DNA of 64,000 bases, taken from contig NZ_CP017080.1 in assembly GCF_001645685.2 (NCBI RefSeq), positions 1,726,001 to 1,790,000 of the forward strand, read 5' to 3'. Origin of the DNA: Peribacillus muralis. Its GTDB lineage: Bacteria > Bacillota > Bacilli > Bacillales > DSM-1321. The notes beneath the pieces are model-generated. The model was given only the letters and a program-made list of their open reading frames with translations. It ran no database searches and was not told where the DNA came from. Position numbers and translations under genes: made by a program. Shown piece by piece: positions 1 through 64,000 of the stretch (positions are counted from its first letter, which is position 1; each line of letters opens with the position of its first letter).

Positions 1-1128
1 GTGTTTTACCATACTGTGGTTGGGGATAACGACCGTCGTTTGCAGCAAGCTATAGAGATTGCGGAATCAAGGGCGAACCTGATTGTCTTTACTGGTGGAC
101 TGGGTCCTACCAAGGATGATTTGACGAAGGAAACGATTGCTCGCCATATTGGCAAAAAGCTTGTATTTAACGATGAAGCTCTGCAATCCATCGAAGCTTA
201 CTTTCAAAAACGGGATCGGGCGATGACGGAAAATAACAAAAAGCAGGCCCTTGTTTTAGAAGGCAGTGAAGTGCTGGCAAACGATCATGGCATGGCACCG
301 GGAATGGTTCTGTCCAAATCCGGGATTACATATATGCTTCTGCCCGGCCCGCCTAGTGAAATGGAGCCGATGTTTATAAGTTATGGCTATGAATCGATCA
401 TGAATAAACTGGATAAGCATGAACGGATCGAATCCAAAGTACTCCGATTCTTTGGTATTGGTGAAGCGGAATTGGAAACGGTGATAGATGATCTTCTGGT
501 CAATCAAACGAACCCGACGATTGCCCCTCTTGCGGCCGAAGGAGAAGTGACGTTAAGGATCACTGCGAAGGACTCGTCCAAACAAAAATGCGAAGAGCTA
601 ATTTTAACCGCTGAAAAAGAAATTATGGACCGGGTCGGCAAGTTTTACTATGGAAATGATAATACTTCACTTATAAAGGAACTTGTAAAAGAATTGACGG
701 TCCGCAAGCTTTCGATTGCTGTTGCGGAAAGCCTGACCGGCGGGATGTTTCAGGAACAGCTGACAACCATCCCGGGTGCCGGTAAGGTCTTTAAAGGCGG
801 CATCGTCAGTTATACGAATGATGCGAAGTCGAATGTTCTCGGCGTGAGCGGCGGAATCATTTCCGAGCACGGTGTGGTGAGTGGTGAGTGTGCAAAGGAA
901 ATGGCTTCCAATGTCAGGGGAATGCACGATGCCGACGTAGGCATAAGCTTCACGGGTGTTGCAGGTCCGGATGAACAAGAAGATAAGCCTGTAGGCACTA
1001 TATTCATTGGCATCTCGTATCGCGATGGAAACACGCACTTTAAAGAACTGAATCTATCAGGCAGCAGGGAGCAGAACCGCATTAGAAGTGTGAAATACGG
1101 CTGTCATTACTTGCTGAATGATTTGTGA
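1..1128 (+). CDS. cinA: CinA competence/damage-inducible protein, 5' end outside window
   Basis: This is a CinA-family protein whose reading frame is already open at base 1. The first visible residues match an internal CinA segment, and the 375 residues seen are about 40 short of the usual length of about 415, so the start lies upstream of the window. The N-terminal part (to about residue 165) is the MoaB/MocF-like molybdopterin-binding fold. The C-terminal part (from about residue 225, with AESLTGG and FTGVAGP) is the PncC-type nicotinamide-nucleotide amidohydrolase domain. In Bacillus the gene lies just upstream of recA, as here, and is associated with competence. A strong hairpin follows at 1171-1207, so it is probably not co-transcribed with recA by default. 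Identification is confident; the physiological role of CinA remains partly open. Confidence 0.95.
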   Translation: MFYHTVVGDNDRRLQQAIEIAESRANLIVFTGGLGPTKDDLTKETIARHIGKKLVFNDEALQSIEAYFQKRDRAMTENNKKQALVLEGSEVLANDHGMAPGMVLSKSGITYMLLPGPPSEMEPMFISYGYESIMNKLDKHERIESKVLRFFGIGEAELETVIDDLLVNQTNPTIAPLAAEGEVTLRITAKDSSKQKCEELILTAEKEIMDRVGKFYYGNDNTSLIKELVKELTVRKLSIAVAESLTGGMFQEQLTTIPGAGKVFKGGIVSYTNDAKSNVLGVSGGIISEHGVVSGECAKEMASNVRGMHDADVGISFTGVAGPDEQEDKPVGTIFIGISYRDGNTHFKELNLSGSREQNRIRSVKYGCHYLLNDL

Positions 1129-1158
1129 ATGTGGAAGCAGAGCTATTATAGTCCTGCT

Positions 1159-1367
1159 CAGTTTGTAGACAAAGGGGGTCCGGAATGAGAATTCGGGACC
1201 CCCTTTTGAATAGTCTAACCTTCTGTCGAAGATGAGAACGGGTTTGTATCTTTAATGCGTCGCTAAACCTTGAGTGGATCGGGTGTTCGAGATTCTTGCG
1301 GTAAATGCGGTGGTCACCAGATCGGATCCCTGCTGGCAGTCCACAACCGAGGAGACTACCGGATCCG
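1159..1367 (+). repeat. Decayed, internally deleted relative of the IS at 34686-36425
   Basis: The left side repeats the left end of the insertion sequence at 34686: CAGTTTGTAGAC followed by a hairpin of the same design (AAAGGGGGTCC / GGGACCCCCTTT). About 50 bases later, 1270-1367 aligns with the GC-rich repeat near the right end of that IS (36236-36361). Shared segments include a TTGAnTGGA..CGG start, a GCGGnAAnTGCG block and CCGAGGAGACTnCCGG. There is no transposase between them and no clear right terminus. This reads as a MITE-like deletion derivative that has since diverged. Homology is judged by eye. Confidence 0.6.
1171..1207 (+). terminator. Hairpin after cinA, probable terminator
   Basis: AAAGGGGGTCC pairs with GGGACCCCCTTTT around an AT-rich loop. 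The right arm ends in four T residues. The hairpin doubles as the terminal structure of the decayed IS relative, so its role as cinA terminator is an inference from position. Confidence 0.6.
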
Positions 1368-1522
1368 TTACAATAAATTTGAGGAGTTTGCTTTCTAAAA
1401 TAAAGGGAAAAAGAAAATAGTTAATTTCATGATTTTGCATTACTACGGATGAAGTGGAATGAAAATGAAGTTTCACTTAAGGTAAAACGCTTTTTTAAGA
1501 ACAATATCCGAAAAGAAAAAAA

Positions 1523-1536
1523 CGAATGAATGTTCG
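1523..1536 (+). promoter_or_regulatory. LexA (DinR) SOS box upstream of recA
   Basis: The sequence CGAATGAATGTTCG matches the Bacillus SOS box CGAAC-N4-GTTCG at 9 of 10 defined positions. It lies just upstream of the -35 element of the recA promoter, where LexA binding would block polymerase, as known for B. subtilis recA. Confidence 0.9.
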
Positions 1537-1545
1537 ACTTTTTGC

Positions 1546-1574
1546 TTGGCAAAATAGAAAAAAGAGTATATAGT
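1546..1574 (+). promoter_or_regulatory. Sigma-A promoter of recA
   Basis: TTGGCA (1546-1551), a 17-base spacer and TATAGT (1569-1574), each hexamer 5 of 6 to consensus. The transcript would carry a leader of about 100 bases before the GTG start at 1684. Confidence 0.75.
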
Positions 1575-1683
1575 AAAGATAGGTTTTGAGACAGGATACA
1601 AAGATTTGTCTCGAAGATATTTGCTAACGTAAGAGCATCATTAATCGGACAGCCGATTATTTGAATATAGAGGAGGAAATTGA

Positions 1684-2727
1684 GTGAGTGATCGTCAAGC
1701 GGCTTTAGACATGGCTTTAAAACAAATTGAAAAGCAATTTGGTAAAGGTTCCATCATGAAACTTGGAGAACAGTCAGATCGTAGGATTTCAACGATTTCA
1801 AGTGGTTCATTGGCATTGGATGTAGCATTGGGAGTTGGCGGGTATCCAAGGGGACGGGTCATTGAGATATATGGACCTGAAAGCTCAGGTAAAACGACCG
1901 TTGCATTGCATGCCATTGCAGAAGTGCAAAAAACTGGCGGTACTGCAGCATTCATTGACGCCGAGCATGCTTTAGATCCTGCATATTCTCAAAAACTAGG
2001 TGTGAATATTGATGAATTGCTTCTTTCACAGCCCGATACAGGTGAACAAGCCTTGGAAATCGCTGAAGCGCTAGTTCGCAGTGGAGCGGTTGACATCATT
2101 GTCATTGACTCGGTTGCAGCTCTTGTTCCTAAAGCTGAAATCGAAGGAGAAATGGGAGATTCCCATATGGGTCTGCAAGCCCGGATGATGTCCCAGGCTC
2201 TAAGGAAGCTATCTGGTGCCATTAATAAATCAAATACCATCGCCATTTTCATTAACCAAGTTCGTGAAAAAATCGGTGTAATGTTCGGGAATCCGGAAAC
2301 GACTCCAGGAGGCCGGGCATTGAAGTTCTATTCGACTGTGCGTCTGGAAGTGCGTCGTGCGGAACAATTAAAACAAGGCAATGAAATCGTCGGTAATAAA
2401 ACTAAAATCAAAGTCGTGAAAAACAAGGTTGCACCGCCATTCCGTCAAGCGGAAGTTGATATTATGTATGGTCAAGGTATTTCGCAGGAAGGTGAAATCA
2501 TTGATATGGGTGCAGAACTGGATATCGTCCTGAAAAGTGGTTCTTGGTATTCATACAATGAAGAACGTGTTGGACAAGGACGGGAAAACGCGAAGATGTT
2601 CTTGAAAGAAAATCAAGATATCGCTCTGGAGATTTCTCAGAAAATCAGGGATCATTATAATCTTGATGGAGAGCATGAGCTACCACCAGAGGAAGCGGAA
2701 GAGGAACATTTTGAATTGCTTGATTAA
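1684..2727 (+). CDS. recA: RecA recombinase
   Basis: This is RecA, the ATP-dependent DNA strand-exchange protein. It forms filaments on single-stranded DNA, drives homologous recombination and transformation, and stimulates LexA self-cleavage. At 347 residues it is the usual length and colinear with B. subtilis RecA throughout. The P-loop GPESSGKT is at residues 64-71, and the conserved MMSQALRKL and [10 protein letters not shown]-type segments follow. The C-terminal tail is acidic, as usual. The start is GTG at 1684, preceded by AGGAGGAAAT. The gene is monocistronic, flanked by its own SOS-controlled promoter and the hairpin at 2733-2767. Confidence 0.99.
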
Positions 2728-2732
2728 TGGTA

Positions 2733-2767
2733 GGAAAAGGCCTAAGCTATTTGCTTAGGCCTTTTCC
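2733..2767 (+). terminator. Rho-independent terminator of recA
   Basis: A perfect 15-bp stem, GGAAAAGGCCTAAGC pairing with GCTTAGGCCTTTTCC around a 5-base loop, starting 5 bases after the stop codon. The stem carries its own T-run. Confidence 0.9.
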
Positions 2768-2919
2768 ATAAATATTATGAAGTGGAAAGTGCGGAATTTT
2801 CAGCGAATTGAAAGGGTTGAAAACGGAATTGCCGTCTCCTTCCATGAAGAATGTAGCACTTTCCGGCGGTGAATATTTAAGAAAACTTGAATAATCATTG
2901 ATACATAAGGGACAAACGC

Positions 2920-2948
2920 TTGACAATAAAAATTCTCAACTATACAAT
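2920..2948 (+). promoter_or_regulatory. Sigma-A promoter of rny
   Basis: TTGACA (2920-2925), 17-base spacer, TACAAT (2943-2948). It leaves a leader of about 125 bases to the rny start. The rest of 2768-3081 holds only a distant 9-bp inverted repeat, GGAAAGTGC (2784) and GCACTTTCC (2857), of unknown meaning. Confidence 0.7.
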
Positions 2949-3081
2949 TAATATGTATATTTTACAATTTTTCAAACTAAAATTTTGAAAATTAAGTGCT
3001 GTATATTGAATTTATGTGCAATGTACTTGCCGACAGTTCAACATTTTATGTAAAAAGTTCATAGCAAGGGGAGGTGAAACG

Positions 3082-4641
3082 ATGGAACCCATGACAATCA
3101 TCTTCACTTTGCTTGGCCTAATCGTCGGTGCAGTTGTTGGCTATTTTATTCACAAATCAAAATTTGAGAGTAAAATAGCAGGGGCAAAGGGCTCTGCAGA
3201 ACACATCCTTGAGGATGCAAAACGTGAAGCGGATGCACTTAAGAAAGAAGCCTTGTTGGAAGCAAAAGATGAAATTCATAAAATTCGTTCAGATTCTGAT
3301 CGGGAATCCCGTGAAAGAAGGAATGAATTACAAAAACAAGAAAATCGGTTATTGCAAAGAGAAGAGAATCTGGACCGTAAGGACGATACGTTAGATAAAC
3401 GTGAAAACCTTTTGGAGAAAAAAGAAGATTCTCTAAACCAAAGACAACAGCATATTGAAGAGATGGAAAGCAAAGTGGACGAAACGGTTCGTAAGCAGCA
3501 AACGGAGCTAGAACGAGTTTCAGGTTTAACTCGTGAAGAAGCTAAAGCAATCATCATAGACCGAATGGAAAACGAGCTTGCTCACGATGTAGCGCTTATG
3601 ATTAAAGAAAGTGATACCCGTGCCAAAGAAGAAGCTGATAAAAAGGCAAAAGAAGTTCTTTCTCTTGCAATTCAGCGTTGTGCGGCTGATCATGTTGCAG
3701 AAACCACCGTTTCTGTAGTGAATCTTCCAAACGATGAAATGAAAGGACGGATAATTGGACGTGAAGGACGAAATATCCGGACGCTAGAAACGCTAACAGG
3801 TATAGACCTAATAATTGATGATACTCCTGAAGCTGTCATTTTATCTGGATTTGATCCGATTAGACGCGAAACGGCACGCTTGGCTCTTGAAAAACTTGTT
3901 CAGGACGGACGGATACATCCGGCTCGAATTGAAGAAATGGTTGACAAAGCAAGACGTGAGGTAGATGAACATATTCGTGAAATTGGTGAACAAACGACTT
4001 TCGAGGTTGGTGTTCACGGTCTCCATCCAGACCTTATCAAAATACTGGGTCGTTTGAAATTCCGTACAAGTTACGGACAAAACGTGCTTAAGCATTCAAT
4101 TGAAGTGGCCCAGCTTTCAGGGTTGCTGGCCGCTGAGCTTGGAGAGGATGAAGTACTTGCCCGCCGTGCCGGTTTATTGCATGATATCGGGAAAGCGATC
4201 GATCATGAAGTGGAAGGCAGCCACGTTGAAATTGGCGTGGAATTGGCAACCAAGTATAAAGAGCATCCTACTGTCATTAACAGCATCGCTTCACATCATG
4301 GCGATACAGAGCCAACTTCCATCATTTCAGTGCTTGTTGCAGCCGCTGATGCATTATCAGCTGCAAGGCCTGGTGCCAGAAGTGAAACACTTGAAAATTA
4401 CATTAGAAGACTTGAAAAGCTTGAGGAGATTTCCGAATCCTATGATGGAGTGGAAAAATCATTCGCGATTCAAGCCGGACGTGAAGTGCGGATTCTAGTG
4501 AAACCAGAGCAAATAGATGATCTTTCGGCCCATCGACTCGCACGTGATATCCGGAAACGGATTGAAGAAGAGCTTGATTACCCAGGTCATATAAAAGTCA
4601 CGGTTATCCGTGAAACAAGAGCAGTCGAATACGCTAAATAA
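3082..4641 (+). CDS. rny: Ribonuclease Y
   Basis: RNase Y is the membrane-anchored endoribonuclease that initiates much mRNA turnover in Bacillus. The 519-residue chain has an N-terminal membrane helix (about residues 5-23), a long Glu/Lys/Arg-rich coiled coil (about 30-200), a KH RNA-binding domain with [15 protein letters not shown], and an HD metal-dependent nuclease domain (HD at about 367-368 within [12 protein letters not shown]). I place the start at ATG 3082 because GGGGAGGTGAAAC precedes it and the protein then begins at the membrane segment. An in-frame ATG at 3016 has no ribosome binding site. The gene has its own promoter and terminator and sits between recA and ymdB as in B. subtilis. 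Confidence 0.97.
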
Positions 4642-4659
4642 AGTGGGTTAAAGAAAGAG

Positions 4660-4688
4660 CGAAGAGGTGCAAACCTCTTCGTTTTTTC
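4660..4688 (+). terminator. Terminator after rny
   Basis: CGAAGAGGT pairs with ACCTCTTCG around a GCAA loop, followed by T6. Confidence 0.9.
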
Positions 4689-4791
4689 TTGTTTCTAACA
4701 GTATACGGCTCCGATATTCATCAGATATTATGTTACAATACAGACTTGATATTCTTATCATGAGAAATGTGAATGTAGAAAGGGTTTTACA

Positions 4792-5589
4792 ATGAAACTT
4801 CTATTTATTGGAGATGTCGTAGGGGCTCTAGGTCGTGACATGGTCCAAGAATACCTTCCGAAATTAAAGGAGAAGCATAGGCCGCATATCACGGTCATCA
4901 ATGGGGAAAATGCGGCAAGTGGTCGAGGGATTACGGAGAAGATTTACAGGAACTTTTTAGAGTGGGGCGCGCAGGCGGTGACGATGGGAAACCATACATG
5001 GGATAATCGCGATATTTTCAATTTCATTGAGGAAGCGAAATATCTCGTCCGTCCGGCAAACTTTCCAGAGGGTGCACCTGGAGAAGGAATGAAATTTTTA
5101 AAATTGAACCAGCTGGAAATTGCGGTCATCAATTTACAAGCTAGAACATTCATGTCGGATTTGGATTGTCCGTTCAAAAAAGCGGAGGAGCTTGTGACGA
5201 TGGCGCAAAAAAGGACGCCGATCATCTTTGTTGATTTTCATGGTGAAGCAACAAGCGAAAAGCAGGCTATGGGCTGGTTCCTTGACGGCAAAGTTACAGC
5301 CGTTGTAGGTACGCATACACACGTTCAGACTGCCGATAACCGCATATTGCCTGCGGGCACTGCTTACATATCGGATGTGGGCATGACAGGGCCGTATGAT
5401 GGTGTTCTTGGCATGGAAAGAGGCGCAGTGCTCCAGCGGTTCCTGACAAGCCTACCTGTTCGTTTCGAAGTGCCTAAGGAAGGCAGGACCCTATTAAGCG
5501 CGATCCTTCTGGAAATCGATGACAAATCGGGTGAGGCAAAGAAAATAGAGAGAATCCTCATCAACGAGGATCATCCCTTTTATCATTGA
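4792..5589 (+). CDS. ymdB: YmdB metallophosphodiesterase
   Basis: YmdB is a calcineurin-like phosphoesterase acting on cyclic nucleotides. In B. subtilis it influences the switch between motility and biofilm gene expression. The 265-residue length matches the family. The metal-site motifs are visible: GDVVG near the N-terminus, NGENAA, GNHTWDN, DFHGEATSEK and GTHTHVQTADN. It lies immediately downstream of rny as in B. subtilis, but the hairpin at 4660-4688 separates the two, so any co-transcription needs read-through. A hairpin follows at 5599. Confidence 0.97.
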   Translation: MKLLFIGDVVGALGRDMVQEYLPKLKEKHRPHITVINGENAASGRGITEKIYRNFLEWGAQAVTMGNHTWDNRDIFNFIEEAKYLVRPANFPEGAPGEGMKFLKLNQLEIAVINLQARTFMSDLDCPFKKAEELVTMAQKRTPIIFVDFHGEATSEKQAMGWFLDGKVTAVVGTHTHVQTADNRILPAGTAYISDVGMTGPYDGVLGMERGAVLQRFLTSLPVRFEVPKEGRTLLSAILLEIDDKSGEAKKIERILINEDHPFYH

Positions 5590-5598
5590 TTAAATGAG

Positions 5599-5636
5599 AT
5601 GGATGGTCAGTCAAATGCTGTCCATCCATTTTTTCA
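5599..5636 (+). terminator. Terminator after ymdB
   Basis: ATGGATGG pairs with CCATCCAT, with an imperfect upper stem, followed by a T-rich tail. Confidence 0.8.
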
Positions 5637-5773
5637 TTCAATATCAATCTTGTCGGACAATCCCGGTTTTCTTTGTCATACAAGTTTTACTTGATGAATA
5701 TAGTAGCAGTGGAAAGTGTTATAACCATTGAGCCTATGATCATAATCGGCAGGGAAGACAAGGAGGACTAGGA

Positions 5774-6034
5774 ATGGAAATATTAAAGGTTTCAGCAAAA
5801 TCTAATCCTAATTCTGTAGCAGGCGCACTAGCGGGAGTGCTCAGGGAAAGAGGGGCAGCCGAAATTCAAGCTATCGGTGCAGGTGCGTTAAATCAAGCCG
5901 TCAAGGCAGTAGCAATCGCAAGAGGATTCGTCGCACCTAGTGGAGTTGACTTGATTTGTATTCCTGCCTTTACAGATATACTTATTGATGGCGAAGAGAG
6001 AACGGCTATAAAATTAATCATTGAACCAAGATAA
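5774..6034 (+). CDS. spoVS: Stage V sporulation protein S
   Basis: SpoVS is an 86-residue Alba-like protein needed for normal progress of sporulation past stage V and for septation control. The sequence is nearly identical to other Bacillus SpoVS proteins as I remember them (opening MEILKVSAKSNPNSVAGAL and ending in an IKLIIEPR strand). AAGGAGG precedes the ATG at good spacing. A GATGAATAT motif about 80 bases upstream resembles a sigma-H -10 element but lacks a convincing -35, so sigma-H control is only a suggestion based on B. subtilis. Its presence supports an endospore former. Confidence 0.97.
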   Translation: MEILKVSAKSNPNSVAGALAGVLRERGAAEIQAIGAGALNQAVKAVAIARGFVAPSGVDLICIPAFTDILIDGEERTAIKLIIEPR

Positions 6035-6156
6035 CTTCATGAAGGAGTGTCCTGTTTGTCCATGGGCGAGCAGGCTCTTTTTTGTCCTGAAATGATGGTT
6101 CGCATTATAATGGAACATGTAAACATTAAATGAATGGGACAGGAAGGGGAATCACG

Positions 6157-7092
6157 TTGGCAATTTTTGACGCACATTGTGATGTGTTAATGAAGATGTT
6201 CATCGATCCGGAACTATCTTTTTTAAATAGTGATAAATTACATATAACCAAGCGGGGGTTATTGGATGAAGGGGGAAAAGTCCAATGTTTTGCGATATAC
6301 ATCCCTGAAAAAGTCCATCCGGATATGAGGTTCCAGGCAGCATTGGCGATGGTTGATATTTTTCATGAAAAGATTTTGGCCGAGCCGGAAATGAAATTCA
6401 TAAAGTCGAAGTCTGACATTGAATCTCTTACAGAATCGGAAATCGGGGCAATGCTGTCTCTGGAGGGGTGCGATTGCATCGGGAACGATCTGCTGAAGCT
6501 GAAAACGCTCCTTCACCTTGGCGTTTCCTCTGTAGGGCTAACATGGAATCACGCGAACCTAGTAGCTGATGGGGCACTCGAAGCGAGAGGGGCGGGTTTG
6601 ACGGAATTTGGAGAAGAGGTGGTGACCCTGCTAAATGAGAGAGCAATTTGGTGCGACGTATCTCATTTATCGGAAGCGGGGTTTTGGGACACCATAAAAA
6701 GGGCTGAATACCCCATCGCCTCCCATTCGAATGTCCATTCACTTTGTTCCCATCCGCGAAATTTAAAAGACAGTCAAATTAGAGCCCTTTTGCAAAAGAA
6801 GGGAGTGATAGGAATAACCTTTGTCCCGCAATTTTTATCTAATGGTGACTCCGCTTCGATAAAGGATATTTTGAAGCATATAGACCATGTATGCAGTCTA
6901 GGCGGTGAGAAGCAAATTGGTTTCGGTTCGGACTTTGATGGAATCGATCATATGGTCGACAATTTAACCTCATTTAAGGATTATCATATTTTGATCAATG
7001 AGTTGAATAAGTTTTATTCCAGTGAGTTTGTAAAAGGGCTTCTATTTGGTAATTTTGCACGTCACTTTCCTGTTAAAAAAGAAGGGTTTTAG
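6157..7092 (+). CDS. Membrane-dipeptidase-type (M19) peptidase
   Basis: This is a zinc dipeptidase of peptidase family M19 (renal dipeptidase fold, amidohydrolase superfamily), expected to split dipeptides, often with D-residues at the second position. Motifs include DAHCD (residues 5-9, metal ligands), LSLEGCDCIG with the bridging glutamate, VSHLSEAGF, SHSNVHSLCSHPRN and GFGSDFDGID. I prefer the TTG start at 6157 because GGAAGGGG lies 7 bases upstream; the in-frame ATG at 6130 has no ribosome binding site. No signal peptide is seen, so it is probably cytoplasmic. It lies between spoVS and korA. Confidence 0.88.
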   Translation: MAIFDAHCDVLMKMFIDPELSFLNSDKLHITKRGLLDEGGKVQCFAIYIPEKVHPDMRFQAALAMVDIFHEKILAEPEMKFIKSKSDIESLTESEIGAMLSLEGCDCIGNDLLKLKTLLHLGVSSVGLTWNHANLVADGALEARGAGLTEFGEEVVTLLNERAIWCDVSHLSEAGFWDTIKRAEYPIASHSNVHSLCSHPRNLKDSQIRALLQKKGVIGITFVPQFLSNGDSASIKDILKHIDHVCSLGGEKQIGFGSDFDGIDHMVDNLTSFKDYHILINELNKFYSSEFVKGLLFGNFARHFPVKKEGF

Positions 7093-7262
7093 AAGATTTT
7101 TAATTCGTACTATATAGATATGAATAAATATTCTGAAAATATAAACAATAGAATCAAAAAGGTTGCAATTTAATGGTTTAACCGATAGAATTGAAAGCGT
7201 TTAGTACACCTTTCCTAAATTAGAACGATTAATTATACATAATCGAATGTTCTGACGAGAGG

Positions 7263-7276
7263 TGCATTTAAATGCA
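7263..7276. promoter_or_regulatory. Perfect 14-bp palindrome upstream of korA
   Basis: TGCATTTAAATGCA is perfectly self-complementary and lies about 35 bases before the korA start. Two related boxes, CGAATGTTCT and CGAACGTTCT, flank it. It could be an operator, but no regulator can be named. Confidence 0.3.
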
Positions 7277-7309
7277 TTTATATACGAACGTTCTAAAGGA
7301 GTGTAAGAC

Positions 7310-9067
7310 ATGATCAATCAACTTTCATGGAAAGTTGGCGGACAACAAGGTGAAGGTATTGAAAGTACAGGAGAGATTTTCTGTATTGCCCTCAATCGCT
7401 TAGGATATTACTTGTATGGCTACCGTCATTTCTCGTCCCGAATAAAGGGTGGACACACGAATAACAAAATTCGTGTAAGTACTACGGAAACTCGTGCTAT
7501 CTCTGATGATTTAGACATCTTAGTCGCTTTTGACCAAGAAACGATTGACGTCAATTATAAAGAATTACATGAGGGTGGCATCATAATCGCGGATGCAAAA
7601 TTCAAACCTGTCTGCCCAGAAGATACAAAGGCAGAATTATATATTGTTCCATTTACGGAAATTGCAGCAGAACTAGGCACATCATTAATGAAAAACATGG
7701 TCGCCATCGGTGCGACATGTGCTGTCCTTGGAATGGAAATATCCGTATTCAATGATGTGGTAGATGAAATCTTCGGCCGTAAAGGCGAAGAAATCGTCAA
7801 GAAGAATATGGATGCCATTACTGCTGGGTACAAGGCAATGGAAGTCATGCTTGGAGAAAAACTGGGTGCAATGGAGCTGGAGAAGGCAGATGGACAAAAA
7901 CGCTTGTTCATGATCGGTAACGATGCCATCGCTTTAGGCGCAGTTGCAGGGGGCTGCCGCTTCATGGCAGCCTATCCAATCACTCCGGCTTCGGAAATCA
8001 TGGAGTACCTGATTAAAAAACTTCCGCAATTAGGCGGGACGGTCATTCAGACTGAAGATGAAATCGCGGCGGCTACAATGGCGATTGGAGCAAACTACGG
8101 CGGTGTTCGGGCCATTACGGCTTCGGCCGGTCCTGGCCTATCCTTGAAAATGGAAGCGATCGGTTTGGCGGGTATTACCGAAACACCGATTGTCATTGTC
8201 GATACGCAACGTGGAGGTCCATCTACAGGGCTTCCTACGAAACAGGAGCAATCCGATTTAATGGCCATGATTTATGGCACGCACGGTGAAATTCCTAAAA
8301 TCGTCATGGCTCCAAGTACAGTTGAGGAAGCTTTTTATGATACGGCAGAAGCGTTCAACCTTGCCGAGGAATATCAATGCCCAGTCATCGTTTTATCGGA
8401 TCTACAGCTTTCATTAGGTAAACAGACGGTACAGCCGCTTGATTACGGGAAAGTGGAGATAAGACGCGGGAAGTTGGTGGACACTGAAATTGAAGAGTCT
8501 GAAAACAAGGCATACTTCAAACGATATGAAGTTACGCAAGACGGCGTCTCACCTCGCGTCGTACCTGGCATGAAAAACGGTATCCACCATGTAACAGGTG
8601 TTGAGCATGATGAAACCGGAAGACCATCCGAGACCGCTTTGAATCGTAAGGCGCAAATGGATAAACGGATGCGCAAGCTGGATAACTTGACGACTACCTT
8701 CCAAACACCCGTTTACAAAAACACACCGCATGAAGAGGCGGATTTATTAATACTTGGGTTTAATTCCACACGCGGGACGATCGATGAAGCAATCGGCCGC
8801 TTGGAAACGGATGGCATGAAAGTCAACCATGCTCAAATTCGTTTGATTCACCCATTCCCTGCTGATGAAGTTCTTGCTTTAGTTCAATCGGCTAAGAAGG
8901 TAGTGGTTATCGAAAACAATGCGACTGGACAATTGGCTAATATCATCAAGATGAATGTCGGACATGTCAATAAAATTAAAAGTATCCTAAAATATGATGG
9001 CAATCCATTCCTCCCGCATGAAATTCACACACAATGCAAGGAGATGTTCGAATATGGCAACATTTAA
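7310..9067 (+). CDS. korA: 2-oxoacid:acceptor oxidoreductase, alpha (gamma-alpha fusion) subunit
   Basis: This is the larger subunit of a two-subunit 2-oxoacid:ferredoxin oxidoreductase, which decarboxylates a 2-oxoacid such as 2-oxoglutarate to the acyl-CoA and passes electrons to an iron-sulfur or flavin carrier. Residues 1 to about 180 form the gamma domain (GGQQGEGIESTGE near the N-terminus); from about 200 onward comes the alpha domain (YPITPASEI, ASAGPGLSLKMEAIG). At 585 residues it is typical of the fused bacterial and archaeal form. AAGGAGTGTAAGAC precedes the ATG. The gene overlaps korB by 14 bases, implying translational coupling. Substrate preference cannot be read from sequence. 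Confidence 0.93.
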   Translation: MINQLSWKVGGQQGEGIESTGEIFCIALNRLGYYLYGYRHFSSRIKGGHTNNKIRVSTTETRAISDDLDILVAFDQETIDVNYKELHEGGIIIADAKFKPVCPEDTKAELYIVPFTEIAAELGTSLMKNMVAIGATCAVLGMEISVFNDVVDEIFGRKGEEIVKKNMDAITAGYKAMEVMLGEKLGAMELEKADGQKRLFMIGNDAIALGAVAGGCRFMAAYPITPASEIMEYLIKKLPQLGGTVIQTEDEIAAATMAIGANYGGVRAITASAGPGLSLKMEAIGLAGITETPIVIVDTQRGGPSTGLPTKQEQSDLMAMIYGTHGEIPKIVMAPSTVEEAFYDTAEAFNLAEEYQCPVIVLSDLQLSLGKQTVQPLDYGKVEIRRGKLVDTEIEESENKAYFKRYEVTQDGVSPRVVPGMKNGIHHVTGVEHDETGRPSETALNRKAQMDKRMRKLDNLTTTFQTPVYKNTPHEEADLLILGFNSTRGTIDEAIGRLETDGMKVNHAQIRLIHPFPADEVLALVQSAKKVVVIENNATGQLANIIKMNVGHVNKIKSILKYDGNPFLPHEIHTQCKEMFEYGNI

Positions 9068-9920
9068 AGAATTTCGTAATGATGTAAAACCTAACTGGTG
9101 TCCTGGCTGCGGGGATTTCTCCGTTCAGGCTGCCATGCAGCGTGCGGCGGCTAATGTAGGGTTGGAGCCAGAGAATTTGGCTGTCGTTTCCGGTATTGGC
9201 TGCTCAGGCCGTATATCCGGTTACATCAAGTCATATGGCTTCCATGGCATCCATGGCCGCTCGCTTCCAATCGCACAAGGAGTGAAAATGGCCAACCGTG
9301 AATTGACCGTAATCGCTTCTGGCGGTGACGGAGATGGCTTTGCCATTGGGATGGGCCATACCATCCATGCGATCCGCCGTAATATCGACATAACGTATAT
9401 CGTCATGGATAACCAAATATATGGATTGACAAAGGGTCAAACTTCTCCGCGTTCAGCCGCTGGGTTCAAAACGAAGTCCACGCCGGAAGGATCGATTGAG
9501 CAGGCCGTTTCACCAATGGAATTGGCATTATCAGCCGGTGCCACCTTTGTTGCCCAAAGCTTTTCCACTGACCTGAAGGACTTGACGGCAATCATTGAAG
9601 CGGGAATCAAACATAAAGGTTTTTCCTTCATCAATGTGTTCTCTCCATGCGTGACATATAACAAGATCAATACGTATGATTGGTTTAAGCAGAACTTAAC
9701 GAAATTGAATACGATTGAAGGATATGATTCTTCAAATAAAGAACAAGCCATGCAGACTTTGATGAAGCATGACAGTTTAGTGACAGGAATCATTTATCAA
9801 GATTCTTCACGGCCTTCGTACCAGGAATTAATTCCGGGATATGCTGAAGAAGCGCTGAATAAATCAGACCTGACACTGGATCAAGCACATTTCGATAAGC
9901 TTGTTACAGAATTCATGTAA
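9054..9920 (+). CDS. korB: 2-oxoacid:acceptor oxidoreductase, beta (TPP) subunit
   Basis: This 288-residue protein is the thiamine-diphosphate-binding partner of KorA. CPGCG (residues 16-20) begins the conserved core. SGIGCSGRI, then GDGDGFAIGMGH and a following DNQIYGLTKGQ, form the TPP/Mg binding motif. I start at ATG 9054, preceded by AAGGAG, which overlaps the end of korA; an in-frame upstream ATG at 8994 lies inside korA and is not supported. Such two-subunit enzymes lack their own ferredoxin domain, so an external acceptor is needed. Confidence 0.93.
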   Translation: MATFKEFRNDVKPNWCPGCGDFSVQAAMQRAAANVGLEPENLAVVSGIGCSGRISGYIKSYGFHGIHGRSLPIAQGVKMANRELTVIASGGDGDGFAIGMGHTIHAIRRNIDITYIVMDNQIYGLTKGQTSPRSAAGFKTKSTPEGSIEQAVSPMELALSAGATFVAQSFSTDLKDLTAIIEAGIKHKGFSFINVFSPCVTYNKINTYDWFKQNLTKLNTIEGYDSSNKEQAMQTLMKHDSLVTGIIYQDSSRPSYQELIPGYAEEALNKSDLTLDQAHFDKLVTEFM

Positions 9921-9926
9921 AATATG

Positions 9927-9965
9927 AAAAGGGCTCACCCCTCAAGTTGGGGTGAGCCCTTTTTG
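9927..9965 (+). terminator. Strong terminator after korB
   Basis: Perfect 15-bp stem, AAAAGGGCTCACCCC with GGGGTGAGCCCTTTT, ending in a T-run. Confidence 0.92.
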
Positions 9966-10017
9966 TGTTCTATTGGAAAGCTGTTACAAGAAGGATTCAT
10001 CATCCTCTAGGTTAAGC

Positions 10018-10287
10018 TTACCAAAAGTTACGATTACAGCCGCAGCCGAATGAGAAGAAATTGCAACGATTTCTTCTACAACAACAGTTGTTATTGTTAT
10101 TGTTGTTGTTATTATTGTGATGGTGATGATGGTGGTGCTGCTCGCGGTTACAATCACGGTCATTATCGCGGTCCCGATCACGATCGTTGTCGCGTTTTTG
10201 ACAACCTTTCACCGCACGACAAAAATCTTCTGCGATCCGATCGTTATTGTTGTTGTTATTATTATGGTGATTATTGTTACATGACAT
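10018..10287 (-). CDS. Asn/His/Cys-rich low-complexity protein, possible spore-surface protein
   Basis: I do not recognise this 89-residue protein. It is built of homopolymer blocks: Asn runs near the N-terminus, an Arg/Asp alternation in the middle, seven consecutive His, ten consecutive Asn, three consecutive Cys, and a Gly/Cys/Phe/Trp tail. There are ten Cys and nine His in all. The start at 10287 is chosen because AAGGAG lies 8-9 bases upstream; a GTG three codons earlier lies too close to that site. It is the only minus-strand gene of the core block and converges on korB. Its neighbours spoVS and cotE, and the similar composition of several Bacillus coat or exosporium proteins, suggest a spore-surface or metal-binding role; that is inference. 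The opposite strand is also open but gives a less plausible protein. Confidence 0.7.
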   Translation of the reverse strand: MSCNNNHHNNNNNNNDRIAEDFCRAVKGCQKRDNDRDRDRDNDRDCNREQHHHHHHHNNNNNNNNNNCCCRRNRCNFFSFGCGCNRNFW

Positions 10288-10508
10288 ATAAGTCACTCCT
10301 TAGTTTTGTTTTTTGTTGTACAAGATATCTTATTCAAGAGCGGACAAGATGCTATAGAAACATGACCCATTTATTAAAAATGTACGTATGTCCCCAAAAT
10401 CCAATAAAGGCAGGTGCAAAGGAGAGTATGGTATTTTTTAGTTTGGGATTTCATATATTTACTTATTAAGGACGGTGAAAGAGCAGCCCTACTTCAGGGG
10501 GAATGTAC

Positions 10509-11552
10509 ATGTTTAAAGGGAAAATGAAAGCGATTGTCAAACATCACCGCGGGTATGGGGCGGAAATGCAGGATGTGAACATTCCGGAATTTCGTGAGGA
10601 CGAGGTTTTGATAAAAGTAAACATGGCTTCTATCTGCGGAACGGATATTCATATATACACTTGGGATAAATGGTCACAAGGAAGAGTGAAGCCGCCATAT
10701 GTTTTCGGACATGAATTTTCTGGGGAAGTAGTGGAAATAGGATCAAATGTGGCCAATGTGTCAATTGGTGATTTTGTATCTGCAGAAACACATATCGTTT
10801 GCGGTGGATGCAGGCAATGTTTAACGGGACAGTTTCATGTTTGTAAACATACAACCATAATCGGTGTCGATACACACGGATGCTTTTCGGAGTACGTGGC
10901 GCTGCCGGCCAAAAATCTATGGAAAAATCCAATCGATATGCCCCCCGATATTGCTACAATCCAAGAGCCGATGGGGAATGCGGTCCATTCCGTGCTTGCT
11001 GGGGACGTACTTGGCAAAACGGTAGCCATCATTGGCTGTGGTCCGATTGGGCTTATGGCAGTTGCCGTGGCAAAGGCCGCGGGAGCAGACAAAGTGATCG
11101 CTCTCGATATAAATGATTATCGCCTACAGCTTGCAAAAAAGATGGGGGCTACACACCTCATCCAATCAAATAAGGAGGATCCTTTGGGAATCATCCAACG
11201 CCTTACAAATACGGACGGGGTGGATGTGGTTTGTGAAATGAGCGGCAATCCAGCAGCGATCGATCAAGGATTTAAGATGGCGACGAATGGCGGAAGGGTA
11301 TCCATCCTAAGTTTGCCAGCGCAGCCCGTCACACTTAATATAACAGAGGATATTGTATTCAAGGGCCTTACTGTGCAAGGGATTACCGGCAGGAAAATGT
11401 TTTCAACCTGGCAGCAGGTGTCAAGCTTGCTTGGAAGCGGAAAGGTGGACTTAAGGCCGATGATTACGCACCGCTTCTCATTAAGCGACTTCGAGATGGG
11501 GTTCGATTTGATGATCAAAGGTCAAAGTGGCAAGGTACTCCTGATTCCTTAA
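10509..11552 (+). CDS. tdh: L-threonine 3-dehydrogenase
   Basis: This zinc- and NAD-dependent medium-chain dehydrogenase oxidises L-threonine to 2-amino-3-oxobutanoate. Its 347 residues align end to end with B. subtilis Tdh. Catalytic zinc motifs ICGTD and GHEFSGE are present, the structural zinc knuckle has four Cys (CGGCRQC then C about eight residues on), and GCGPIGLMAVAVA is the NAD-binding turn. ATG 10509 sits 8 bases from GGGGG; the ATG at 10503 is too close. In B. subtilis kbl (the amino-oxobutanoate CoA ligase) follows tdh, but here no kbl is present, so the pathway partner must lie elsewhere or the product is used differently. Confidence 0.93.
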   Translation: MFKGKMKAIVKHHRGYGAEMQDVNIPEFREDEVLIKVNMASICGTDIHIYTWDKWSQGRVKPPYVFGHEFSGEVVEIGSNVANVSIGDFVSAETHIVCGGCRQCLTGQFHVCKHTTIIGVDTHGCFSEYVALPAKNLWKNPIDMPPDIATIQEPMGNAVHSVLAGDVLGKTVAIIGCGPIGLMAVAVAKAAGADKVIALDINDYRLQLAKKMGATHLIQSNKEDPLGIIQRLTNTDGVDVVCEMSGNPAAIDQGFKMATNGGRVSILSLPAQPVTLNITEDIVFKGLTVQGITGRKMFSTWQQVSSLLGSGKVDLRPMITHRFSLSDFEMGFDLMIKGQSGKVLLIP

Positions 11553-11568
11553 AGAGATAATTGACTTG

Positions 11569-11648
11569 AACTCGCGAGTAAAAAGGCCAAATTGGCGAGA
11601 AAAGCGCTCAAACTCGCGAGTAAAAGGCCCGAATTGGCGAGAAAAGCG
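11569..11648. repeat. Two tandem 38-base units with CTCGCGAG palindromes
   Basis: Units 11569-11606 and 11611-11648 read AACTCGCGAGTAAA, then AAGGCC or AGGCCC, then ATTGGCGAGAAAAGCG, and differ by a couple of changes. A fading third unit (AACTCAAGAG) begins at 11650. The period is 42 bases. Each unit contains the perfect palindrome ACTCGCGAGT. The rest of 11649-11992 has a second palindrome (TGGTAATTACCA, 11890-11901) and no gene that I can support. Confidence 0.8.
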
Positions 11649-11992
11649 TAAACTCAAGAGTTCGATAGAGACAGCTTTGAAGGAATAGCGCGTTTTCCTC
11701 TAATATAATAAGAATTGGCTAAATTCGATGGGGAAGCTAAGGATCAATGGTGTACTTAAATGTTCCAAATATGTAAATGTGAAAAATTCCTTACAATTGC
11801 GTAGGACATGACAGAATGATTGTTTCTTGTTCTTAAAAGCTTTATACTAAGGTAATGTGGATATTTCACACTAAAAAACGAATCATTACTGGTAATTACC
11901 AAAAATGAAAGCTGCATAAAGCGTTAGTCACAAGATAGGTGTTTTAATAGTTGGTGATAGAATAAACTAACTATTTTGAAAGGAGAATGACC

Positions 11993-13537
11993 ATGAACGA
12001 GAAACAACGATTAGAATCACAGCAAGTGAATGCTGAAAATCCAGCGGACAAAAAATCCGAAAAGGATTACAGTAAATACTTTCAAGCGGTTTATATTCCG
12101 CCTTCCTTAAAAGATGCGAAAAAACGCGGGAAGGAAGAAGTGGAATACCATGATGATTTTGCGATTCCAGAAGCATTCCGTGGAATGGGAGAAGGCAAAA
12201 AATTCTACATTCGTACATATGGCTGCCAAATGAATGAACATGACACGGAGGTTATGGCGGGTATCTTTACGGCACTTGGCTATCAGCCGACTGACACGGT
12301 GGATGATGCTAATGTCATTTTACTTAACACATGTGCGATCAGGGAAGGCGCAGAGAATAAAGTGTTTGGTGAATTGGGACATTTGAAATCATTGAAGCTG
12401 GAAAAGCCGGATTTATTGCTTGGCGTTTGCGGCTGTATGTCCCAGGAAGAATCAGTCGTAAAGCGAATTCTTGAAAAGCACCATTTTGTGGATATGATTT
12501 TCGGAACGCACAATATCCACCGCCTGCCGCAAATTCTTAATGAAGCTTATCTTTCCAAGGAAATGGTCATTGAGGTTTGGTCCAAAGAAGGGGATGTAAT
12601 TGAAAACCTTCCGAAGATTCGGAAAGGTAAAACGAAGGCATGGGTCAATATCATGTATGGCTGTGACAAGTTTTGTACATATTGCATTGTGCCTTACACG
12701 AGAGGGAAGGAAAGAAGCCGCAGACCGGAAGATATCATCCAGGAAGTGCGTCATCTAGCCGCTCAGGGCTACAAAGAAATTACTTTACTAGGACAGAACG
12801 TCAATGCATATGGGAAAGATTTTACGGATATCGAATTTCGTTTCGGTGATTTAATGGATGAAATTCGCAAAATCGACATTCCGCGAATTCGGTTTACGAC
12901 AAGTCATCCTCGTGACTTTGATGATCACTTGATTGAAGTTCTTGCTAAAGGCGGTAATCTTGTTGATCATATTCACCTTCCAGTTCAATCGGGAAGTACG
13001 GACACCTTAAAAATCATGGCTCGCAAATATACGCGAGAACAGTATTTTGAGCTAGTAAGGAAGATCAAGGAAGCCATCCCAAGTGCATCGTTAACGACTG
13101 ATATCATTGTCGGCTATCCAAACGAAACGGAAGAGCACTTTGAAGAAACGATGTCTTTATACCGTGAAGTCGGTTTTGATGCAGCATATACTTACATTTA
13201 TTCGCCACGTGAAGGGACACCGGCAGCTAAAATGCAGGATAACGTACCGATGGAAGTGAAAAAGGAGCGCCTGCAGCGCTTGAATGCCCTCGTTAATGAA
13301 ACGTGCGCTTTGAAAATGAAAGAGTATGACGGGCAAGTTGTTGAAGTGCTAGTAGAGGGTGAAAGCAAGAAGAATGCGGAAGTATTAGCAGGTTATACAA
13401 CGAAAAATAAGCTCGTGAACTTCAAAGGACCAAAATCTGCCATCGGTCAAATCGTGAAAGTGAAAATCACTGGAACGAAAACATGGTCACTAAATGGAGA
13501 TATGGTTGAAGAAGCAGCGGCAATTGAGGTGGAATAA
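11993..13537 (+). CDS. miaB: tRNA-2-methylthio-N6-dimethylallyladenosine synthase
   Basis: MiaB is a radical-SAM methylthiotransferase that adds the 2-methylthio group to i6A37 in tRNAs reading UNN codons. The 514-residue product has the N-terminal UPF0004 domain with three cluster-binding cysteines ([23 protein letters not shown]), the radical-SAM motif CDKFCTYC, and a C-terminal TRAM domain. A charged N-terminal extension of about 60 residues is typical of Bacillus MiaB. ATG 11993 lies 9 bases from AAGGAGA; ATG 11987 would be too close. It forms an operon with ricA, one base apart, as in B. subtilis. Confidence 0.97.
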
Positions 13538-13538
13538 G

Positions 13539-13967
13539 ATGACGAAATATACTAAAGATGACATTTTGACAAAAGCGGCGGAGCTTGCAGAAATGATCGC
13601 CAGCACGGAAGAAGTGGATTTCTTTAAACGGGCAGAAGCTCACATCAATGAAAACCAAAAAATCCGCGAAATGATTGCCAGTATAAAAAGCTTGCAAAAA
13701 CAGGCGGTCAATTTCCAGCATTATGGCAAGGACAAGGCGTATAACCAAGTACAAGCCAAGATCGAAGCACTTGAAAATCAATTGGATGAGCTTCCGATCG
13801 TTCAGCAATTCAAACAATCACAAGTTGACGTGAATGATCTATTGCAAATGGTTTCGTCACAAGTATCGAATAAGGTGACGGACTTGATCATTGAAGCTAC
13901 CGAAGGCGACATCCTTCGCGGCGAAACAGGTTCACAGGTACAAGCTGGCGGCGGAAGCTGTTCATGA
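13539..13967 (+). CDS. ricA: RicA (YmcA) of the RNase Y specificity complex
   Basis: RicA, with RicF (YlbF) and RicT (YaaT), forms a complex that stimulates maturation of many mRNAs by RNase Y and promotes sporulation, competence and biofilm formation. The 142-residue helical Com_YlbF-family protein begins right after the miaB stop, with its ribosome binding site GAGGTGG inside the miaB end. The C-terminus ends GGGSCS; a conserved cysteine there fits the reported iron-sulfur clusters of the Ric complex. The window thus carries both RNase Y and one of its specificity factors. Confidence 0.93.
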   Translation: MTKYTKDDILTKAAELAEMIASTEEVDFFKRAEAHINENQKIREMIASIKSLQKQAVNFQHYGKDKAYNQVQAKIEALENQLDELPIVQQFKQSQVDVNDLLQMVSSQVSNKVTDLIIEATEGDILRGETGSQVQAGGGSCS

Positions 13968-13975
13968 ATATCAAG

Positions 13976-14006
13976 AAGCCCTTCTGAAAAATAGAAGGGC
14001 TTTTTT
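13976..14006 (+). terminator. Terminator of miaB-ricA
   Basis: AAGCCCTTCT pairs with AGAAGGGCTT around a 7-base loop, followed by a T-run. Confidence 0.9.
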
Positions 14007-14180
14007 AACACCCGGAAATCCTTATACAGCGCCCATTCGTGACACATATCCCAAAACATGCGCATAAAATAACCTAGGTTTAAAACATTACAGCAGTTTT
14101 CAAACAAAAAAAATTCTACGCACACTAGACTTTTACCACGCATAGGATGAATGGAAACTGTATGAGGAGGGTTCGCTAGC

Positions 14181-14720
14181 ATGTCACAATATAGAGAGAT
14201 AATCACTAAAGCGGTGGTGGCAAAGGGACGAAAATTCACAAAGTCCTCTCACACCATTTGCCCGGCTCATCATCCTTCTAGCATTCTAGGTTGTTGGATC
14301 ATCAACCATAAATACGATGCAAAGAAAGTCGGCAAAAAGGTAGAAATTCACGGCAGCTACGAAATCAACGTTTGGTATTCCTATAACCATAATTCAAAAA
14401 CGGAAGTTGTTACTGAAAAGGTGCAATATACCGACGTGATTTCGCTGAAATACCGTGATCCCGATTGCCTTGATGACCATGAAATCGTTGCAAAAGCTGT
14501 CCAACAGCCGAATTGTTTAGAAGCTTGCATCTCACCATGCGGACAAAAAATCATTGTCCATGTGGAAAGGGAATTCTTTGTGGAGGTCGTCGGCGAAACG
14601 AAAATCTGTGTCGCCGTTAGTCCAGATGGCCGATGTGAGGATGACTGGGGCTGTGATTTCGATGATGAGGAATTCGAAGATTTAGATCCGGATTTCCTAG
14701 ATGAATTCGAAGACGAATAA
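14181..14720 (+). CDS. cotE: Outer spore coat morphogenetic protein CotE
   Basis: CotE directs assembly of the outer spore coat. The 179-residue protein is colinear with B. subtilis CotE. It has a conserved start ([16 protein letters not shown]), a core with [19 protein letters not shown], and the strongly acidic tail that interacts with other coat proteins. AGGAGGG lies about 12 bases before the ATG. A CATAGGATG motif at 14141-14149 with ACAC about 15 bases upstream weakly resembles a sigma-K promoter, in keeping with mother-cell expression of cotE elsewhere. Hairpins at 13976 and 14737 make it a single-gene unit. Confidence 0.97.
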
Positions 14721-14736
14721 AATATAGGCAGTAACT

Positions 14737-14768
14737 ACCGGATGACACATTTCATCCGGTTTTATTTA
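14737..14768 (+). terminator. Terminator after cotE
   Basis: ACCGGATGA pairs with TCATCCGGT around a 6-base loop, followed by a T-rich run. Confidence 0.85.
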
Positions 14769-14931
14769 TTTTGAATGGGGTTGTGCTTTCCCTTGTTTGC
14801 TGGCAGGCGATTTTTTACTGGCTGACTGATTTTCCATGCAATTTCGAATACAGGCAATGTTGCTTTCTCGTATGTTATAATGGAGGATATGAATCAGAAA
14901 ATAGATTATAGTTTGGAAAGGTTTTGAAGGA

Positions 14932-17553
14932 ATGGCTGGATATACTCCGATGATACAGCAATATTTAAAAATTAAGGCAGAGTATCAAGATGCCTTTTTA
15001 TTTTTTCGTTTAGGCGATTTTTATGAGATGTTTTTTGATGATGCACTGAATGCCTCGCAGGAGCTTGAAATCACATTGACGAGCCGGGAAGGTGGAAGTG
15101 AAGATAGGATTCCGATGTGTGGCATCCCATATCACTCGGCTGCTAACTATATTGATATTTTGATAGAAAAAGGGTTTAAGGTAGCCATATGTGAACAGAC
15201 GGAAGACCCAAAACAAGCAAAGGGTGTAGTGCGCAGGGAAGTGGTCCAGCTGATTACACCGGGAACGAAAATGGATAGCAAAGGCCTTCGTGAAAAGGAA
15301 AACAATTATATTGCCACCATCACTTCATTTGCTGATGGTCAATTCGGATTCGGATACAATGATCTTTCAACAGGGGAAAATAAGGTAACTTTGATTGAGA
15401 GTTTCGAAGAAGTTCTCAATGAATTTGCGATCCTTGGTGCAAGCGAAGTGGTCATTGCAGATGATTTCGATGAAGAATGGAAAAAAAAGCTCCAAGAACG
15501 GGGAGCTGCGGCCTTATCTATCGAGAATAACCAAATCGAAAGCGAGTCGTTTCTTTCCCTACTGCAGCAATTGAAAGACCAAAAACAAGCTGTAACCTCC
15601 TCACGTTTATTGAATTATTTATATCGTACACAAAAGCGCAGTCTGGATCATTTACAGCCAGTGCTGGCTTATGAAACGTCACAATATATGAAAATTGATT
15701 ATTATAGTAAACGGAACTTGGAATTGACCGAAACCATTCGTTCCAAAGGAAAGAAAGGTTCATTATTATGGCTGCTTGATGAGACGAAAACGGCGATGGG
15801 CGGAAGGATGCTGAAACAATGGATTGATAGGCCGCTCATTAACAAAAAACAGATCGAGCGGAGACAGAGCCTTGTTGAAACCTTGAAAAATCAATACTTC
15901 GAACGGCAGGATTTACGTGAACGCCTGAAGGAAGTCTACGACTTGGAGCGACTTGCCGGAAGGGTCGCCTTTGGTAATGTTAATGCAAGGGACCTGATTC
16001 AGTTGAAACGCTCCTTGCAGCAGGTTCCGATCATCCGTGAAATCGTCAAGTCGATGGCCTCCAATCACGACATATCGGTTCTTGCCGAGAAATTGGATCC
16101 GTGTGAAGAAGTGACCGATCTGCTGGAAACTGCATTGGTTGAGAATCCGCCATTGTCCGTCAAGGAAGGGAATATCATTCAGGATGGTTTCCATAAGGAG
16201 CTGGATACATACAGGGATGCCAGCCGTAACGGAAAAACGTGGATTGCTCAGCTTGAACGCCAAGAGCGCGAACGCACAGGAATCAAATCATTGAAAATTG
16301 GTTATAATCGTGTGTTTGGCTATTATATCGAAGTCACACGTGCCAACTTGCATTTGCTTGAAGAAGGGCGTTACGAACGGAAGCAAACGTTAACGAATGC
16401 TGAACGCTATATTACGCCTGAATTAAAAGAAAAGGAAGCTTTGATTTTACAAGCAGAAGAAAAAAGCATTGGTTTGGAATATGACTTATTTCTTAATCTG
16501 CGTGAAGAGGTCAAGAGCTATATCCCTCGTTTACAGGATCTAGCCAAAGGCGTCAGTGAACTGGATGTCTTGCAATGCTTTGCGACGATTAGTGAAGAAC
16601 GTCATTATGTGAAGCCTGTCTTTTCGGATAGCCGGAGAATCGTTTTGAAGGAAGGACGTCATCCGGTAGTGGAAAAAGTGCTCCAATCACAGGAATATGT
16701 CCCCAATGACTGCATGATGGATGCTGAGCGGGAGCTGCTTCTGATAACAGGACCCAATATGTCAGGGAAAAGCACATATATGCGCCAGGTTGCACTGACA
16801 TCAATATTGGCGCAAATTGGCTGCTTCGTGTCGGCAAGCATAGCGGAATTGCCTATTTTTGATAAAGTATTCACCCGGATTGGCGCGGCAGATGATTTGA
16901 TTTCAGGTCAGAGCACATTCATGGTCGAGATGCTTGAAGCAAGAAATGCGATCATGAATGCAACAGAAAATAGCTTGATATTATTCGATGAGATCGGACG
17001 GGGTACATCCACATATGATGGGATGGCACTTGCTCAGGCCATCATTGAATATATACATGAAGAAATTGGGGCAAAGACCCTTTTTTCAACGCATTATCAC
17101 GAATTGACTGTCCTGGCATCGGAATTGCCTAAGTTAAGTAATATACATGTCAGTGCAATTGAGCAAAACGGAAATGTCGTTTTCCTTCATAAAATTAAAG
17201 AAGGCCCGGCGGATAAAAGCTACGGAATCCATGTAGCCAAGCTAGCTGACTTACCAAAGCCTTTAATTGAGCGTGCGGCAGCGATTTTAACACATTTGGA
17301 AAAGGAAAATGGACAAGCAAAGGCCACGCCGGAACAGCCGGTTGAGCAGGTAAGAGCTGCTGCCGAAGAGGTTCCGGAATCGGCAGATGAGGCACAGCTT
17401 TCCTTCTTTGGCGAAGAAGCTCCTAAAGGAAAAGCGACTTCCTCACCTAAGGAAAAAAAGGTGTTGGATGATATTAAATCTCTTGATATTCTTGAAATGA
17501 CGCCGCTAGAGGCGATGAATATCCTGTACAAACTACAGAAGAAGCTGAAATGA
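14932..17553 (+). CDS. mutS: DNA mismatch repair protein MutS
   Basis: MutS recognises mismatches and small loops and recruits MutL. The 873-residue protein has the Phe-x-Glu mismatch-reading motif in domain I (F30, E32 within GDFYEMF), the P-loop GPNMSGKST at about residues 607-615, the Walker B segment [14 protein letters not shown] and STHYHEL. A QLSFF motif near residue 822 matches a sliding-clamp (DnaN) binding peptide and lies in a Glu/Ala/Pro-rich linker before the dimerisation tail. It starts an operon with mutL, 17 bases apart. Confidence 0.98.
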
Positions 17554-17576
17554 GAAAATAAAGCGAGGCGATGGAA

Positions 17577-19529
17577 ATGGGAAAAATCATCCAGCTGGAC
17601 GAGTCTTTATCAAATAAAATCGCAGCCGGCGAAGTTGTAGAACGCCCTGCCTCAGTCGTAAAGGAACTTGTTGAAAACGCCATTGATGCAAACAGCACCA
17701 TCATTGAAATTGAATTGGTCGAGGCGGGACTTGGCTCGATTAGGATTGTGGACAATGGCGATGGGATATTGGCTGATGATGTAGAGGCAGCATTCAAACG
17801 TCACGCCACAAGTAAAATAAAAGATGAAAATGACTTATTCAGAATTCGAACCCTAGGTTTCCGCGGTGAAGCGATGCCTAGTATCGCTTCCGTTTCACGC
17901 TTCGAGATGAAGACGAGCACAGGAGATGGGGCAGGGACGCGCATCCTTCTCGAAGGGGGCTTGATTAGTGAACTTGAGGCTTCGTCGAGCCGTAAAGGAA
18001 CGGATATCCTGGTTTCCGATTTATTTTACAATACACCTGCAAGATTGAAGTATATGAAAACCATTCATACGGAGCTTGGAAATATTACCGATGTCGCCAA
18101 TAGGCTCGCCCTTTCGCACCCGGATGTTTCCATCCGCTTATCACACAATGAGAAGCGTATCCTGCATACGAATGGTAACGGTGATGTCAGGCAGGTGCTA
18201 GCGGCCATTTATGGTACGAATATCGCCAAAAAGATGATTCCGGTGCAAGCAAGCTCCCTGGACTTCACACTTTCCGGCTATATCGTGATGCCTGAGATCA
18301 CCAGGGCTTCAAGGAATTATATTTCAACCATGATAAACGGCCGTTTCATCAAAAACTATGCACTTGTGAAGGCGATCCTCGATGGGTATCATACGCTGCT
18401 TCCTATTGGCCGCTTTCCGATTGCGTTATTGAATATTGAAATGGATCCGATCCTTGTCGACGTCAACGTCCATCCATCAAAAATGGAGGTAAGGCTCAGC
18501 AAGGAACAAGAATTGTACAGCTTAGTATCAGAAACGATTAAATCTGCTTTTAAAAAGCTTTCGCTCATCCCAAGCGGATATGCACCGCCTGCCCCTAAGC
18601 CGGAACAGGTTAAAAGTGAGCAAACTACGTTGGATTTGGACCATGTCGTGGAGAGCGGCAAGCGTGTTCTTGAAGAAGCGAAAAAAGAAGCGTCACTTTT
18701 GAAGGATACATTGATCCGTGAAAAGCAGGAACAAAAAAATCATGAGAATTTTATTGCAGGGTTTAATCTCGAACCAATCAAGGAACTGATCTATAGCAAT
18801 GAGGATCAGCAGCAAATGGCGGACGTCTACATCCCGGTCTTGCCTGAGGGAGAAAGTAAACCATATTACGAATCGGCTGAAAAATATACCACCTACACAG
18901 TGGAGCAAGAGGCAGAAGAAGAAGAAGAAGAGGATGTACCGGCAAGCCGAGTCCCGCCGATGTATCCAATCGGGCAAATGCATGGAACGTATATTTTCGC
19001 CCAAAACGAAAATGGTTTATATATCATCGATCAGCATGCAGCCCAGGAACGGATCAAATACGAATATTTTAAAGAAAAAGTCGGACAAGTTGAAAATGAG
19101 CTCCAAGATATGCTCGTCCCGATCACACTTGAATTTTCAACAGACCAATGCATCCGGATCAATGAATATCGCCATGAGCTGGAAAAAGTCGGGGTCTATT
19201 TAGAAGAGTTTGGCTACAACGCCTATATTGTCAGGTCCCATCCGCAATGGTTCCCAAAAGGAATCGAACAGGAAATCCTGGAGGAAATGATCGAACAATT
19301 GCTGATGATGAAAAAGGTGGACATTAAAAAACTGCGCGAAGAAGCTGCCATCATGATGAGCTGCAAAGCCTCCATCAAGGCAAACCGCCACCTCCGCAAT
19401 GATGAAATACAAGCACTGCTGGATGAACTAAGGCGGACGACCGATCCCTTCACATGCCCGCACGGAAGACCGATCATCATCTCCTATTCCATTTATGAAA
19501 TGGAGAAAATGTTCAAAAGGGTCATGTAA
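17577..19529 (+). CDS. mutL: DNA mismatch repair endonuclease MutL
   Basis: MutL is the nicking endonuclease of methylation-independent mismatch repair. The N-terminal GHKL ATPase has [21 protein letters not shown] and GTDI-type motifs. After a Glu-rich linker the C-terminal domain has the endonuclease motif [12 protein letters not shown] (from residue 485), a clamp-binding-like [20 protein letters not shown] and CPHGRP, so the zinc-site residues of the nuclease are present. ATG 17577 fits the upstream GCGAGG best; ATG 17571 is also possible. In B. subtilis other conserved genes including miaA and hfq lie farther along; here the conserved order ends at the mutL terminator. Confidence 0.97.
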
Positions 19530-19531
19530 TT

Positions 19532-19580
19532 AAAAGCAATGGAAAACCGTTATGTAATGGGGTTTTCCATTGCTTTTTTT
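19532..19580 (+). terminator. Terminator of mutS-mutL
   Basis: Perfect 17-bp stem, AAAAGCAATGGAAAACC with GGTTTTCCATTGCTTTT, followed by more T. It marks the end of the conserved core block. The following 19581-19973 holds short open frames with no ribosome binding site or recognisable product. Confidence 0.92.
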
Positions 19581-19973
19581 CGTTGTTTCTGGAGCTTTTA
19601 TCTTTTGCGATTTATCTTTTTTTTCACCTGAATGGCTTATTAGGATTTTATCTCGGAGTTTCGCCGCCGAAGGTTGCCATATGAAAAATGTTCCTCATTA
19701 CTACTGTTCTCCGCTCATAATGAGATTGAATAGCTTCATCAAGCGACCTTTGAGAAATCAGCATGAGGATGATTTCAATAAGTGAAGTATTTGAATCAAA
19801 CTGGATATCCTTTCACTTATACCACTACTTTTTCATGGGTATATTTATGTAAGGCAAGCAAAAATGTAATAGTAAAGGAGAAGTCATTACTAAAAAAGTC
19901 GTGTTGTTTGGATATGGACATGGTAAATTTATATTACAAGAAATCAGGAAAGACCAATGAGGTAAATTCAGAT

Positions 19974-20897
19974 ATGAATATATTACAATCCCATACAGCA
20001 TTAAATAGAGAAGAATGGGCTAAATTACGTAACAAAACACCGTTGTTGTTATCAAAAAATGAATTGGAGAATGTTAAAGGAACAAATGATATAATTTCTC
20101 TTCAAGAAGTGGAGGAGATTTACCTACCCTTATCACGTTTAATTAATCTAAAAGTGGAAGCATCTAGACAATGGAAGGCGGTAACCTGCTCATTTTTAGA
20201 TGAAAAACCTAAAAAAGTCCCTTTTGTTATTGGTGTTGCAGGAAGTGTTGCAGTTGGGAAAAGCACCACTGCTAGAGTGTTGAGAACCCTTTTATCAAGG
20301 TGGGAAAGCCATAAAAAAGTGGATCTGGTTACAACAGACGGTTTCTTATACTCTACGGATACTTTAGAAAAAAAGGGACTGATGAGTAGAAAAGGTTTTC
20401 CAGAAAGCTATGACACCCAAAAATTAATCGATTTCATGGTTAGAGTGAAATCAGGAGTAGATAAAGTGGAAGCACCAGTATACTCTCATCTAACATATGA
20501 CATAGTGCCCGACAAAGCTGAAATTATAAGAAATCCAGATATCCTTATTGTAGAGGGAATTAATGTTCTTCAAGTTAAAAATTCCAATCCTTTATTTGTA
20601 AGTGACTTTTTTGACTTTTCAATCTATCTTGACGCCGAAGAAAGTGATATAAAGCAATGGTATATCGAAAGGTTCTTTCTCCTTCAAAAGACAGCATTCG
20701 AGGATAAACAATCTTATTTTCATCGGTATAAAGATTTTTCTCAGAAAGAAGCAATGGAAAAAGCTACTGAAATATGGGCAGACATTAATGCTAAAAATTT
20801 AAAAGAAAATATACTGCCTACGATGAGAAGGGCTGATTTAATACTTAGAAAAAATCACGATCATGAAATTGAAAAAGTATATTTAAAGAAGTTCTAG
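19974..20897 (+). CDS. coaA: Type I pantothenate kinase
   Basis: CoaA phosphorylates pantothenate, the first step of coenzyme A synthesis. The 307-residue protein has the P-loop [12 protein letters not shown] at residues 87-98, followed by [32 protein letters not shown] and a [13 protein letters not shown] segment, all standard for the PRK-related type I enzyme. I choose ATG 19974 because GAGGT lies about 10 bases upstream and the protein then has normal length; the frame is open back to 19782 but the extra residues resemble nothing. Local base composition is more AT-rich than the mut genes, which suggests this is where accessory DNA begins. Confidence 0.9.
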
Positions 20898-20918
20898 CTG
20901 CCATTTGGCAGCTTTTTA
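20896..20918 (+). terminator. Terminator overlapping the coaA stop
   Basis: AGCTGCCA pairs with TGGCAGCT around a 2-base centre, followed by T4. The stem begins inside the stop codon. Confidence 0.75.
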
Positions 20919-21187
20919 TGGTTTTTTTCAAATCCCGATTGGAGGTTGGTTTATCCTAAGCATATTCAATCCAATATTTTCAACCCTGTGACAGATAAGG
21001 CTTATGCTGTCCAAAAAAAGCAAAAAAACCACTTGTATTTTACCAACTCCTTCAGCTGCATTTGCGTTGCTTTCATGACGAATGTTACGTTAAAAAGTAC
21101 TTAAAAGCATTAACTACGTACACTGCCGAGGAGGTTATAATAGTAGGAGATAACAAAAATATCAAACAGTGGAAGGGAAAGAAATTA

Positions 21188-21814
21188 ATGAAATACGAGT
21201 GGAGAAAAAAAGAGAAGGAATTATATATTCCAAAGAGAAAGCCTGAACTTGTCACGATTCCGGAGCAATATTTTTTCTCGATAGGAGGAAAAGGAAATCC
21301 AAATGAGCAGGAATTCGCTGAAAAGATCGGTGTTCTTTATTCATTAGCTTATGCGGTGAGAATGATGCCGAAGCAGGGGGAAACTCCCGATGGGTATTTC
21401 GAATATACTGTATATCCATTAGAAGGTGTATGGGACCTAACAGAAGCGGGCAGGAAATTAAATACATTGGATAAGGAAGAATTATTATATACGATCATGA
21501 TTAGACAGCCGGACTTTGTAACAAAAGAAGTAGTAGAGAGAGCGTTTGAACATGTAGAAAAAAAGAAACCTCATCCCTTTCTAAATGAAGCGAAGTTCGG
21601 TACATATGAAGATGGTTTAACTGTCCAGATGCTTCATGTCGGTCCATATGATGACGAACCCCAAAGCTTCCAACTCATGAAAGAATTCACCGAAAATAAT
21701 AATCTGGAACGAATTTCATTACAACATAGAGAAATATATCTTTCTGATTTCAGGAAAGTTGAACCTGCAAAATTAAAAACTGTGTTGCGATATAAGGTTA
21801 AGGCGATTGAATGA
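21188..21814 (+). CDS. GyrI-like small-molecule-binding domain protein
   Basis: A 208-residue protein of the GyrI-like/SOUL-type ligand-binding superfamily, judged by length and by segments such as YFFSIGGKGNP, YTVYPLEGVW, PHPFLNEAKFGTYEDG and LHVGPYDDEPQSF. Relatives bind small molecules or act as effector domains of AraC-type regulators, but this one has no DNA-binding domain. ATG 21188 follows GGAAGGGAAAG; the frame is open to 21062 without support. No operon partner is apparent. Confidence 0.7.
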   Translation: MKYEWRKKEKELYIPKRKPELVTIPEQYFFSIGGKGNPNEQEFAEKIGVLYSLAYAVRMMPKQGETPDGYFEYTVYPLEGVWDLTEAGRKLNTLDKEELLYTIMIRQPDFVTKEVVERAFEHVEKKKPHPFLNEAKFGTYEDGLTVQMLHVGPYDDEPQSFQLMKEFTENNNLERISLQHREIYLSDFRKVEPAKLKTVLRYKVKAIE

Positions 21815-22178
21815 TTTGTTAACTACCCACATGTCATTGCTATCGAATTTATCGATGGAGGCGTGAGCTCTGAGTACCGGATATGTCATGTTTATAGACT
21901 GCAATAAAGGAGGCCAGATAAAATGGGTCTTTTTTTATTTGTTTAAATACACATTTTCATTCAGTCCCAAAATGATAAAAGAATAAAACTATTTTAATAT
22001 TCCGTTTGTTTCAATTCATGTTAATGTATTGGATTGCATTTCTGTGATAAAACACTTACATTTCCTTTTATCTATGTATAATTACCTGAATATATAGAAT
22101 TAACTTTTAATTTGTGTGATTCAGTGATATTATTTTATGAGAATTTTCAAACTATTCAACAGGAGGCGAAGCACTCAT
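21815..22178. other. Intergenic stretch with one weak terminator-like site
   Basis: AAGGAGG followed by GGCC..GGGTC and T7 (about 21908-21938) could be a weak terminator for the upstream gene or the start of a seven-codon frame. Otherwise it is AT-rich DNA with no gene; promoter elements for the downstream permease are not clear. Confidence 0.4.
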
Positions 22179-23366
22179 ATGTCACAGATGTTGGCTTTGG
22201 TTATTGTAATTTTGATTTTATTTGTTGGAGACATAGTGGCGGTTCGAACTAAAGCCTGGATACCTTCCGTTTTTATTTCCGCGGTCCTATTTCTAGCTGG
22301 TTATTGGACATTTTTTCCACAGGATATCGTTTCGATCGCTGGTGTTCCGCCGGTAGTGGCAACCATGATGATGTACCTTTTGATCACGAATATGGGAACA
22401 TTGCTTTCGATACGGGAATTGATGAATCAATGGAAAACGATTGTCATCTCCCTATCCGGGATTCTTGGTATTGTGGCGCTATTATTCGGAGTCGGCATAT
22501 TTATCTTTGATTTGCAAACGGTGCTTGTCGCGATTCCTCCTTTAGTCGGCGGCATGGTATCTTCAATAATCATGTCGGAAGGAGCTGCAGATGCAGGTCT
22601 TACGAGTTTGTCCGTCTTTGCCATCGTTATTTATGTGATGCAAGGCTTTGCTGGCTATCCTTTGACATCCATTGTTTTGAAGAAAGAAGGCAAGAAGCTT
22701 CTTGGACAATATCGGAATGGGCAATTAACGGTAAAAAAGGGTGATCCGGCATCTGATGCGGGAGGCATGGCGGAACTCAAGCTGTTTAAAAAACTCCCTG
22801 AAAAATATAATACGGAATATTTCAAATTTTTCAGACTCGCGGTTGTGGCTTTTTTCGCTTATCTTGTTTCGGCTGGATTGGCTCCGATCGTATCCATTAA
22901 TGCTTTTGTTCTTTGCTTGCTTTTTGGGGTTATCGCAAAAAGCATCGGTTTCCTGGAAAAACAGCCTTTGCAAAAAGCAAATGGGTTTGGATTTGCCATC
23001 ATGGCCCTTATGCTTTTCGTTTTTGACGGATTGAAAAGTGCAACGCCAAGCATGATGATGGAAATCCTTTATCCACTTGTTGTTTGCATTACCTTAGCCG
23101 TGATTGGAATGTATATATTCTCTTTCGTTGCAGGGAAGTTATTAAAGGTCAGCAAAGAAATGGCCTTTGCAGTATCTTTAACGGCATTATATGGATTTCC
23201 AGCAGATTACATCATCACTAATGAAGTGGTCAATTCATTGACAAAAGATGAAAAAGAAAAAGAAGCATTGCTAAGCCATATGCTCCCGCCGATGCTTGTC
23301 GGTGGATTCATATCAGTCACTATTGTATCGGTCATTCTAGCAGGAATATTCGTGCAATTTTTGTAA
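22179..23366 (+). CDS. Multi-pass membrane permease, family uncertain
   Basis: A strongly hydrophobic 395-residue protein with roughly ten to twelve membrane segments arranged as two halves separated by a charged stretch near the middle (KKEGKKLLGQYRNGQL and KLFKKLPEKYN). The conserved-looking PPLVGGMVSSIIMSEGAADAG and ALYGFPADYIITNEV segments recall glutamate/GltS-like carriers, but I cannot assign a family. ATG 22179 follows AGGAGG by 12 bases. It stands at the head of a three-gene operon with two M20 hydrolases, so it probably imports or exports their substrate or product (inference). Confidence 0.75.
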   Translation: MSQMLALVIVILILFVGDIVAVRTKAWIPSVFISAVLFLAGYWTFFPQDIVSIAGVPPVVATMMMYLLITNMGTLLSIRELMNQWKTIVISLSGILGIVALLFGVGIFIFDLQTVLVAIPPLVGGMVSSIIMSEGAADAGLTSLSVFAIVIYVMQGFAGYPLTSIVLKKEGKKLLGQYRNGQLTVKKGDPASDAGGMAELKLFKKLPEKYNTEYFKFFRLAVVAFFAYLVSAGLAPIVSINAFVLCLLFGVIAKSIGFLEKQPLQKANGFGFAIMALMLFVFDGLKSATPSMMMEILYPLVVCITLAVIGMYIFSFVAGKLLKVSKEMAFAVSLTALYGFPADYIITNEVVNSLTKDEKEKEALLSHMLPPMLVGGFISVTIVSVILAGIFVQFL

Positions 23367-23383
23367 GAAAGGAGGAGTTTCAG

Positions 23384-24610
23384 GTGAGACTTGTTGAACG
23401 TATAGAAAAGCAAATAAATGATTTGAGCAGATTTACAGCAACACCAGGAAAAGGGACTACCCGGCTAACGTATAGCAAGGAAGACTTGCTTACCCGGAAT
23501 TATATTAAAGATAAAATGATGGAGTATGAATTAACGGTTCGGGAAGATGGCCTTGGGAATATTTTTGGAAAGCTTGCCGACACTGTGAAAGATGCTCCGA
23601 GCGTTCTGATCGGTTCACATTTTGATTCCGTCCCAAATGGCGGTGCGTATGACGGGCCAGCTGGCGTAATAGTCGCTCTTGAAGTGGCAGCCCTTTTTGC
23701 CGAAAATCGATTGAGACCTATATATCCATTGGAAATCGTTGCTCTCATTGAAGAAGAAGGTTCTCGTTTTGGCGGTGGGCTAATGGGGTCGAGAGGAATG
23801 GCTGGCTCGCTTAGTGAGGAAGATTTTAAAAGCTTGAAGGACGAAGATGGTATCACAACCATAGAAGCGATGTCGAAGATTGGACTGGATAGTTCGCTTC
23901 CGAAAAAGAGAGCAGCCAGGACTATAAAAACATTTCTCGAATTGCATATCGAGCAGGGCCCCATTCTTGAAGAGAAGAATATTCCCATTGGGGTCGTAGA
24001 AGCCATCGTTGGCATAACGCAACTGGAAGTAACGGTGGAAGGGAAGGCAGGACATGCAGGCACTACCCCGATGGATCGCCGTACAGATGCATTGGTTACG
24101 ACCGCCAACATCATTTCCCGCTTACCGGACTTAGCAATTGAAGAGGGAGAAGGGACGGTCATCACGACGGGCCGCCTTCATGTTTTTCCAAATGGAGCCA
24201 ACGTGATTCCCGATAAAGTGGTATTTTCAGTGGACATTCGATCTGGCAAGGAAGAACATATTTCCCGTGTCATCAAAAAAGTACATGAATTAATTGATTC
24301 CTATCAAGATCAGGGCTTCCAAACAAAAGCTGAACAGCTTTTATATATGCCGCCTAAAATCTTGAATGAAGAGATTGGAGCTTTGCTAAAAGAGAAATGT
24401 GCCGATTTAGGAATTCCATACTGCTCGATTAACAGCGGAGCAGGCCATGATGCGATGGTTTTTTCCGATGTGACTGATGTCGGCATGCTCTTTGTTCCAA
24501 GTAAAGCAGGATTAAGTCATTGTCCTGAGGAATATTCTGATGCACGTCATTTGGCAAATGGTGTGCAAATATTTTACGAAGTGGCCAAACGATTAACGGA
24601 GGTAGAATGA
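23384..24610 (+). CDS. M20-family amidase, N-carbamoyl-L-amino-acid hydrolase / allantoate amidohydrolase type
   Basis: A 408-residue Zn/Mn-dependent amidohydrolase of the HyuC/AllC branch of peptidase family M20, removing carbamoyl or ureido groups from N-carbamoyl amino acids or related compounds. Metal motifs are GSHFDSVPNGGAYDGPAG, EEEGSRF and LELHIEQGPILEE; GKAGHAGTTPMDRR marks the dimerisation domain, and a late GAGHDAM supplies a further His. The start is GTG 23384, six bases after GGAGGAG. The 3' end overlaps the next gene by ATGA. The exact substrate cannot be told from sequence. Confidence 0.88.
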   Translation: MRLVERIEKQINDLSRFTATPGKGTTRLTYSKEDLLTRNYIKDKMMEYELTVREDGLGNIFGKLADTVKDAPSVLIGSHFDSVPNGGAYDGPAGVIVALEVAALFAENRLRPIYPLEIVALIEEEGSRFGGGLMGSRGMAGSLSEEDFKSLKDEDGITTIEAMSKIGLDSSLPKKRAARTIKTFLELHIEQGPILEEKNIPIGVVEAIVGITQLEVTVEGKAGHAGTTPMDRRTDALVTTANIISRLPDLAIEEGEGTVITTGRLHVFPNGANVIPDKVVFSVDIRSGKEEHISRVIKKVHELIDSYQDQGFQTKAEQLLYMPPKILNEEIGALLKEKCADLGIPYCSINSGAGHDAMVFSDVTDVGMLFVPSKAGLSHCPEEYSDARHLANGVQIFYEVAKRLTEVE

Positions 24611-25806
24611 GGATGATCAATCAAGCAATAAAAGCAGCTATTCAAGAATACGGTGCAGAATTAACGGAAATACGCAGAAAACTTCATAGCGAACCGGAGT
24701 TATCTTGGGAGGAAGTAAAAACAACTGCATATGTTTGCGAATACCTTGAAAAATTAGGAATCACTTACCGTAAAACGGAACCAACAGGCGTTATTGCGGA
24801 AATTAAAGGTGGAAAATCAGGAAATACGGTAGCTTTAAGAGCGGATATGGATGCACTTTCCGTTGAACAGTTAAATAAAGCTTTGCCGTATGCTTCAAAA
24901 GAAGCGGGGAAAATGCATGCATGCGGCCATGATGCACACACAGCCATGCTGTTGGTTGCTGCGAAGGCCCTGAATGCAGTTAAAGAGGATTTACCTGGAA
25001 ATGTCCGATTGATCTTTCAGCCAGCCGAAGAAGTGGCAGCAGGAGCAAAGGAATTGGTCAAACAAGGGGCAGTCGAAGGTGTCGATAATGTATTTGGCAT
25101 TCATATTTGGTCGCAAATGCCAACAAGCAAGGTCGCCTGCACTCAAGGTCCTTCATTCGCTTCAGCAGACATCTTTACAGTAAAGTTTAAAGGCAGAGGT
25201 GGGCATGGAGCAATGCCGCAGGAATGTATCGATGCAACCATCGTTGCTTCTTCATTCGTCATGAATGTTCAGTCTGTCGTATCAAGGACGGTAGACCCAC
25301 AACTTCCCGCTGTTTTGACTGTCGGTAAAATGGACGTTGGCACCCGATTCAATGTCATCGCAGAAAATGCCGTTATCGAAGGGACTGTCCGTTGCTTTGA
25401 TCCGCAGATACGTGATCATATTGAAAAACAGCTTCAAATTTATGCTGAAAATGTTGCTAATATTTATGGGGCGGATGCGGAGGTTGAGTACTATCGAGGC
25501 ACGCAAGCTGTCATCAATGATGAATCCAGTGCAAAGCTAGTGCAAAAAGTGGCAGGCGCTGCGTTCGGAGAAGACGTCTTATATAATGAAAAGCCCACAA
25601 TGGGCGGGGAAGACTTTAGCTTCTATTTAGATGAAGTACCTGGAAGCTTCGCATTGGTTGGCGCAGGGAATGCCGAAAAAGATACGCAATGGGCCCACCA
25701 TCACGGGAATTTCAATATCGATGAGGATGCGCTGGCTACAGGTGCAGAGCTTTATGCACAATATGCATGGGCATATCTGACTGAAGGAACTGAAAATATA
25801 GGCTAA
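24607..25806 (+). CDS. M20D-family amidohydrolase (aminoacylase/IAA-amino acid hydrolase type)
   Basis: A 399-residue metal-dependent amidohydrolase of the M20D subfamily, which removes N-acyl groups from amino acids or similar conjugates. Motifs: RRKLHSEPELSWEE, LRADMDALSVEQ, HACGHDAHTAML, FQPAEEVAAGAKELV, GRGGHGAMPQ and the late MGGEDFSFY and HHHGNFNIDEDAL. ATG 24607 overlaps the previous stop (ATGA), with an alternative ATG at 24613 better spaced from GGAGG. Working with the carbamoylase and permease, it could strip two protecting groups in sequence from an imported conjugate (inference). Confidence 0.88.
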   Translation: MRMINQAIKAAIQEYGAELTEIRRKLHSEPELSWEEVKTTAYVCEYLEKLGITYRKTEPTGVIAEIKGGKSGNTVALRADMDALSVEQLNKALPYASKEAGKMHACGHDAHTAMLLVAAKALNAVKEDLPGNVRLIFQPAEEVAAGAKELVKQGAVEGVDNVFGIHIWSQMPTSKVACTQGPSFASADIFTVKFKGRGGHGAMPQECIDATIVASSFVMNVQSVVSRTVDPQLPAVLTVGKMDVGTRFNVIAENAVIEGTVRCFDPQIRDHIEKQLQIYAENVANIYGADAEVEYYRGTQAVINDESSAKLVQKVAGAAFGEDVLYNEKPTMGGEDFSFYLDEVPGSFALVGAGNAEKDTQWAHHHGNFNIDEDALATGAELYAQYAWAYLTEGTENIG

Positions 25807-25822
25807 CGTGATGAATAGGATG

Positions 25823-25860
25823 AAAGAAAGAGGGCAGTTGATTGGCTGCCCTCTTTCTTT
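25823..25860 (+). terminator. Terminator of the permease-amidohydrolase operon
   Basis: Perfect 15-bp stem, AAAGAAAGAGGGCAG with CTGCCCTCTTTCTTT, loop TTGATTGG. Confidence 0.9.
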
Positions 25861-25893
25861 GTAGACAATCTCGATGAAAATTGAGTTTGTCTA
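25860..25893 (-). repeat. Solo copy of the IS right-end hairpin
   Basis: This 34-base stretch matches the reverse complement of the right end of the IS (about 36387-36420) at 32 positions, including TGTAGACAA, CTCGATGAAAAT and GAGTTTGTCTA. No transposase or left end is nearby, so it is an isolated relic abutting the terminator at 25823. Confidence 0.7.
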
Positions 25894-26451
25894 AAATTTT
25901 TTTGTTTATGTGTTTTGGTTCTTAAAGATAGTGAAAGCGGCTCGACTGTAAAATCCCTCGATGCTTCAGTAAGAGAGGAAGAACACGTGGGATATCTTAC
26001 ACGGTAAAAAAACATACAGAAAAGATAAATCAACCCCTAACACAAAGCCCAAAAACTAGAAAAATAATAAAGGTAAAATATGTATTTAAAATTACACCTC
26101 GATAGAATATATTTAACATTGGTTTTCCTGAATATAGCTAAAAATTTGATTTTTAAATTTAAATTTCGCTATACTGATTTATAGTAGTTTTTTCATCATC
26201 ATAAATTGAACGCTAAATGCTTTGCTTATTACGGGAGTACTTGCTGTATGTTATTATTGGTAAATATAAACTTAATATAGGAAAAAATTTAATTGTATGT
26301 GTAATTGTAACGGCCTTTTATAAAAGTACCGCTCTATTACCCTTTTGTGTTTCCGGTTACTAGAGCAATTGGCATCACTTTTCAATAAGAATGGAAACCA
26401 ATGTGGAATTGAGGTATTAAACGTATAACGAAGGAGGAAAATTGAACAGAA
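25894..26451. other. AT-rich intergenic region with a possible promoter
   Basis: No gene is seen. TTGATT (26146-26151), 18-base spacer and TATACT (26170-26175) could form a sigma-A promoter for the regulator at 26452, about 275 bases upstream of its start. A palindromic AAATTTAAATTT overlaps its spacer. Confidence 0.4.
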
Positions 26452-27111
26452 ATGGCAAAAGGATCATTAAAGGACGACGTAAGGCATGTATTGAGAGAAG
26501 ACATAATTTCCAATAAACTCAAGCCAGGTCAAAGAATAGTAGAAACGGAAATAGCAAAGAACATGGGTATCAGTCAAGTTCCCGTCCGAGAAGCTTTAAG
26601 AGGCTTAGAGGAAGAAGGTCTTGTTAAGTCAATAAAATACAGAGGACCATTCGTAACCGAGATTAATGTGTCGGAGATGTATCATATATTTTTGCTGCGT
26701 TCAGAAGTTGAAGAAAATGCTTTATCGCATATATTACCGAACATAACCAAACGAAATATAGGCGAACTATACGATATTATAGATAAAATGGCATTAATAA
26801 ATAAAATGGATAACTACTCTGCCCAGTCGGCTTTAGATTTAGAATTTCATTATACAATTATTAAATGGTCAAATATCGATATTTATAGGAGAATATGGAA
26901 AACTCTTGATGGACATATCCGGAGATTTATTATGTTCATGCATCCCATGATTGAAAATAAACAGAAAGAAGTTTATAATGATCACCTTAATCTTGTAAAA
27001 GTTTTAGAGTCTAAAAACATAGAGAAGGCAAGAACTGCCTTTAAAAATCATATCATGGAATATTTTCTTGAAAACAAGGAACTGATAGAACAAATATCTA
27101 ATGATAAATGA
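26452..27111 (+). CDS. GntR-family (FadR/FCD-type) transcriptional regulator
   Basis: A 219-residue repressor-type regulator with an N-terminal winged helix-turn-helix (residues about 8-75, with KPGQRIVETEIAKNMGISQ and PVREALRGLEEEGLV) and a helical C-terminal FCD ligand-binding domain containing metal-coordinating-type Asp/His residues (DLEFHYTI, HIRRFIMFMH, NDHLNLV). AAGGAGG precedes the ATG. It is transcribed toward the sugar-acid module but closed by its own terminator, so it is probably the regulator of the dehydratase-symporter-aldolase genes, an inference from position. Confidence 0.85.
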   Translation: MAKGSLKDDVRHVLREDIISNKLKPGQRIVETEIAKNMGISQVPVREALRGLEEEGLVKSIKYRGPFVTEINVSEMYHIFLLRSEVEENALSHILPNITKRNIGELYDIIDKMALINKMDNYSAQSALDLEFHYTIIKWSNIDIYRRIWKTLDGHIRRFIMFMHPMIENKQKEVYNDHLNLVKVLESKNIEKARTAFKNHIMEYFLENKELIEQISNDK

Positions 27112-27150
27112 AGGGGTGTCCCAAAGTAATCTTTGAGGACACCCCTTTTA
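27111..27150 (+). terminator. Terminator after the GntR gene
   Basis: AAGGGGTGTCC..AAAG pairs with CTTTG..GGACACCCCTT with a small bulge, followed by T4. Confidence 0.85.
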
Positions 27151-27398
27151 ATATTGCGCATAATAAATATTTTATTTCGGCAGAAGTGTACCTTCCCTTT
27201 AGGACTATGAAAATAGTAAATAAGTGAAATGAAGCCAGAGTTGTAAACCGATATTTAGTAAAATAGGCTTTTTTTTCGTCAAGGTTGATTGAAGCAACGC
27301 CCCCCTCCCCTTCCCAGGGAACATGAGTAATAACTAATTAAACAATATAAGTATGTACCCTAAAATTATATATAATTTTATATATTATATATAATTTG

Positions 27399-27427
27399 TT
27401 GACGAAAGTGTCCTTATTAAATATAAT
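27399..27427 (+). promoter_or_regulatory. Strong sigma-A promoter of the sugar-acid module
   Basis: TTGACG (27399-27404), exactly 17 bases, and a perfect TATAAT (27422-27427). It leaves a leader of about 165 bases to the dehydratase start. Runs of alternating AT precede it (27366-27397). Confidence 0.8.
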
Positions 27428-27455
27428 ACTGTTAATAAAGTATAATATTGTTAAT
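27422..27455. promoter_or_regulatory. Direct repeat overlapping the -10 box, possible operator
   Basis: TATAATACTGTTAAT (27422-27436) and TATAATATTGTTAAT (27441-27455) are near-identical 15-mers with a 19-base period. The first contains the -10 box and the second covers the likely transcription start. This placement suits a repressor such as the upstream GntR protein. Confidence 0.45.
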
Positions 27456-27600
27456 TATATATAACTTTATTGTCTTTCAAATATTGAAAAAGTGGAGGGG
27501 GGTATCCTTGAAGCTTCCATACGAGTAAAAAGCCCATCAACAAATGCCATCAGCTTATATTACCAATTTTCACGAATGAGTGTAGTTAAAAAGGAGAGAT

Positions 27601-28887
27601 ATGATGAAGATTATTGATGTTCGTACAGCTGTAGTAGAAGCTAACTTTGATTGGACTTATGTACGCGTTTACACTGATAAAGGTACATTTGGTACTGGCG
27701 AGTGTTTTTTTGCTCCTGGACTAACCAATATCATTGAAGATCTTAAACAAGTTATTATCGGGAAAGACCCACGCAATATCGAGCGCTTGTTCGTAGAGTT
27801 ACAACATGCTACTTCTGGAGCAGGATCTATTGCCGGATTTGCCATTAATGCTATCACTGGTATTGAATCCGCGTTATGGGATTTGAAAGGAAAAGAGTTA
27901 GGTGTACCTATTTATCAATTATTAGGCGGAAAATACCGTGATAAAATCCGGATCTATTGCGACGCTCATGGTGGAGATGACCTTGAATCTTTGAATAATG
28001 TGTTACGACCGAGACAAACAAAATGGATGACAGAACTAGGAGTTCGAATGGAACATGAAAACCCTGATAACGCTATTCGTTTCTTTGGAAGTGATAATTT
28101 GGACAACTATACCCCGGAAGCCTATGCGAAACAAGCTCGTGAAACCGTTGCTAAAGGATTTAATGTAATGAAATTCGACGTTGATGTCCCATCAAAATTT
28201 ACAATGGATGATTACAACCGTGCACTTCATAATATGGAGATTAAACAAATGGTTGGCTTTGTAGAAGCAATCCGCAAAGAAGTAGGTTGGGACATTGATA
28301 TTGCAATCGACTGCCATTGGCGTTATAACCCAAATGATGCGTTGCGTTTAGCATGGGAATTAGAACCATACGGCTTATTGTGGCTAGAAGATCCAACTCC
28401 TCCAGAAAATTTAAAGGCACTGTGTCAAGTTACTAAAAATACGAAAACGCCTATAGCTAGTGGTGAAAACCTATATTTACGCCATGCTTTCCGTGAAGTG
28501 CTGGAATCCGGGGCAATGAACATCATAGCTCCTGATTTTCAAAAAGTCGGTGGAATTTGGGAAGCCAAAAGAATTTCAGATATGGCAGAAAATTACTTTG
28601 TCGGTGTTGTGCCACATAACATTGCCAGTCCCATCGGTACATTGGCCTCTGTTCACGTAGCTGCTGCAAGTTTAGGATTCATCGCCTTGGAGTATCATGC
28701 TGATAGTGTGCCATTCTGGAACGATTTACTTATGCATGAAGGAGAACCCCTTATTCAAAATGGTTATATCAAGGTTCCGGAAGGTCCGGGGCTTGGGTAC
28801 GAATTAAATGAAATCGCTGCAAAGAAATACGCAAAAGAAGGAGAACTTTTCTTTGGCGAGGTCTTAGAGAAAGTTAAGAACAAATAA
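27601..28887 (+). CDS. Enolase-superfamily sugar-acid dehydratase (mandelate racemase subgroup)
   Basis: A 428-residue mandelate-racemase/muconate-lactonizing-like enzyme, most like D-galactonate-type dehydratases. Such enzymes abstract the proton next to a carboxylate and eliminate water from an aldonic acid. The three metal ligands are visible: D237 (in IDCHWRY), E263 (in WLEDPTPPENL) and E289 (in ASGENLY). H239 and H339 (VPHNIASPIG) are acid/base candidates. The order of motifs, with an insert of about 40 residues after residue 125, differs from classical GalD, so the substrate is open. Neighbouring symporter and RraA-type aldolase genes favour sugar-acid catabolism. The start could be either of two adjacent ATG codons. 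Confidence 0.85.
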   Translation: MMKIIDVRTAVVEANFDWTYVRVYTDKGTFGTGECFFAPGLTNIIEDLKQVIIGKDPRNIERLFVELQHATSGAGSIAGFAINAITGIESALWDLKGKELGVPIYQLLGGKYRDKIRIYCDAHGGDDLESLNNVLRPRQTKWMTELGVRMEHENPDNAIRFFGSDNLDNYTPEAYAKQARETVAKGFNVMKFDVDVPSKFTMDDYNRALHNMEIKQMVGFVEAIRKEVGWDIDIAIDCHWRYNPNDALRLAWELEPYGLLWLEDPTPPENLKALCQVTKNTKTPIASGENLYLRHAFREVLESGAMNIIAPDFQKVGGIWEAKRISDMAENYFVGVVPHNIASPIGTLASVHVAAASLGFIALEYHADSVPFWNDLLMHEGEPLIQNGYIKVPEGPGLGYELNEIAAKKYAKEGELFFGEVLEKVKNK

Positions 28888-29292
28888 AAGAAAGGGGCTC
28901 AGAGTGAGTGGTTAAAAATACAAATTAGGTATTTTATCAAGAAATCCAATTTGTATCTACTTATGGAGGAAGAAGCATGTTTACATCAGATTGGCTGTGC
29001 GTATAAGTGGTGCTTTATCTCATTTGGGCTATTCTTTATCCATGTAACCAACTTATACTGTGCTACAGGTAGATAGGCATATGTTCTTAAAAGGTGAATT
29101 TACATTTATCAGAAGTGCTCACAAGGCAATTCCTGCATGACGTTGAGAAATTCAAATGTTTTTTTTTAGTACTTTTCTTTTTTCTTTTTCAGAAGCTTTT
29201 AACTGGATTCATGGTCATTTTATTTACTGCTGATGGAGTTTGGCTTGGGAACTGAGTTTACTTGAAGACGTTTCTGAAAGGGTGAGTTTGTT
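28888..29292. other. Intergenic region with a truncated gene start
   Basis: A good ribosome binding site (GGAGGAAGAAGC) precedes an ATG at 28977 that opens only a nine-codon frame ending at 29006. This may be a relic of a lost gene or a leader peptide. No other supported gene; the remainder is AT-rich. Confidence 0.35.
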
Positions 29293-29361
29293 ATGAATCG
29301 AGTGAATGGTAAAACGATATGGGAAATTAACTGTAAGTCAGATCAAAGGGTGAGATCATGA
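29293..29361 (+). CDS. 22-codon upstream reading frame coupled to the MFS gene
   Basis: GGGTGAG lies about 8 bases before ATG 29293, which opens a 22-residue frame (starting MNRVNGKTIWEINC). Its stop codon overlaps the start of the next gene as ATGA. The overlap suggests translational coupling or a regulatory leader peptide rather than a functional protein. Nothing similar is known to me and the frame could be fortuitous. Confidence 0.4.
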   Translation: MNRVNGKTIWEINCKSDQRVRS

Positions 29362-30722
29362 TGGAGCCATTAAAAGATCAGAATCCAGATCAAAGTCAAA
29401 ATCCTACTAGATTTAGATTTTTTATCCTGATATTACTTTTCTTGGCGACTGCCATCAACTATATGGATAGAGCTAATTTGTCAGTAGCAGGCTCAACCCT
29501 TCAAGAGGAACTTGGACTTACTTCATCACAATTGGGCTTTTTATTTTCTGCTTTCACTTGGGCATATGTATTTGCTCAAATCCCTGTCGGATGGTTGCTG
29601 GATCGTATAGGTCCACGGCGCCTTTATGGATGGGCAATCATTTTATGGAGCTTTTTCACATTGATGATGGGATTCAGTACCCATCAAATATTCACAACCA
29701 CCACTGCTTCCTTCATGATGCTACTAATCTGTAGAATGCTGATTGGAATTGCGGAAGCACCTGGATATCCAAGTAACGCAAAAATAGCTACGCTATGGTT
29801 CCCTAATAATGAACGTGCACGAGCAACCAGTATATATTCTTCTGGACAATATATCGGATTGGCAATTTTCACACCTTTACTTAGTCTGATGGTAGCAAAA
29901 ATAAACTGGGAATCTGTATTTTTTGTAACGGGTGCTGTAGGAATTATGTTCGGAGTTATTTGGCTCATGTTTTATAGAAACCCCCAAGAAAGCAAGCTTG
30001 TGAACAAAAGCGAACTAGACTATATTAAGGCGAATGGGGGGTACGACTCTGGGCATCAGCTAAATATTAGCCAAAAAATCACATTACAAGAGGTCATTTA
30101 TGTTGTCAAGCAGAGAAGAGTATGGGGAATCTTCTTTGCTCAGTTTGCTGCTGCCTCCACGCTATATTTCTTTTTGACATGGTTTATTGTTTATCTAGAA
30201 CAAGGGCTCCATCTACCGATAGCTAAAGCAGGATTCATTGCTTCATTGCCTTATTTAATGGCGATGGCGGGGGTATTATTTGGTGGTTTCCTAAGCGATA
30301 GCCTATTAAAAAAAGGGTTTTCTCTTACTGCTGCACGTAAAATACCAATTGTTTCAGGTTTAATCATATCATCGACCATTTGCTTGGCAAACTTTTTTGA
30401 AGGGACACCCATAATAGCGGTTATCATTCTGTCGATTGCCTTCTTTGCAAACGCTTACGCTAATATGGGCTGGGTCGCATTGGGGGATGTATTACCCAAA
30501 AAGATGGTGGGTACGGTGGGAGGGATTCTTAATGTCGCAGGAAATCTAGCAGGTATCATCAGTCCTATCATTTTTGGTACTTTACTAGATAAAACTCAAA
30601 GTTTTCATTGGGCAATGTATTACACTAGTGCAGTCGCGTTATTAGGTGGAATAAGTTTCCTTCTCATTATTGATAAACTAGAAGTGATTGATTTAAGTAA
30701 GGTGGAGCAAATTCGTAAATAA
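29358..30722 (+). CDS. MFS anion:cation symporter, probable sugar-acid transporter
   Basis: A 454-residue major facilitator protein with twelve predicted membrane segments. The N-terminal INYMDRANLSVAG motif, the GWLLDRIGPRR loop motif and the RMLIGIAEAPGYPSN segment are typical of the ACS family (GudP, galactonate and hexuronate transporters). It lies between a sugar-acid dehydratase and an RraA-type protein and very probably imports their substrate. Two ATG codons start the frame; GGGTGAG precedes them. Confidence 0.88.
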   Translation: MMEPLKDQNPDQSQNPTRFRFFILILLFLATAINYMDRANLSVAGSTLQEELGLTSSQLGFLFSAFTWAYVFAQIPVGWLLDRIGPRRLYGWAIILWSFFTLMMGFSTHQIFTTTTASFMMLLICRMLIGIAEAPGYPSNAKIATLWFPNNERARATSIYSSGQYIGLAIFTPLLSLMVAKINWESVFFVTGAVGIMFGVIWLMFYRNPQESKLVNKSELDYIKANGGYDSGHQLNISQKITLQEVIYVVKQRRVWGIFFAQFAAASTLYFFLTWFIVYLEQGLHLPIAKAGFIASLPYLMAMAGVLFGGFLSDSLLKKGFSLTAARKIPIVSGLIISSTICLANFFEGTPIIAVIILSIAFFANAYANMGWVALGDVLPKKMVGTVGGILNVAGNLAGIISPIIFGTLLDKTQSFHWAMYYTSAVALLGGISFLLIIDKLEVIDLSKVEQIRK

Positions 30723-30824
30723 ACAATGATAAATTTTTATGGAATCACTCCTACCGCTAACCAATATCTTGCGTTTTGTTTATAATGCAGCAAAAAAGAT
30801 AATTAAAGGAGAGGTTGAATAAAA

Positions 30825-31481
30825 ATGAACATTCAAGCGTATTTAAATGAACTACAGGAAAATCTATATACAGCAGTCATATCGGATATTTTAGATAGCC
30901 TTGGTTGGAAAAACCAAGCGCTTCCCCTCCATATTCGTCCTCTAGATCCGGATATGGTTATCTGCGGTTATGCTAAAACGGTTCAAGTGGCAGATGTATC
31001 ACGTGAACCTGAAAAACCATATAAAAAACAAATCGAAGTACTTGACAGTATTCGACCAGGGGAAGTTTTCGTTGGTGATGTTGGCGGTTCAGAGCGTTCA
31101 GCATTTTTTGGTGAACTAATGTCGACAGCTACTAAAGTCGCTGGTGGTCGTGGAGCAGTCATTGATGGATTATGTCGTGATATAAAAAAAATTAAAGAGC
31201 TAGGATTTCCTGTATTCGCAAAAGGTATGAGACCAACGGATTCATATGCTCGTAATGAAGTAATCGATTATGACGTAACAATTAAAGTGGGAAACGTCAT
31301 GATTGAGCCTGGAGATTTAATTTTTGGTGATATTGATGGCATTGTAGTAGTACCAAAGGCAATTGAAGAAGAGGTTGTTAATAAAGCTTTTGAAAAAGTT
31401 AAGGGCGAGAATATGGTTCGCGATCATATCTTGAAAGGTATGAAAGTATCTGAAGTTTTCGCAAAATTCGGTATTTTGTAA
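30825..31481 (+). CDS. RraA-family aldolase/decarboxylase-like protein
   Basis: A 218-residue protein of the RraA / 4-hydroxy-4-methyl-2-oxoglutarate aldolase family. Class II relatives split or decarboxylate 2-oxo acids to release pyruvate. The metal/substrate region is recognisable: GELMSTATKVAGGRGAVIDG followed by CRD, then VFAKGMRPTD and GDIDGIVVVP. In this context it could cleave a 2-keto-3-deoxy acid made by the dehydratase at 27601. Some RraA proteins instead inhibit RNase E, which is unlikely in a Bacillus. AAAGGAGAGG precedes the ATG. Confidence 0.82.
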   Translation: MNIQAYLNELQENLYTAVISDILDSLGWKNQALPLHIRPLDPDMVICGYAKTVQVADVSREPEKPYKKQIEVLDSIRPGEVFVGDVGGSERSAFFGELMSTATKVAGGRGAVIDGLCRDIKKIKELGFPVFAKGMRPTDSYARNEVIDYDVTIKVGNVMIEPGDLIFGDIDGIVVVPKAIEEEVVNKAFEKVKGENMVRDHILKGMKVSEVFAKFGIL

Positions 31482-31499
31482 GTGGATCCTTTATAAACA

Positions 31500-32027
31500 T
31501 TGAACAAGAATTATGAATTACTTATGATCGTCATGATAACATGCGTAATAGCATTTCCTATGCATGGGGTCTTCGGCGCATTGTCGGATAAAGTTGGCCG
31601 CCGTCCAATTTATATTTTTGGCGCTGTTTTCGCAGCAGTTTGTATCTTCCCTTTCTTTTACTTATTGGAAAGTGGCTCGTTCTATCTTATATTGTTGGGA
31701 TATATTTTACTAATTAATATTGGACATAACTCCATAAATGCAGTGCAGCCATCTTTCTTTACCGAGTTATTTGGACCTAATGTCCGTTACAGTGGAGCTT
31801 CTATTGGTAGCCAGCTTGGAGCAATCGTTGCAGGAGGTTTTACACCATTCATCGCGAAAGCGCTTACCGCATATAACGGAGGTGATTGGAAGTTAGTTTC
31901 CATTTATGTTGTGATTGTTTCATTAGCATCGGCAGCAGCTGCTTACTTTGGGCCTGAAACATCACGCCATGATTTAAATGAAAACGTCAATCCTGGAAGT
32001 ACAGTAGAAGATCGAGACATTTCTTAA
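31500..32027 (+). pseudogene. C-terminal half of an MHS-type MFS transporter
   Basis: The 175 codons encode only about the last six membrane segments of a metabolite:H+ symporter (MHS family), including the loop motif GALSDKVGRRP and the QPSFFTELFGPNVRYSGAS segment. The N-terminal half (about 250 residues) is absent: the frame opens 18 bases after the RraA stop with a TTG and no ribosome binding site. It probably lost its 5' part by deletion when the module was assembled. Confidence 0.8.
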
Positions 32028-32162
32028 ATATTTAAGATGGCGCCTATCTATAAAAATTAACGACATTAATGAACAGAGCTTTAAAACAGGAAGAGAATTA
32101 TTTAAACACAAGTTCAGTCATAATCAGAAGACTTCTTAAACGGAGCGCTATATTGTAACAAA

Positions 32163-32200
32163 GAAATGCCAACTCTGGATAAGCTGGCATTTCCTTTTTT
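32163..32200. terminator. Bidirectional terminator between convergent genes
   Basis: GAAATGCCA pairs with TGGCATTTC, with A-rich sequence before and T6 after the stem. It lies between the transporter remnant (+) and the azoreductase (-). Confidence 0.8.
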
Positions 32201-32211
32201 CATAGTGATTC

Positions 32212-32853
32212 TTATTTAGCAGCCAGTCTAGAAGCAGCTTCTTCAGCTTCTTTATATGCTTCTTGCAATACTTCATGTGGTTCCAGTAAAGCAGTGCCTT
32301 GTGCCCTGATCATTTGATAATCTTCAATGCCAAGGAAATTGAACATGGACTTCAGATATTTATGGGAATATTCGATTTCTGTATACCAATCATCATTCGT
32401 ATAGATGGATCCGCTTGCTTGGATAACAAGCATTCTTCGGCCGTCTTTTAACAGGCCAACCGAGCCGTTTTCCGTGTATTTAAACGTTTCACGTGCGATT
32501 AAAATATTATCCATATAATCTTTTAACTTTGATGGAATATTAAAGTTATGCAAAGGTAAAACGATGACATACGTATTTGCCCGTTTAAATTGTTGCAAGA
32601 TTTCGGACATACGCTCTGTTACTTTTTGTTCTTGGCTGGTTAGCTCTTGTTCTTTTTGTTGTTTTTCCCATGCACTTAAAACCGTTTGATCTATCATAGG
32701 CACCACATCTTGGTAAAGATTGATCTGTTCGATTGTTTCGCTATCAGGAATTAATTGTTTGTATGCTTTTAAAAAATGATTAAAAACTTGAACACTATAT
32801 GAAGAAGTGTCATCTACCTTCGGATGTGCATTTATAATAAGGGTTGTGTTCAT
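32212..32853 (-). CDS. azoR: FMN-dependent NADH-azoreductase / flavodoxin-fold quinone reductase
   Basis: A 213-residue flavodoxin-fold oxidoreductase of the AzoR/acyl-carrier phosphodiesterase-like family, reducing azo compounds and quinones with NADH. The phosphate-binding start INAHPK, the PLHNFNIPSKLKDYMDNI segment and the ASGSIYT turn match this family. The start at 32853 is preceded by AAGGAG at 8 bases; the frame extends to 32898 without support. It diverges from an Rrf2-type regulator, with promoters sharing an inverted repeat. A role in quinone or electrophile detoxification fits. Confidence 0.88.
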   Translation of the reverse strand: MNTTLIINAHPKVDDTSSYSVQVFNHFLKAYKQLIPDSETIEQINLYQDVVPMIDQTVLSAWEKQQKEQELTSQEQKVTERMSEILQQFKRANTYVIVLPLHNFNIPSKLKDYMDNILIARETFKYTENGSVGLLKDGRRMLVIQASGSIYTNDDWYTEIEYSHKYLKSMFNFLGIEDYQMIRAQGTALLEPHEVLQEAYKEAEEAASRLAAK

Positions 32854-32925
32854 TTGTATTTCTCCTTTGTGGTGTATTTCCATTTCGATTAAAGACAAAA
32901 TTAATCGTCGATCGAATCGATCTTT

Positions 32926-33019
32926 AATATAAACGCAATAAAGATGTTTGTCAAATTTATTAATTTATCCACGTTAGGCATTTCGCCTATTTGACAAACA
33001 CCCTGAATACTCCTAAGAT
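32926..33019. promoter_or_regulatory. Symmetric divergent promoters embedded in a 12-bp inverted repeat
   Basis: TGTTTGTCAAAT (32945-32956) and ATTTGACAAACA (32989-33000) form a perfect inverted repeat. Each arm contains a TTGACA -35 box pointing outward. Rightward: TTGACA 32991, 17-base spacer, TAAGAT 33014-33019. Leftward: TTGACA on the minus strand at 32954-32949, 17-base spacer, TATATT at 32931-32926. A second palindrome, GATCG-AAT-CGATC (32910-32922), lies near the azoR transcription start. Confidence 0.7.
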
Positions 33020-33060
33020 ACTAACTGATAACTCTTAAAACCAAAAGCAGGTGAGCGTTT

Positions 33061-33576
33061 ATGAAATATAGTGTCGGGGTTGAATATGCTTTACATTGTC
33101 TTGTTTATTTGATCGATATTCCCTCAAAGGATAGTGTTGGAATTAAAGACTTGGCAGAATTCCAAGGTCTTTCGGAGACGTTCCTTTCAAAAGTTTTCGG
33201 TAAATTATCCAAAGCTGGAATCGTAAGTTCGATCTCTGGTGTAAAGGGAGGATATAGATTAGCTAAGTCACCTGAATATATTTCCTTTTGGGATGTGATA
33301 GAAGCTGTTGAAGGGGTAAAACCCATCTTTCAATGTAAAAATATAGTGAAGGATGGTCTGCTATATCGAGACAAGGACTGTCATTCCTGTGAATTCAGCA
33401 ATTCTTCTTGTACAATTAACTTAGTGATGCTTGAGGCAGAAGAAAACATGCGTAATACTCTTCGTGATAAGACCATTGCCTGGTTAGATAAGGAGCTCGA
33501 CCTTGTTTTACCTAAGAAAATAAGAACCGATACCCGGGAGTATTTCAAAAATAGAGCTCTAACTAAATTGCCTTGA
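33061..33576 (+). CDS. Rrf2-family transcriptional regulator with four-cysteine cluster
   Basis: A 171-residue Rrf2 protein with a winged helix (residues 1-75, with LSETFLSKVFGKLSKAGIV and GVKGGYRLAK as recognition helix and wing). The C-terminal half holds Cys at 92, 107, 110 and 117. IscR- and NsrR-type members bind an iron-sulfur cluster with three Cys, so this one may sense iron-sulfur state, oxidants or quinones. Divergent orientation to azoR and the shared operator suggest it represses both genes. Confidence 0.85.
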   Translation: MKYSVGVEYALHCLVYLIDIPSKDSVGIKDLAEFQGLSETFLSKVFGKLSKAGIVSSISGVKGGYRLAKSPEYISFWDVIEAVEGVKPIFQCKNIVKDGLLYRDKDCHSCEFSNSSCTINLVMLEAEENMRNTLRDKTIAWLDKELDLVLPKKIRTDTREYFKNRALTKLP

Positions 33577-33599
33577 TATAATAGTTAGGGCTTTTTTTT
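33555..33599 (+). terminator. Terminator overlapping the end of the Rrf2 gene
   Basis: AGCTCTAACT pairs with AGTTAGGGCT (one G-T pair), followed by T8. The left arm lies in the last codons of the gene. Confidence 0.7.
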
Positions 33600-33858
33600 G
33601 ATTCCATATCTTATAAGTTCTCTGGAAGCTCTCCATGTAAAGGATATGTTATAATGAATTTCGTTTCCACCATGTATCAGGTAATATGAGACGTTCAACC
33701 AGGTTGCTTTTGCAGTAGAATCAAAGAAAAATAATTTGCCCGAGCTGATGGTGGGCAATACCGTTAATTGAATTTTAATGACGGAATATTCCGTTTAATG
33801 CAAGGGGAGATTTAAGGAACTCTGCGAATAAACTCACTTTTATCATGGAGGAAGAATC

Positions 33859-34632
33859 ATGGGCCACTTAAAAGGGAAAATTGCGATCATTACGGGTGTA
33901 AGTCGACTGAAAGGGATAGGAGCTGCCATTTGTCAGGAGTTAGCTGAATCGGGGTATCATATATTTTTCACTTATTGGACGGAATATGATAAGGAAATGC
34001 CCTGGAGCATTGAAATGGATGAACCAATGAAATTAAAAGAAGAATTGCTCAAAAAGGGTATAAAGGTGTCATGTATGGAGTTGGATTTAACTCAATTTGA
34101 TGCACCAAAACAGCTTATAGACCAAGTTTCCGAACGACTTGGTTATCCGGATATCTTGATTAATAACGCAGCATACTCGACTAACAACGATTTTTCCAAT
34201 TTAACCGCCGAAGAATTGGATAAACATTATATGGTGAATGTACGTGCAACAACATTATTAAGCAGTAAATTCGCTCAAGGGTTTGATAAGAAATCGGGTG
34301 GAAGGATAGTCAACCTTACTTCTGGGCAGTTTCAAGGACCAATGCCAGGAGAATTGGCCTATGCAACAACAAAAGGGGCAGTAGACGCATTAACCATTAC
34401 CTTGTCGGCTGAACTAGCCTCCCTGGGTATAACGGTTAATGCAGTAAATCCCGGACCAACCGATACGGGGTGGATGACAGAGGAAGTGAAAAATGAATTA
34501 AAACCGATGTTTCCTTTCGGGAGAATAGGAAAGCCAAGCGATATTGCAAAAACGATTAAATTTCTTGTAAGCGAGGAAGCAGACTGGATCACAGGTCAAA
34601 TCATTCATTCAGAGGGCGGTTTCAGAAGGTGA
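33859..34632 (+). CDS. Short-chain dehydrogenase/reductase
   Basis: A 257-residue classical SDR, likely NADP(H)-dependent and resembling 3-oxoacyl-ACP reductases. The nucleotide motif is TGVSRLKGIG, then NNAA, an active-site region with SGQFQGPMPGELAYATTKGA (YxxxK with Y-A-T-T-K) and NPGPTDTGWM. The stretch between residues 38 and 65 (YWTEYDKEMPWSIEMDEPM) is longer than usual. GGAGGAAGAATC precedes the ATG. Its terminator hairpin has been split by the IS at 34686. No pathway is indicated. Confidence 0.85.
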   Translation: MGHLKGKIAIITGVSRLKGIGAAICQELAESGYHIFFTYWTEYDKEMPWSIEMDEPMKLKEELLKKGIKVSCMELDLTQFDAPKQLIDQVSERLGYPDILINNAAYSTNNDFSNLTAEELDKHYMVNVRATTLLSSKFAQGFDKKSGGRIVNLTSGQFQGPMPGELAYATTKGAVDALTITLSAELASLGITVNAVNPGPTDTGWMTEEVKNELKPMFPFGRIGKPSDIAKTIKFLVSEEADWITGQIIHSEGGFRR

Positions 34633-34665
34633 GTTAAACTGTATTTTTTTCGATAAGTATAAAAC

Positions 34666-34685
34666 CAGCCGCCATATGGCGGCCG
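34666..34685. repeat. Left copy of 20-bp IS flanking duplication (palindromic terminator core)
   Basis: CAGCCGCCATATGGCGGCCG occurs here and identically at 36426-36445, directly abutting the two ends of the IS. Its centre GCCGCCATATGGCGGC is a perfect palindrome. With the outer AAAAC and GTTTT sequences it would have formed the terminator of the SDR gene before insertion. Confidence 0.85.
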
Positions 34686-34812
34686 CAGTTTGTAGACAAA
34701 AGGGGTTCGGAATTATAAATTCCGAACCCCTTTTTGAGATTCTCTTTGAATTGTGCCTATAGTGAAGAGATTCGGGCTCTACGAGCCTCCTATGTTAAAC
34801 CATTTTTGGGAT

Positions 34813-36160
34813 TTACCATGCCCAATTGGCCATCTTCTTTACATTCATGGCAGCGAAAGTAAGCATCGCTTGCATCGACAATTTTTTAAGTCCCCTTAAA
34901 GTAGTCCAACGCATTCCATGCTTTTCTTTTGCATCTGCGAATACACGCTCAATCGTTTCCTTGCGTTTCGCATAGATAGGTTTTACATCTTGATGATGAC
35001 GCAGATGATCTGCTTCTTCCATATTTTCTTGCCAGATATGGCGTGTCACCACTTTTTGATGGTCTTTGCTTTCCGTACACTGTGATAAAAATGAGCATGT
35101 CTTACACTTGTGTTTGGGAGATTTATACTCGCGATATCCCTCTTTATTTGTTGTTGAGTACGTTAAAACCTCGCCCGATGGGCAAAGGTAACAGTCAAAA
35201 TGTTCATCGTAAACATACTCATGTTTGCGGAAGAATCTTTCTTTTGTCCGTGGTCGTGTATAGGGTAAAGCTGGCGTGATTTCTTTGTTATAGGTAGCTT
35301 GTAATGGCCGGTGTTTCATAAGCGGCATCTGCCGCAACGGCTTCCGGTTTTCCAATATTCTCAATCACTTGATCAACAAGTGGCTCTAAAACTTGACTAT
35401 CATGTGTATTTCCAGGCGATACAATCGTTCCTAATACGAACCCGTTGCGGTCTGCAGCTGCGTGGAATGAATAGGCAAACTGTTTTGTTCGTTCATCTTT
35501 CACATAGTAGCCACTCTCGGAATCCGTTGTACTTTCTTTTATTTCTTTCGTTTCGTTCTTATCAAATTTATCCGGTGGAAAAGGCTTCTTTCCATGGTTT
35601 TCACGGTCTTGATTGATTTCATCTTGAAGTCGTTTTTGATACGCACGTGTTTCTTTGCGAACGATTTTCTTTTCAAATTTCTTCTTATTCGCACTGGCTT
35701 TCACATGGGTGGAATCCACGAAAACATGTTCAGCACGTATTAACTTTTTATTGGCAGCTGTCATTAAGATGTGATAGAAAATCTGTTCAAACAGGTCTGT
35801 ATCTTTAAAGCGCCGCTCATAATTTTTGCCAAAGGTAGAGAAGTGAGGGACTTTATCATGGAAACCATAGCCTAAGAACCAACGGTAAGCCATATTGGTT
35901 TCGACCTCTTCAATCGTTTTACGCATGGAACGAATACCGAAGGTATATTGAATGAATGCCAGCTTGACTAAAACAACGGGATCAATACTAGGGCGTCCTA
36001 TCTCAGAATACATCTCTTTCACCAAGTCATAAATGAAAGTGAAGTCAATGGCAGCCTCCATTTTACGTACCAAATGGTTCGGTGGCACCAATTGATCTAA
36101 CGTAATCATTTCAAGTTGATCTCGCTGAATAGAATCATGTTTAGAAAGCATCCTCATCAC
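34813..36160 (-). pseudogene. IS1182-type transposase, frameshifted
   Basis: Two overlapping minus-strand frames together encode a DDE transposase of about 449 residues, the usual size for the family. The upstream frame (36160-35288) carries the N-terminal DNA-binding part and the catalytic core start (HVFVDSTHVKASANKKK, VLGTIVSPGNTHDS, AVAADAAYETP). The downstream frame (35364-34813) continues with TPALPYTRPRTKERFFRKHE, a Cys cluster (CYLCPSG, CKTCSFLSQC) and the DRVFADAKEKHG-like end (ERVFADAKEKHGMRW). The break is near 35290-35300, where the first frame stops right after a SYL segment. The shift is +1 (or -2). The site does not resemble the slippery sequences of programmed IS frameshifts, so I read it as a disabled gene. 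Confidence 0.85.
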
Positions 36161-36235
36161 CTCACGTTTTGATCCTTCTATTTTAAAACAAAAATCCTTC
36201 TCGGTAAAAGGGTTCTATCTAAAGGGACAAACAAA

Positions 36236-36361
36236 GTTGATTGGAACGGAAGGTACGAGACTCCTGCGGGAAGTGCGAGTCACGGGAGACCCCACAGGCT
36301 GTAAAGCCGAGGAGACTCCCGGACCGCCCGCGGAAAGCGAGTGCCTGGAGAGGAAATCAAC
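36236..36361. repeat. GC-rich 126-bp structured intergenic repeat
   Basis: The element begins GTTGATT and ends AATCAAC (inverted ends). It contains paired GC-rich blocks such as GAGACTCCTGCGGGA, GAGGAGACTCCCGG and CCGCCCGCGGAAAGCGAG. Its GC content is far above its surroundings. From memory it resembles a dispersed intergenic repeat common in Bacillaceae. A diverged copy lies at 1270-1367. Confidence 0.75.
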
Positions 36362-36425
36362 GGCCACATTGTTCAACTCATAAAAATAGACAAACTCGAT
36401 TTTCATCGAGTTTGTCTACAGTCTG

Positions 36426-36445
36426 CAGCCGCCATATGGCGGCCG
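36426..36445. repeat. Right copy of 20-bp IS flanking duplication
   Basis: Identical to 34666-34685 and followed by TTTTAT, so it still forms the distal half of the original SDR terminator. The next 400 bases (to 36848) contain no gene I can support. Confidence 0.85.
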
Positions 36446-36848
36446 TTTTATGGTCCAGATAAAGCTTTTCACTAGAACCGTTCAGATTTCACTAGGATTT
36501 TCACCTGGTGTTTTCCTTGATTGAACGCTCAAATCCTTACATTGTCCAAAGCTATCTTTTTCGTTACTAATTTTTCGGCAGAAAAGTACCTTTTTTGAAT
36601 TAAGGACAATACGGCCTGGAACACATTGCTATAGCCAATGATGCCCTTTACCGTTTATCTAACTCTACATAAAACGGTTGTAAGCTTAGAAAACTAGCGA
36701 TCTTGATTTAGTTGGGGCATCCCTGTCTCCCTTGCTCAAGTTTTCTAGCTGCCGACTAAATACTTACCTCTCATTTTTAAAATGGTTTATAAAGTCTCCT
36801 TACTTACTGCATCTGTAAATAAACTGCATATTTTTCCTGTTTAGGTAA

Positions 36849-37055
36849 ATGGCTTACAGCGGCCTGGCCACACTTTTGGGAATTATAGGAACGGCAGTAG
36901 CCATTTCTCTCACAATATGGTATATGAATTCTAGGTTAAAGAAAAGTATGGCAAAAGGAGAAACATTTGCTGATTTTGATGTTTCCGGTTTGGATGGGCC
37001 AGTGAAAAAAGATTTTCAAACCGATTTAATCAGGGCACTTTCCATATTATTGTAA
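36849..37055 (+). CDS. Small membrane protein, hypothetical
   Basis: A 68-codon frame with one N-terminal membrane helix (about residues 7-25, GLATLLGIIGTAVAISLTIW) followed by a basic then acidic soluble tail. Only a weak AGG lies before the ATG. It may be a genuine single-pass protein or the 5' relic of a longer gene, since the surrounding kilobase looks decayed. I do not recognise it. Confidence 0.35.
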   Translation: MAYSGLATLLGIIGTAVAISLTIWYMNSRLKKSMAKGETFADFDVSGLDGPVKKDFQTDLIRALSILL

Positions 37056-37326
37056 TTTTCCATTATTTTGATTGGCGGTTTTTTTAAAGTGGGTAATATT
37101 TTTATTATAGGAATGACCTGAGCGAATTTACTTGCACTAATAGCGGTAATTTTAGCAGCAGTCATCCTTTATTGATTTTAAGTGAGAACGTAACTGAAAT
37201 GCTCAAGCAACACAAACCGAAATGAACATCCTTACGTTATGAATGATAGACTGCTGGTGGGAACGTCGCAAAACCTTTGGTGAAGAATGCCAAAGATTTT
37301 TTTATGTATAATCCACATGGATATGA

Positions 37327-37446
37327 ATGAATAGTATACTTGAGCCGGGAAAATTGGTGGCTTCAGGTGACGAACTGTCTTTTAAGCTGAATATAAAAAA
37401 ACAACTCTTACATGAAAATGATTGTATTCCTATAAAACTGAAATAA
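37327..37446 (+). pseudogene. 39-codon 3' relic of a decayed gene
   Basis: The frame encodes a 39-residue stretch (starting MNSILEPGKLVASGDEL) and its stop codon overlaps the stem of a good terminator at 37446. A short coding tail directly joined to a terminator suggests the 3' end of a lost gene. There is no recognisable domain and no ribosome binding site. The DNA between 37056 and 37326 shows nothing else. Confidence 0.3.
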
Positions 37447-37482
37447 GGATGTCCAACATTCCTAATGGACATCCTATTATTT
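37446..37482 (+). terminator. Terminator before the IclR gene
   Basis: AGGATGTCCA pairs with TGGACATCCT, followed by a T-rich stretch. It faces the convergent IclR gene at 37539. Confidence 0.8.
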
Positions 37483-37538
37483 TCTTGGTAACGAACGGCA
37501 GGAAAAAAGAAAGCGTGTTTTTCTTTTTCCTGCTTTTT

Positions 37539-38297
37539 TTATTCTTCGGTATATCCGAAAACTTTTGAGATTTCCAAACAGCTTTTTCTTAAATATTGGC
37601 TCAAAGGATCTTCGCAATGATCAGGAATGCTTTCGGTGAATCCGACGGCAGTGATCGCTCCCAATAATTCCGAATTATAATTGAAAACCGGTATGGATAT
37701 GGAGGAAACGGAAGGAACAAGAGGCTCCTTGGCAAACGCGATTTTGTTTCTGCGAATTACATGATACTCCTCCGTTTCTCTAAGAAGATCCCCCGTAACA
37801 TTACGATCCTTTTCAATCCAATCCGCAGTCAATGAAGGATCCTGGAAAACAGTGAATACTTTCCCGGAAGAAGAGGATGGAGGCAAACGCGTACCTAGTT
37901 GGGCACCGATGTTCAAGTTTTGATTGGAATTCCATATTTTTGCCGTTGTGGGTCCATCGTAAGTCCAAACGGAGAAAAGGACCGTGCAGGAGGTATGGTG
38001 ACTGATTTCCTGTAAGTATGGAGTGATTCGGCTTGTGATGTCCTCATTTCCTATGGCTGCCATTCCGTATTGAATCAGCTTGCTGCCAAGATGATACATA
38101 CCAGTTGTCTTATCACGGTATAGCAGGTCAAGTTGCGTCAAAGTATTCAAATACTTATAGAGGTTACTTTTCGTTATTTCCGTCAATTCTTGAATATCCG
38201 AGAATCGTAAAGGCTTTCTTTGGGAAGCAAGTAAATCTATTATGCTCATTCCTATTTGTAATGATTGAATCGTCGAACCAGATTTTACGATTTCCAT
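37539..38297 (-). CDS. IclR-family regulator, likely of the gentisate module
   Basis: A 252-residue IclR-type regulator with an N-terminal winged helix (SLQIGMSIIDLLASQRKPLRFSDIQ with EITKSNLYKYLNTLTQLDLL) and a C-terminal effector-binding domain (ISIPVFNYNSELLGAITAVGF). IclR proteins often control aromatic-acid catabolic genes and bind a pathway acid. It is divergent from the hydrolase gene at 38574 with a 276-base spacer containing a 12-bp inverted repeat. It probably controls the 38574-42494 operon (inference). Confidence 0.88.
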   Translation of the reverse strand: MEIVKSGSTIQSLQIGMSIIDLLASQRKPLRFSDIQELTEITKSNLYKYLNTLTQLDLLYRDKTTGMYHLGSKLIQYGMAAIGNEDITSRITPYLQEISHHTSCTVLFSVWTYDGPTTAKIWNSNQNLNIGAQLGTRLPPSSSSGKVFTVFQDPSLTADWIEKDRNVTGDLLRETEEYHVIRRNKIAFAKEPLVPSVSSISIPVFNYNSELLGAITAVGFTESIPDHCEDPLSQYLRKSCLEISKVFGYTEE

Positions 38298-38503
38298 GAG
38301 TTAATCTCCTACCCAGTTTTGATTTTAAGACTAGTATATCAGAATCCTTGAAATTTTAATGAATGTAGCTAGCAAAAGGTATTAAGGTGTCGTATTCCGT
38401 TAATTCCCCAGCTGGGACAAAGGGATCCAATATGGGGTAGATGATATCATTTTTTTAATGATGACGATAATTCTTGACAATTTTCTGAAAAATAAGTTAT
38501 TGT

Positions 38504-38540
38504 TTATATAAATAGTGAACTAAGTTATCTATTTATATAA
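38504..38540. promoter_or_regulatory. 12-bp inverted repeat, candidate IclR operator
   Basis: TTATATAAATAG (38504-38515) and CTATTTATATAA (38529-38540) are perfect inverted repeats 13 bases apart, ending 33 bases before the start at 38574. TTGACA at 38474-38479 is a -35 candidate, with a poor -10 (TATTGT, 18-base spacing) just before the repeat, as expected of an activator-dependent promoter. Confidence 0.6.
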
Positions 38541-38573
38541 TAAACAAAATTTAGATTTAAAGGAGAAGTCAAA

Positions 38574-39521
38574 ATGAAATTAGTAACTTTCAGTAATGAA
38601 GGATTTAAACGTATTGGGGCAATTTATCCGAATAATGAAATAGTGGACTTGAACTATGCATATCAAGCCTTGCTCGAGAGCGAGGGGAAACTTCGCGGTG
38701 AACAAATTGCCGAGGCGTATGTTCCAGCCACAATGGAAGCGTTCTTACAGGGAGGGAATGAAAGCCTTTCCATCGCCGTAAAGGCTGCAGATTATGCATT
38801 CCATAATCGAGACTCTTTCAAACATAAGTTGATCCATCAGGTTGAAGAAATTAAACTTGAGGCTCCTGTCCAAAAGCCAGGTAAGATCATTTGCGTCGGT
38901 CATAACTACCGTGAACACATTGCAGAAATGGGCCGCGAATTACCGCCATTCCCAGTAGTGTTCGCAAAGTTCGCCAATACTGTAATCGGTCCCCAGGATG
39001 ACATTCCCTTCTTCCCCATTTCTGAACAGCTGGATTATGAAGCGGAATTCGCTTTTGTCGTCGGACAAAGGGCACGAAATGTTACACAAGAGGAGGCACT
39101 TGATTATGTAGCGGGATATACGATTGCCAATGATGTTACATATCGTGATATCCAACGCCGCACGCTTGAATGGCTACAAGGAAAAACGGTTGAAGGAAGT
39201 GCTCCGATGGGGCCTTGGCTAGTCACTTCCGATGAGCTGCCCGATCCATCGGGTCTAAATGTTCGATTGACTGTTAATGGGGAAGAACGACAAAAGACGA
39301 ATACTGCCAACTTCGTATTCGACGTTAAATATTTAGTCGAATTCCTATCGAGCTTGATGACTCTTGAACCTGGCGATATCGTTCTCACAGGAACACCGGG
39401 CGGGGTAGGAGTTGCACGTGATCCTCAAGCATTCTTAAAAGACGGTGACGTAGTTAAAATCGAAATCGACAAAATAGGTTATCTTGAAAACCGCGTGAGT
39501 CGTGTTGAGGAGGGGAAATGA
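38574..39521 (+). CDS. Fumarylacetoacetate-hydrolase-family protein, probable fumarylpyruvate hydrolase
   Basis: A 315-residue FAH-family hydrolase. The metal-binding triad is visible: E156 and E158 (in DYEAEFAFVVG) and D187 (in TIANDVTYRD). KIICVGHNYREHIAEMG marks the lid/substrate region, and a C-terminal TPGGVGVARDP is typical. Next to gentisate dioxygenase, the likely reaction is hydrolysis of fumarylpyruvate (or maleylpyruvate) to fumarate or maleate and pyruvate. AAAGGAGAAG precedes the ATG. The stop overlaps the next start by ATGA. Confidence 0.87.
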   Translation: MKLVTFSNEGFKRIGAIYPNNEIVDLNYAYQALLESEGKLRGEQIAEAYVPATMEAFLQGGNESLSIAVKAADYAFHNRDSFKHKLIHQVEEIKLEAPVQKPGKIICVGHNYREHIAEMGRELPPFPVVFAKFANTVIGPQDDIPFFPISEQLDYEAEFAFVVGQRARNVTQEEALDYVAGYTIANDVTYRDIQRRTLEWLQGKTVEGSAPMGPWLVTSDELPDPSGLNVRLTVNGEERQKTNTANFVFDVKYLVEFLSSLMTLEPGDIVLTGTPGGVGVARDPQAFLKDGDVVKIEIDKIGYLENRVSRVEEGK

Positions 39522-40015
39522 TCATGACTTTTCAGAACATTGAAAAATCAATTGAATCAATTCAGCTATCAATAGACCATATTCTTGAGACAACCAAAAA
39601 CCTTCCGGAAGAAACGGTCCGCTGCAACCCGACAGAAGATGAATGGTCCATCTTGCAGATACTTTCCCATTTAGCAGAAGCCATTCCATATTGGTTAGGT
39701 GAAGTGAAAACGGTCGTGTCGATGCCTGGTTCCAAATGGGGACGCGGATTGCAGGATCCGGCCCGATTGGCAGCCGTCACTGATACGGAACGGCTTTCTG
39801 TGGATGAGGTTAAAAAACAAGTGGAGGAGCTTAAAGGTAAAGTGGAGAGCGTGCTCGGGAAATTAGATCAAGAAACCCTATCTAAGGAATCGCCACACCG
39901 GAATTTCGCTAAATTCGGAAATAAACCCGTTTCATATATTGTGGACCATTTCATCGATGAACATGTTTCAGGACACTATGGGCAGATCCAGAGAAATCTT
40001 TCAAAAATCAAATGA
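39518..40015 (+). CDS. DinB-fold metalloprotein, candidate thiol-dependent maleylpyruvate isomerase
   Basis: A 165-residue four-helix protein of the DinB/YfiT superfamily. The metal-binding His triad appears as H51 (LSHLAEAIPYW), H149 and H153 (DEHVSGHYGQ). The superfamily contains mycothiol-dependent maleylpyruvate isomerase and bacillithiol transferases. It is translationally coupled (ATGA) to the fumarylpyruvate hydrolase and followed by gentisate dioxygenase, exactly where the isomerase step is needed. I infer it isomerises maleylpyruvate to fumarylpyruvate using bacillithiol. A plain DinB-like protein of other function is the alternative. Confidence 0.75.
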   Translation: MIMTFQNIEKSIESIQLSIDHILETTKNLPEETVRCNPTEDEWSILQILSHLAEAIPYWLGEVKTVVSMPGSKWGRGLQDPARLAAVTDTERLSVDEVKKQVEELKGKVESVLGKLDQETLSKESPHRNFAKFGNKPVSYIVDHFIDEHVSGHYGQIQRNLSKIK

Positions 40016-40046
40016 AGATAGATAAAAAAAGAAAGCAGGGATTATT

Positions 40047-41159
40047 GTGGTTGAAAAACTAGAATACATGAATAGTGCAATCGTAAAAGATTTTACAAAG
40101 GATATCCAGCAGTATAATCTTGGTCCACTGTGGGAAGCGATTCCCGCTCTGATGGACCATGAACCTAAACCTCATGCCCATGCCTATTTATGGAAAGAAG
40201 AGCTTTTGACAAAAAAATTGTTGGAGGCTGCTGAAATCTTTACTCCCGATCGAGGGGGGGAGCGAAGGGCGATTTATTTTCAAAACCCAGGCTTAACTTA
40301 TCGCAAACCATGGGGATGGGCTTCGACAACACAAACGCTTTATGCAGCGGTGCAATTATTGTTGCCAGGTGAAGTGGCTCCTTCCCACCGCCACTCACAA
40401 AGTGCCCTGCGATTCATAACGAACGGAGAGGGTGCCTACACCATCGTTCAAGGAGAAAGGATTTTCATGGAAGAAGGAGATTTCTTGATCACGCCTAAAA
40501 ATTTATGGCATGGTCATGGCCATATCGGAGAAAAACCAATGATTTGGATGGATGCCCTAGATATTCCAACGATTTATTCCATAGGCGGCACATTTTTTGA
40601 ACCATACCCCGATCGAATCGAAACGCCTAAACGTCCGGATAATTTTTCGGAACTGCGTTATCATGGCGGAATGGTACGTCCCGTATCCGATCGTTATTCA
40701 CAAGTGGCTCCGCTTGCCAACTACAAGTGGGAAGGCACCAAAGCAGCAATTGAAGGATTGATGAATTTCGACCCTGATCCATATGAAGGTTTTGCCGTTG
40801 AATATATCAATCCTTCAAATGGGCAAACGGCCAATCCCACAATGGGGGCATGGATGCAAAAACTGCCAAAAGGATTTCATACTAAAGCACATCGCCATAC
40901 CCATTCCACGATCTATCAGGTACATCAAGGTACAGGTTATACGGTCATTAATGGCGTCCGCTTCGATTGGTCTAAGGGAGATTATTTCGTCGTTCCGAAT
41001 TGGGCTTGGCATGAACACGTTGCAGAAGTGGATTCTTATCTATTCTCGGTAAATGACCTTCCAATAATGGAGAGATTCGATTTGGAACAGGAGCAGGCAT
41101 TTGATGCAAACAATGGATACCAAAAGGTTGAAAGTGAATTTAAGCCTGTATTGGTATAA
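40047..41159 (+). CDS. Gentisate 1,2-dioxygenase
   Basis: A bicupin ring-cleaving dioxygenase that opens gentisate between C1 and C2 to give maleylpyruvate using Fe(II) and O2. The 370-residue length is standard. The N-terminal cupin has H114 and H116 in APSHRHSQSALRF and a third His in LWHGHGH (about 155-159). The second cupin keeps KAHRHTHSTIYQV and WAWHEH. The start is GTG 40047 behind GCAGGG; ATG 40068 lacks a ribosome binding site. It forms an operon with the upstream hydrolase and DinB protein. Confidence 0.93.
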   Translation: MVEKLEYMNSAIVKDFTKDIQQYNLGPLWEAIPALMDHEPKPHAHAYLWKEELLTKKLLEAAEIFTPDRGGERRAIYFQNPGLTYRKPWGWASTTQTLYAAVQLLLPGEVAPSHRHSQSALRFITNGEGAYTIVQGERIFMEEGDFLITPKNLWHGHGHIGEKPMIWMDALDIPTIYSIGGTFFEPYPDRIETPKRPDNFSELRYHGGMVRPVSDRYSQVAPLANYKWEGTKAAIEGLMNFDPDPYEGFAVEYINPSNGQTANPTMGAWMQKLPKGFHTKAHRHTHSTIYQVHQGTGYTVINGVRFDWSKGDYFVVPNWAWHEHVAEVDSYLFSVNDLPIMERFDLEQEQAFDANNGYQKVESEFKPVLV

Positions 41160-41285
41160 AAGTGCTTCAAGATGATTGAAGGCATCCAGCTCAAGATGAT
41201 TACGAGAGAATACTGATCAAAAGAAAGCGTTTACTACGTTCCAGTGTATAACTTTGCTATAGGCAACTATATTCGGGGGGAATAG

Positions 41286-42494
41286 ATGATGAACAGAGAA
41301 AACAAACCATTCATCGTTATCGGTGGTGGAATAGGTGGATTGGCAACGGCTCTAGGTATAGCGGAAACAAAACAATATGTGAAAGTTTTGGAACAGGCAC
41401 CTGAATTTGGGGAAATCGGTGCGGGGATTCAGCTGGCTGCAAACGCAACCAATGTTTTACAGCGTCTAGGTGTGATGGATAAAATCAACGAAATTGCAGT
41501 CTTTCCAAAAAGGCTGGTACTTATGGATGCCTTTTCAGGCAAGGAGCTTTCCGCTTTGGATTTAGGTGATGTTTATAAAGAAAGATATGGTGCGCCATAC
41601 GTTGTTTTGCATCGTTCCGATTTGCATAAAGTACTAGCAGAAGCTTGTGAAAGCAACCCATTTATCGAGCTGGTAACTAACCAAACCATCATCGAAGCAG
41701 AGGAAAGTGATGGCGAGGTTACCGTTATTGCTTCAGATGGATCCCACCATTCAGGTACGGCCATCATCGGAGCGGATGGTTTATGGTCCAATGCACGTAA
41801 ACTGTTTGTGGAAGATCAACCGGTCTGCTCGCAATATGTGGCCTATAGAGGAGCTATCCCGATGGAGGAGGTAACAAGCCATGGAGATCTGGATGATGTA
41901 TATATGTGGATTGGGCCCAATCTTCATCTTGTTCAATATCCGGTTAGAAGGGGTGAACTGTACAACCAAGTAGTGGTCTTCAAAAGCTCCGAATACACAA
42001 AAGAAAACGAACATACAATCCACTGGGGTACACCTGAAGAAATGGATCGTATTTTTGCAGGAACTTGCGAGCTTGTTCAAAATGCAATTTCATTCATCCA
42101 ACGTCAGCGTCGCTGGCCGATGTATGACCGACTACCGATTGATAATTGGACAAAAGGCAGGATTACGCTTATGGGTGATGCTGCACATCCGATGCTTCAA
42201 TACTTGGCACAGGGTGCCTGCCAGGCTTTAGAGGATGCAGCCTATTTGACGGATATGCTGCACAAGCATGGGCAAGACATAGAACAAGCATTTGTGGAAT
42301 ATCAAAAAGAACGCATTCCTCGCACCGCGAATGTTCAGAACAGTGCAAGAATGTGGGGGGAAATCATCCACAATACGACCGATGCAGGCATTCTGCTTCG
42401 TGATACGATCCTATTAAGCCGCACGGATAAGGATTTCCAATTCATTGATGAATTCCATGGTTACAATAAAAAGGCACGTGAAAGCATCATCTGA
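41286..42494 (+). CDS. 3-hydroxybenzoate 6-monooxygenase-like flavoprotein
   Basis: A 402-residue group A FAD monooxygenase. The FAD motif GGGIGGLATALG is near the N-terminus, a DG motif (GADGLWSNARK) lies in the middle, and GDAAHPMLQYLAQGACQALEDA is the second FAD motif. Its position directly after gentisate dioxygenase and its resemblance to 3-hydroxybenzoate 6-hydroxylases make conversion of 3-hydroxybenzoate to gentisate the most likely reaction; salicylate 5-hydroxylation is less likely for a single-component enzyme. GGGGGGA lies before two adjacent ATG starts. A hairpin follows at 42543. Confidence 0.88.
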   Translation: MMNRENKPFIVIGGGIGGLATALGIAETKQYVKVLEQAPEFGEIGAGIQLAANATNVLQRLGVMDKINEIAVFPKRLVLMDAFSGKELSALDLGDVYKERYGAPYVVLHRSDLHKVLAEACESNPFIELVTNQTIIEAEESDGEVTVIASDGSHHSGTAIIGADGLWSNARKLFVEDQPVCSQYVAYRGAIPMEEVTSHGDLDDVYMWIGPNLHLVQYPVRRGELYNQVVVFKSSEYTKENEHTIHWGTPEEMDRIFAGTCELVQNAISFIQRQRRWPMYDRLPIDNWTKGRITLMGDAAHPMLQYLAQGACQALEDAAYLTDMLHKHGQDIEQAFVEYQKERIPRTANVQNSARMWGEIIHNTTDAGILLRDTILLSRTDKDFQFIDEFHGYNKKARESII

Positions 42495-42542
42495 TTTGTT
42501 TCATTTCATATCTTGTTTGAAACCTTTGTACAAAACAATTTT

Positions 42543-42572
42543 GCCTATTTTCCTTATGGAAGATAGGCTTTT
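42543..42572 (+). terminator. Terminator of the gentisate operon
   Basis: GCCTATTTTCC pairs with GGAAGATAGGC (one G-T pair) around TTAT, followed by T4. Confidence 0.75.
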
Positions 42573-43237
42573 GGCCGTTAATCGTTCCATCCTTCCTGTA
42601 TGGTACGACAAAAGAACAGGCCCGAAATTGTCCTTGATTTCGCTGCAAAAGAAAAAAGGTATATAGTAGATCTTTTATTGATAAAAAGAAGGTAGGATTA
42701 ATATAACGATATTTAAGTATAGTAAAAGCATTAAGTAGACTATAAGGGATTAATTACCATTTAAGAAAAAAAGGTATGTTTAAAGAAAGGGGGATTCATT
42801 TATTAACCTCCATTTGATACACCTTTGTTAATAGCCAAATAATCATTGAAGTATAAAATTGAATTTAAATAGTGTATATCCCATTCTCTAAAACTAGAAT
42901 TTTATTACTATAATATTAATTTAAAAATTATGTCTATACACTAATATCCATCAGCTTCACTATTTTTTCTTTTTATTCAGAAAAGTAAGATTGTTATTTG
43001 ACTTTGGTATAACAATATTATAATATGTTTTTTAAGGAGTTAGAGGCTGCCATCTCACTGTTAAAGAAAGCGATTGCAATAAGAGCTTGCATGGAAAGAC
43101 AAGCCTCTCCATCAATGTTTGTTGGAAGCGATAATCTTTGCTTCTATGAAATTATTGAACCAATCAGATCTAAATTTATTTCAAGATTGTCTTCTCCAGT
43201 TACACAGCACCTTTTATAAAATGAAGGAGGTTTAACA
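42573..43237. other. AT-rich control region of the 43-52 kb operon
   Basis: No gene is supported here. A 9-bp inverted repeat, TAGTGTATA (42870-42878) and TATACACTA (42935-42943), resembles half-sites of HutC-type GntR operators. TTGACT (42998-43003) with TAATAT at 17 bases (43021-43026), or TATAAT at 15, is a plausible promoter. The remaining leader of about 210 bases contains a small hairpin (AGAGCTTG / CAAGCCTCT, 43080-43107). A 64-codon frame at 43025 has its only ribosome binding site inside the frame and is not accepted. Confidence 0.45.
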
Positions 43238-44278
43238 ATGGCAGAAAATAGAGAACAAAAAAGTACAGGCATAGTTCGTACGGTACTTGGACCTGTTCCG
43301 GCTCAGGAACTAGGTGTTGTACTCATTCATGAATCACTTCTTTCTGTAACGCCCGGGGCAGAATATGCACCTGAAATTGATATGGATAAGAGTAAGATTT
43401 TTGATATTTTACAGCGTAAACTAATAGATTTCCGTCGTAATGGCGGAAGAACGATTGTAGATCATAGCGGTATGTTCCATGGCCGTGACGTGAAACTTTA
43501 TGAAACACTTTCTAAGACGACAGGGGTACATATTGTAGCCTCAACAGGGTTAGGGCCAGAGGGAATGCTAAGTGGGTATTTTACTACTCCGCAAACTCAT
43601 CCACCAACACCTTGGCCAGCAGAACAATTTGCTGGTTTGTTCATTAAAGAGGTAATTGAAGGTATTGTGGTACCACGTGTTGAACGGTCAGGTCCAGCAG
43701 GCATAGTAACGTCAATTGCAACTCAAAGCGGGATTGTGGAAATTGAAGAGAACCTTTTCCGCGGTTGTGCACAAACAGCTTTGGCAACAGGAGTACCTGT
43801 ATCCTTGCAATATGGTGCAAATGCTCTAAATGACTTGGAAGTTGCATTAAGCGAAGGCATTGAAACGCACCGTGTCATAATCGGGGGACTAGACCGTCTA
43901 GATGCAGTGAAACGTAAAGAAGCATTCGCTATTGCTGAACGTGGCGCGTATGTTGCATTAGATCATGTTGGCTGGTCTACACCCGAAGGCTATATTAATG
44001 ATATGGAGCGTGCTCGGTTAATTGCAGAACTATTCGAAAAAGGACTTGGTGAACGCGTCCTGATTTCTACGAACGCCGTTGGCTGTGCTAAAGGTCATGA
44101 AACAAAGGATATTGACTACAATTACCTACTGACAAAATTCGTGCCATTTCTGCATGAAGCAGGCATGTTGAATGAAGAAATTCGTATATTGTTAGAGGAT
44201 AATCCACAACGCGTACTGGCTGGTGATGCCACCGCAGTTGTCAAAAAGGAAACTGCTGTGGGAGCAAAACAAAAATAA
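43238..44278 (+). CDS. Phosphotriesterase-fold protein lacking the metal ligands (pseudoenzyme)
   Basis: A 346-residue homologue of phosphotriesterase-like lactonases, clearly related to the next gene (shared TVLGP start, GGRTIVDHSGMFHGRDV versus GGKTFVDCTGIGNGRDV). Aligned by eye, five of the six metal-site residues of the active paralogue are replaced: the second His of HxH is S33 (IHESLL), the carboxylated Lys is T158, and the next ligands are Q191, G217 and N279. Only the first His (H31) is retained. The fold should persist but binuclear metal catalysis should not. AAGGAGG precedes the ATG. It leads a long operon and may serve as a partner subunit or binding protein (inference). Confidence 0.85.
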   Translation: MAENREQKSTGIVRTVLGPVPAQELGVVLIHESLLSVTPGAEYAPEIDMDKSKIFDILQRKLIDFRRNGGRTIVDHSGMFHGRDVKLYETLSKTTGVHIVASTGLGPEGMLSGYFTTPQTHPPTPWPAEQFAGLFIKEVIEGIVVPRVERSGPAGIVTSIATQSGIVEIEENLFRGCAQTALATGVPVSLQYGANALNDLEVALSEGIETHRVIIGGLDRLDAVKRKEAFAIAERGAYVALDHVGWSTPEGYINDMERARLIAELFEKGLGERVLISTNAVGCAKGHETKDIDYNYLLTKFVPFLHEAGMLNEEIRILLEDNPQRVLAGDATAVVKKETAVGAKQK

Positions 44279-44298
44279 ATGCGAGGAGTGAATAAATT

Positions 44299-45327
44299 AT
44301 GGGTAAGGTAAATACGGTTCTAGGTCCGATAGCTTCAGAGGATTTAGGAATCACTGCAATGCATGAACATATTGGTTTTGGTCTTCCGGGATGTGACTTG
44401 GATACTCAGTGGTGGAAAAAACCTGAAGGAGCATTTGATGTTACCATTCGAAAGTTGCGACGCTTTCGTGAACACGGCGGTAAAACATTCGTTGATTGTA
44501 CGGGGATCGGAAATGGGCGTGATGTTGAATATTTCCAAGTGCTTTCTCGCAGAACTGGTGTCAATATCGTTGCTGTTACAGGTTTTGTAGCAGGAGATTC
44601 AGCGTTGCCCTATTTCCGTAATAAAACAGTTGAGTATCTTGCCGATTTATTCATACATGAAATTACGGTAGGTATTGATGGAACAAGAGCAAAAGCTGGT
44701 GCAGTTAAAGTAGGTGTCAGCAGGGAAGGTCTAAGTGAACTGGATCAACGCATTTATCGGGCAGCTGCACGTGCTGCTGTGAAAACTGGTGTTCCTATCA
44801 TTACACACTTATCAACAGAACCGGAGCTAGCCATTGACATTTTTGAATCGGAAGGATTACCTCTAAATCGTGTACTTATGGGACATGCAGATGTTGGTCA
44901 AGATGCCGATGAAGAGCGTGATAAAATGATTGCAAGCCGAGGCGGATATGTAGGTTTCGATACGATTGGTTATGACAAGGAGATGGAAGACGCGCCGTAT
45001 TGGTCACGTCCTCGTCAAGAACGTGTTAATCATTTTCTTTCTTTCCTGGAAAAAGGTTTTCTGGAAAGGGCCGTCATTTCAGCCGATGCTAACTGCTGTG
45101 CTCTAGGCTGGCCAGGATTAAAGGGGCATTCTGTAAACTACCTATTTGAAGAATTCATCCCCGACCTTCGAAAAGCGGGCGTAGCTGAAGATGTATTTGA
45201 CCAACTGTTAGTTCGTACTCCTGCAATTTTCCTTACGATGCAAGAACCTAATGGATCTTTTGGCAGTCCGATGGCCAATACGTCAGCAAACAACAATATA
45301 ATAAACGTGCCTGTTATCGGAAAATGA
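44299..45327 (+). CDS. Phosphotriesterase-like metallohydrolase (probable lactonase)
   Basis: A 342-residue amidohydrolase-superfamily enzyme with the full binuclear metal site: H22 and H24 (MHEHIGF), the bridging carboxylated Lys K137 (AKAGAVKVGVS), H170 (PIITHLSTE), H196 (LMGHADVG) and D263 (ISADANC). Relatives hydrolyse lactones, some with promiscuous phosphotriesterase activity. It starts 21 bases after the metal-free paralogue with ribosome binding site GAGGAGTG. In this operon a lactone or cyclic ester intermediate is the likely substrate. Confidence 0.87.
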   Translation: MGKVNTVLGPIASEDLGITAMHEHIGFGLPGCDLDTQWWKKPEGAFDVTIRKLRRFREHGGKTFVDCTGIGNGRDVEYFQVLSRRTGVNIVAVTGFVAGDSALPYFRNKTVEYLADLFIHEITVGIDGTRAKAGAVKVGVSREGLSELDQRIYRAAARAAVKTGVPIITHLSTEPELAIDIFESEGLPLNRVLMGHADVGQDADEERDKMIASRGGYVGFDTIGYDKEMEDAPYWSRPRQERVNHFLSFLEKGFLERAVISADANCCALGWPGLKGHSVNYLFEEFIPDLRKAGVAEDVFDQLLVRTPAIFLTMQEPNGSFGSPMANTSANNNIINVPVIGK

Positions 45328-45404
45328 CCTTTTAGAAATAATGGCCGAACATAGTGTTTAAGTTAAAGTTTCTATTCAACAAGTCCAACAGGAGGTTAAG
45401 AAAG

Positions 45405-46568
45405 ATGACCATTAAAGGAAGGGCCTATATTGCAGGCGCATTTGAACATCCAATACGCAAAGCTCCTGACATGTCTGTTTCTACCATACATGCTGAATGT
45501 GCTAGAGGCGCATTGGCTGACGCTGGACTTTCATTTGCAGATGTCGATGGCTATTTTTGTGCGGGTGACGCACCTGGAGGCGTTCAATCTATGGTTGATT
45601 ATCTAGGTCTCGACGTCCGGCATGTAGATGGGACAGATACAGGTGGTTCTTCTTATATTGCTCACGTTTCACATGCCGCACAGGCAATAATATCAGGTGC
45701 ATGTAATGTTGCCTTGATCACCATGGGAGGTCGACCCCGCTCAGAAGGCAGAAGCGGCGTTAAACAAAAGATGGTTGGAGCGAATGTTCCTGATTCACCT
45801 TTTGAATTTCCTTATGGTCCAACAGCTGTAAATGAGTATGCAATGGCCACAATGCGCCACATGTACGAATATGGTACAACGAGTGAACAGCTTGCATGGG
45901 TAAAAGTTGCGGCTTCACATCATGCCAGTTTCAACCCAGATGCACTGCTGCGTGATGTAGTAACGGTAGATGATGTGCTTTCTTCTCCGATGATTGCCGA
46001 TCCATTGCATCGTTTGGATTGCTGTGTAGTTAGTGATGGTGGCGGTGCTATCGTAGTGGTGAGTCCTGAAATCGCCAAAAGTCTCAAACGCCCACTTATC
46101 CGAGTGATGGGAGCTGGAGAATCAATCAAGGGACTTTTGGGGGGCAAAGCAGACATAACTTATAGTGGTGGTGTTTGGTCTGGGGCAGCAGCTTTTGCGG
46201 AGGCTGGAGTAAAGCCACAAGATATTAAGTATGCCTCAATCTATGATAGCTTTACCATCACGGTGTTGATGCAGCTTGAGGATTTAGGTTTCTGCAATAA
46301 GGGCGAAGGCGGTAAGTTTGTTGCCGATGGGAACCTAATTTCTGGGGTTGGCAAACTCCCAATCAATACAGATGGTGGGGGGCTGAATAACAATCACCCA
46401 TCGAGTCGGGGCGGTATGGTTAAACTGATAGAAGCTGTACGCCAACTCCGTGGAGAAGCACATCCAAAGGTCCAAGTAAGCAATTGTGATCTTGCATTGG
46501 TTCATGGTACTGGTGGCGGTCTCGCAAGTCGACATGGCAGTGCAACATTGATTTTGGAAAGGGTGTAG
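45405..46568 (+). CDS. Thiolase-like (SCP-x/Ltp2-type) protein without the usual nucleophilic Cys
   Basis: A 387-residue thiolase-superfamily protein of the lipid-transfer/SCP-x group. Where thiolases have the acylated Cys (about residue 78-82) this protein reads GTDTGGSSY, with no Cys. The late catalytic region keeps the YDSFTITVLMQLEDLGFC block and a VHGTGGGLASRHG end. This pattern, with a DUF35 gene next door, resembles steroid side-chain aldolases Ltp2/ChsH2 rather than true thiolases. ATG 45405 follows GGAGG; the frame is open to 45354 without support. The likely role is retro-aldol C-C cleavage of an acyl-CoA, an inference. Confidence 0.82.
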   Translation: MTIKGRAYIAGAFEHPIRKAPDMSVSTIHAECARGALADAGLSFADVDGYFCAGDAPGGVQSMVDYLGLDVRHVDGTDTGGSSYIAHVSHAAQAIISGACNVALITMGGRPRSEGRSGVKQKMVGANVPDSPFEFPYGPTAVNEYAMATMRHMYEYGTTSEQLAWVKVAASHHASFNPDALLRDVVTVDDVLSSPMIADPLHRLDCCVVSDGGGAIVVVSPEIAKSLKRPLIRVMGAGESIKGLLGGKADITYSGGVWSGAAAFAEAGVKPQDIKYASIYDSFTITVLMQLEDLGFCNKGEGGKFVADGNLISGVGKLPINTDGGGLNNNHPSSRGGMVKLIEAVRQLRGEAHPKVQVSNCDLALVHGTGGGLASRHGSATLILERV

Positions 46569-46571
46569 TTA

Positions 46572-46979
46572 ATGGGGGCTTATGAATCAAGAAAGTTGGC
46601 AATCCCAGAAACTCATCCAGAACACGAAGAGTATTGGGAGGCAGCTGCAGAAGGAAATTTAATTCTTAAACACTGTGATTCTTGCGGTGAATATCATTAT
46701 TATCCACGTGAGCTGTGCCCGTTTTGCAAAAGCGATAAAACGACATGGAAAGGAGCGAAAGGAACGGGAACCATTTACACATATAGTGTAATGCGAAAAG
46801 GGGGCCAATATGCGATCGCCTTTGTCACACTTGATGAAGGTCCAAGGATGATGACGAATATCGTCGACTGTGATCTGAATGGACTTCACATTGACCAACG
46901 GGTGAAAGTGGTATTCAAGCAAAGCGGCAATCAAGATAACCCTGGTCCGTTTGTACCGTGCTTCACTCCTATCCTCTAA
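46572..46979 (+). CDS. DUF35 zinc-ribbon/OB-fold partner of the thiolase-like protein
   Basis: A 135-residue DUF35 protein. The N-terminal zinc ribbon has C35, C38, C49 and C52 (HCDSCGE and LCPFCKS), followed by an OB-fold with GTGTIYTYSVMRKG and FVTLDEGPRMMTNIVD. DUF35 proteins bind acyl-CoA and complex with thiolase-superfamily enzymes such as Ltp2 or HMG-CoA synthase. It starts four bases after the thiolase-like gene, supporting a two-protein complex. Confidence 0.88.
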   Translation: MGAYESRKLAIPETHPEHEEYWEAAAEGNLILKHCDSCGEYHYYPRELCPFCKSDKTTWKGAKGTGTIYTYSVMRKGGQYAIAFVTLDEGPRMMTNIVDCDLNGLHIDQRVKVVFKQSGNQDNPGPFVPCFTPIL

Positions 46980-47088
46980 GACTACAAAACGATAACTGGA
47001 CCTTCATACTTAATTTAATTGCCTATAATTAACATGTTTAACGATTCAAAACATACTCGGAAGGACTTAGAAGAGGAGAGAAATTAAG

Positions 47089-48819
47089 ATGATTATCACT
47101 AAGGATGCACGCATGCAAATGCGTGACGGAGTGCACATCTCTGCAGATATATACCGTCCAGAAAGCATAGGAAAAGTACCGGCTTTGCTGGCGCTTAGTC
47201 CATACGGAAAAGAATTGCAAGCGCAGGCGTTAACTTTACCTCCACAAGCGCGCCCAAGCCATCTTTGGAACGGAGCAATTGAAGCAGGGGATATTCGTGA
47301 AGTGGTATCACGAGGGTATGCCCATATTATTGCAGACGTTCGTGGTACAGGTGCCTCGGAAGGTCAGATGTGCGGTAACTATAACTCTGGCGGTCATGGT
47401 GATGGCAAAGACATTTATGACATCGTGGAATGGTTGGCAGAACAAGATTGGTGCGATGGCAACATTGGAATGATTGGAATTTCATACTTTGCATCTGTTC
47501 AAATTCTAGGTGCAGCAGAGCAACCGCCGCACTTAAAGGCGATCTTTGCAAACGGTGGTCACTTCGATCTTTATGAACTTTGTTATCATGGCGGAATCAT
47601 GTGGCTAATGCCGCGTGCTTCTCGTGAAGGACGCGGGGGCGATAGCGGAAACGCATTCACTAACGTAGCGAGTAAGAGTTCAAAAGTATTCACTCAGGAT
47701 GAGCTAGAACGAATGACGCAAGACCGCTTACGTGATCCGGATATTTCGCATTGGTCGGATTTCGTTCACCTGCTTCATTATCAAGACCGTCATGAATTAT
47801 GGATGGATTATTTATTAAATCCACTAGATGGCGAGTTTTGGAAAGCTAATTCTGCTATAGAAGTAGCACATAAAATAACAATTCCAACTTACTTTCAAGC
47901 GAAATGGGGCCGTGGCTGGAACGTTGAAGGTACACTCGAATGCTTCGAAAAAGTATCTGGAATAAAGAAGCTTGATATTCAAGCGCTGCCTCCAATGCTG
48001 GAGCGTCCGTTCCACGAATGCCATGACGATATGTTCCGGTGGTATGATTACTGGTTAAAAGGAATTGATACAGGTATTATGGAGGAGCCGGCTGTACAGT
48101 TTTCAGTAGAAGGTTCTTACAAATGGCGCGGTGAAAACGAATGGCCATTGCCATTTGAAGAAAAGAAGCAGTTCTACTTACGTCCTCGTCATAAAATTAG
48201 CGACAAACCAGAGCCATTGACTTCTGAATATGCACATCCTGATGGCTTCTACCAAGCGCCATTAACAGTAACAACAATATCTGAAAAAATTAAATGGACT
48301 AGTGATAGATTCCAAGAACCAGTTGAAATGACAGGGACAGGTGCTTTATACGTACATGTGGAAATCGATACGGATGATACGAACTTTATCGCAAAGCTTT
48401 ACGATGTAAGCCCAAGCGGAAAACGCACCATGATGACATCAGGCTATTTAAAAGCATCCCATCGGGAATTGGACGTGGCAAAATCGAAATTTGGCGAGCC
48501 ATGGCACCCTCATGACCGAACGGTCCCAGTAGAACCTGGTGAAATTATCGAGTACGCGATTCGTTTATATCCATTCTCCTTCTTAATCAAGCCAGGTCAT
48601 CGCATTGAATTGGAACTTGCCTGTAACGAACCGCTAGATGGGGAAGATGCAAAATTGTTGCCGCCGGATAGCTATCACTTACCCAGTGGTCGTGCAACAA
48701 CGCATAAAATCTATCGAGATAATGACCACCATTCTCGTCTAGTATTGCCAGTCATTCCAAATGAGTTAAATGTTTTGAACAAGCCTAACAACGTACTGTA
48801 TGGGAAAGCAAATAAGTAA
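47089..48819 (+). CDS. CocE/NonD-type serine acyl esterase
   Basis: A 576-residue alpha/beta hydrolase of the X-Pro dipeptidyl-peptidase S15/CocE family, which hydrolyses esters or amides of bulky acyl groups. The nucleophile elbow GISYF places the Ser at residue 132; VRGTGASEGQ is the oxyanion-side motif typical of the family; RPFHECHDDMFRWYDYWLKG marks the end of the catalytic domain, followed by a C-terminal jelly-roll beta domain (from about 340). No signal peptide is visible, so it acts in the cytoplasm. AGGAGAG precedes the ATG. Confidence 0.87.
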   Translation: MIITKDARMQMRDGVHISADIYRPESIGKVPALLALSPYGKELQAQALTLPPQARPSHLWNGAIEAGDIREVVSRGYAHIIADVRGTGASEGQMCGNYNSGGHGDGKDIYDIVEWLAEQDWCDGNIGMIGISYFASVQILGAAEQPPHLKAIFANGGHFDLYELCYHGGIMWLMPRASREGRGGDSGNAFTNVASKSSKVFTQDELERMTQDRLRDPDISHWSDFVHLLHYQDRHELWMDYLLNPLDGEFWKANSAIEVAHKITIPTYFQAKWGRGWNVEGTLECFEKVSGIKKLDIQALPPMLERPFHECHDDMFRWYDYWLKGIDTGIMEEPAVQFSVEGSYKWRGENEWPLPFEEKKQFYLRPRHKISDKPEPLTSEYAHPDGFYQAPLTVTTISEKIKWTSDRFQEPVEMTGTGALYVHVEIDTDDTNFIAKLYDVSPSGKRTMMTSGYLKASHRELDVAKSKFGEPWHPHDRTVPVEPGEIIEYAIRLYPFSFLIKPGHRIELELACNEPLDGEDAKLLPPDSYHLPSGRATTHKIYRDNDHHSRLVLPVIPNELNVLNKPNNVLYGKANK

Positions 48820-48898
48820 AATAAGTGAAGCATTTGGCTGCTCCCCATTCCTAGCAAGAAGGGGGTGTGGTCACAATATGATTAGAGGAGTGAACAGC

Positions 48899-49849
48899 AT
48901 GACTTCAGTACGCATTATTCCGATTGAATGCAAATTTGGTTCAACCTCTGCGTATGTCTATTATATCGACGCGCCTGAGCCAGCTCTTATCGATACTGGA
49001 ATTGCCTCATCGGCTTCTTGTGAAATCGAAACAGTTCTTGCCGAGCATGGTTTACGGATCGAAGATATACGCTGGATTCTCCTTACCCACGGACATGTTG
49101 ATCATTTAGGCGGTGCCAGCAAGATTTGGGAGAAAACCGGTGGCCGTGCAGAAGTTGTGATTTCAAAGAAGGAAGCCTATTTACTTCGTGATCGCGCAAA
49201 ACACCTTACTGATTATACTGGGCTGCAAGGTAAATATTTGGACCATGAAATCCAGAAGAAGCATGCGGCGATTTTGATGAATGATATCGGAGGAGATTTG
49301 GAACCAACCTTAGAAGTCGTTGATGGCGATAAGATTTCACTAGGCGGTGAAGTTTCGATAACGGTAGTGGAAACGCCAGGACACTCTATCGGATCTGTGA
49401 CTTTTGTCCTTGATGGATTGGAATGGGCGTTTGCAGCTGACGCTGTACAAATATACGGAGGGGCGCAGAGCGGCATTCCTACAATTGAACACCCTGCTTT
49501 ATATCGAAAAAGTTTACAGCATCTTCTTGAGAATGTGCGTCCGAACCGCTTGTACTTAGGACATAAATTCCGGGACGGTAAAGGAAAGGTACTTAGTCCG
49601 CAAATTGACGAAGATGAGGTTACGGCTGTTCTTCAAGCGAGTCTTGAAATGGATGCGAAGTTAGCTCTTGTTGTCAGTCGGCATATGACAGAAAATGAAG
49701 CGTCCTATGACAATGTTGGCATATATGGACCATTCCGATCGATTGCGGCTGAATTGAACTATACAGGCAATCCAAATCATCTGCCTTGTGCTTTCTTTGT
49801 AACGCTTAATGGATATCAAGAAGAACTGATTGGTACTCATAATAAATGA
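48899..49849 (+). CDS. Metallo-beta-lactamase-fold hydrolase
   Basis: A 316-residue MBL-fold metallohydrolase with the signature THGHVDHLGG (H64, H66, D68, H69), a later TPGHSIGSVTF His and FAADAVQIYG Asp, and a C-terminal helical part. Relatives include lactonases and thioesterases of the glyoxalase II group. I take ATG 48899 behind GAGGAGTG; the open frame runs back to 48800, overlapping the esterase, without support. With the lactonase and esterase it gives this operon three distinct hydrolase folds. Confidence 0.85.
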   Translation: MTSVRIIPIECKFGSTSAYVYYIDAPEPALIDTGIASSASCEIETVLAEHGLRIEDIRWILLTHGHVDHLGGASKIWEKTGGRAEVVISKKEAYLLRDRAKHLTDYTGLQGKYLDHEIQKKHAAILMNDIGGDLEPTLEVVDGDKISLGGEVSITVVETPGHSIGSVTFVLDGLEWAFAADAVQIYGGAQSGIPTIEHPALYRKSLQHLLENVRPNRLYLGHKFRDGKGKVLSPQIDEDEVTAVLQASLEMDAKLALVVSRHMTENEASYDNVGIYGPFRSIAAELNYTGNPNHLPCAFFVTLNGYQEELIGTHNK

Positions 49850-49865
49850 AAGGAGGAATACCGAG

Positions 49866-50561
49866 ATGATTCAAAAGAAGTACGAAAGTGCAGCTAAAGC
49901 TGTTGCTGATATGAAAGATGGAGCAACATTACTCGTTGGCGGGTTTGGCGGAAGCGGGCTGCCATCGCACCTTGTTAGTGCCCTTACGGAGCGAGGGGCG
50001 AATGACTTGACAGTCGTATCCAATAATATCGGCGCAGTCAGTGACGGTGTTGCTGCACTTATCAGCAATAACCAAGTGCGAAAGATAATTTGCTCTTTTC
50101 CTGTTGGGCCGCATGCCCACGAACTGATCCAGCGTATAGAAGAAGGGCGGATTGAATTAGAAATAGTTCCTCAAGGAACATTAGCGGAGCGTATCCGTGC
50201 CGGGGGAGCAGGTGTACCAGCTTTTTATACCCCAACGGCTGCTCACACAGAACTAGGAGAAGGCAAGGAAACGCGTATATTCAATGAGAGGTTACATCTC
50301 TTAGAGCATGCAATAAAAGGTGATTACGCTTTTATCAAGGCACAGCGGGCAGACCGCTGGGGTAATCTTGTTTATAATAAGACGCAGCGTAACTTCAATC
50401 CGGTAATGGCAACCGCTGCACGGATTACAATCGCTGAGGTAGATGAAATCGTGGAAGTTGGAGAAATAGATCCTGAAACAATCGTAACACCGAGCGTATA
50501 CGTACATCGGTTAGTAAAACTAAAGGCGCAAAGTGAAGGGAGAGTTTTAGTGAATGAGTAA
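49866..50561 (+). CDS. 3-oxoacid CoA-transferase family, subunit A
   Basis: A 231-residue alpha subunit of a family I CoA-transferase (succinyl-CoA:3-oxoacid, 3-oxoadipate or related). The glycine-rich LVGGFGGSGLPSHLVSAL opening, NNIGAVSDG and SFPVGPHAHELIQR are typical. ATG 49866 follows AGGAGG at good spacing; the frame is open back to 49830 but that overlaps the previous gene. It overlaps subunit B by eight bases. It would activate a carboxylic acid by transferring CoA from succinyl- or acetyl-CoA, feeding the thiolase-like enzyme. Confidence 0.9.
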   Translation: MIQKKYESAAKAVADMKDGATLLVGGFGGSGLPSHLVSALTERGANDLTVVSNNIGAVSDGVAALISNNQVRKIICSFPVGPHAHELIQRIEEGRIELEIVPQGTLAERIRAGGAGVPAFYTPTAAHTELGEGKETRIFNERLHLLEHAIKGDYAFIKAQRADRWGNLVYNKTQRNFNPVMATAARITIAEVDEIVEVGEIDPETIVTPSVYVHRLVKLKAQSEGRVLVNE

Positions 50562-51243
50562 TGAACAACTGGGGGTAGGATGGACAAAGATGGAGCTAGC
50601 TTCTCGAGTGGCGCTTGACCTGGAAGATGGATGGTTCGTTAATCTTGGCATCGGACTCCCGACTCTTGTCGCTGAAGTGATCCCTAAAGATCGGGAAATC
50701 ATCCTTCATAGTGAAAATGGACTGCTGGGGCTAGGTCCAAAGCCAGAACCAGGTGAAGAGGATATGGACCTTGTGAATGCTGGTAAGGAACCTATTACAT
50801 TAAAGCCTGGTGGCAGCTTCTTTTCACAATCAGAATCTTTTGCGATGATTCGCGGCGGACATCTTGATGCAGCGGTGCTTGGTGCATTCCAAGTTTCGAT
50901 GTACGGTGATCTTGCCAGTTGGAAATTGCCTGATGCTACCCTTGGCCGTGTTGGCGGCGCCATGGATTTGACCGTTGGCAGTAAGCGTGTCTTTCTTTGT
51001 ATGCAGCATACGAGTAAGGGAGTGCCGAAGATAGTGGAGGAATGTACTTACCCACTGACTGCATCACGATGTGTAAATCGTATCTATACAAACCTTGCGG
51101 TGATATACGTGACTGACGATGGCCTTGTCGTTCATGAACTCGCCCCAGGCGTTACGTTCGAATATCTACAGGCATGTACTGCTGCTCCGCTTAAGATTCG
51201 TGCGTCAAATAATGTGAAAGCTAATACTCTGGAGGTGCAGTAA
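50554..51243 (+). CDS. 3-oxoacid CoA-transferase family, subunit B
   Basis: The 229-residue beta subunit partner. The catalytic Glu that carries the CoA thioester is E54 in the motif HSENGLLGLG; NLGIGLPTLVAEV and GGHLDAAVLGAFQVS are further family motifs. Its start overlaps subunit A, and its stop TAA shares one base with the next ATG, so subunits and regulator are translated as one coupled unit. Confidence 0.9.
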   Translation: MSNEQLGVGWTKMELASRVALDLEDGWFVNLGIGLPTLVAEVIPKDREIILHSENGLLGLGPKPEPGEEDMDLVNAGKEPITLKPGGSFFSQSESFAMIRGGHLDAAVLGAFQVSMYGDLASWKLPDATLGRVGGAMDLTVGSKRVFLCMQHTSKGVPKIVEECTYPLTASRCVNRIYTNLAVIYVTDDGLVVHELAPGVTFEYLQACTAAPLKIRASNNVKANTLEVQ

Positions 51244-51989
51244 TGATAAAAAAATACACCATTGATCGCAGTTCATCGGTGCCCATTTATAAACAAATCA
51301 AGGAAATCCTCATTAAGGAACTTCAGGCAGCCGAAGGGGCAACTGGGCGACCGTTCAGTACAGAGCAGGAGCTGGTTCAACGTTTTCATGTAAGCCGTGC
51401 TCCTGTTCGTCAAGCATTGAAGGAACTTGCCAATGAGGGGTACGTTTACCGGGAGCGGGCGAAAGGAACCTTTCCTGTTCAGGCACTTCCCGTTCGTCCT
51501 CCAGGTCTCGAGTTAGGAGGATTGGTCGGCTTCCTTCGCGATCAAGGATTAGATTGTACTTCAAAAATATTAAGTGTGGATCATGTGTTACCCACAGAGA
51601 AGTTGTGCGTAATCCTTAATCTTGAGCCGAGTGATAAAGTCTTGAGGACTTCTCGTTTAATCTTGCTCAAAGGGAAACCGCTAGTATGGACACAGACGTA
51701 TCTTGTAGTCGCGGAGGATTTCCTGCCAGATGCACTGGAACTCGAGGAGGCTGAAAGTGTTTTCGTGCTTCTTGAGAGAGAACAGGGCATTTACATCTCC
51801 CGGGGTGACCACCTGATTTGTGCGTCAGGAGCGAGTGGTATGGAAGCAGAGATATTAGGCATTAACAATGGCGACCCGACTCTTATAATCGAGACGAAGC
51901 TGTACTCAAGAAATGATCGCCTCATAGGCTGGAGAAGGGCAGTCCATATAGCTGACGATTATAAGTTTTCTTTCACAGTGAACCGGTAA
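51243..51989 (+). CDS. GntR-family (HutC/UTRA-type) regulator of the operon
   Basis: A 248-residue regulator with an N-terminal winged helix (PIYKQIKEILIKELQ, FSTEQELVQRFHVSRAPVRQ, ALKELANEGYVYRERAKG) and a C-terminal UTRA effector domain. It is the last gene of the 43238-51989 operon, coupled to the CoA-transferase by a one-base overlap, so it probably autoregulates the operon in response to a pathway metabolite. The inverted repeat at 42870-42943 is a candidate site. Confidence 0.87.
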   Translation: MIKKYTIDRSSSVPIYKQIKEILIKELQAAEGATGRPFSTEQELVQRFHVSRAPVRQALKELANEGYVYRERAKGTFPVQALPVRPPGLELGGLVGFLRDQGLDCTSKILSVDHVLPTEKLCVILNLEPSDKVLRTSRLILLKGKPLVWTQTYLVVAEDFLPDALELEEAESVFVLLEREQGIYISRGDHLICASGASGMEAEILGINNGDPTLIIETKLYSRNDRLIGWRRAVHIADDYKFSFTVNR

Positions 51990-52207
51990 GATATTTGGTG
52001 GGAACCACGAAAAAGTCAGGATGGCAGGAACAATCAATGAACCAATTTGTTTGAAAACGTGGGTAGGAAAGGGTGAGAATAAGCTTTCAGGCTGCGGACA
52101 AACTCCATGATTTAAAGGAGAGTTTTGGAGTTTGTCGATCTTTCTTGAAAAGGGAAGGCATGTTGTTATATGAATTGTTTGTACTTTATACGGCAGGGGG
52201 GGTTAGG

Positions 52208-53554
52208 GTGTCTCAAATAAACATTACCGACGTTGTGAATGAAGGAGAATTTAACCGCTTTCATTTAGGGATATTGATTTGCTGCTGCTTGATCATTACT
52301 TTTGATATGTTCGATCTTGTTATATATAGCTCTGTCTTACCTGTCCTGATGGAGGAATGGGCCATATCACCTGTACAAGCAGGTGCCATTGGAAGTTATG
52401 GCTTTCTTGGGATGATGTTGGGTGCTATATTCTTTGGAATTTTGGCTGACAGATTGGGAAGGAAAAATATCCTAATTCTATGCGTGTTTATATTTAGCAT
52501 CTTTACGTTTTTATGTGCGTTTGCACATGGTCCATCCATATTTTCTGTTTTCCGGTTTGTTGCAGGAGTGGGGATAGGCGGTGTTTTACCGAATGTGATT
52601 GCTTTATTAACAGAATATGCACCGAAAAACAAGCAAAACATGATGGTCTCAATGGTGATGTGCTGCTTTTCCGTAGGCGGTATTTTGGCCGCCCTGATAG
52701 GGATCTACGTTATGCCTGTAATAGGTTGGCAAAGGGTATTTTGGGTAGGTGTGATACCTCTTATGCTTATTCCTTACATGGTCAAGCATTTTCATGATTC
52801 TCCCTCAATTCTTTTGATGAAAGGGAGAGTGGACGAACTTCGTTTAGTTCTTTCAAAGGTGAATAATAAGTTCTTGCTTTCCCAGGACATCGAGTTTGAA
52901 GCTATAATAAATGAAAAATCATCTGGCTCTCCTGTCTTGGGTTTGTTTAAAAACGATCGGGCATTAGGTACAGTGATGATATGGATTGCCTTTTTCATGT
53001 GTTTGTTAATGATCAATGGGTTAACTATTTGGCTCCCTAATTTGATGTTCAGTGCCGGCTATGCCCTTGGTTCCTCTTTAAGTTTTGTAATTGTGTTAAA
53101 TATTGGGGCCATTATTGGAACGTTAATACTTGGTAGTCTTGCAGATAAATATGGGGTTAAAAATGTGCTCGTTCCGGTGTTTCTAATGGCGTCCATATGC
53201 TTGATGCTTCTTGGTCTTAAAAATAACATGTTCATATTATATGTGCTGGTTGCCATTACTGGCGCATGCACAATGGGGGCTCAAAACATTTCATATTCCT
53301 TTGTTTCTCACTATTATCCTCCATTAATGCGCTCGACTGCCGTTGGTCTTGCTTCTGGAATTGGAAGGATTGGCGGGATCATTGGTCCAACTTTCGGGGG
53401 AATCCTTGTATCTCTTAATTTATCAGTACAAATGAATTTCATTTCGTTTGCGATTCCAGGCATTGTTGCGGCCATTGCATTTTCATTTGTTCCTTTAAAA
53501 TTTTCAACTCACAGAAAAAATAAAAGAAATGGCATAGGAGGGAAATATTTATGA
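52208..53554 (+). CDS. MFS aromatic acid:H+ symporter (AAHS family)
   Basis: A 448-residue transporter of the BenK/PcaK group. The characteristic DMFDLVIYSSVLPVLMEEW segment in the first helix, GILADRLGRKN loop motif and a second-half GSLADKYGVKN are present, with twelve membrane segments. I choose GTG 52208 behind GGGGGGTTAG because AAHS proteins begin at this point; the open frame back to 52073 adds unrelated residues. It overlaps the next monooxygenase gene by ATGA, so transport and hydroxylation of an aromatic acid are probably paired. It may also serve the gentisate module. Confidence 0.87.
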   Translation: MSQINITDVVNEGEFNRFHLGILICCCLIITFDMFDLVIYSSVLPVLMEEWAISPVQAGAIGSYGFLGMMLGAIFFGILADRLGRKNILILCVFIFSIFTFLCAFAHGPSIFSVFRFVAGVGIGGVLPNVIALLTEYAPKNKQNMMVSMVMCCFSVGGILAALIGIYVMPVIGWQRVFWVGVIPLMLIPYMVKHFHDSPSILLMKGRVDELRLVLSKVNNKFLLSQDIEFEAIINEKSSGSPVLGLFKNDRALGTVMIWIAFFMCLLMINGLTIWLPNLMFSAGYALGSSLSFVIVLNIGAIIGTLILGSLADKYGVKNVLVPVFLMASICLMLLGLKNNMFILYVLVAITGACTMGAQNISYSFVSHYYPPLMRSTAVGLASGIGRIGGIIGPTFGGILVSLNLSVQMNFISFAIPGIVAAIAFSFVPLKFSTHRKNKRNGIGGKYL

Positions 53555-54648
53555 AATCAAAATCGGGATTAAGGATTGCAATTATCGGAGCCGGCATAGG
53601 TGGTTCGTCAGCTGCAGTGGCACTAAAAGCGAAAGGAATTCGTGCAGACGTGTATGAGCAGGCACCTGCCTTAGGAGAGGTTGGTGCAGGTATCGGTATC
53701 CGTCCTCCAACCGTAAACTGCTTCAAAAAATGGGGTTTGTATGAGGATATTGAAAAATTAACTTCACGCAGTGACTTCATGGAAATCATAATGGGAGATG
53801 ACCAAGTATTCATTAAAGAAGCATGGCCGGTGTTGACGGATGATAAATCCGAAGCGTACGCTCGTTTGATTCACCGGGCTGATTTACTGGATACATTAAT
53901 CGCTCATATTCCAGCAGATCAACTTCATTTAAACCATTGTTTAACGGAAATGATTGATCACGGTGACCACGCGGAAGTGAAATTTGCCAATGGCAAAACA
54001 ATTGAAGCGGATATCGTGGTAGCAGCGGATGGGATCCGTTCACCAATTCGGGCACAAGTTTTGGGTCAACATGATCCAGTATATTCTGGTTACCTAGCCC
54101 ACCGTGTACTGGTTTCTAATGATGAAGTGCTTGGCATGTCTTCAGAAGAAAACATCTTACGTATTTTTGTAGACGGTAAGAATTCAGTTTATTTGTTGCC
54201 ATTAGAACACCGTCAGCAAGTTTCTGTTGATATTACTGTTCCTGGAAAGTTCTCCTGGCGTCCAGAAATGACGAAAGAAGAAATCATGAAGAGTATTGAG
54301 GGCTTTGGACCTACCATTCAAAAAATCATTGAAAATATTAAATTGGAAGATATCGTAACACGTCCGTTATGTGATATTGAACCAATGACAACATGGAGCA
54401 CTAAGTGTGTAACATTAATTGGGGATGCTGCTCACGCAATGCTTCACAACCAGGGCCAAGGGGCGAATATGGCCATCCAAGATGCGGATGTTTTAGCAGA
54501 AGAGATTGCTAAAGCGGAAACACCAGCAGAAGCATTGCAAAATTACGAAGAACAACGTAAACCGATTACGAAGCTCTATCAGAATTTGTCCCGACTGTTC
54601 CCAACTGATGAAGCGGAAACCGCATTCCCGGAAAAGGCGCATTTCTAA
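53551..54648 (+). CDS. Group A FAD-dependent aromatic monooxygenase
   Basis: A 365-residue flavoprotein hydroxylase resembling salicylate/6-hydroxynicotinate-type enzymes. It has GAGIGGSSAAVAL for FAD, ADGIRSPIRAQ as the DG motif and GDAAHAMLHNQGQGANMAIQDA as the second FAD site. AGGAGGG precedes the ATG, and the start overlaps the transporter stop. The substrate is unknown; it is distinct from the 3-hydroxybenzoate-type enzyme at 41286, so the region has two aromatic hydroxylases. Confidence 0.86.
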   Translation: MKSKSGLRIAIIGAGIGGSSAAVALKAKGIRADVYEQAPALGEVGAGIGIRPPTVNCFKKWGLYEDIEKLTSRSDFMEIIMGDDQVFIKEAWPVLTDDKSEAYARLIHRADLLDTLIAHIPADQLHLNHCLTEMIDHGDHAEVKFANGKTIEADIVVAADGIRSPIRAQVLGQHDPVYSGYLAHRVLVSNDEVLGMSSEENILRIFVDGKNSVYLLPLEHRQQVSVDITVPGKFSWRPEMTKEEIMKSIEGFGPTIQKIIENIKLEDIVTRPLCDIEPMTTWSTKCVTLIGDAAHAMLHNQGQGANMAIQDADVLAEEIAKAETPAEALQNYEEQRKPITKLYQNLSRLFPTDEAETAFPEKAHF

Positions 54649-54744
54649 AAAATCGAAGGATAGAGTTAGTTGCTGAATTTACAGAATATTAAAATTATTT
54701 TTGGTTTTCATTAGTTATTGAAAAGGAATAAGGAGGTATCACAA

Positions 54745-55671
54745 TTGCCTGTACATCCCGAAATAAAAAAGGTATTGAATTACATTCAGAAATCCGTTTC
54801 TAACCATAAAATCATTCCGGAAGAACATAGAACAGCGTTCAATGCACCTAGTTTACCTGTTGAAAAACGTGTCCAAGTCTATTGTATCGAAGAAAATTCG
54901 ATTCCGAGTCCAGAAACAAATATACCGGTAAGAATTTATACACCCCATGAAAGCGATTCTTATCCGTTGATAATTTATTTCCACGGGGGCGCATTTTTCT
55001 CTGGGAATTTAGAAAGCCATGATGAGATCGTTCGCCAAATTTGTCAGGAATCCGGATGTAAAGTAATTTCTGTTGATTACCGGCTAGCTCCGGAGTACCC
55101 GTTTCCTGCTGCCTTAAATGATTGTTATCATGTCACAAAATGGGCCGCGGAACACAGGGATGAATTAAAATGGGACGGGCAGAATCTAGCCCTTGCAGGG
55201 GATAGTTCTGGTGGAAACCTAGTTGCTGCCGTATCTCTAATGGCCCGTGACAATCGCAATTTCACCATTACGAAACAAGTGTTGTATTATCCATCATTAG
55301 ATCTTGACTTCAGTGAATTCCGTTATAAATCCTTAGTTGAAAATGGAAAGGGATATTTCGTAGAAAGCAATAAATTAGCAGAACTTAATTCCTTTTATCT
55401 AATGGGAAATGCAGATACGGATCATCCTTATGTTTCACCAATTCGAGAAGATAATTTAGATAATCTCCCTGCTGCACTTGTAATCACTGCAGAATATGAT
55501 CCTTTCCGTGATGAAGGAGAACTATTTGCTGAGAAATTAAAAAAATGCGGTGTACATGTCGAAACAAAAAGGTATGAAGGTGCCACTCATGGTTTCTTAG
55601 GCAAATTTACGCACTTAGATGAATACAGCGACGTGTATAAACGTACAGCTGAATTTTTAAGATCGAAATAA
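54745..55671 (+). CDS. HSL-type alpha/beta hydrolase (carboxylesterase)
   Basis: A 308-residue hormone-sensitive-lipase-family esterase. The oxyanion motif is FHGGAFFSG (about 79-87), the nucleophile Ser is S154 in GDSSGGN, and Asp and His are D251 (AEYDPFRDEG) and H281 (THGF). I choose TTG 54745 because AAGGAGGT lies seven bases upstream; the frame also opens with a TTG at 54718 without support. It may release an aromatic or aliphatic acid from an ester for the neighbouring pathway. The following 55672-55968 contains only a stem-loop. Confidence 0.86.
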   Translation: MPVHPEIKKVLNYIQKSVSNHKIIPEEHRTAFNAPSLPVEKRVQVYCIEENSIPSPETNIPVRIYTPHESDSYPLIIYFHGGAFFSGNLESHDEIVRQICQESGCKVISVDYRLAPEYPFPAALNDCYHVTKWAAEHRDELKWDGQNLALAGDSSGGNLVAAVSLMARDNRNFTITKQVLYYPSLDLDFSEFRYKSLVENGKGYFVESNKLAELNSFYLMGNADTDHPYVSPIREDNLDNLPAALVITAEYDPFRDEGELFAEKLKKCGVHVETKRYEGATHGFLGKFTHLDEYSDVYKRTAEFLRSK

Positions 55672-55737
55672 GAAGCCTAAAACCTGTCACACCTTGAGAT
55701 TGTCCCGTTCGCTACGATAGATTAACAGATTTTAATA

Positions 55738-55786
55738 GGAAGTGATTTCGCAACCTTATCCAAAAGTGTTGCGCTTGATCACTTCC
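55738..55786. other. Large stem-loop between esterase and MFS gene
   Basis: GGAAGTGAT..GCAAC pairs with GTTGC..ATCACTTCC with a small internal loop. It is not followed by a T-run, so it is not a typical terminator; it could be a processing signal or a relic. Confidence 0.5.
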
Positions 55787-55968
55787 GTTCTATGTAAACA
55801 TTACAAATCACACATTATGACAACGATGTATTTGGTCAATTTATGGACCGCGCGTTTATGTCCAAAAGAATGGACAGCCTCGTTTAGCTTCGAAATTCAG
55901 ATGGAACGCTAGCACCTTATATTAATAGCTTTAATAAAACATGTTTTTCAGGAAGGATGTTTTTATTA

Positions 55969-57210
55969 GTGGAAAAAAGAAAGTGTTGGAGCTATGAGAA
56001 TAAATTAACCGCAATTTTCTTCTTCTCTATCGGGTTTGTCTTCTTTGATCGACTAGCTATTAATTATCTTATTCCATTCATGCAAGAAGATTTTAGCCTG
56101 ACAAATACCCAAATCGGGATGCTTTCTTCAGCATTAGCGATTACATGGGCACTTTCCGGGCCGATCGTAGGTTATATCTCCGACAGGGTGAAAAGTAAGG
56201 TAGGTGTCTTAGCTTTTATGGTTCTGTTATTTTCATTTTTATCTTTAGCTCATGGATTGGCAGCAACCTTTGGAATTTTGATTATTTTACGCTTGCTTAT
56301 GGGTATCGCCGAAGGACCGATTATCCCAATTTCTTCGTCCATATTATCAGTAGAATCTTCGCCAAAACGTCGAGGGTTCAACTTAGGTTTTACTGCGGGC
56401 ACTTCATACGGAGTTTTCGGAGGTTTCTTGGCACCTCTGGTTATTGTTGCCTTGGCAAATGCAACTGATTGGCGAACCGCATTTTATTTAACGGTCATTC
56501 CAGGCATATTTATAGCATTTTTCATTTGGAAGGTTGTCAAGAATCCCCCAAAATATTCGGATACAGACATTACTACCGCGATTCCAAATGAAAAAATAAA
56601 TATTAGACTAATATTGAAAAATCGGAATATCTGGCTTTGTGTTATTGTATCGTGCAGTTTTTGGATATTTCTTCTGCCTTTCTCCATTTATGCACCTCTT
56701 TACTTAATTCATGTGAAGCAGTTGTCGTTAAGTACAATGAGTATGGTAATGGCAGCCTTTGGTGCCGGAAATGCAATCTGGGGGTTTATCGTTCCAGCCA
56801 TTTCAGATCGTATTGGTAGAAAACCGACATCTCTTATATTTGGGGTCCTAACCTTATTCGTTCCGCTTACACTAATGTACGTTGACAACGTAGTAGTAAT
56901 ATCCGTGTTGATCTTTGTTTTTGTTTCAGGGATTGGAACTTTAACCATGTTTACGACTACAATTCCGGCAGAAACGGTTCCAATCCAATATGCTGCAGCT
57001 ACTATAGGATTTATTCTTGCAGCTACGGAAATCGTTGGCGGCGTTCTTAGTCCATTGTATAGCGGCATGGCTGGTGATGCTTGGGGTCTTACAGCTCCGC
57101 TTTGGATAAGCGCTGGAGGCGGACTCCTTGCTTTTGTTTTCTCACTATTCCTTAAAGAATCGGCACCTGTAAAGGTTAGGAGCAACAAGGAGATTGAAAG
57201 TGCTATATAA
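55969..57210 (+). CDS. MFS transporter
   Basis: A 413-residue major facilitator with twelve membrane segments, the loop motif GYISDRVKSK in the first half and SDRIGRKPTS in the second, and RLLMGIAEGPIIP resembling ACS and related organic-acid carriers. The GTG at 55969 is 12 bases from GGAAGG; the in-frame ATG 55957 touches the ribosome binding site, so I prefer GTG but am unsure. The substrate is unknown; adjacency to catabolic genes suggests an organic acid. Confidence 0.82.
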   Translation: MEKRKCWSYENKLTAIFFFSIGFVFFDRLAINYLIPFMQEDFSLTNTQIGMLSSALAITWALSGPIVGYISDRVKSKVGVLAFMVLLFSFLSLAHGLAATFGILIILRLLMGIAEGPIIPISSSILSVESSPKRRGFNLGFTAGTSYGVFGGFLAPLVIVALANATDWRTAFYLTVIPGIFIAFFIWKVVKNPPKYSDTDITTAIPNEKINIRLILKNRNIWLCVIVSCSFWIFLLPFSIYAPLYLIHVKQLSLSTMSMVMAAFGAGNAIWGFIVPAISDRIGRKPTSLIFGVLTLFVPLTLMYVDNVVVISVLIFVFVSGIGTLTMFTTTIPAETVPIQYAAATIGFILAATEIVGGVLSPLYSGMAGDAWGLTAPLWISAGGGLLAFVFSLFLKESAPVKVRSNKEIESAI

Positions 57211-57432
57211 AACCCATCGTGAACTTAGATTTTCGTTTCAAGATCTCAACCGAATGGGAAATTCTTAATTATTTTTATCGAGTGAATGTGTTGAACATCG
57301 GAGGCGGTAAATCCAGCTTAAGACAATCTTCTTTTCCTCTTTACATTTGATTGTGATTGGAAATTCCGCAAAGCTTGCGTATGTGTATAAAGGCTGCTTT
57401 CAGGAAAACGGTATATTGGAGGGAGAGTATTG

Positions 57433-58386
57433 TTGAAAAAAAACAATATGGATGTATTTCCAATAATTGTTCCATTTTGCAATAAGCTGAAGAGCATCAA
57501 CTTTTACTTAGTTAGATATCAAGATTCCTTAATATTAATTGATGCAGGGATGGACACTGAAGACTGCTGGCATTCCCTGCAAGAAATTCTGAAGGAAAAT
57601 CATTATACATTGACTGATATTTCAGCGATATTATTAACCCATCATCATACAGACCATATTGGACTGGTCAATCGGATTGTGTCTGCCAATCCCATTCCCG
57701 TATATGCACATCCTCGCGCCATCCCTATACTGCAAAGAGACAGTGAATACATAAAAATGAGGGAAGAATTTTTCAGAAATCTGTACCGCCGAATGGGGTG
57801 CGGTAAATTCGGTGATCGACAAGTAATCGATTTACACAATCCAATTCTATTAACAGAAGATAAAAAAATCGAATGTGAAATTCAAGTGGCTCAAGACCTG
57901 CTGTTTGACTTTGATATATTGGATATCCCCGGACATGCTCCTGACCAGATTGCCTTTTATAATAGGAAGTGTAAATGGTTATTTTCAGGGGATTTATTAA
58001 TTGCACATATGGACATCAATGCCTTCATTGAACCATATTTAGATGGAGTGCGTACAAATTCCTTGATCCAGCAAAAGCATTCATTGGAAAAGTGCATATC
58101 ATTGAATGTGGAGTTCATCTTTTCAGGTCACGGTGATATCTTGCAAAATCCTGTAAATATATTAAAAGAAAGAATAATAGGGTTGGATGAAAAAGCTAAA
58201 ATATACTTGAACATCATCAAATCGGGGATTTCAACTGGAAATGACATTGCCCGACTCCGTTTTAATGAAAGGTACGAAAAGCAGTTTTTCAATATTATGT
58301 CTGAAATTATTGGTTATCTCGATTATCTTGAAATACAAGGGGAAATTAATAAAGAAATGGAAAATGGAATTTGGCAGTATTATTAA
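57433..58386 (+). CDS. Metallo-beta-lactamase-fold hydrolase
   Basis: An MBL-fold protein of about 317 residues with THHHTDHIG (HxHxDH near residues 70-75), a later DIPGHAPDQIAFY His and LFSGDLLI Asp, and a C-terminal helical domain (RIIGLDEKAKIYLNI..) like BH0493/YtnP-type or beta-lactamase-class B relatives. GGAGGGAG precedes two adjacent TTG codons (57430, 57433); ATG 57448 is a further option. It is not close in sequence to the MBL protein at 48899. No partner is evident. Confidence 0.8.
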   Translation: MKKNNMDVFPIIVPFCNKLKSINFYLVRYQDSLILIDAGMDTEDCWHSLQEILKENHYTLTDISAILLTHHHTDHIGLVNRIVSANPIPVYAHPRAIPILQRDSEYIKMREEFFRNLYRRMGCGKFGDRQVIDLHNPILLTEDKKIECEIQVAQDLLFDFDILDIPGHAPDQIAFYNRKCKWLFSGDLLIAHMDINAFIEPYLDGVRTNSLIQQKHSLEKCISLNVEFIFSGHGDILQNPVNILKERIIGLDEKAKIYLNIIKSGISTGNDIARLRFNERYEKQFFNIMSEIIGYLDYLEIQGEINKEMENGIWQYY

Positions 58387-59025
58387 TGAGGATCAAATCC
58401 GTGTTGATAATGCGGTGCTTCTGATAAAAACGATCATCTTTCCTTAAAGATAATAACTGAACCCTATCTATTCTCTTTTATTAGATTGGAAACATACTTG
58501 ATAGTAACTCCATAAGGATATTTATGCACATAATAATCGCGAATTGTTGAAAAGGTGATGGTTTGTTTCTTTATGGAATAAGCTGTCGTCTTTTTTATTT
58601 TTTTAAAAAGCAAATGACTTTAATTGTTGAAAGTTATTTGTAAGGGGGCAATAAATTCGCTGAGGTTCATTTTCAGAGCCATCCCAAGCAGTTCGTTCAA
58701 TATGAGACTTCGATATGCAGAAATCCAACATTTCTCTCGTTGACTTTATGAATCTTTATTTGCAGTTTTCGAGTTTTATTTGCGCTACATGAAGACGAAT
58801 AAACTCTTTTCCTGATGGTCACATTAACTATACATGAATAGGCGAGCATTATAAGGCGTAGAAGCGATAATTAACAAAAATATAGTCAGTTGGTCTGCTT
58901 AAGCTTTAGTAAACCAAAATGCAATCCGGTCGATAATTGAATGAAATCCTTCATCATAGAACAAAGCTGATTCCTCATTTTGCTTGCTTCAGGTGAAATG
59001 AATTTTTGAAAAAGAGGTTGAGCAA
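58387..59025. other. Intergenic region without recognisable gene
   Basis: AT-rich with several short frames lacking ribosome binding sites. No clear terminator or promoter was found. Confidence 0.5.
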
Positions 59026-59979
59026 ATGAATGTAAAAAGTATGAAAAAAGCTAGAATGGGTATCGGCCTAGGGGCAGGTTCAGCTGTTGCTTGGGGGATA
59101 GATACGGTGTTAATAGGCATTATTATTGCAAGCACACCATTTAAACAGTCGATCGTTCTTGCGCCAATAATAGCGGCATTCATGCATGACTTCTTCTCTG
59201 CGTTATGGATTTCCTTATTGATGATCATAAAAGGTGAATTCATTAGTGTATTGAAGTTACTTAAAACAAAAAGCGGTGCCATTTTAGTTATGGGAGCATT
59301 GTCTGGCGGACCTTTGGCCATGACCTTTTATTTTTTAGGTATTCAATATGTAGGAGTAACATATGCGGCGAGCATTTCTTCCATATTTCCCGGTATTGGT
59401 GCGGTGCTTGCTTTCACTTTTCTGAAGGAAAAAATGAACAGGAGAACCTGGTTTGGCATAATTTTAAGTATCATCGGAGTAATTATATTGGCCTATAGTC
59501 CGACGGAGTTGAACGTCGATAGTCATTTTTACATTGGAATATTGTTTTCATTGGGAGCTGCCATATTTTGGGGACTTGAAGGGGTGATCGGTGCTTGGGG
59601 GATGAAGGGAAAAGATGTCGTGCCTCTATATGCCATTAATATAAGGCAGATGACCTCTGCATTATGTTATGGGCTATTTATTGTGTCATTAATAGATGGT
59701 TATCCTTTAGTGTTTGAAGCTGCTTCATCTAAGATAGTATGGCTAATAGTGATAGCAGGCTTATTGGGAGCTGCTAATTATTCGTTATACTACATGTCAA
59801 TTAACATAATCGGTGCTGCCAGAGGTCAATCTCTCAACAATACATATGTTTTTTGGGCAATTGTAACCGAAATTATATTTATAGGTGCCCCTATTAGCTT
59901 GCAATTCATTATAGGTGCATTAATAGTACTTATGGGTTCACTTATGGTTTCTGGAAGTGCAAAAGAGTCCAATCATTGA
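59026..59979 (+). CDS. EamA/DMT-family transporter
   Basis: A 317-residue drug/metabolite transporter with ten membrane segments formed by two EamA repeats (first half ending near VIILAYSPTEL, second starting FYIGILFSLGAAIFWGLEGVIGAWGMKG). Such proteins export or import amino acids or small metabolites. GAGGTTGAG precedes the ATG. It lies before an M20 hydrolase but 450 bases separate them, so a joint unit is uncertain. Confidence 0.85.
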   Translation: MNVKSMKKARMGIGLGAGSAVAWGIDTVLIGIIIASTPFKQSIVLAPIIAAFMHDFFSALWISLLMIIKGEFISVLKLLKTKSGAILVMGALSGGPLAMTFYFLGIQYVGVTYAASISSIFPGIGAVLAFTFLKEKMNRRTWFGIILSIIGVIILAYSPTELNVDSHFYIGILFSLGAAIFWGLEGVIGAWGMKGKDVVPLYAINIRQMTSALCYGLFIVSLIDGYPLVFEAASSKIVWLIVIAGLLGAANYSLYYMSINIIGAARGQSLNNTYVFWAIVTEIIFIGAPISLQFIIGALIVLMGSLMVSGSAKESNH

Positions 59980-60431
59980 TGTTTCAGGCAACTGGGTACA
60001 GATGGAGAACCTCCTTTCAACCAAAAAATATCAGGAAGAAACCACTTATAGAGCTAGGAAGCAGAAATCTTTATATAATATTGATGATACATAGTCCAAT
60101 GAAGTGTTCAACCAACCTGATCGACCATACCCCTGACTGCCAGCAAACACCTATTTAATTGCGGGGCGGATTTAGGTGGACAATCCCGTTTTACCATTTA
60201 AATTACTGGCTGTCACAATCATAGTGCTGATTGTTTTCATTAAAATTGGAAAGGGTAAAGTTATCCCATGGATTGATTTTGCCGTATTTAATCAAAACAT
60301 TTATCTTTATGGTGCCAGGAGATACCGTTAAAGAAACTATTGTTTCAAAAAAATCACCGGTAGGCACCAAGCGGTATCCAATTACAGAAGGTTTTCTCAC
60401 ATTAGTGAAGTTCAGTTGAAGGGAAGAAGAA
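59980..60431. other. Intergenic region with a short membrane-type frame
   Basis: A GTG-initiated 51-codon frame (60176-60331) contains one hydrophobic stretch (LLAVTIIVLIVFIKIG) behind a purine-rich site. It may be a small membrane protein or a relic. Nothing else is supported. Confidence 0.3.
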
Positions 60432-61622
60432 ATGATGAGAAATATATTAATGGAAATGTTAGAATCCCGTAAGGAAGAAATGATTGAAATTCGTAGATAC
60501 CTGCACGAAAATCCTGAGCTATCATTTAAAGAAAAAAAGACAGCTCAATATATTAGTGATTTTTATAAAGGAAAAGACGTAGAAGTTCAATCGAATGTAG
60601 GGAATGGATACGGGATTGTCGTGACGATCAAGGGGGGAAAGCCCGGAAAAAAAATCGGACTACGAGCTGATTTTGATGCACTTCCAATCGTCGAAGAAAC
60701 GGATGTACCCTTTAAGTCAAAAAATGAAGGAGTTATGCACGCGTGTGGCCATGATGCTCATACAGCCTATCTGTTAGTCTTAGCCGATTGCCTCATCCAA
60801 TTAAAAGCTGATATTCCTGGTACAATAAAAATCATTCATCAGCATGCCGAAGAAGTTCCACCAGGTGGTGCAAAGAGTATTATAGAATCTGGCGTGCTTG
60901 ACGATTTGGATAATATATTCGGCATCCATCTGCTGCCAATTGATTCGGCAGGAGTTGTTGGCTATCACGCAGGATATTCTTTTAACGGCAGAGCGTATAT
61001 GAAACTAAAAGTGCAAGGTAGAGGTGGACATGGTTCCTCGCCACATCTAGCAAATGACGCCATTGTAGCTGGCGCTCATTTCGTAACAGCTGCCCAGACG
61101 ATTATTAGCCGTCGATTAAGCCCTTTTGATATTGGTGTAATAACGATTGGCTCTTTTGACGGAAAAGGGACCTTCAATGTCATTAAAGATAGCGTGGAGC
61201 TTGAAGGGGATATCCGATATATGACGGTCGAAACGAAAGCGACGATTGAAAAAGAGGTAAAGCGCCTCGTAAAAGGACTTGAAGAAGAATTTGGGGTTAC
61301 ATGTGAGCTAACTTATACCAATGATTATCCACCTTTATATAATGATCCTGAAATGACAGAAAAGGTTGCTGGGTTTCTCAAGAATGCAAATGATAAAGAT
61401 ATTAAAGAAGTGAAGGAATTTCCAGCAATGCCGCCTTCTGAAGACTTTGCTTACTATGCAGAAAAATTCCCATCGTGCTTCTTTTACATTGCTTGTACAC
61501 CTAAAGGAGTAACGAAACCTTATTTTAACCATCACCCTAAATTTGATATCGATGAGGATGCCTTGCTCGTGGCAGCAAAGGCAGTAGGATATGTTGTTTG
61601 CGGTTATTTTAAGTTAGATTAA
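60432..61622 (+). CDS. M20D-family amidohydrolase
   Basis: A 396-residue metal-dependent aminoacylase-type hydrolase. It has RRYLHENPELSFKEKK, LRADFDALPIVEE, HACGHDAHTAYLL, HQHAEEVPPGGA (where many relatives have QPAEE), GRGGHGSSPH and a late PSEDFAYYAEKFP. It resembles but is not identical to the enzyme at 24607, sharing family rather than recent duplication. AAGGGAAGAAG precedes the two ATG codons. Confidence 0.86.
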   Translation: MMRNILMEMLESRKEEMIEIRRYLHENPELSFKEKKTAQYISDFYKGKDVEVQSNVGNGYGIVVTIKGGKPGKKIGLRADFDALPIVEETDVPFKSKNEGVMHACGHDAHTAYLLVLADCLIQLKADIPGTIKIIHQHAEEVPPGGAKSIIESGVLDDLDNIFGIHLLPIDSAGVVGYHAGYSFNGRAYMKLKVQGRGGHGSSPHLANDAIVAGAHFVTAAQTIISRRLSPFDIGVITIGSFDGKGTFNVIKDSVELEGDIRYMTVETKATIEKEVKRLVKGLEEEFGVTCELTYTNDYPPLYNDPEMTEKVAGFLKNANDKDIKEVKEFPAMPPSEDFAYYAEKFPSCFFYIACTPKGVTKPYFNHHPKFDIDEDALLVAAKAVGYVVCGYFKLD

Positions 61623-61786
61623 GAGGAATATGGTACAGATATACAGAAGCTTCGGTTCGAAGGGGAGGCTGACTGCTTTGCACTAAAGGAAAGGAATTTC
61701 CTCGAGATTTTCCAGTGAATTCCCTCCGTTAGTCCGGTCATCATAGTGGAATAAGATTAACCGGTTAGCTATGGAAAGGAGGGGGA

Positions 61787-62389
61787 ATGTTGACCTGGGA
61801 CATTCTTAACATCATTGGTACAATCGCTTTCGCCATTAGTGGTGCTTTTATTGCAAGGGAAGAAGATTATGATCTGTTAGGAGTGTACGTTTTAGGGTTC
61901 ACCACAGCATTTGGAGGTGGACTTGTTCGTAATCTACTGATAGGACTGCCCATTGAAAACATTTGGAAGCAAGAAAATATATTTGAAATTGCCTTTTTGG
62001 GGATTACCATCGTATTTTTCTTACCGAATATTTGGATCGGCCGTTTGAAAAAATGGGTGGTGTTTTTTGATGCCATAGGTTTAGCGGCATTCGCCATTCA
62101 AGGTGCAAACTATGCAGTATCGATTGAAGCTCCATTAATTGTGGTAATCATGGCGGCTACCATGACAGGAGCAGGTGGTGGGATGATACGAGATATATTT
62201 GCAGGGCGAAAACCCATGATTTTTCATTCCGAAATTTATGCATTATGGGCAGCTTTTGCTGGCATCGCCATTGGTCTGGGGGCAATTCGTGGACCGTATG
62301 CTACATTTTTCCTCTTGATCGTAATCGTTTTCTTAAGAATGATATCGGTCTATTTCAATTGGAATCTACCGCACAAACATACTAAATGA
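61787..62389 (+). CDS. TRIC/UPF0126-family membrane protein
   Basis: A 200-residue protein with about seven membrane segments and two repeated Gly-rich motifs (GGGLVRNLLIG and GGGMIRDIFAG) at equivalent positions. That is the hallmark of the UPF0126/YadS family related to trimeric intracellular cation channels. Prokaryotic relatives form potassium-permeable trimers. AAGGAGGGGG precedes the ATG. No operon partner is clear. Confidence 0.85.
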   Translation: MLTWDILNIIGTIAFAISGAFIAREEDYDLLGVYVLGFTTAFGGGLVRNLLIGLPIENIWKQENIFEIAFLGITIVFFLPNIWIGRLKKWVVFFDAIGLAAFAIQGANYAVSIEAPLIVVIMAATMTGAGGGMIRDIFAGRKPMIFHSEIYALWAAFAGIAIGLGAIRGPYATFFLLIVIVFLRMISVYFNWNLPHKHTK

Positions 62390-62450
62390 TAATGAAAATC
62401 CCTTATAGGAAGGTCAACTGCGAAAAAAAAGAATATATCAATTTTGACTG

Positions 62451-62480
62451 TTGACAAACAATTCGCAAAAATATTATATT
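62451..62480 (+). promoter_or_regulatory. Sigma-A promoter of cdd
   Basis: TTGACA (62451-62456), 18-base spacer and TATATT (62475-62480), about 75 bases before the cdd start. Confidence 0.7.
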
Positions 62481-62556
62481 AGAAGTCCTGCCAACTAAAT
62501 GTTGGTGTAAAGGGGACTGTGAAAGGTTCATTCTTATTTGAAAGAGGATGGATAAA

Positions 62557-62955
62557 ATGAATAAAGAACGATTAATGGAAAGTGCACGGAACATGAAAGC
62601 TAAAGCATATGCACCTTATTCCAAATTTCCAGTAGGAGTAGCGTTATTACTAAAAGATGGTACTGTCATTAATGGAGTCAATGTGGAAAATGTTTCATTA
62701 GGTGCTACTAATTGTGCAGAGAGAACAGCCATTTTTACTGCAATAGCAAATGGGTATAAAAAAGGTGATTTCCAGGCTATAGCTGTTGCAGGTGATACGG
62801 TGGATTTTCTTCCACCTTGCAGTATTTGCAGACAAGTTTTAGCGGAATTTTGTTTACCTGAAATGCCTGTTTATTTAACTAATGAAAAGAGAGATATTTT
62901 AGAATTAACATTAAGGGAATTATTACCTTACGCATTCACGGACTTAGAGATGTAA
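62557..62955 (+). CDS. cdd: Cytidine deaminase
   Basis: Homotetrameric zinc cytidine/deoxycytidine deaminase of the pyrimidine salvage pathway. The 132-residue protein has C53-A-E55 (NCAERTA) and PPCSICRQVL (C88 and C91) for zinc and catalysis, plus the N-terminal YAPYSKFPVG signature. I choose ATG 62557 with AGAGGA ten bases upstream; ATG 62548 is too close. It stands alone with its own promoter and terminator and is not next to era as in B. subtilis, so it may be a second copy. Confidence 0.93.
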   Translation: MNKERLMESARNMKAKAYAPYSKFPVGVALLLKDGTVINGVNVENVSLGATNCAERTAIFTAIANGYKKGDFQAIAVAGDTVDFLPPCSICRQVLAEFCLPEMPVYLTNEKRDILELTLRELLPYAFTDLEM

Positions 62956-62987
62956 ATGCCTAAGGAATATAAATGTTATTAAAATGT

Positions 62988-63030
62988 AAGAGCCTGTTAT
63001 GACAATTCTTTGTTCATTTCAGGCTCTTTT
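62988..63030 (+). terminator. Terminator after cdd
   Basis: AAGAGCCTG pairs with CAGGCTCTT around a long loop, ending in T4. The following 63031-63630 has no gene that I can support. Confidence 0.75.
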
Positions 63031-63634
63031 GGTTCGTTGACTTAACTTACGATAGAGAAGAAGCACTCCATAAAAAAACGTGCAATGCACTTCAAGCATG
63101 AACATACTCATTCTGCAGGAGCTGAGTATAGTTATGCAAAGACAGCATATGAATGGTACCCCAGGAACTTATTCCTTGCTCGGTAAAAAGCAGCAAGAGC
63201 GAAGAATGATATCATTCCTCCGTAACAAGCATGGATGCCTAACAATATGAATCCTGTAAAGCAACCTCTCCCCACAAGTAATCGATCCTTAACGAGTTTC
63301 TTCTATATAAAATGACAAATTCCAATATCCTAACATTCAAGGTAATCAATTATTTACTAATTCCATTTATGGACGCCAGATATATCCTTTCCATTAAGGT
63401 TTCCAATTCCACGAAGCTTTTCAGCCATTAATATTTGTAGCCCTTCAACTGTTTAATTTGATAAAACGCTCCCTTTAACTAAACTGCGACTGATGGATTT
63501 TTTTCAGAATTGAATAATGGGCATTTTCATTCAAACAAAATTGAAACGCCTAAAGTGAATACTTCGTAAGCAGCAGTTAGCGGCTATTTTTTCTTGAGAA
63601 CGAATCGCGGACTGTAAAAGTTGGAAAAAGTATA

Positions 63635-63662
63635 TTGACAATGATAATCATTATCATATAAA
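63635..63662 (+). promoter_or_regulatory. Promoter overlapped by the first Fur box
   Basis: TTGACA (63635-63640) and TATAAA (63657-63662), spacing 16. The space between is filled by a Fur box, so iron-loaded Fur would block this promoter. Confidence 0.65.
63642..63656. promoter_or_regulatory. Fur box 1 (perfect 7-1-7)
   Basis: TGATAATCATTATCA matches the Bacillus Fur consensus TGATAATnATTATCA at every position and extends to a 17-bp palindrome. Confidence 0.9.
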
Positions 63663-63676
63663 ATGATAAATGAAAT

Positions 63677-63691
63677 TGATAATCATTTTCA
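63677..63691. promoter_or_regulatory. Fur box 2
   Basis: TGATAATCATTTTCA matches the consensus with one difference and lies just downstream of the likely transcription start, 35 bases after box 1. Confidence 0.8.
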
Positions 63692-63836
63692 ATTGTGTTT
63701 CTTGCCGAAAAAGAAATTTGAAATCAAAGGGAAGACAATATGGTTGGTTGAACAGTAATGGATCAGGAAGAAAAATTTTAAAAATAAAACAAAGAAAAAT
63801 ATCTAAAAAATGAATGTGAGTGGGGGAGTCATACCA

Positions 63837-64000
63837 ATGGATAAAAATCATGTAATTTTAGAGCTATTCCAACATCAAGTAACCTGTTGCTGCCCGGGAG
63901 AAAAGCATCAGCATATGATAGAGTTCTTTCCAGGTGATGTATGGACAATTACGGATGAGCGGAAATATGTGGATTGCCTGGGATGGCACTTTTTAATTGT
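63837..64000 (+). CDS. Iron-regulated Cys/His-rich protein of unknown function, 3' end outside window
   Basis: An open frame starts at ATG 63837 behind GGGGGAG and runs off the window after 54 codons. The visible part has CCCPGEKHQH near residue 19, then FFPGDVWTITDERKYVDCLGWHF. I do not recognise it. Two Fur boxes and a promoter lie 150-200 bases upstream, so it is probably expressed when iron is scarce. The intervening leader has only tiny frames. Whether the complete gene encodes an enzyme, a metal chaperone or a regulator cannot be seen. Confidence 0.6.
   Translation, partial: MDKNHVILELFQHQVTCCCPGEKHQHMIEFFPGDVWTITDERKYVDCLGWHFLI

Follow-up and report, generated by a model that had tools for sequence, protein, structure and literature searches.

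The window analysed here, a stretch of 64,000 nt from Peribacillus muralis, carries two adjacent genes of the phosphotriesterase (PTE) family, and the question raised by this locus is what a protein without the metal site of the family does beside a relative in which the site is intact. The upstream gene, here called X (43238..44278, + strand), encodes a protein of 346 aa, and the downstream gene, A (44299..45327, + strand), encodes a protein of 342 aa; both frames are intact. Both proteins matched the Pfam model PF02126 (cut-off 22.4 bits), X with 136.3 bits (1.9e-39) over profile positions 3-297 of 298 and A with 193.7 bits (6.5e-57) over nearly the full profile. They are about 33% identical to each other and were the sole PTE matches in the 5.0 Mb genome (E <= 0.001). 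The nearest solved chains to A were 'organophosphorus hydrolase' 3f4c and aryldialkylphosphatases of the SsoPox type.

As metalloenzymes, PF02126 proteins have an HxH motif, a carboxylated Lys or Glu, two His and an Asp. All six ligands are found in A (H22, H24, K137, H170, H196 and D263), while the aligned residues of X are H31, S33, T158, Q191, G217 and N279, so that X belongs to the family by descent but not as a metalloenzyme. The initial annotation had given these residues and had claimed that five of the six ligands were gone from X with frame and length preserved. The residue numbers proved correct for both proteins, and the loss was confirmed together with the intact frames and the full-length PF02126 match.

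Ligands were counted over 100 distinct homologues, namely 21 X, 25 A and 54 other proteins. Before identical proteins were removed there were 24, 28 and 56 rows, respectively, the 24 X rows representing 22 records (21 genomes and one plasmid) with two genomes included twice. The metal site was absent from all 21 distinct X proteins, which read HSTQGN (18), HTTQGN (2) or, in Caballeronia, SSVRGS (1), and no ligand-bearing X was present among them. Every distinct A read HHKHHD (25/25). The other homologues, a non-random set of mostly best-scoring matches to X in genome searches plus two plasmid records, read HHEHHD in 41 cases and HHKHHD in 12, with one incomplete frame; the site was thus kept in 53 of the 54, which rules out ligand loss as a habit of the whole family. 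When X was left out of the profile, none of the 21 X rows had K, H or D at any of the five lost positions. The X-free profile put Ser at the Lys site in six of these rows (S159, not T158, in the row of the window); in 19 rows the Gln site was gapped. Misaligned ligands as the cause of the apparent loss were ruled out by the two alignments. Position 97 of A was Val in 25/25 proteins; 49 of the 54 other homologues had Tyr there, presumably the active-site Tyr of PTE-like lactonases, and A is therefore an atypical PTE at this position.

Two families were searched, those of P. muralis and Neobacillus drentensis, and 21 of their 236 genomes carried full-length X, as did one Caballeronia plasmid. 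Six of 43 genomes in the window's own family had X (E 1.2e-163 or lower), and A was present in the same six; in the N. drentensis family X was detected in 15 of 193 genomes (E 8.5e-160 or lower) and A in the same 15 at E 1e-70. Strains in which the pair was located include Peribacillus simplex VanAntwerpen02 and Peribacillus sp. SI8-4. The position of the ligand-less form beside an intact neighbour, as first noted for this locus, was recovered by the homologue search in all 22 records with full-length X, where X adjoined A on the same strand at a distance of -4 to +94 nt. No X away from A was found across the 236 genomes or the full-length-X records. A CocE gene showed the same distribution (15 + 6, or 21/236 genomes), which indicates that the operon travels as a whole; since co-occurrence is common to CocE, it is evidence of operon membership and not of X-A pairing alone.

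In a sample of the order (397 genomes), X occurred in the genome of the window and in a single sister genome, and a third family contributed one genome with X fragments (G389; L148, L149, L150). In G389, X is cut off by the contig end on two contigs, each carrying the same first 127 residues; other contig ends begin with A genes, two in all. Probably these are two X-A pairs left unresolved by the assembly. The fragments, in which the first two ligand positions are H and A, were left out of the ligand counts. No further X appeared in samples of the class (398 genomes) and the phylum (398), which overlap with each other and with the order sample; three other proteins, all with a full site, passed E 1e-40, a cut-off that a much diverged X could escape. 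In a plasmid collection, 185 records matched X, and among the 30 listed Caballeronia insecticola p2 was the best at 49.7% identity, the next being at 32.5%. Matches on a Curtobacterium plasmid (32.5% identity, HHEHHD) and a Sinorhizobium plasmid (27.8%, HHKHHD) have full sites and were rejected as X. Short exact peptide patterns in genome contigs gave six loci, all of them in Bacillota. The search beyond Bacillota consisted of plasmids and these peptide patterns, which leaves other phyla under-sampled for X. The viral contigs scanned held no relative, and there was no match in PHROGs at E 0.01.

In the window the pair is followed on the + strand by genes for a thiolase-like protein of the PRK08142 family (45354..46568, the true start probably lying some 17 codons downstream), a ChsH2-type zinc-ribbon/OB-fold protein that is a probable thiolase partner (46572..46979), a CocE/NonD family hydrolase (47089..48819), a metallo-beta-lactamase-fold (MBL) hydrolase of uncertain start (48800..49849), 3-oxoacid CoA-transferase family subunits A (49830..50561) and B (50554..51243), a GntR-family regulator (51243..51989), an MFS transporter nearest to the aromatic acid/H+ symport family, below the cut-off of that model (52073..53554), an FAD-dependent monooxygenase related to 6-hydroxynicotinate 3-monooxygenase and tropone 2-monooxygenase (53551..54648) and an alpha/beta hydrolase of hormone-sensitive-lipase type (54718..55671). 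The order in Bacillota was X, A, thiolase-like, OB-fold, CocE, MBL and the two CoA-transferase subunits, A before B; GntR and MFS genes often came next, and the FAD monooxygenase and alpha/beta hydrolase genes closed the series, several stretches ending short of the distal genes. Among the 21 other stretches with full-length X, A was present in 21, the thiolase and OB-fold genes in 20 (Caballeronia being the exception) and CocE in 18, the three stretches without CocE ending early.

The plasmid cluster of Caballeronia runs from P450 through ferredoxin, reductase, X, A, FAD monooxygenase, alpha/beta hydrolase, MBL and CocE to transporter genes. Six genes are common to this plasmid and the window at 40-56% identity, including CocE (orthologue, 56%), the alpha/beta hydrolase (46%), the MBL protein (42%) and the monooxygenase (40%). 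Thiolase, OB-fold and CoA-transferase genes are absent from the plasmid cluster; X and A overlap there by 4 nt, and their adjacency survives the re-ordering. The adjacencies found in the same order in Bacillota and Caballeronia are X-A and FAD monooxygenase-hydrolase. The catabolic operon perhaps acts on an aromatic acid or a related ring compound, and the family names of its products suggest a route of ring hydroxylation, hydrolytic opening, CoA activation and thiolytic cleavage. No published operon of this kind was seen among the best literature matches listed for the pathway.

In a tree of 99 homologues (one incomplete homologue, L022, was dropped), X (21 rows) and A (25 rows) formed separate clades, each with support of 100/100 and each with Bacillota and Caballeronia members. 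Because of long branches, little weight can be placed on Caballeronia A branching within the A clade of Bacillota, or on X and A being sisters. The dN/dS of X was 0.10-0.18 in nine overlapping pairwise comparisons, which corresponds to purifying selection. That of A was 0.07-0.08 in eight of the nine, and the ninth (L023-L024), with a dS of 0.004, was not used for this range.

These values bear directly on the simplest account of a ligand-less copy, that X is a decaying duplicate hitch-hiking in the operon. Non-synonymous sites of X do evolve about twice as fast as those of A, and one duplicated cluster retains a mere remnant of X; nevertheless, all 22 full-length X frames are intact, selection on X is purifying, the X proteins of Bacillota and Caballeronia are still about 50% identical, and no X with ligands was found from which the others could be read as decayed. 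The pseudogene reading is contradicted by the dN/dS of X and by its own clade across two phyla, and we consider it extremely improbable; the initial view that X is conserved and not a randomly decayed gene was upheld on the same grounds, while the roles first suggested for it, as heteromeric partner, allosteric subunit or ligand-binding protein, are putative. It is also quite improbable, if somewhat less so, that X is an enzyme whose metal site has been displaced to other residues. Candidate residues can be named, as H31 is kept in 20/21 X proteins, D219, D242 and H243 occur in 21/21 and E32 is invariant across X and A. However, H31 is replaced by S in Caballeronia, neither alignment placed His, Lys or Asp at the five lost positions, and D219, D242 and H243 were the sole invariant residues of metal-binding type among 34 pocket positions picked by hand.

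A stronger competitor is the proposal that X works on its own in the same pathway as a neofunctionalised protein, either a metal-independent enzyme or a binding protein using a re-made pocket. Conservation is strong in the former pocket of X (mean entropy 0.304 vs 0.679 elsewhere, p 0.0004), and relative to the rest of the protein nearly as strong as in active relatives (0.203 vs 0.567 in A; 0.919 vs 1.610 in the others), where the pocket set, like the interface set used below, is a rough one chosen by hand from the lactonase literature. The pocket has gained the invariants M79, F80, G106, P107, R220 and H243, which are rare in A and the others, and has retained D219 and D242. Such conservation with new residues makes ligand binding or metal-free activity a serious rival. 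The HisA/HisF barrel model PF00977 also matched five of seven X proteins weakly (best 25.2 bits, cut-off 23.6) and none of seven A proteins at the same E limit of 0.1; the match spans X residues 177-290, and G-G-[LM]-D-R takes the place of the G-H of the metal site. Against a stand-alone role, the former ligand positions differ between Bacillota (HSTQGN or HTTQGN) and Caballeronia (SSVRGS), so there is no conserved catalytic set at those positions. Moreover, X was never found apart from A in the genomes and records searched, and positions at the mouth of a barrel are conserved anyway; the pocket set was hand-picked. We regard this proposal as plausible, with a likelihood clearly short of even.

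The reading we prefer, to which we give about an even chance, is that X is a metal-free pseudoenzyme subunit of A, most likely in an X-A heteromer that adopts the two-fold dimer arrangement of PTE-like lactonases and acts in the catabolic operon for an aromatic acid or ring compound. A would hydrolyse a lactone or ester intermediate in a metal-dependent manner. X, keeping the barrel and the re-made pocket, would form a physical complex with A and might supply stability, substrate recognition or ligand-gated control. This partnership is argued for by the adjacency in 22/22 records, the occurrence in the same 21/236 genomes and the persistence of the adjacency in the re-ordered Caballeronia cluster. 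The presence of Caballeronia in both clades, the constraint on X seen in its dN/dS and an insertion in X near the place of SsoPox F104 point in the same direction.

The insertion, which is found in X only, is rich in proline and tryptophan and covers residues 116-128; seven of its 13 columns are invariant in the 21 X proteins (P118, Q119, P122, P123, P125, W126 and A128). According to parts of the published accounts, PTE-like lactonases are homodimers with an interface near the neighbouring active sites (PMC3468530, PMC4323659), position 34 is a pivot of that interface (PMC3468530, PMC3781021, PMC4323659) and, in SsoPox, W263 of loop 8 packs against F104 of the partner monomer (PMC3781021). 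When mapped by hand through the alignment, the insertion lies directly after the F104 equivalent, which is G113 in X. The W263 place is occupied in X by H, Y or E, and in A by Trp271 (25/25; mapped by hand from a structure alignment). G113, the insertion and the lost Trp suggest a changed interface in X, as far as can be judged from sequence. The interface segments themselves count against a heteromer, as the hand-chosen set showed no excess conservation in X (p about 0.36-0.38), while an excess was found in A (p about 0.004-0.005).

That A depends on X as an obligate partner is questioned by extra A copies in two N. drentensis-family genomes out of the 15 with X. These copies lie about 8-12 kb from the pair and keep all six ligands. 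One (L165, 3700-4671) is preceded by the last 45 residues of X (3535-3669), and no trace of X was found in the 3.2 kb before the other (L151, 3235-4194). Probably the X-A pair was duplicated and X was then lost at the extra copies. Since these A genes lack a neighbouring intact X, A may work without X in cis. They may instead use X made nearby, as both genomes have an intact X elsewhere. A more elaborate form of the partnership, in which X and A make a PTE heteromer conserved as a unit in two phyla and the X pocket, as a sensor or as a site of metal-free catalysis, works in sequence with the metal site of A, seems to us rather doubtful.

Dihydroorotase and PTE belong to the same amidohydrolase superfamily. 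The pseudo-dihydroorotase of Pseudomonas aeruginosa is an inactive homologue that is necessary for aspartate transcarbamoylase activity, as stated in part of the source (PMC7053772). It resembles X in being inactive and differs in that its partner is the transcarbamoylase, not an active paralogue. Closer in arrangement are the trypanosomatid 'prozyme' pairs of deoxyhypusine synthase and AdoMetDC, in which, according to sections of two papers, a dead paralogue was shown experimentally to activate the active one (PMC3663545, PMC5201418). As in the X-A pair, a dead paralogue is conserved beside or with an active one; the enzymes and hosts are other, and activation, experimental there, is for X and A a prediction. 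Within the PTE-like lactonases and phosphotriesterases (PF02126; SsoPox, GsP, Brevundimonas PTE), the likeness lies in the six ligands of A and in the near full-length match of both proteins. X differs by having no metal site and A by Val97, and the members described in the parts of the literature cited above are homodimers. No paper in the open-licence literature searched brought 'phosphotriesterase' together with 'pseudoenzyme', and PTE-family heteromers or dead paralogues were absent from the best matches listed. The initial statement that no active/inactive PTE pair has been described is consistent with these matches. The pair thus belongs to a kind already known, in which an inactive paralogue accompanies its active twin, and no PTE example of this kind was found among these matches.

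PTE is a standard model for the evolution of enzyme functions, and a conserved X lineage beside an active sister would offer this field a pseudoenzyme to study, along with a possible evolutionary path by which a homodimer became a heteromer. The pair also marks an uncharacterised catabolic operon in Bacillota and Caballeronia. Tropone 2-monooxygenase is the second kind of solved relative of the FAD monooxygenase (53551-54648) and is a possible hint to the substrate class. Upstream of the pair, 38574-42494 holds genes of gentisate-type ring cleavage (hydrolase, gentisate dioxygenase and 3-hydroxybenzoate 6-monooxygenase families); these occur with the pair in only four of the 21 other stretches and are therefore placed outside the operon core. 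Further upstream of the catabolic cluster, two overlapping frames on the - strand (34813-36160) resemble, by eye, one transposase broken by a frameshift.
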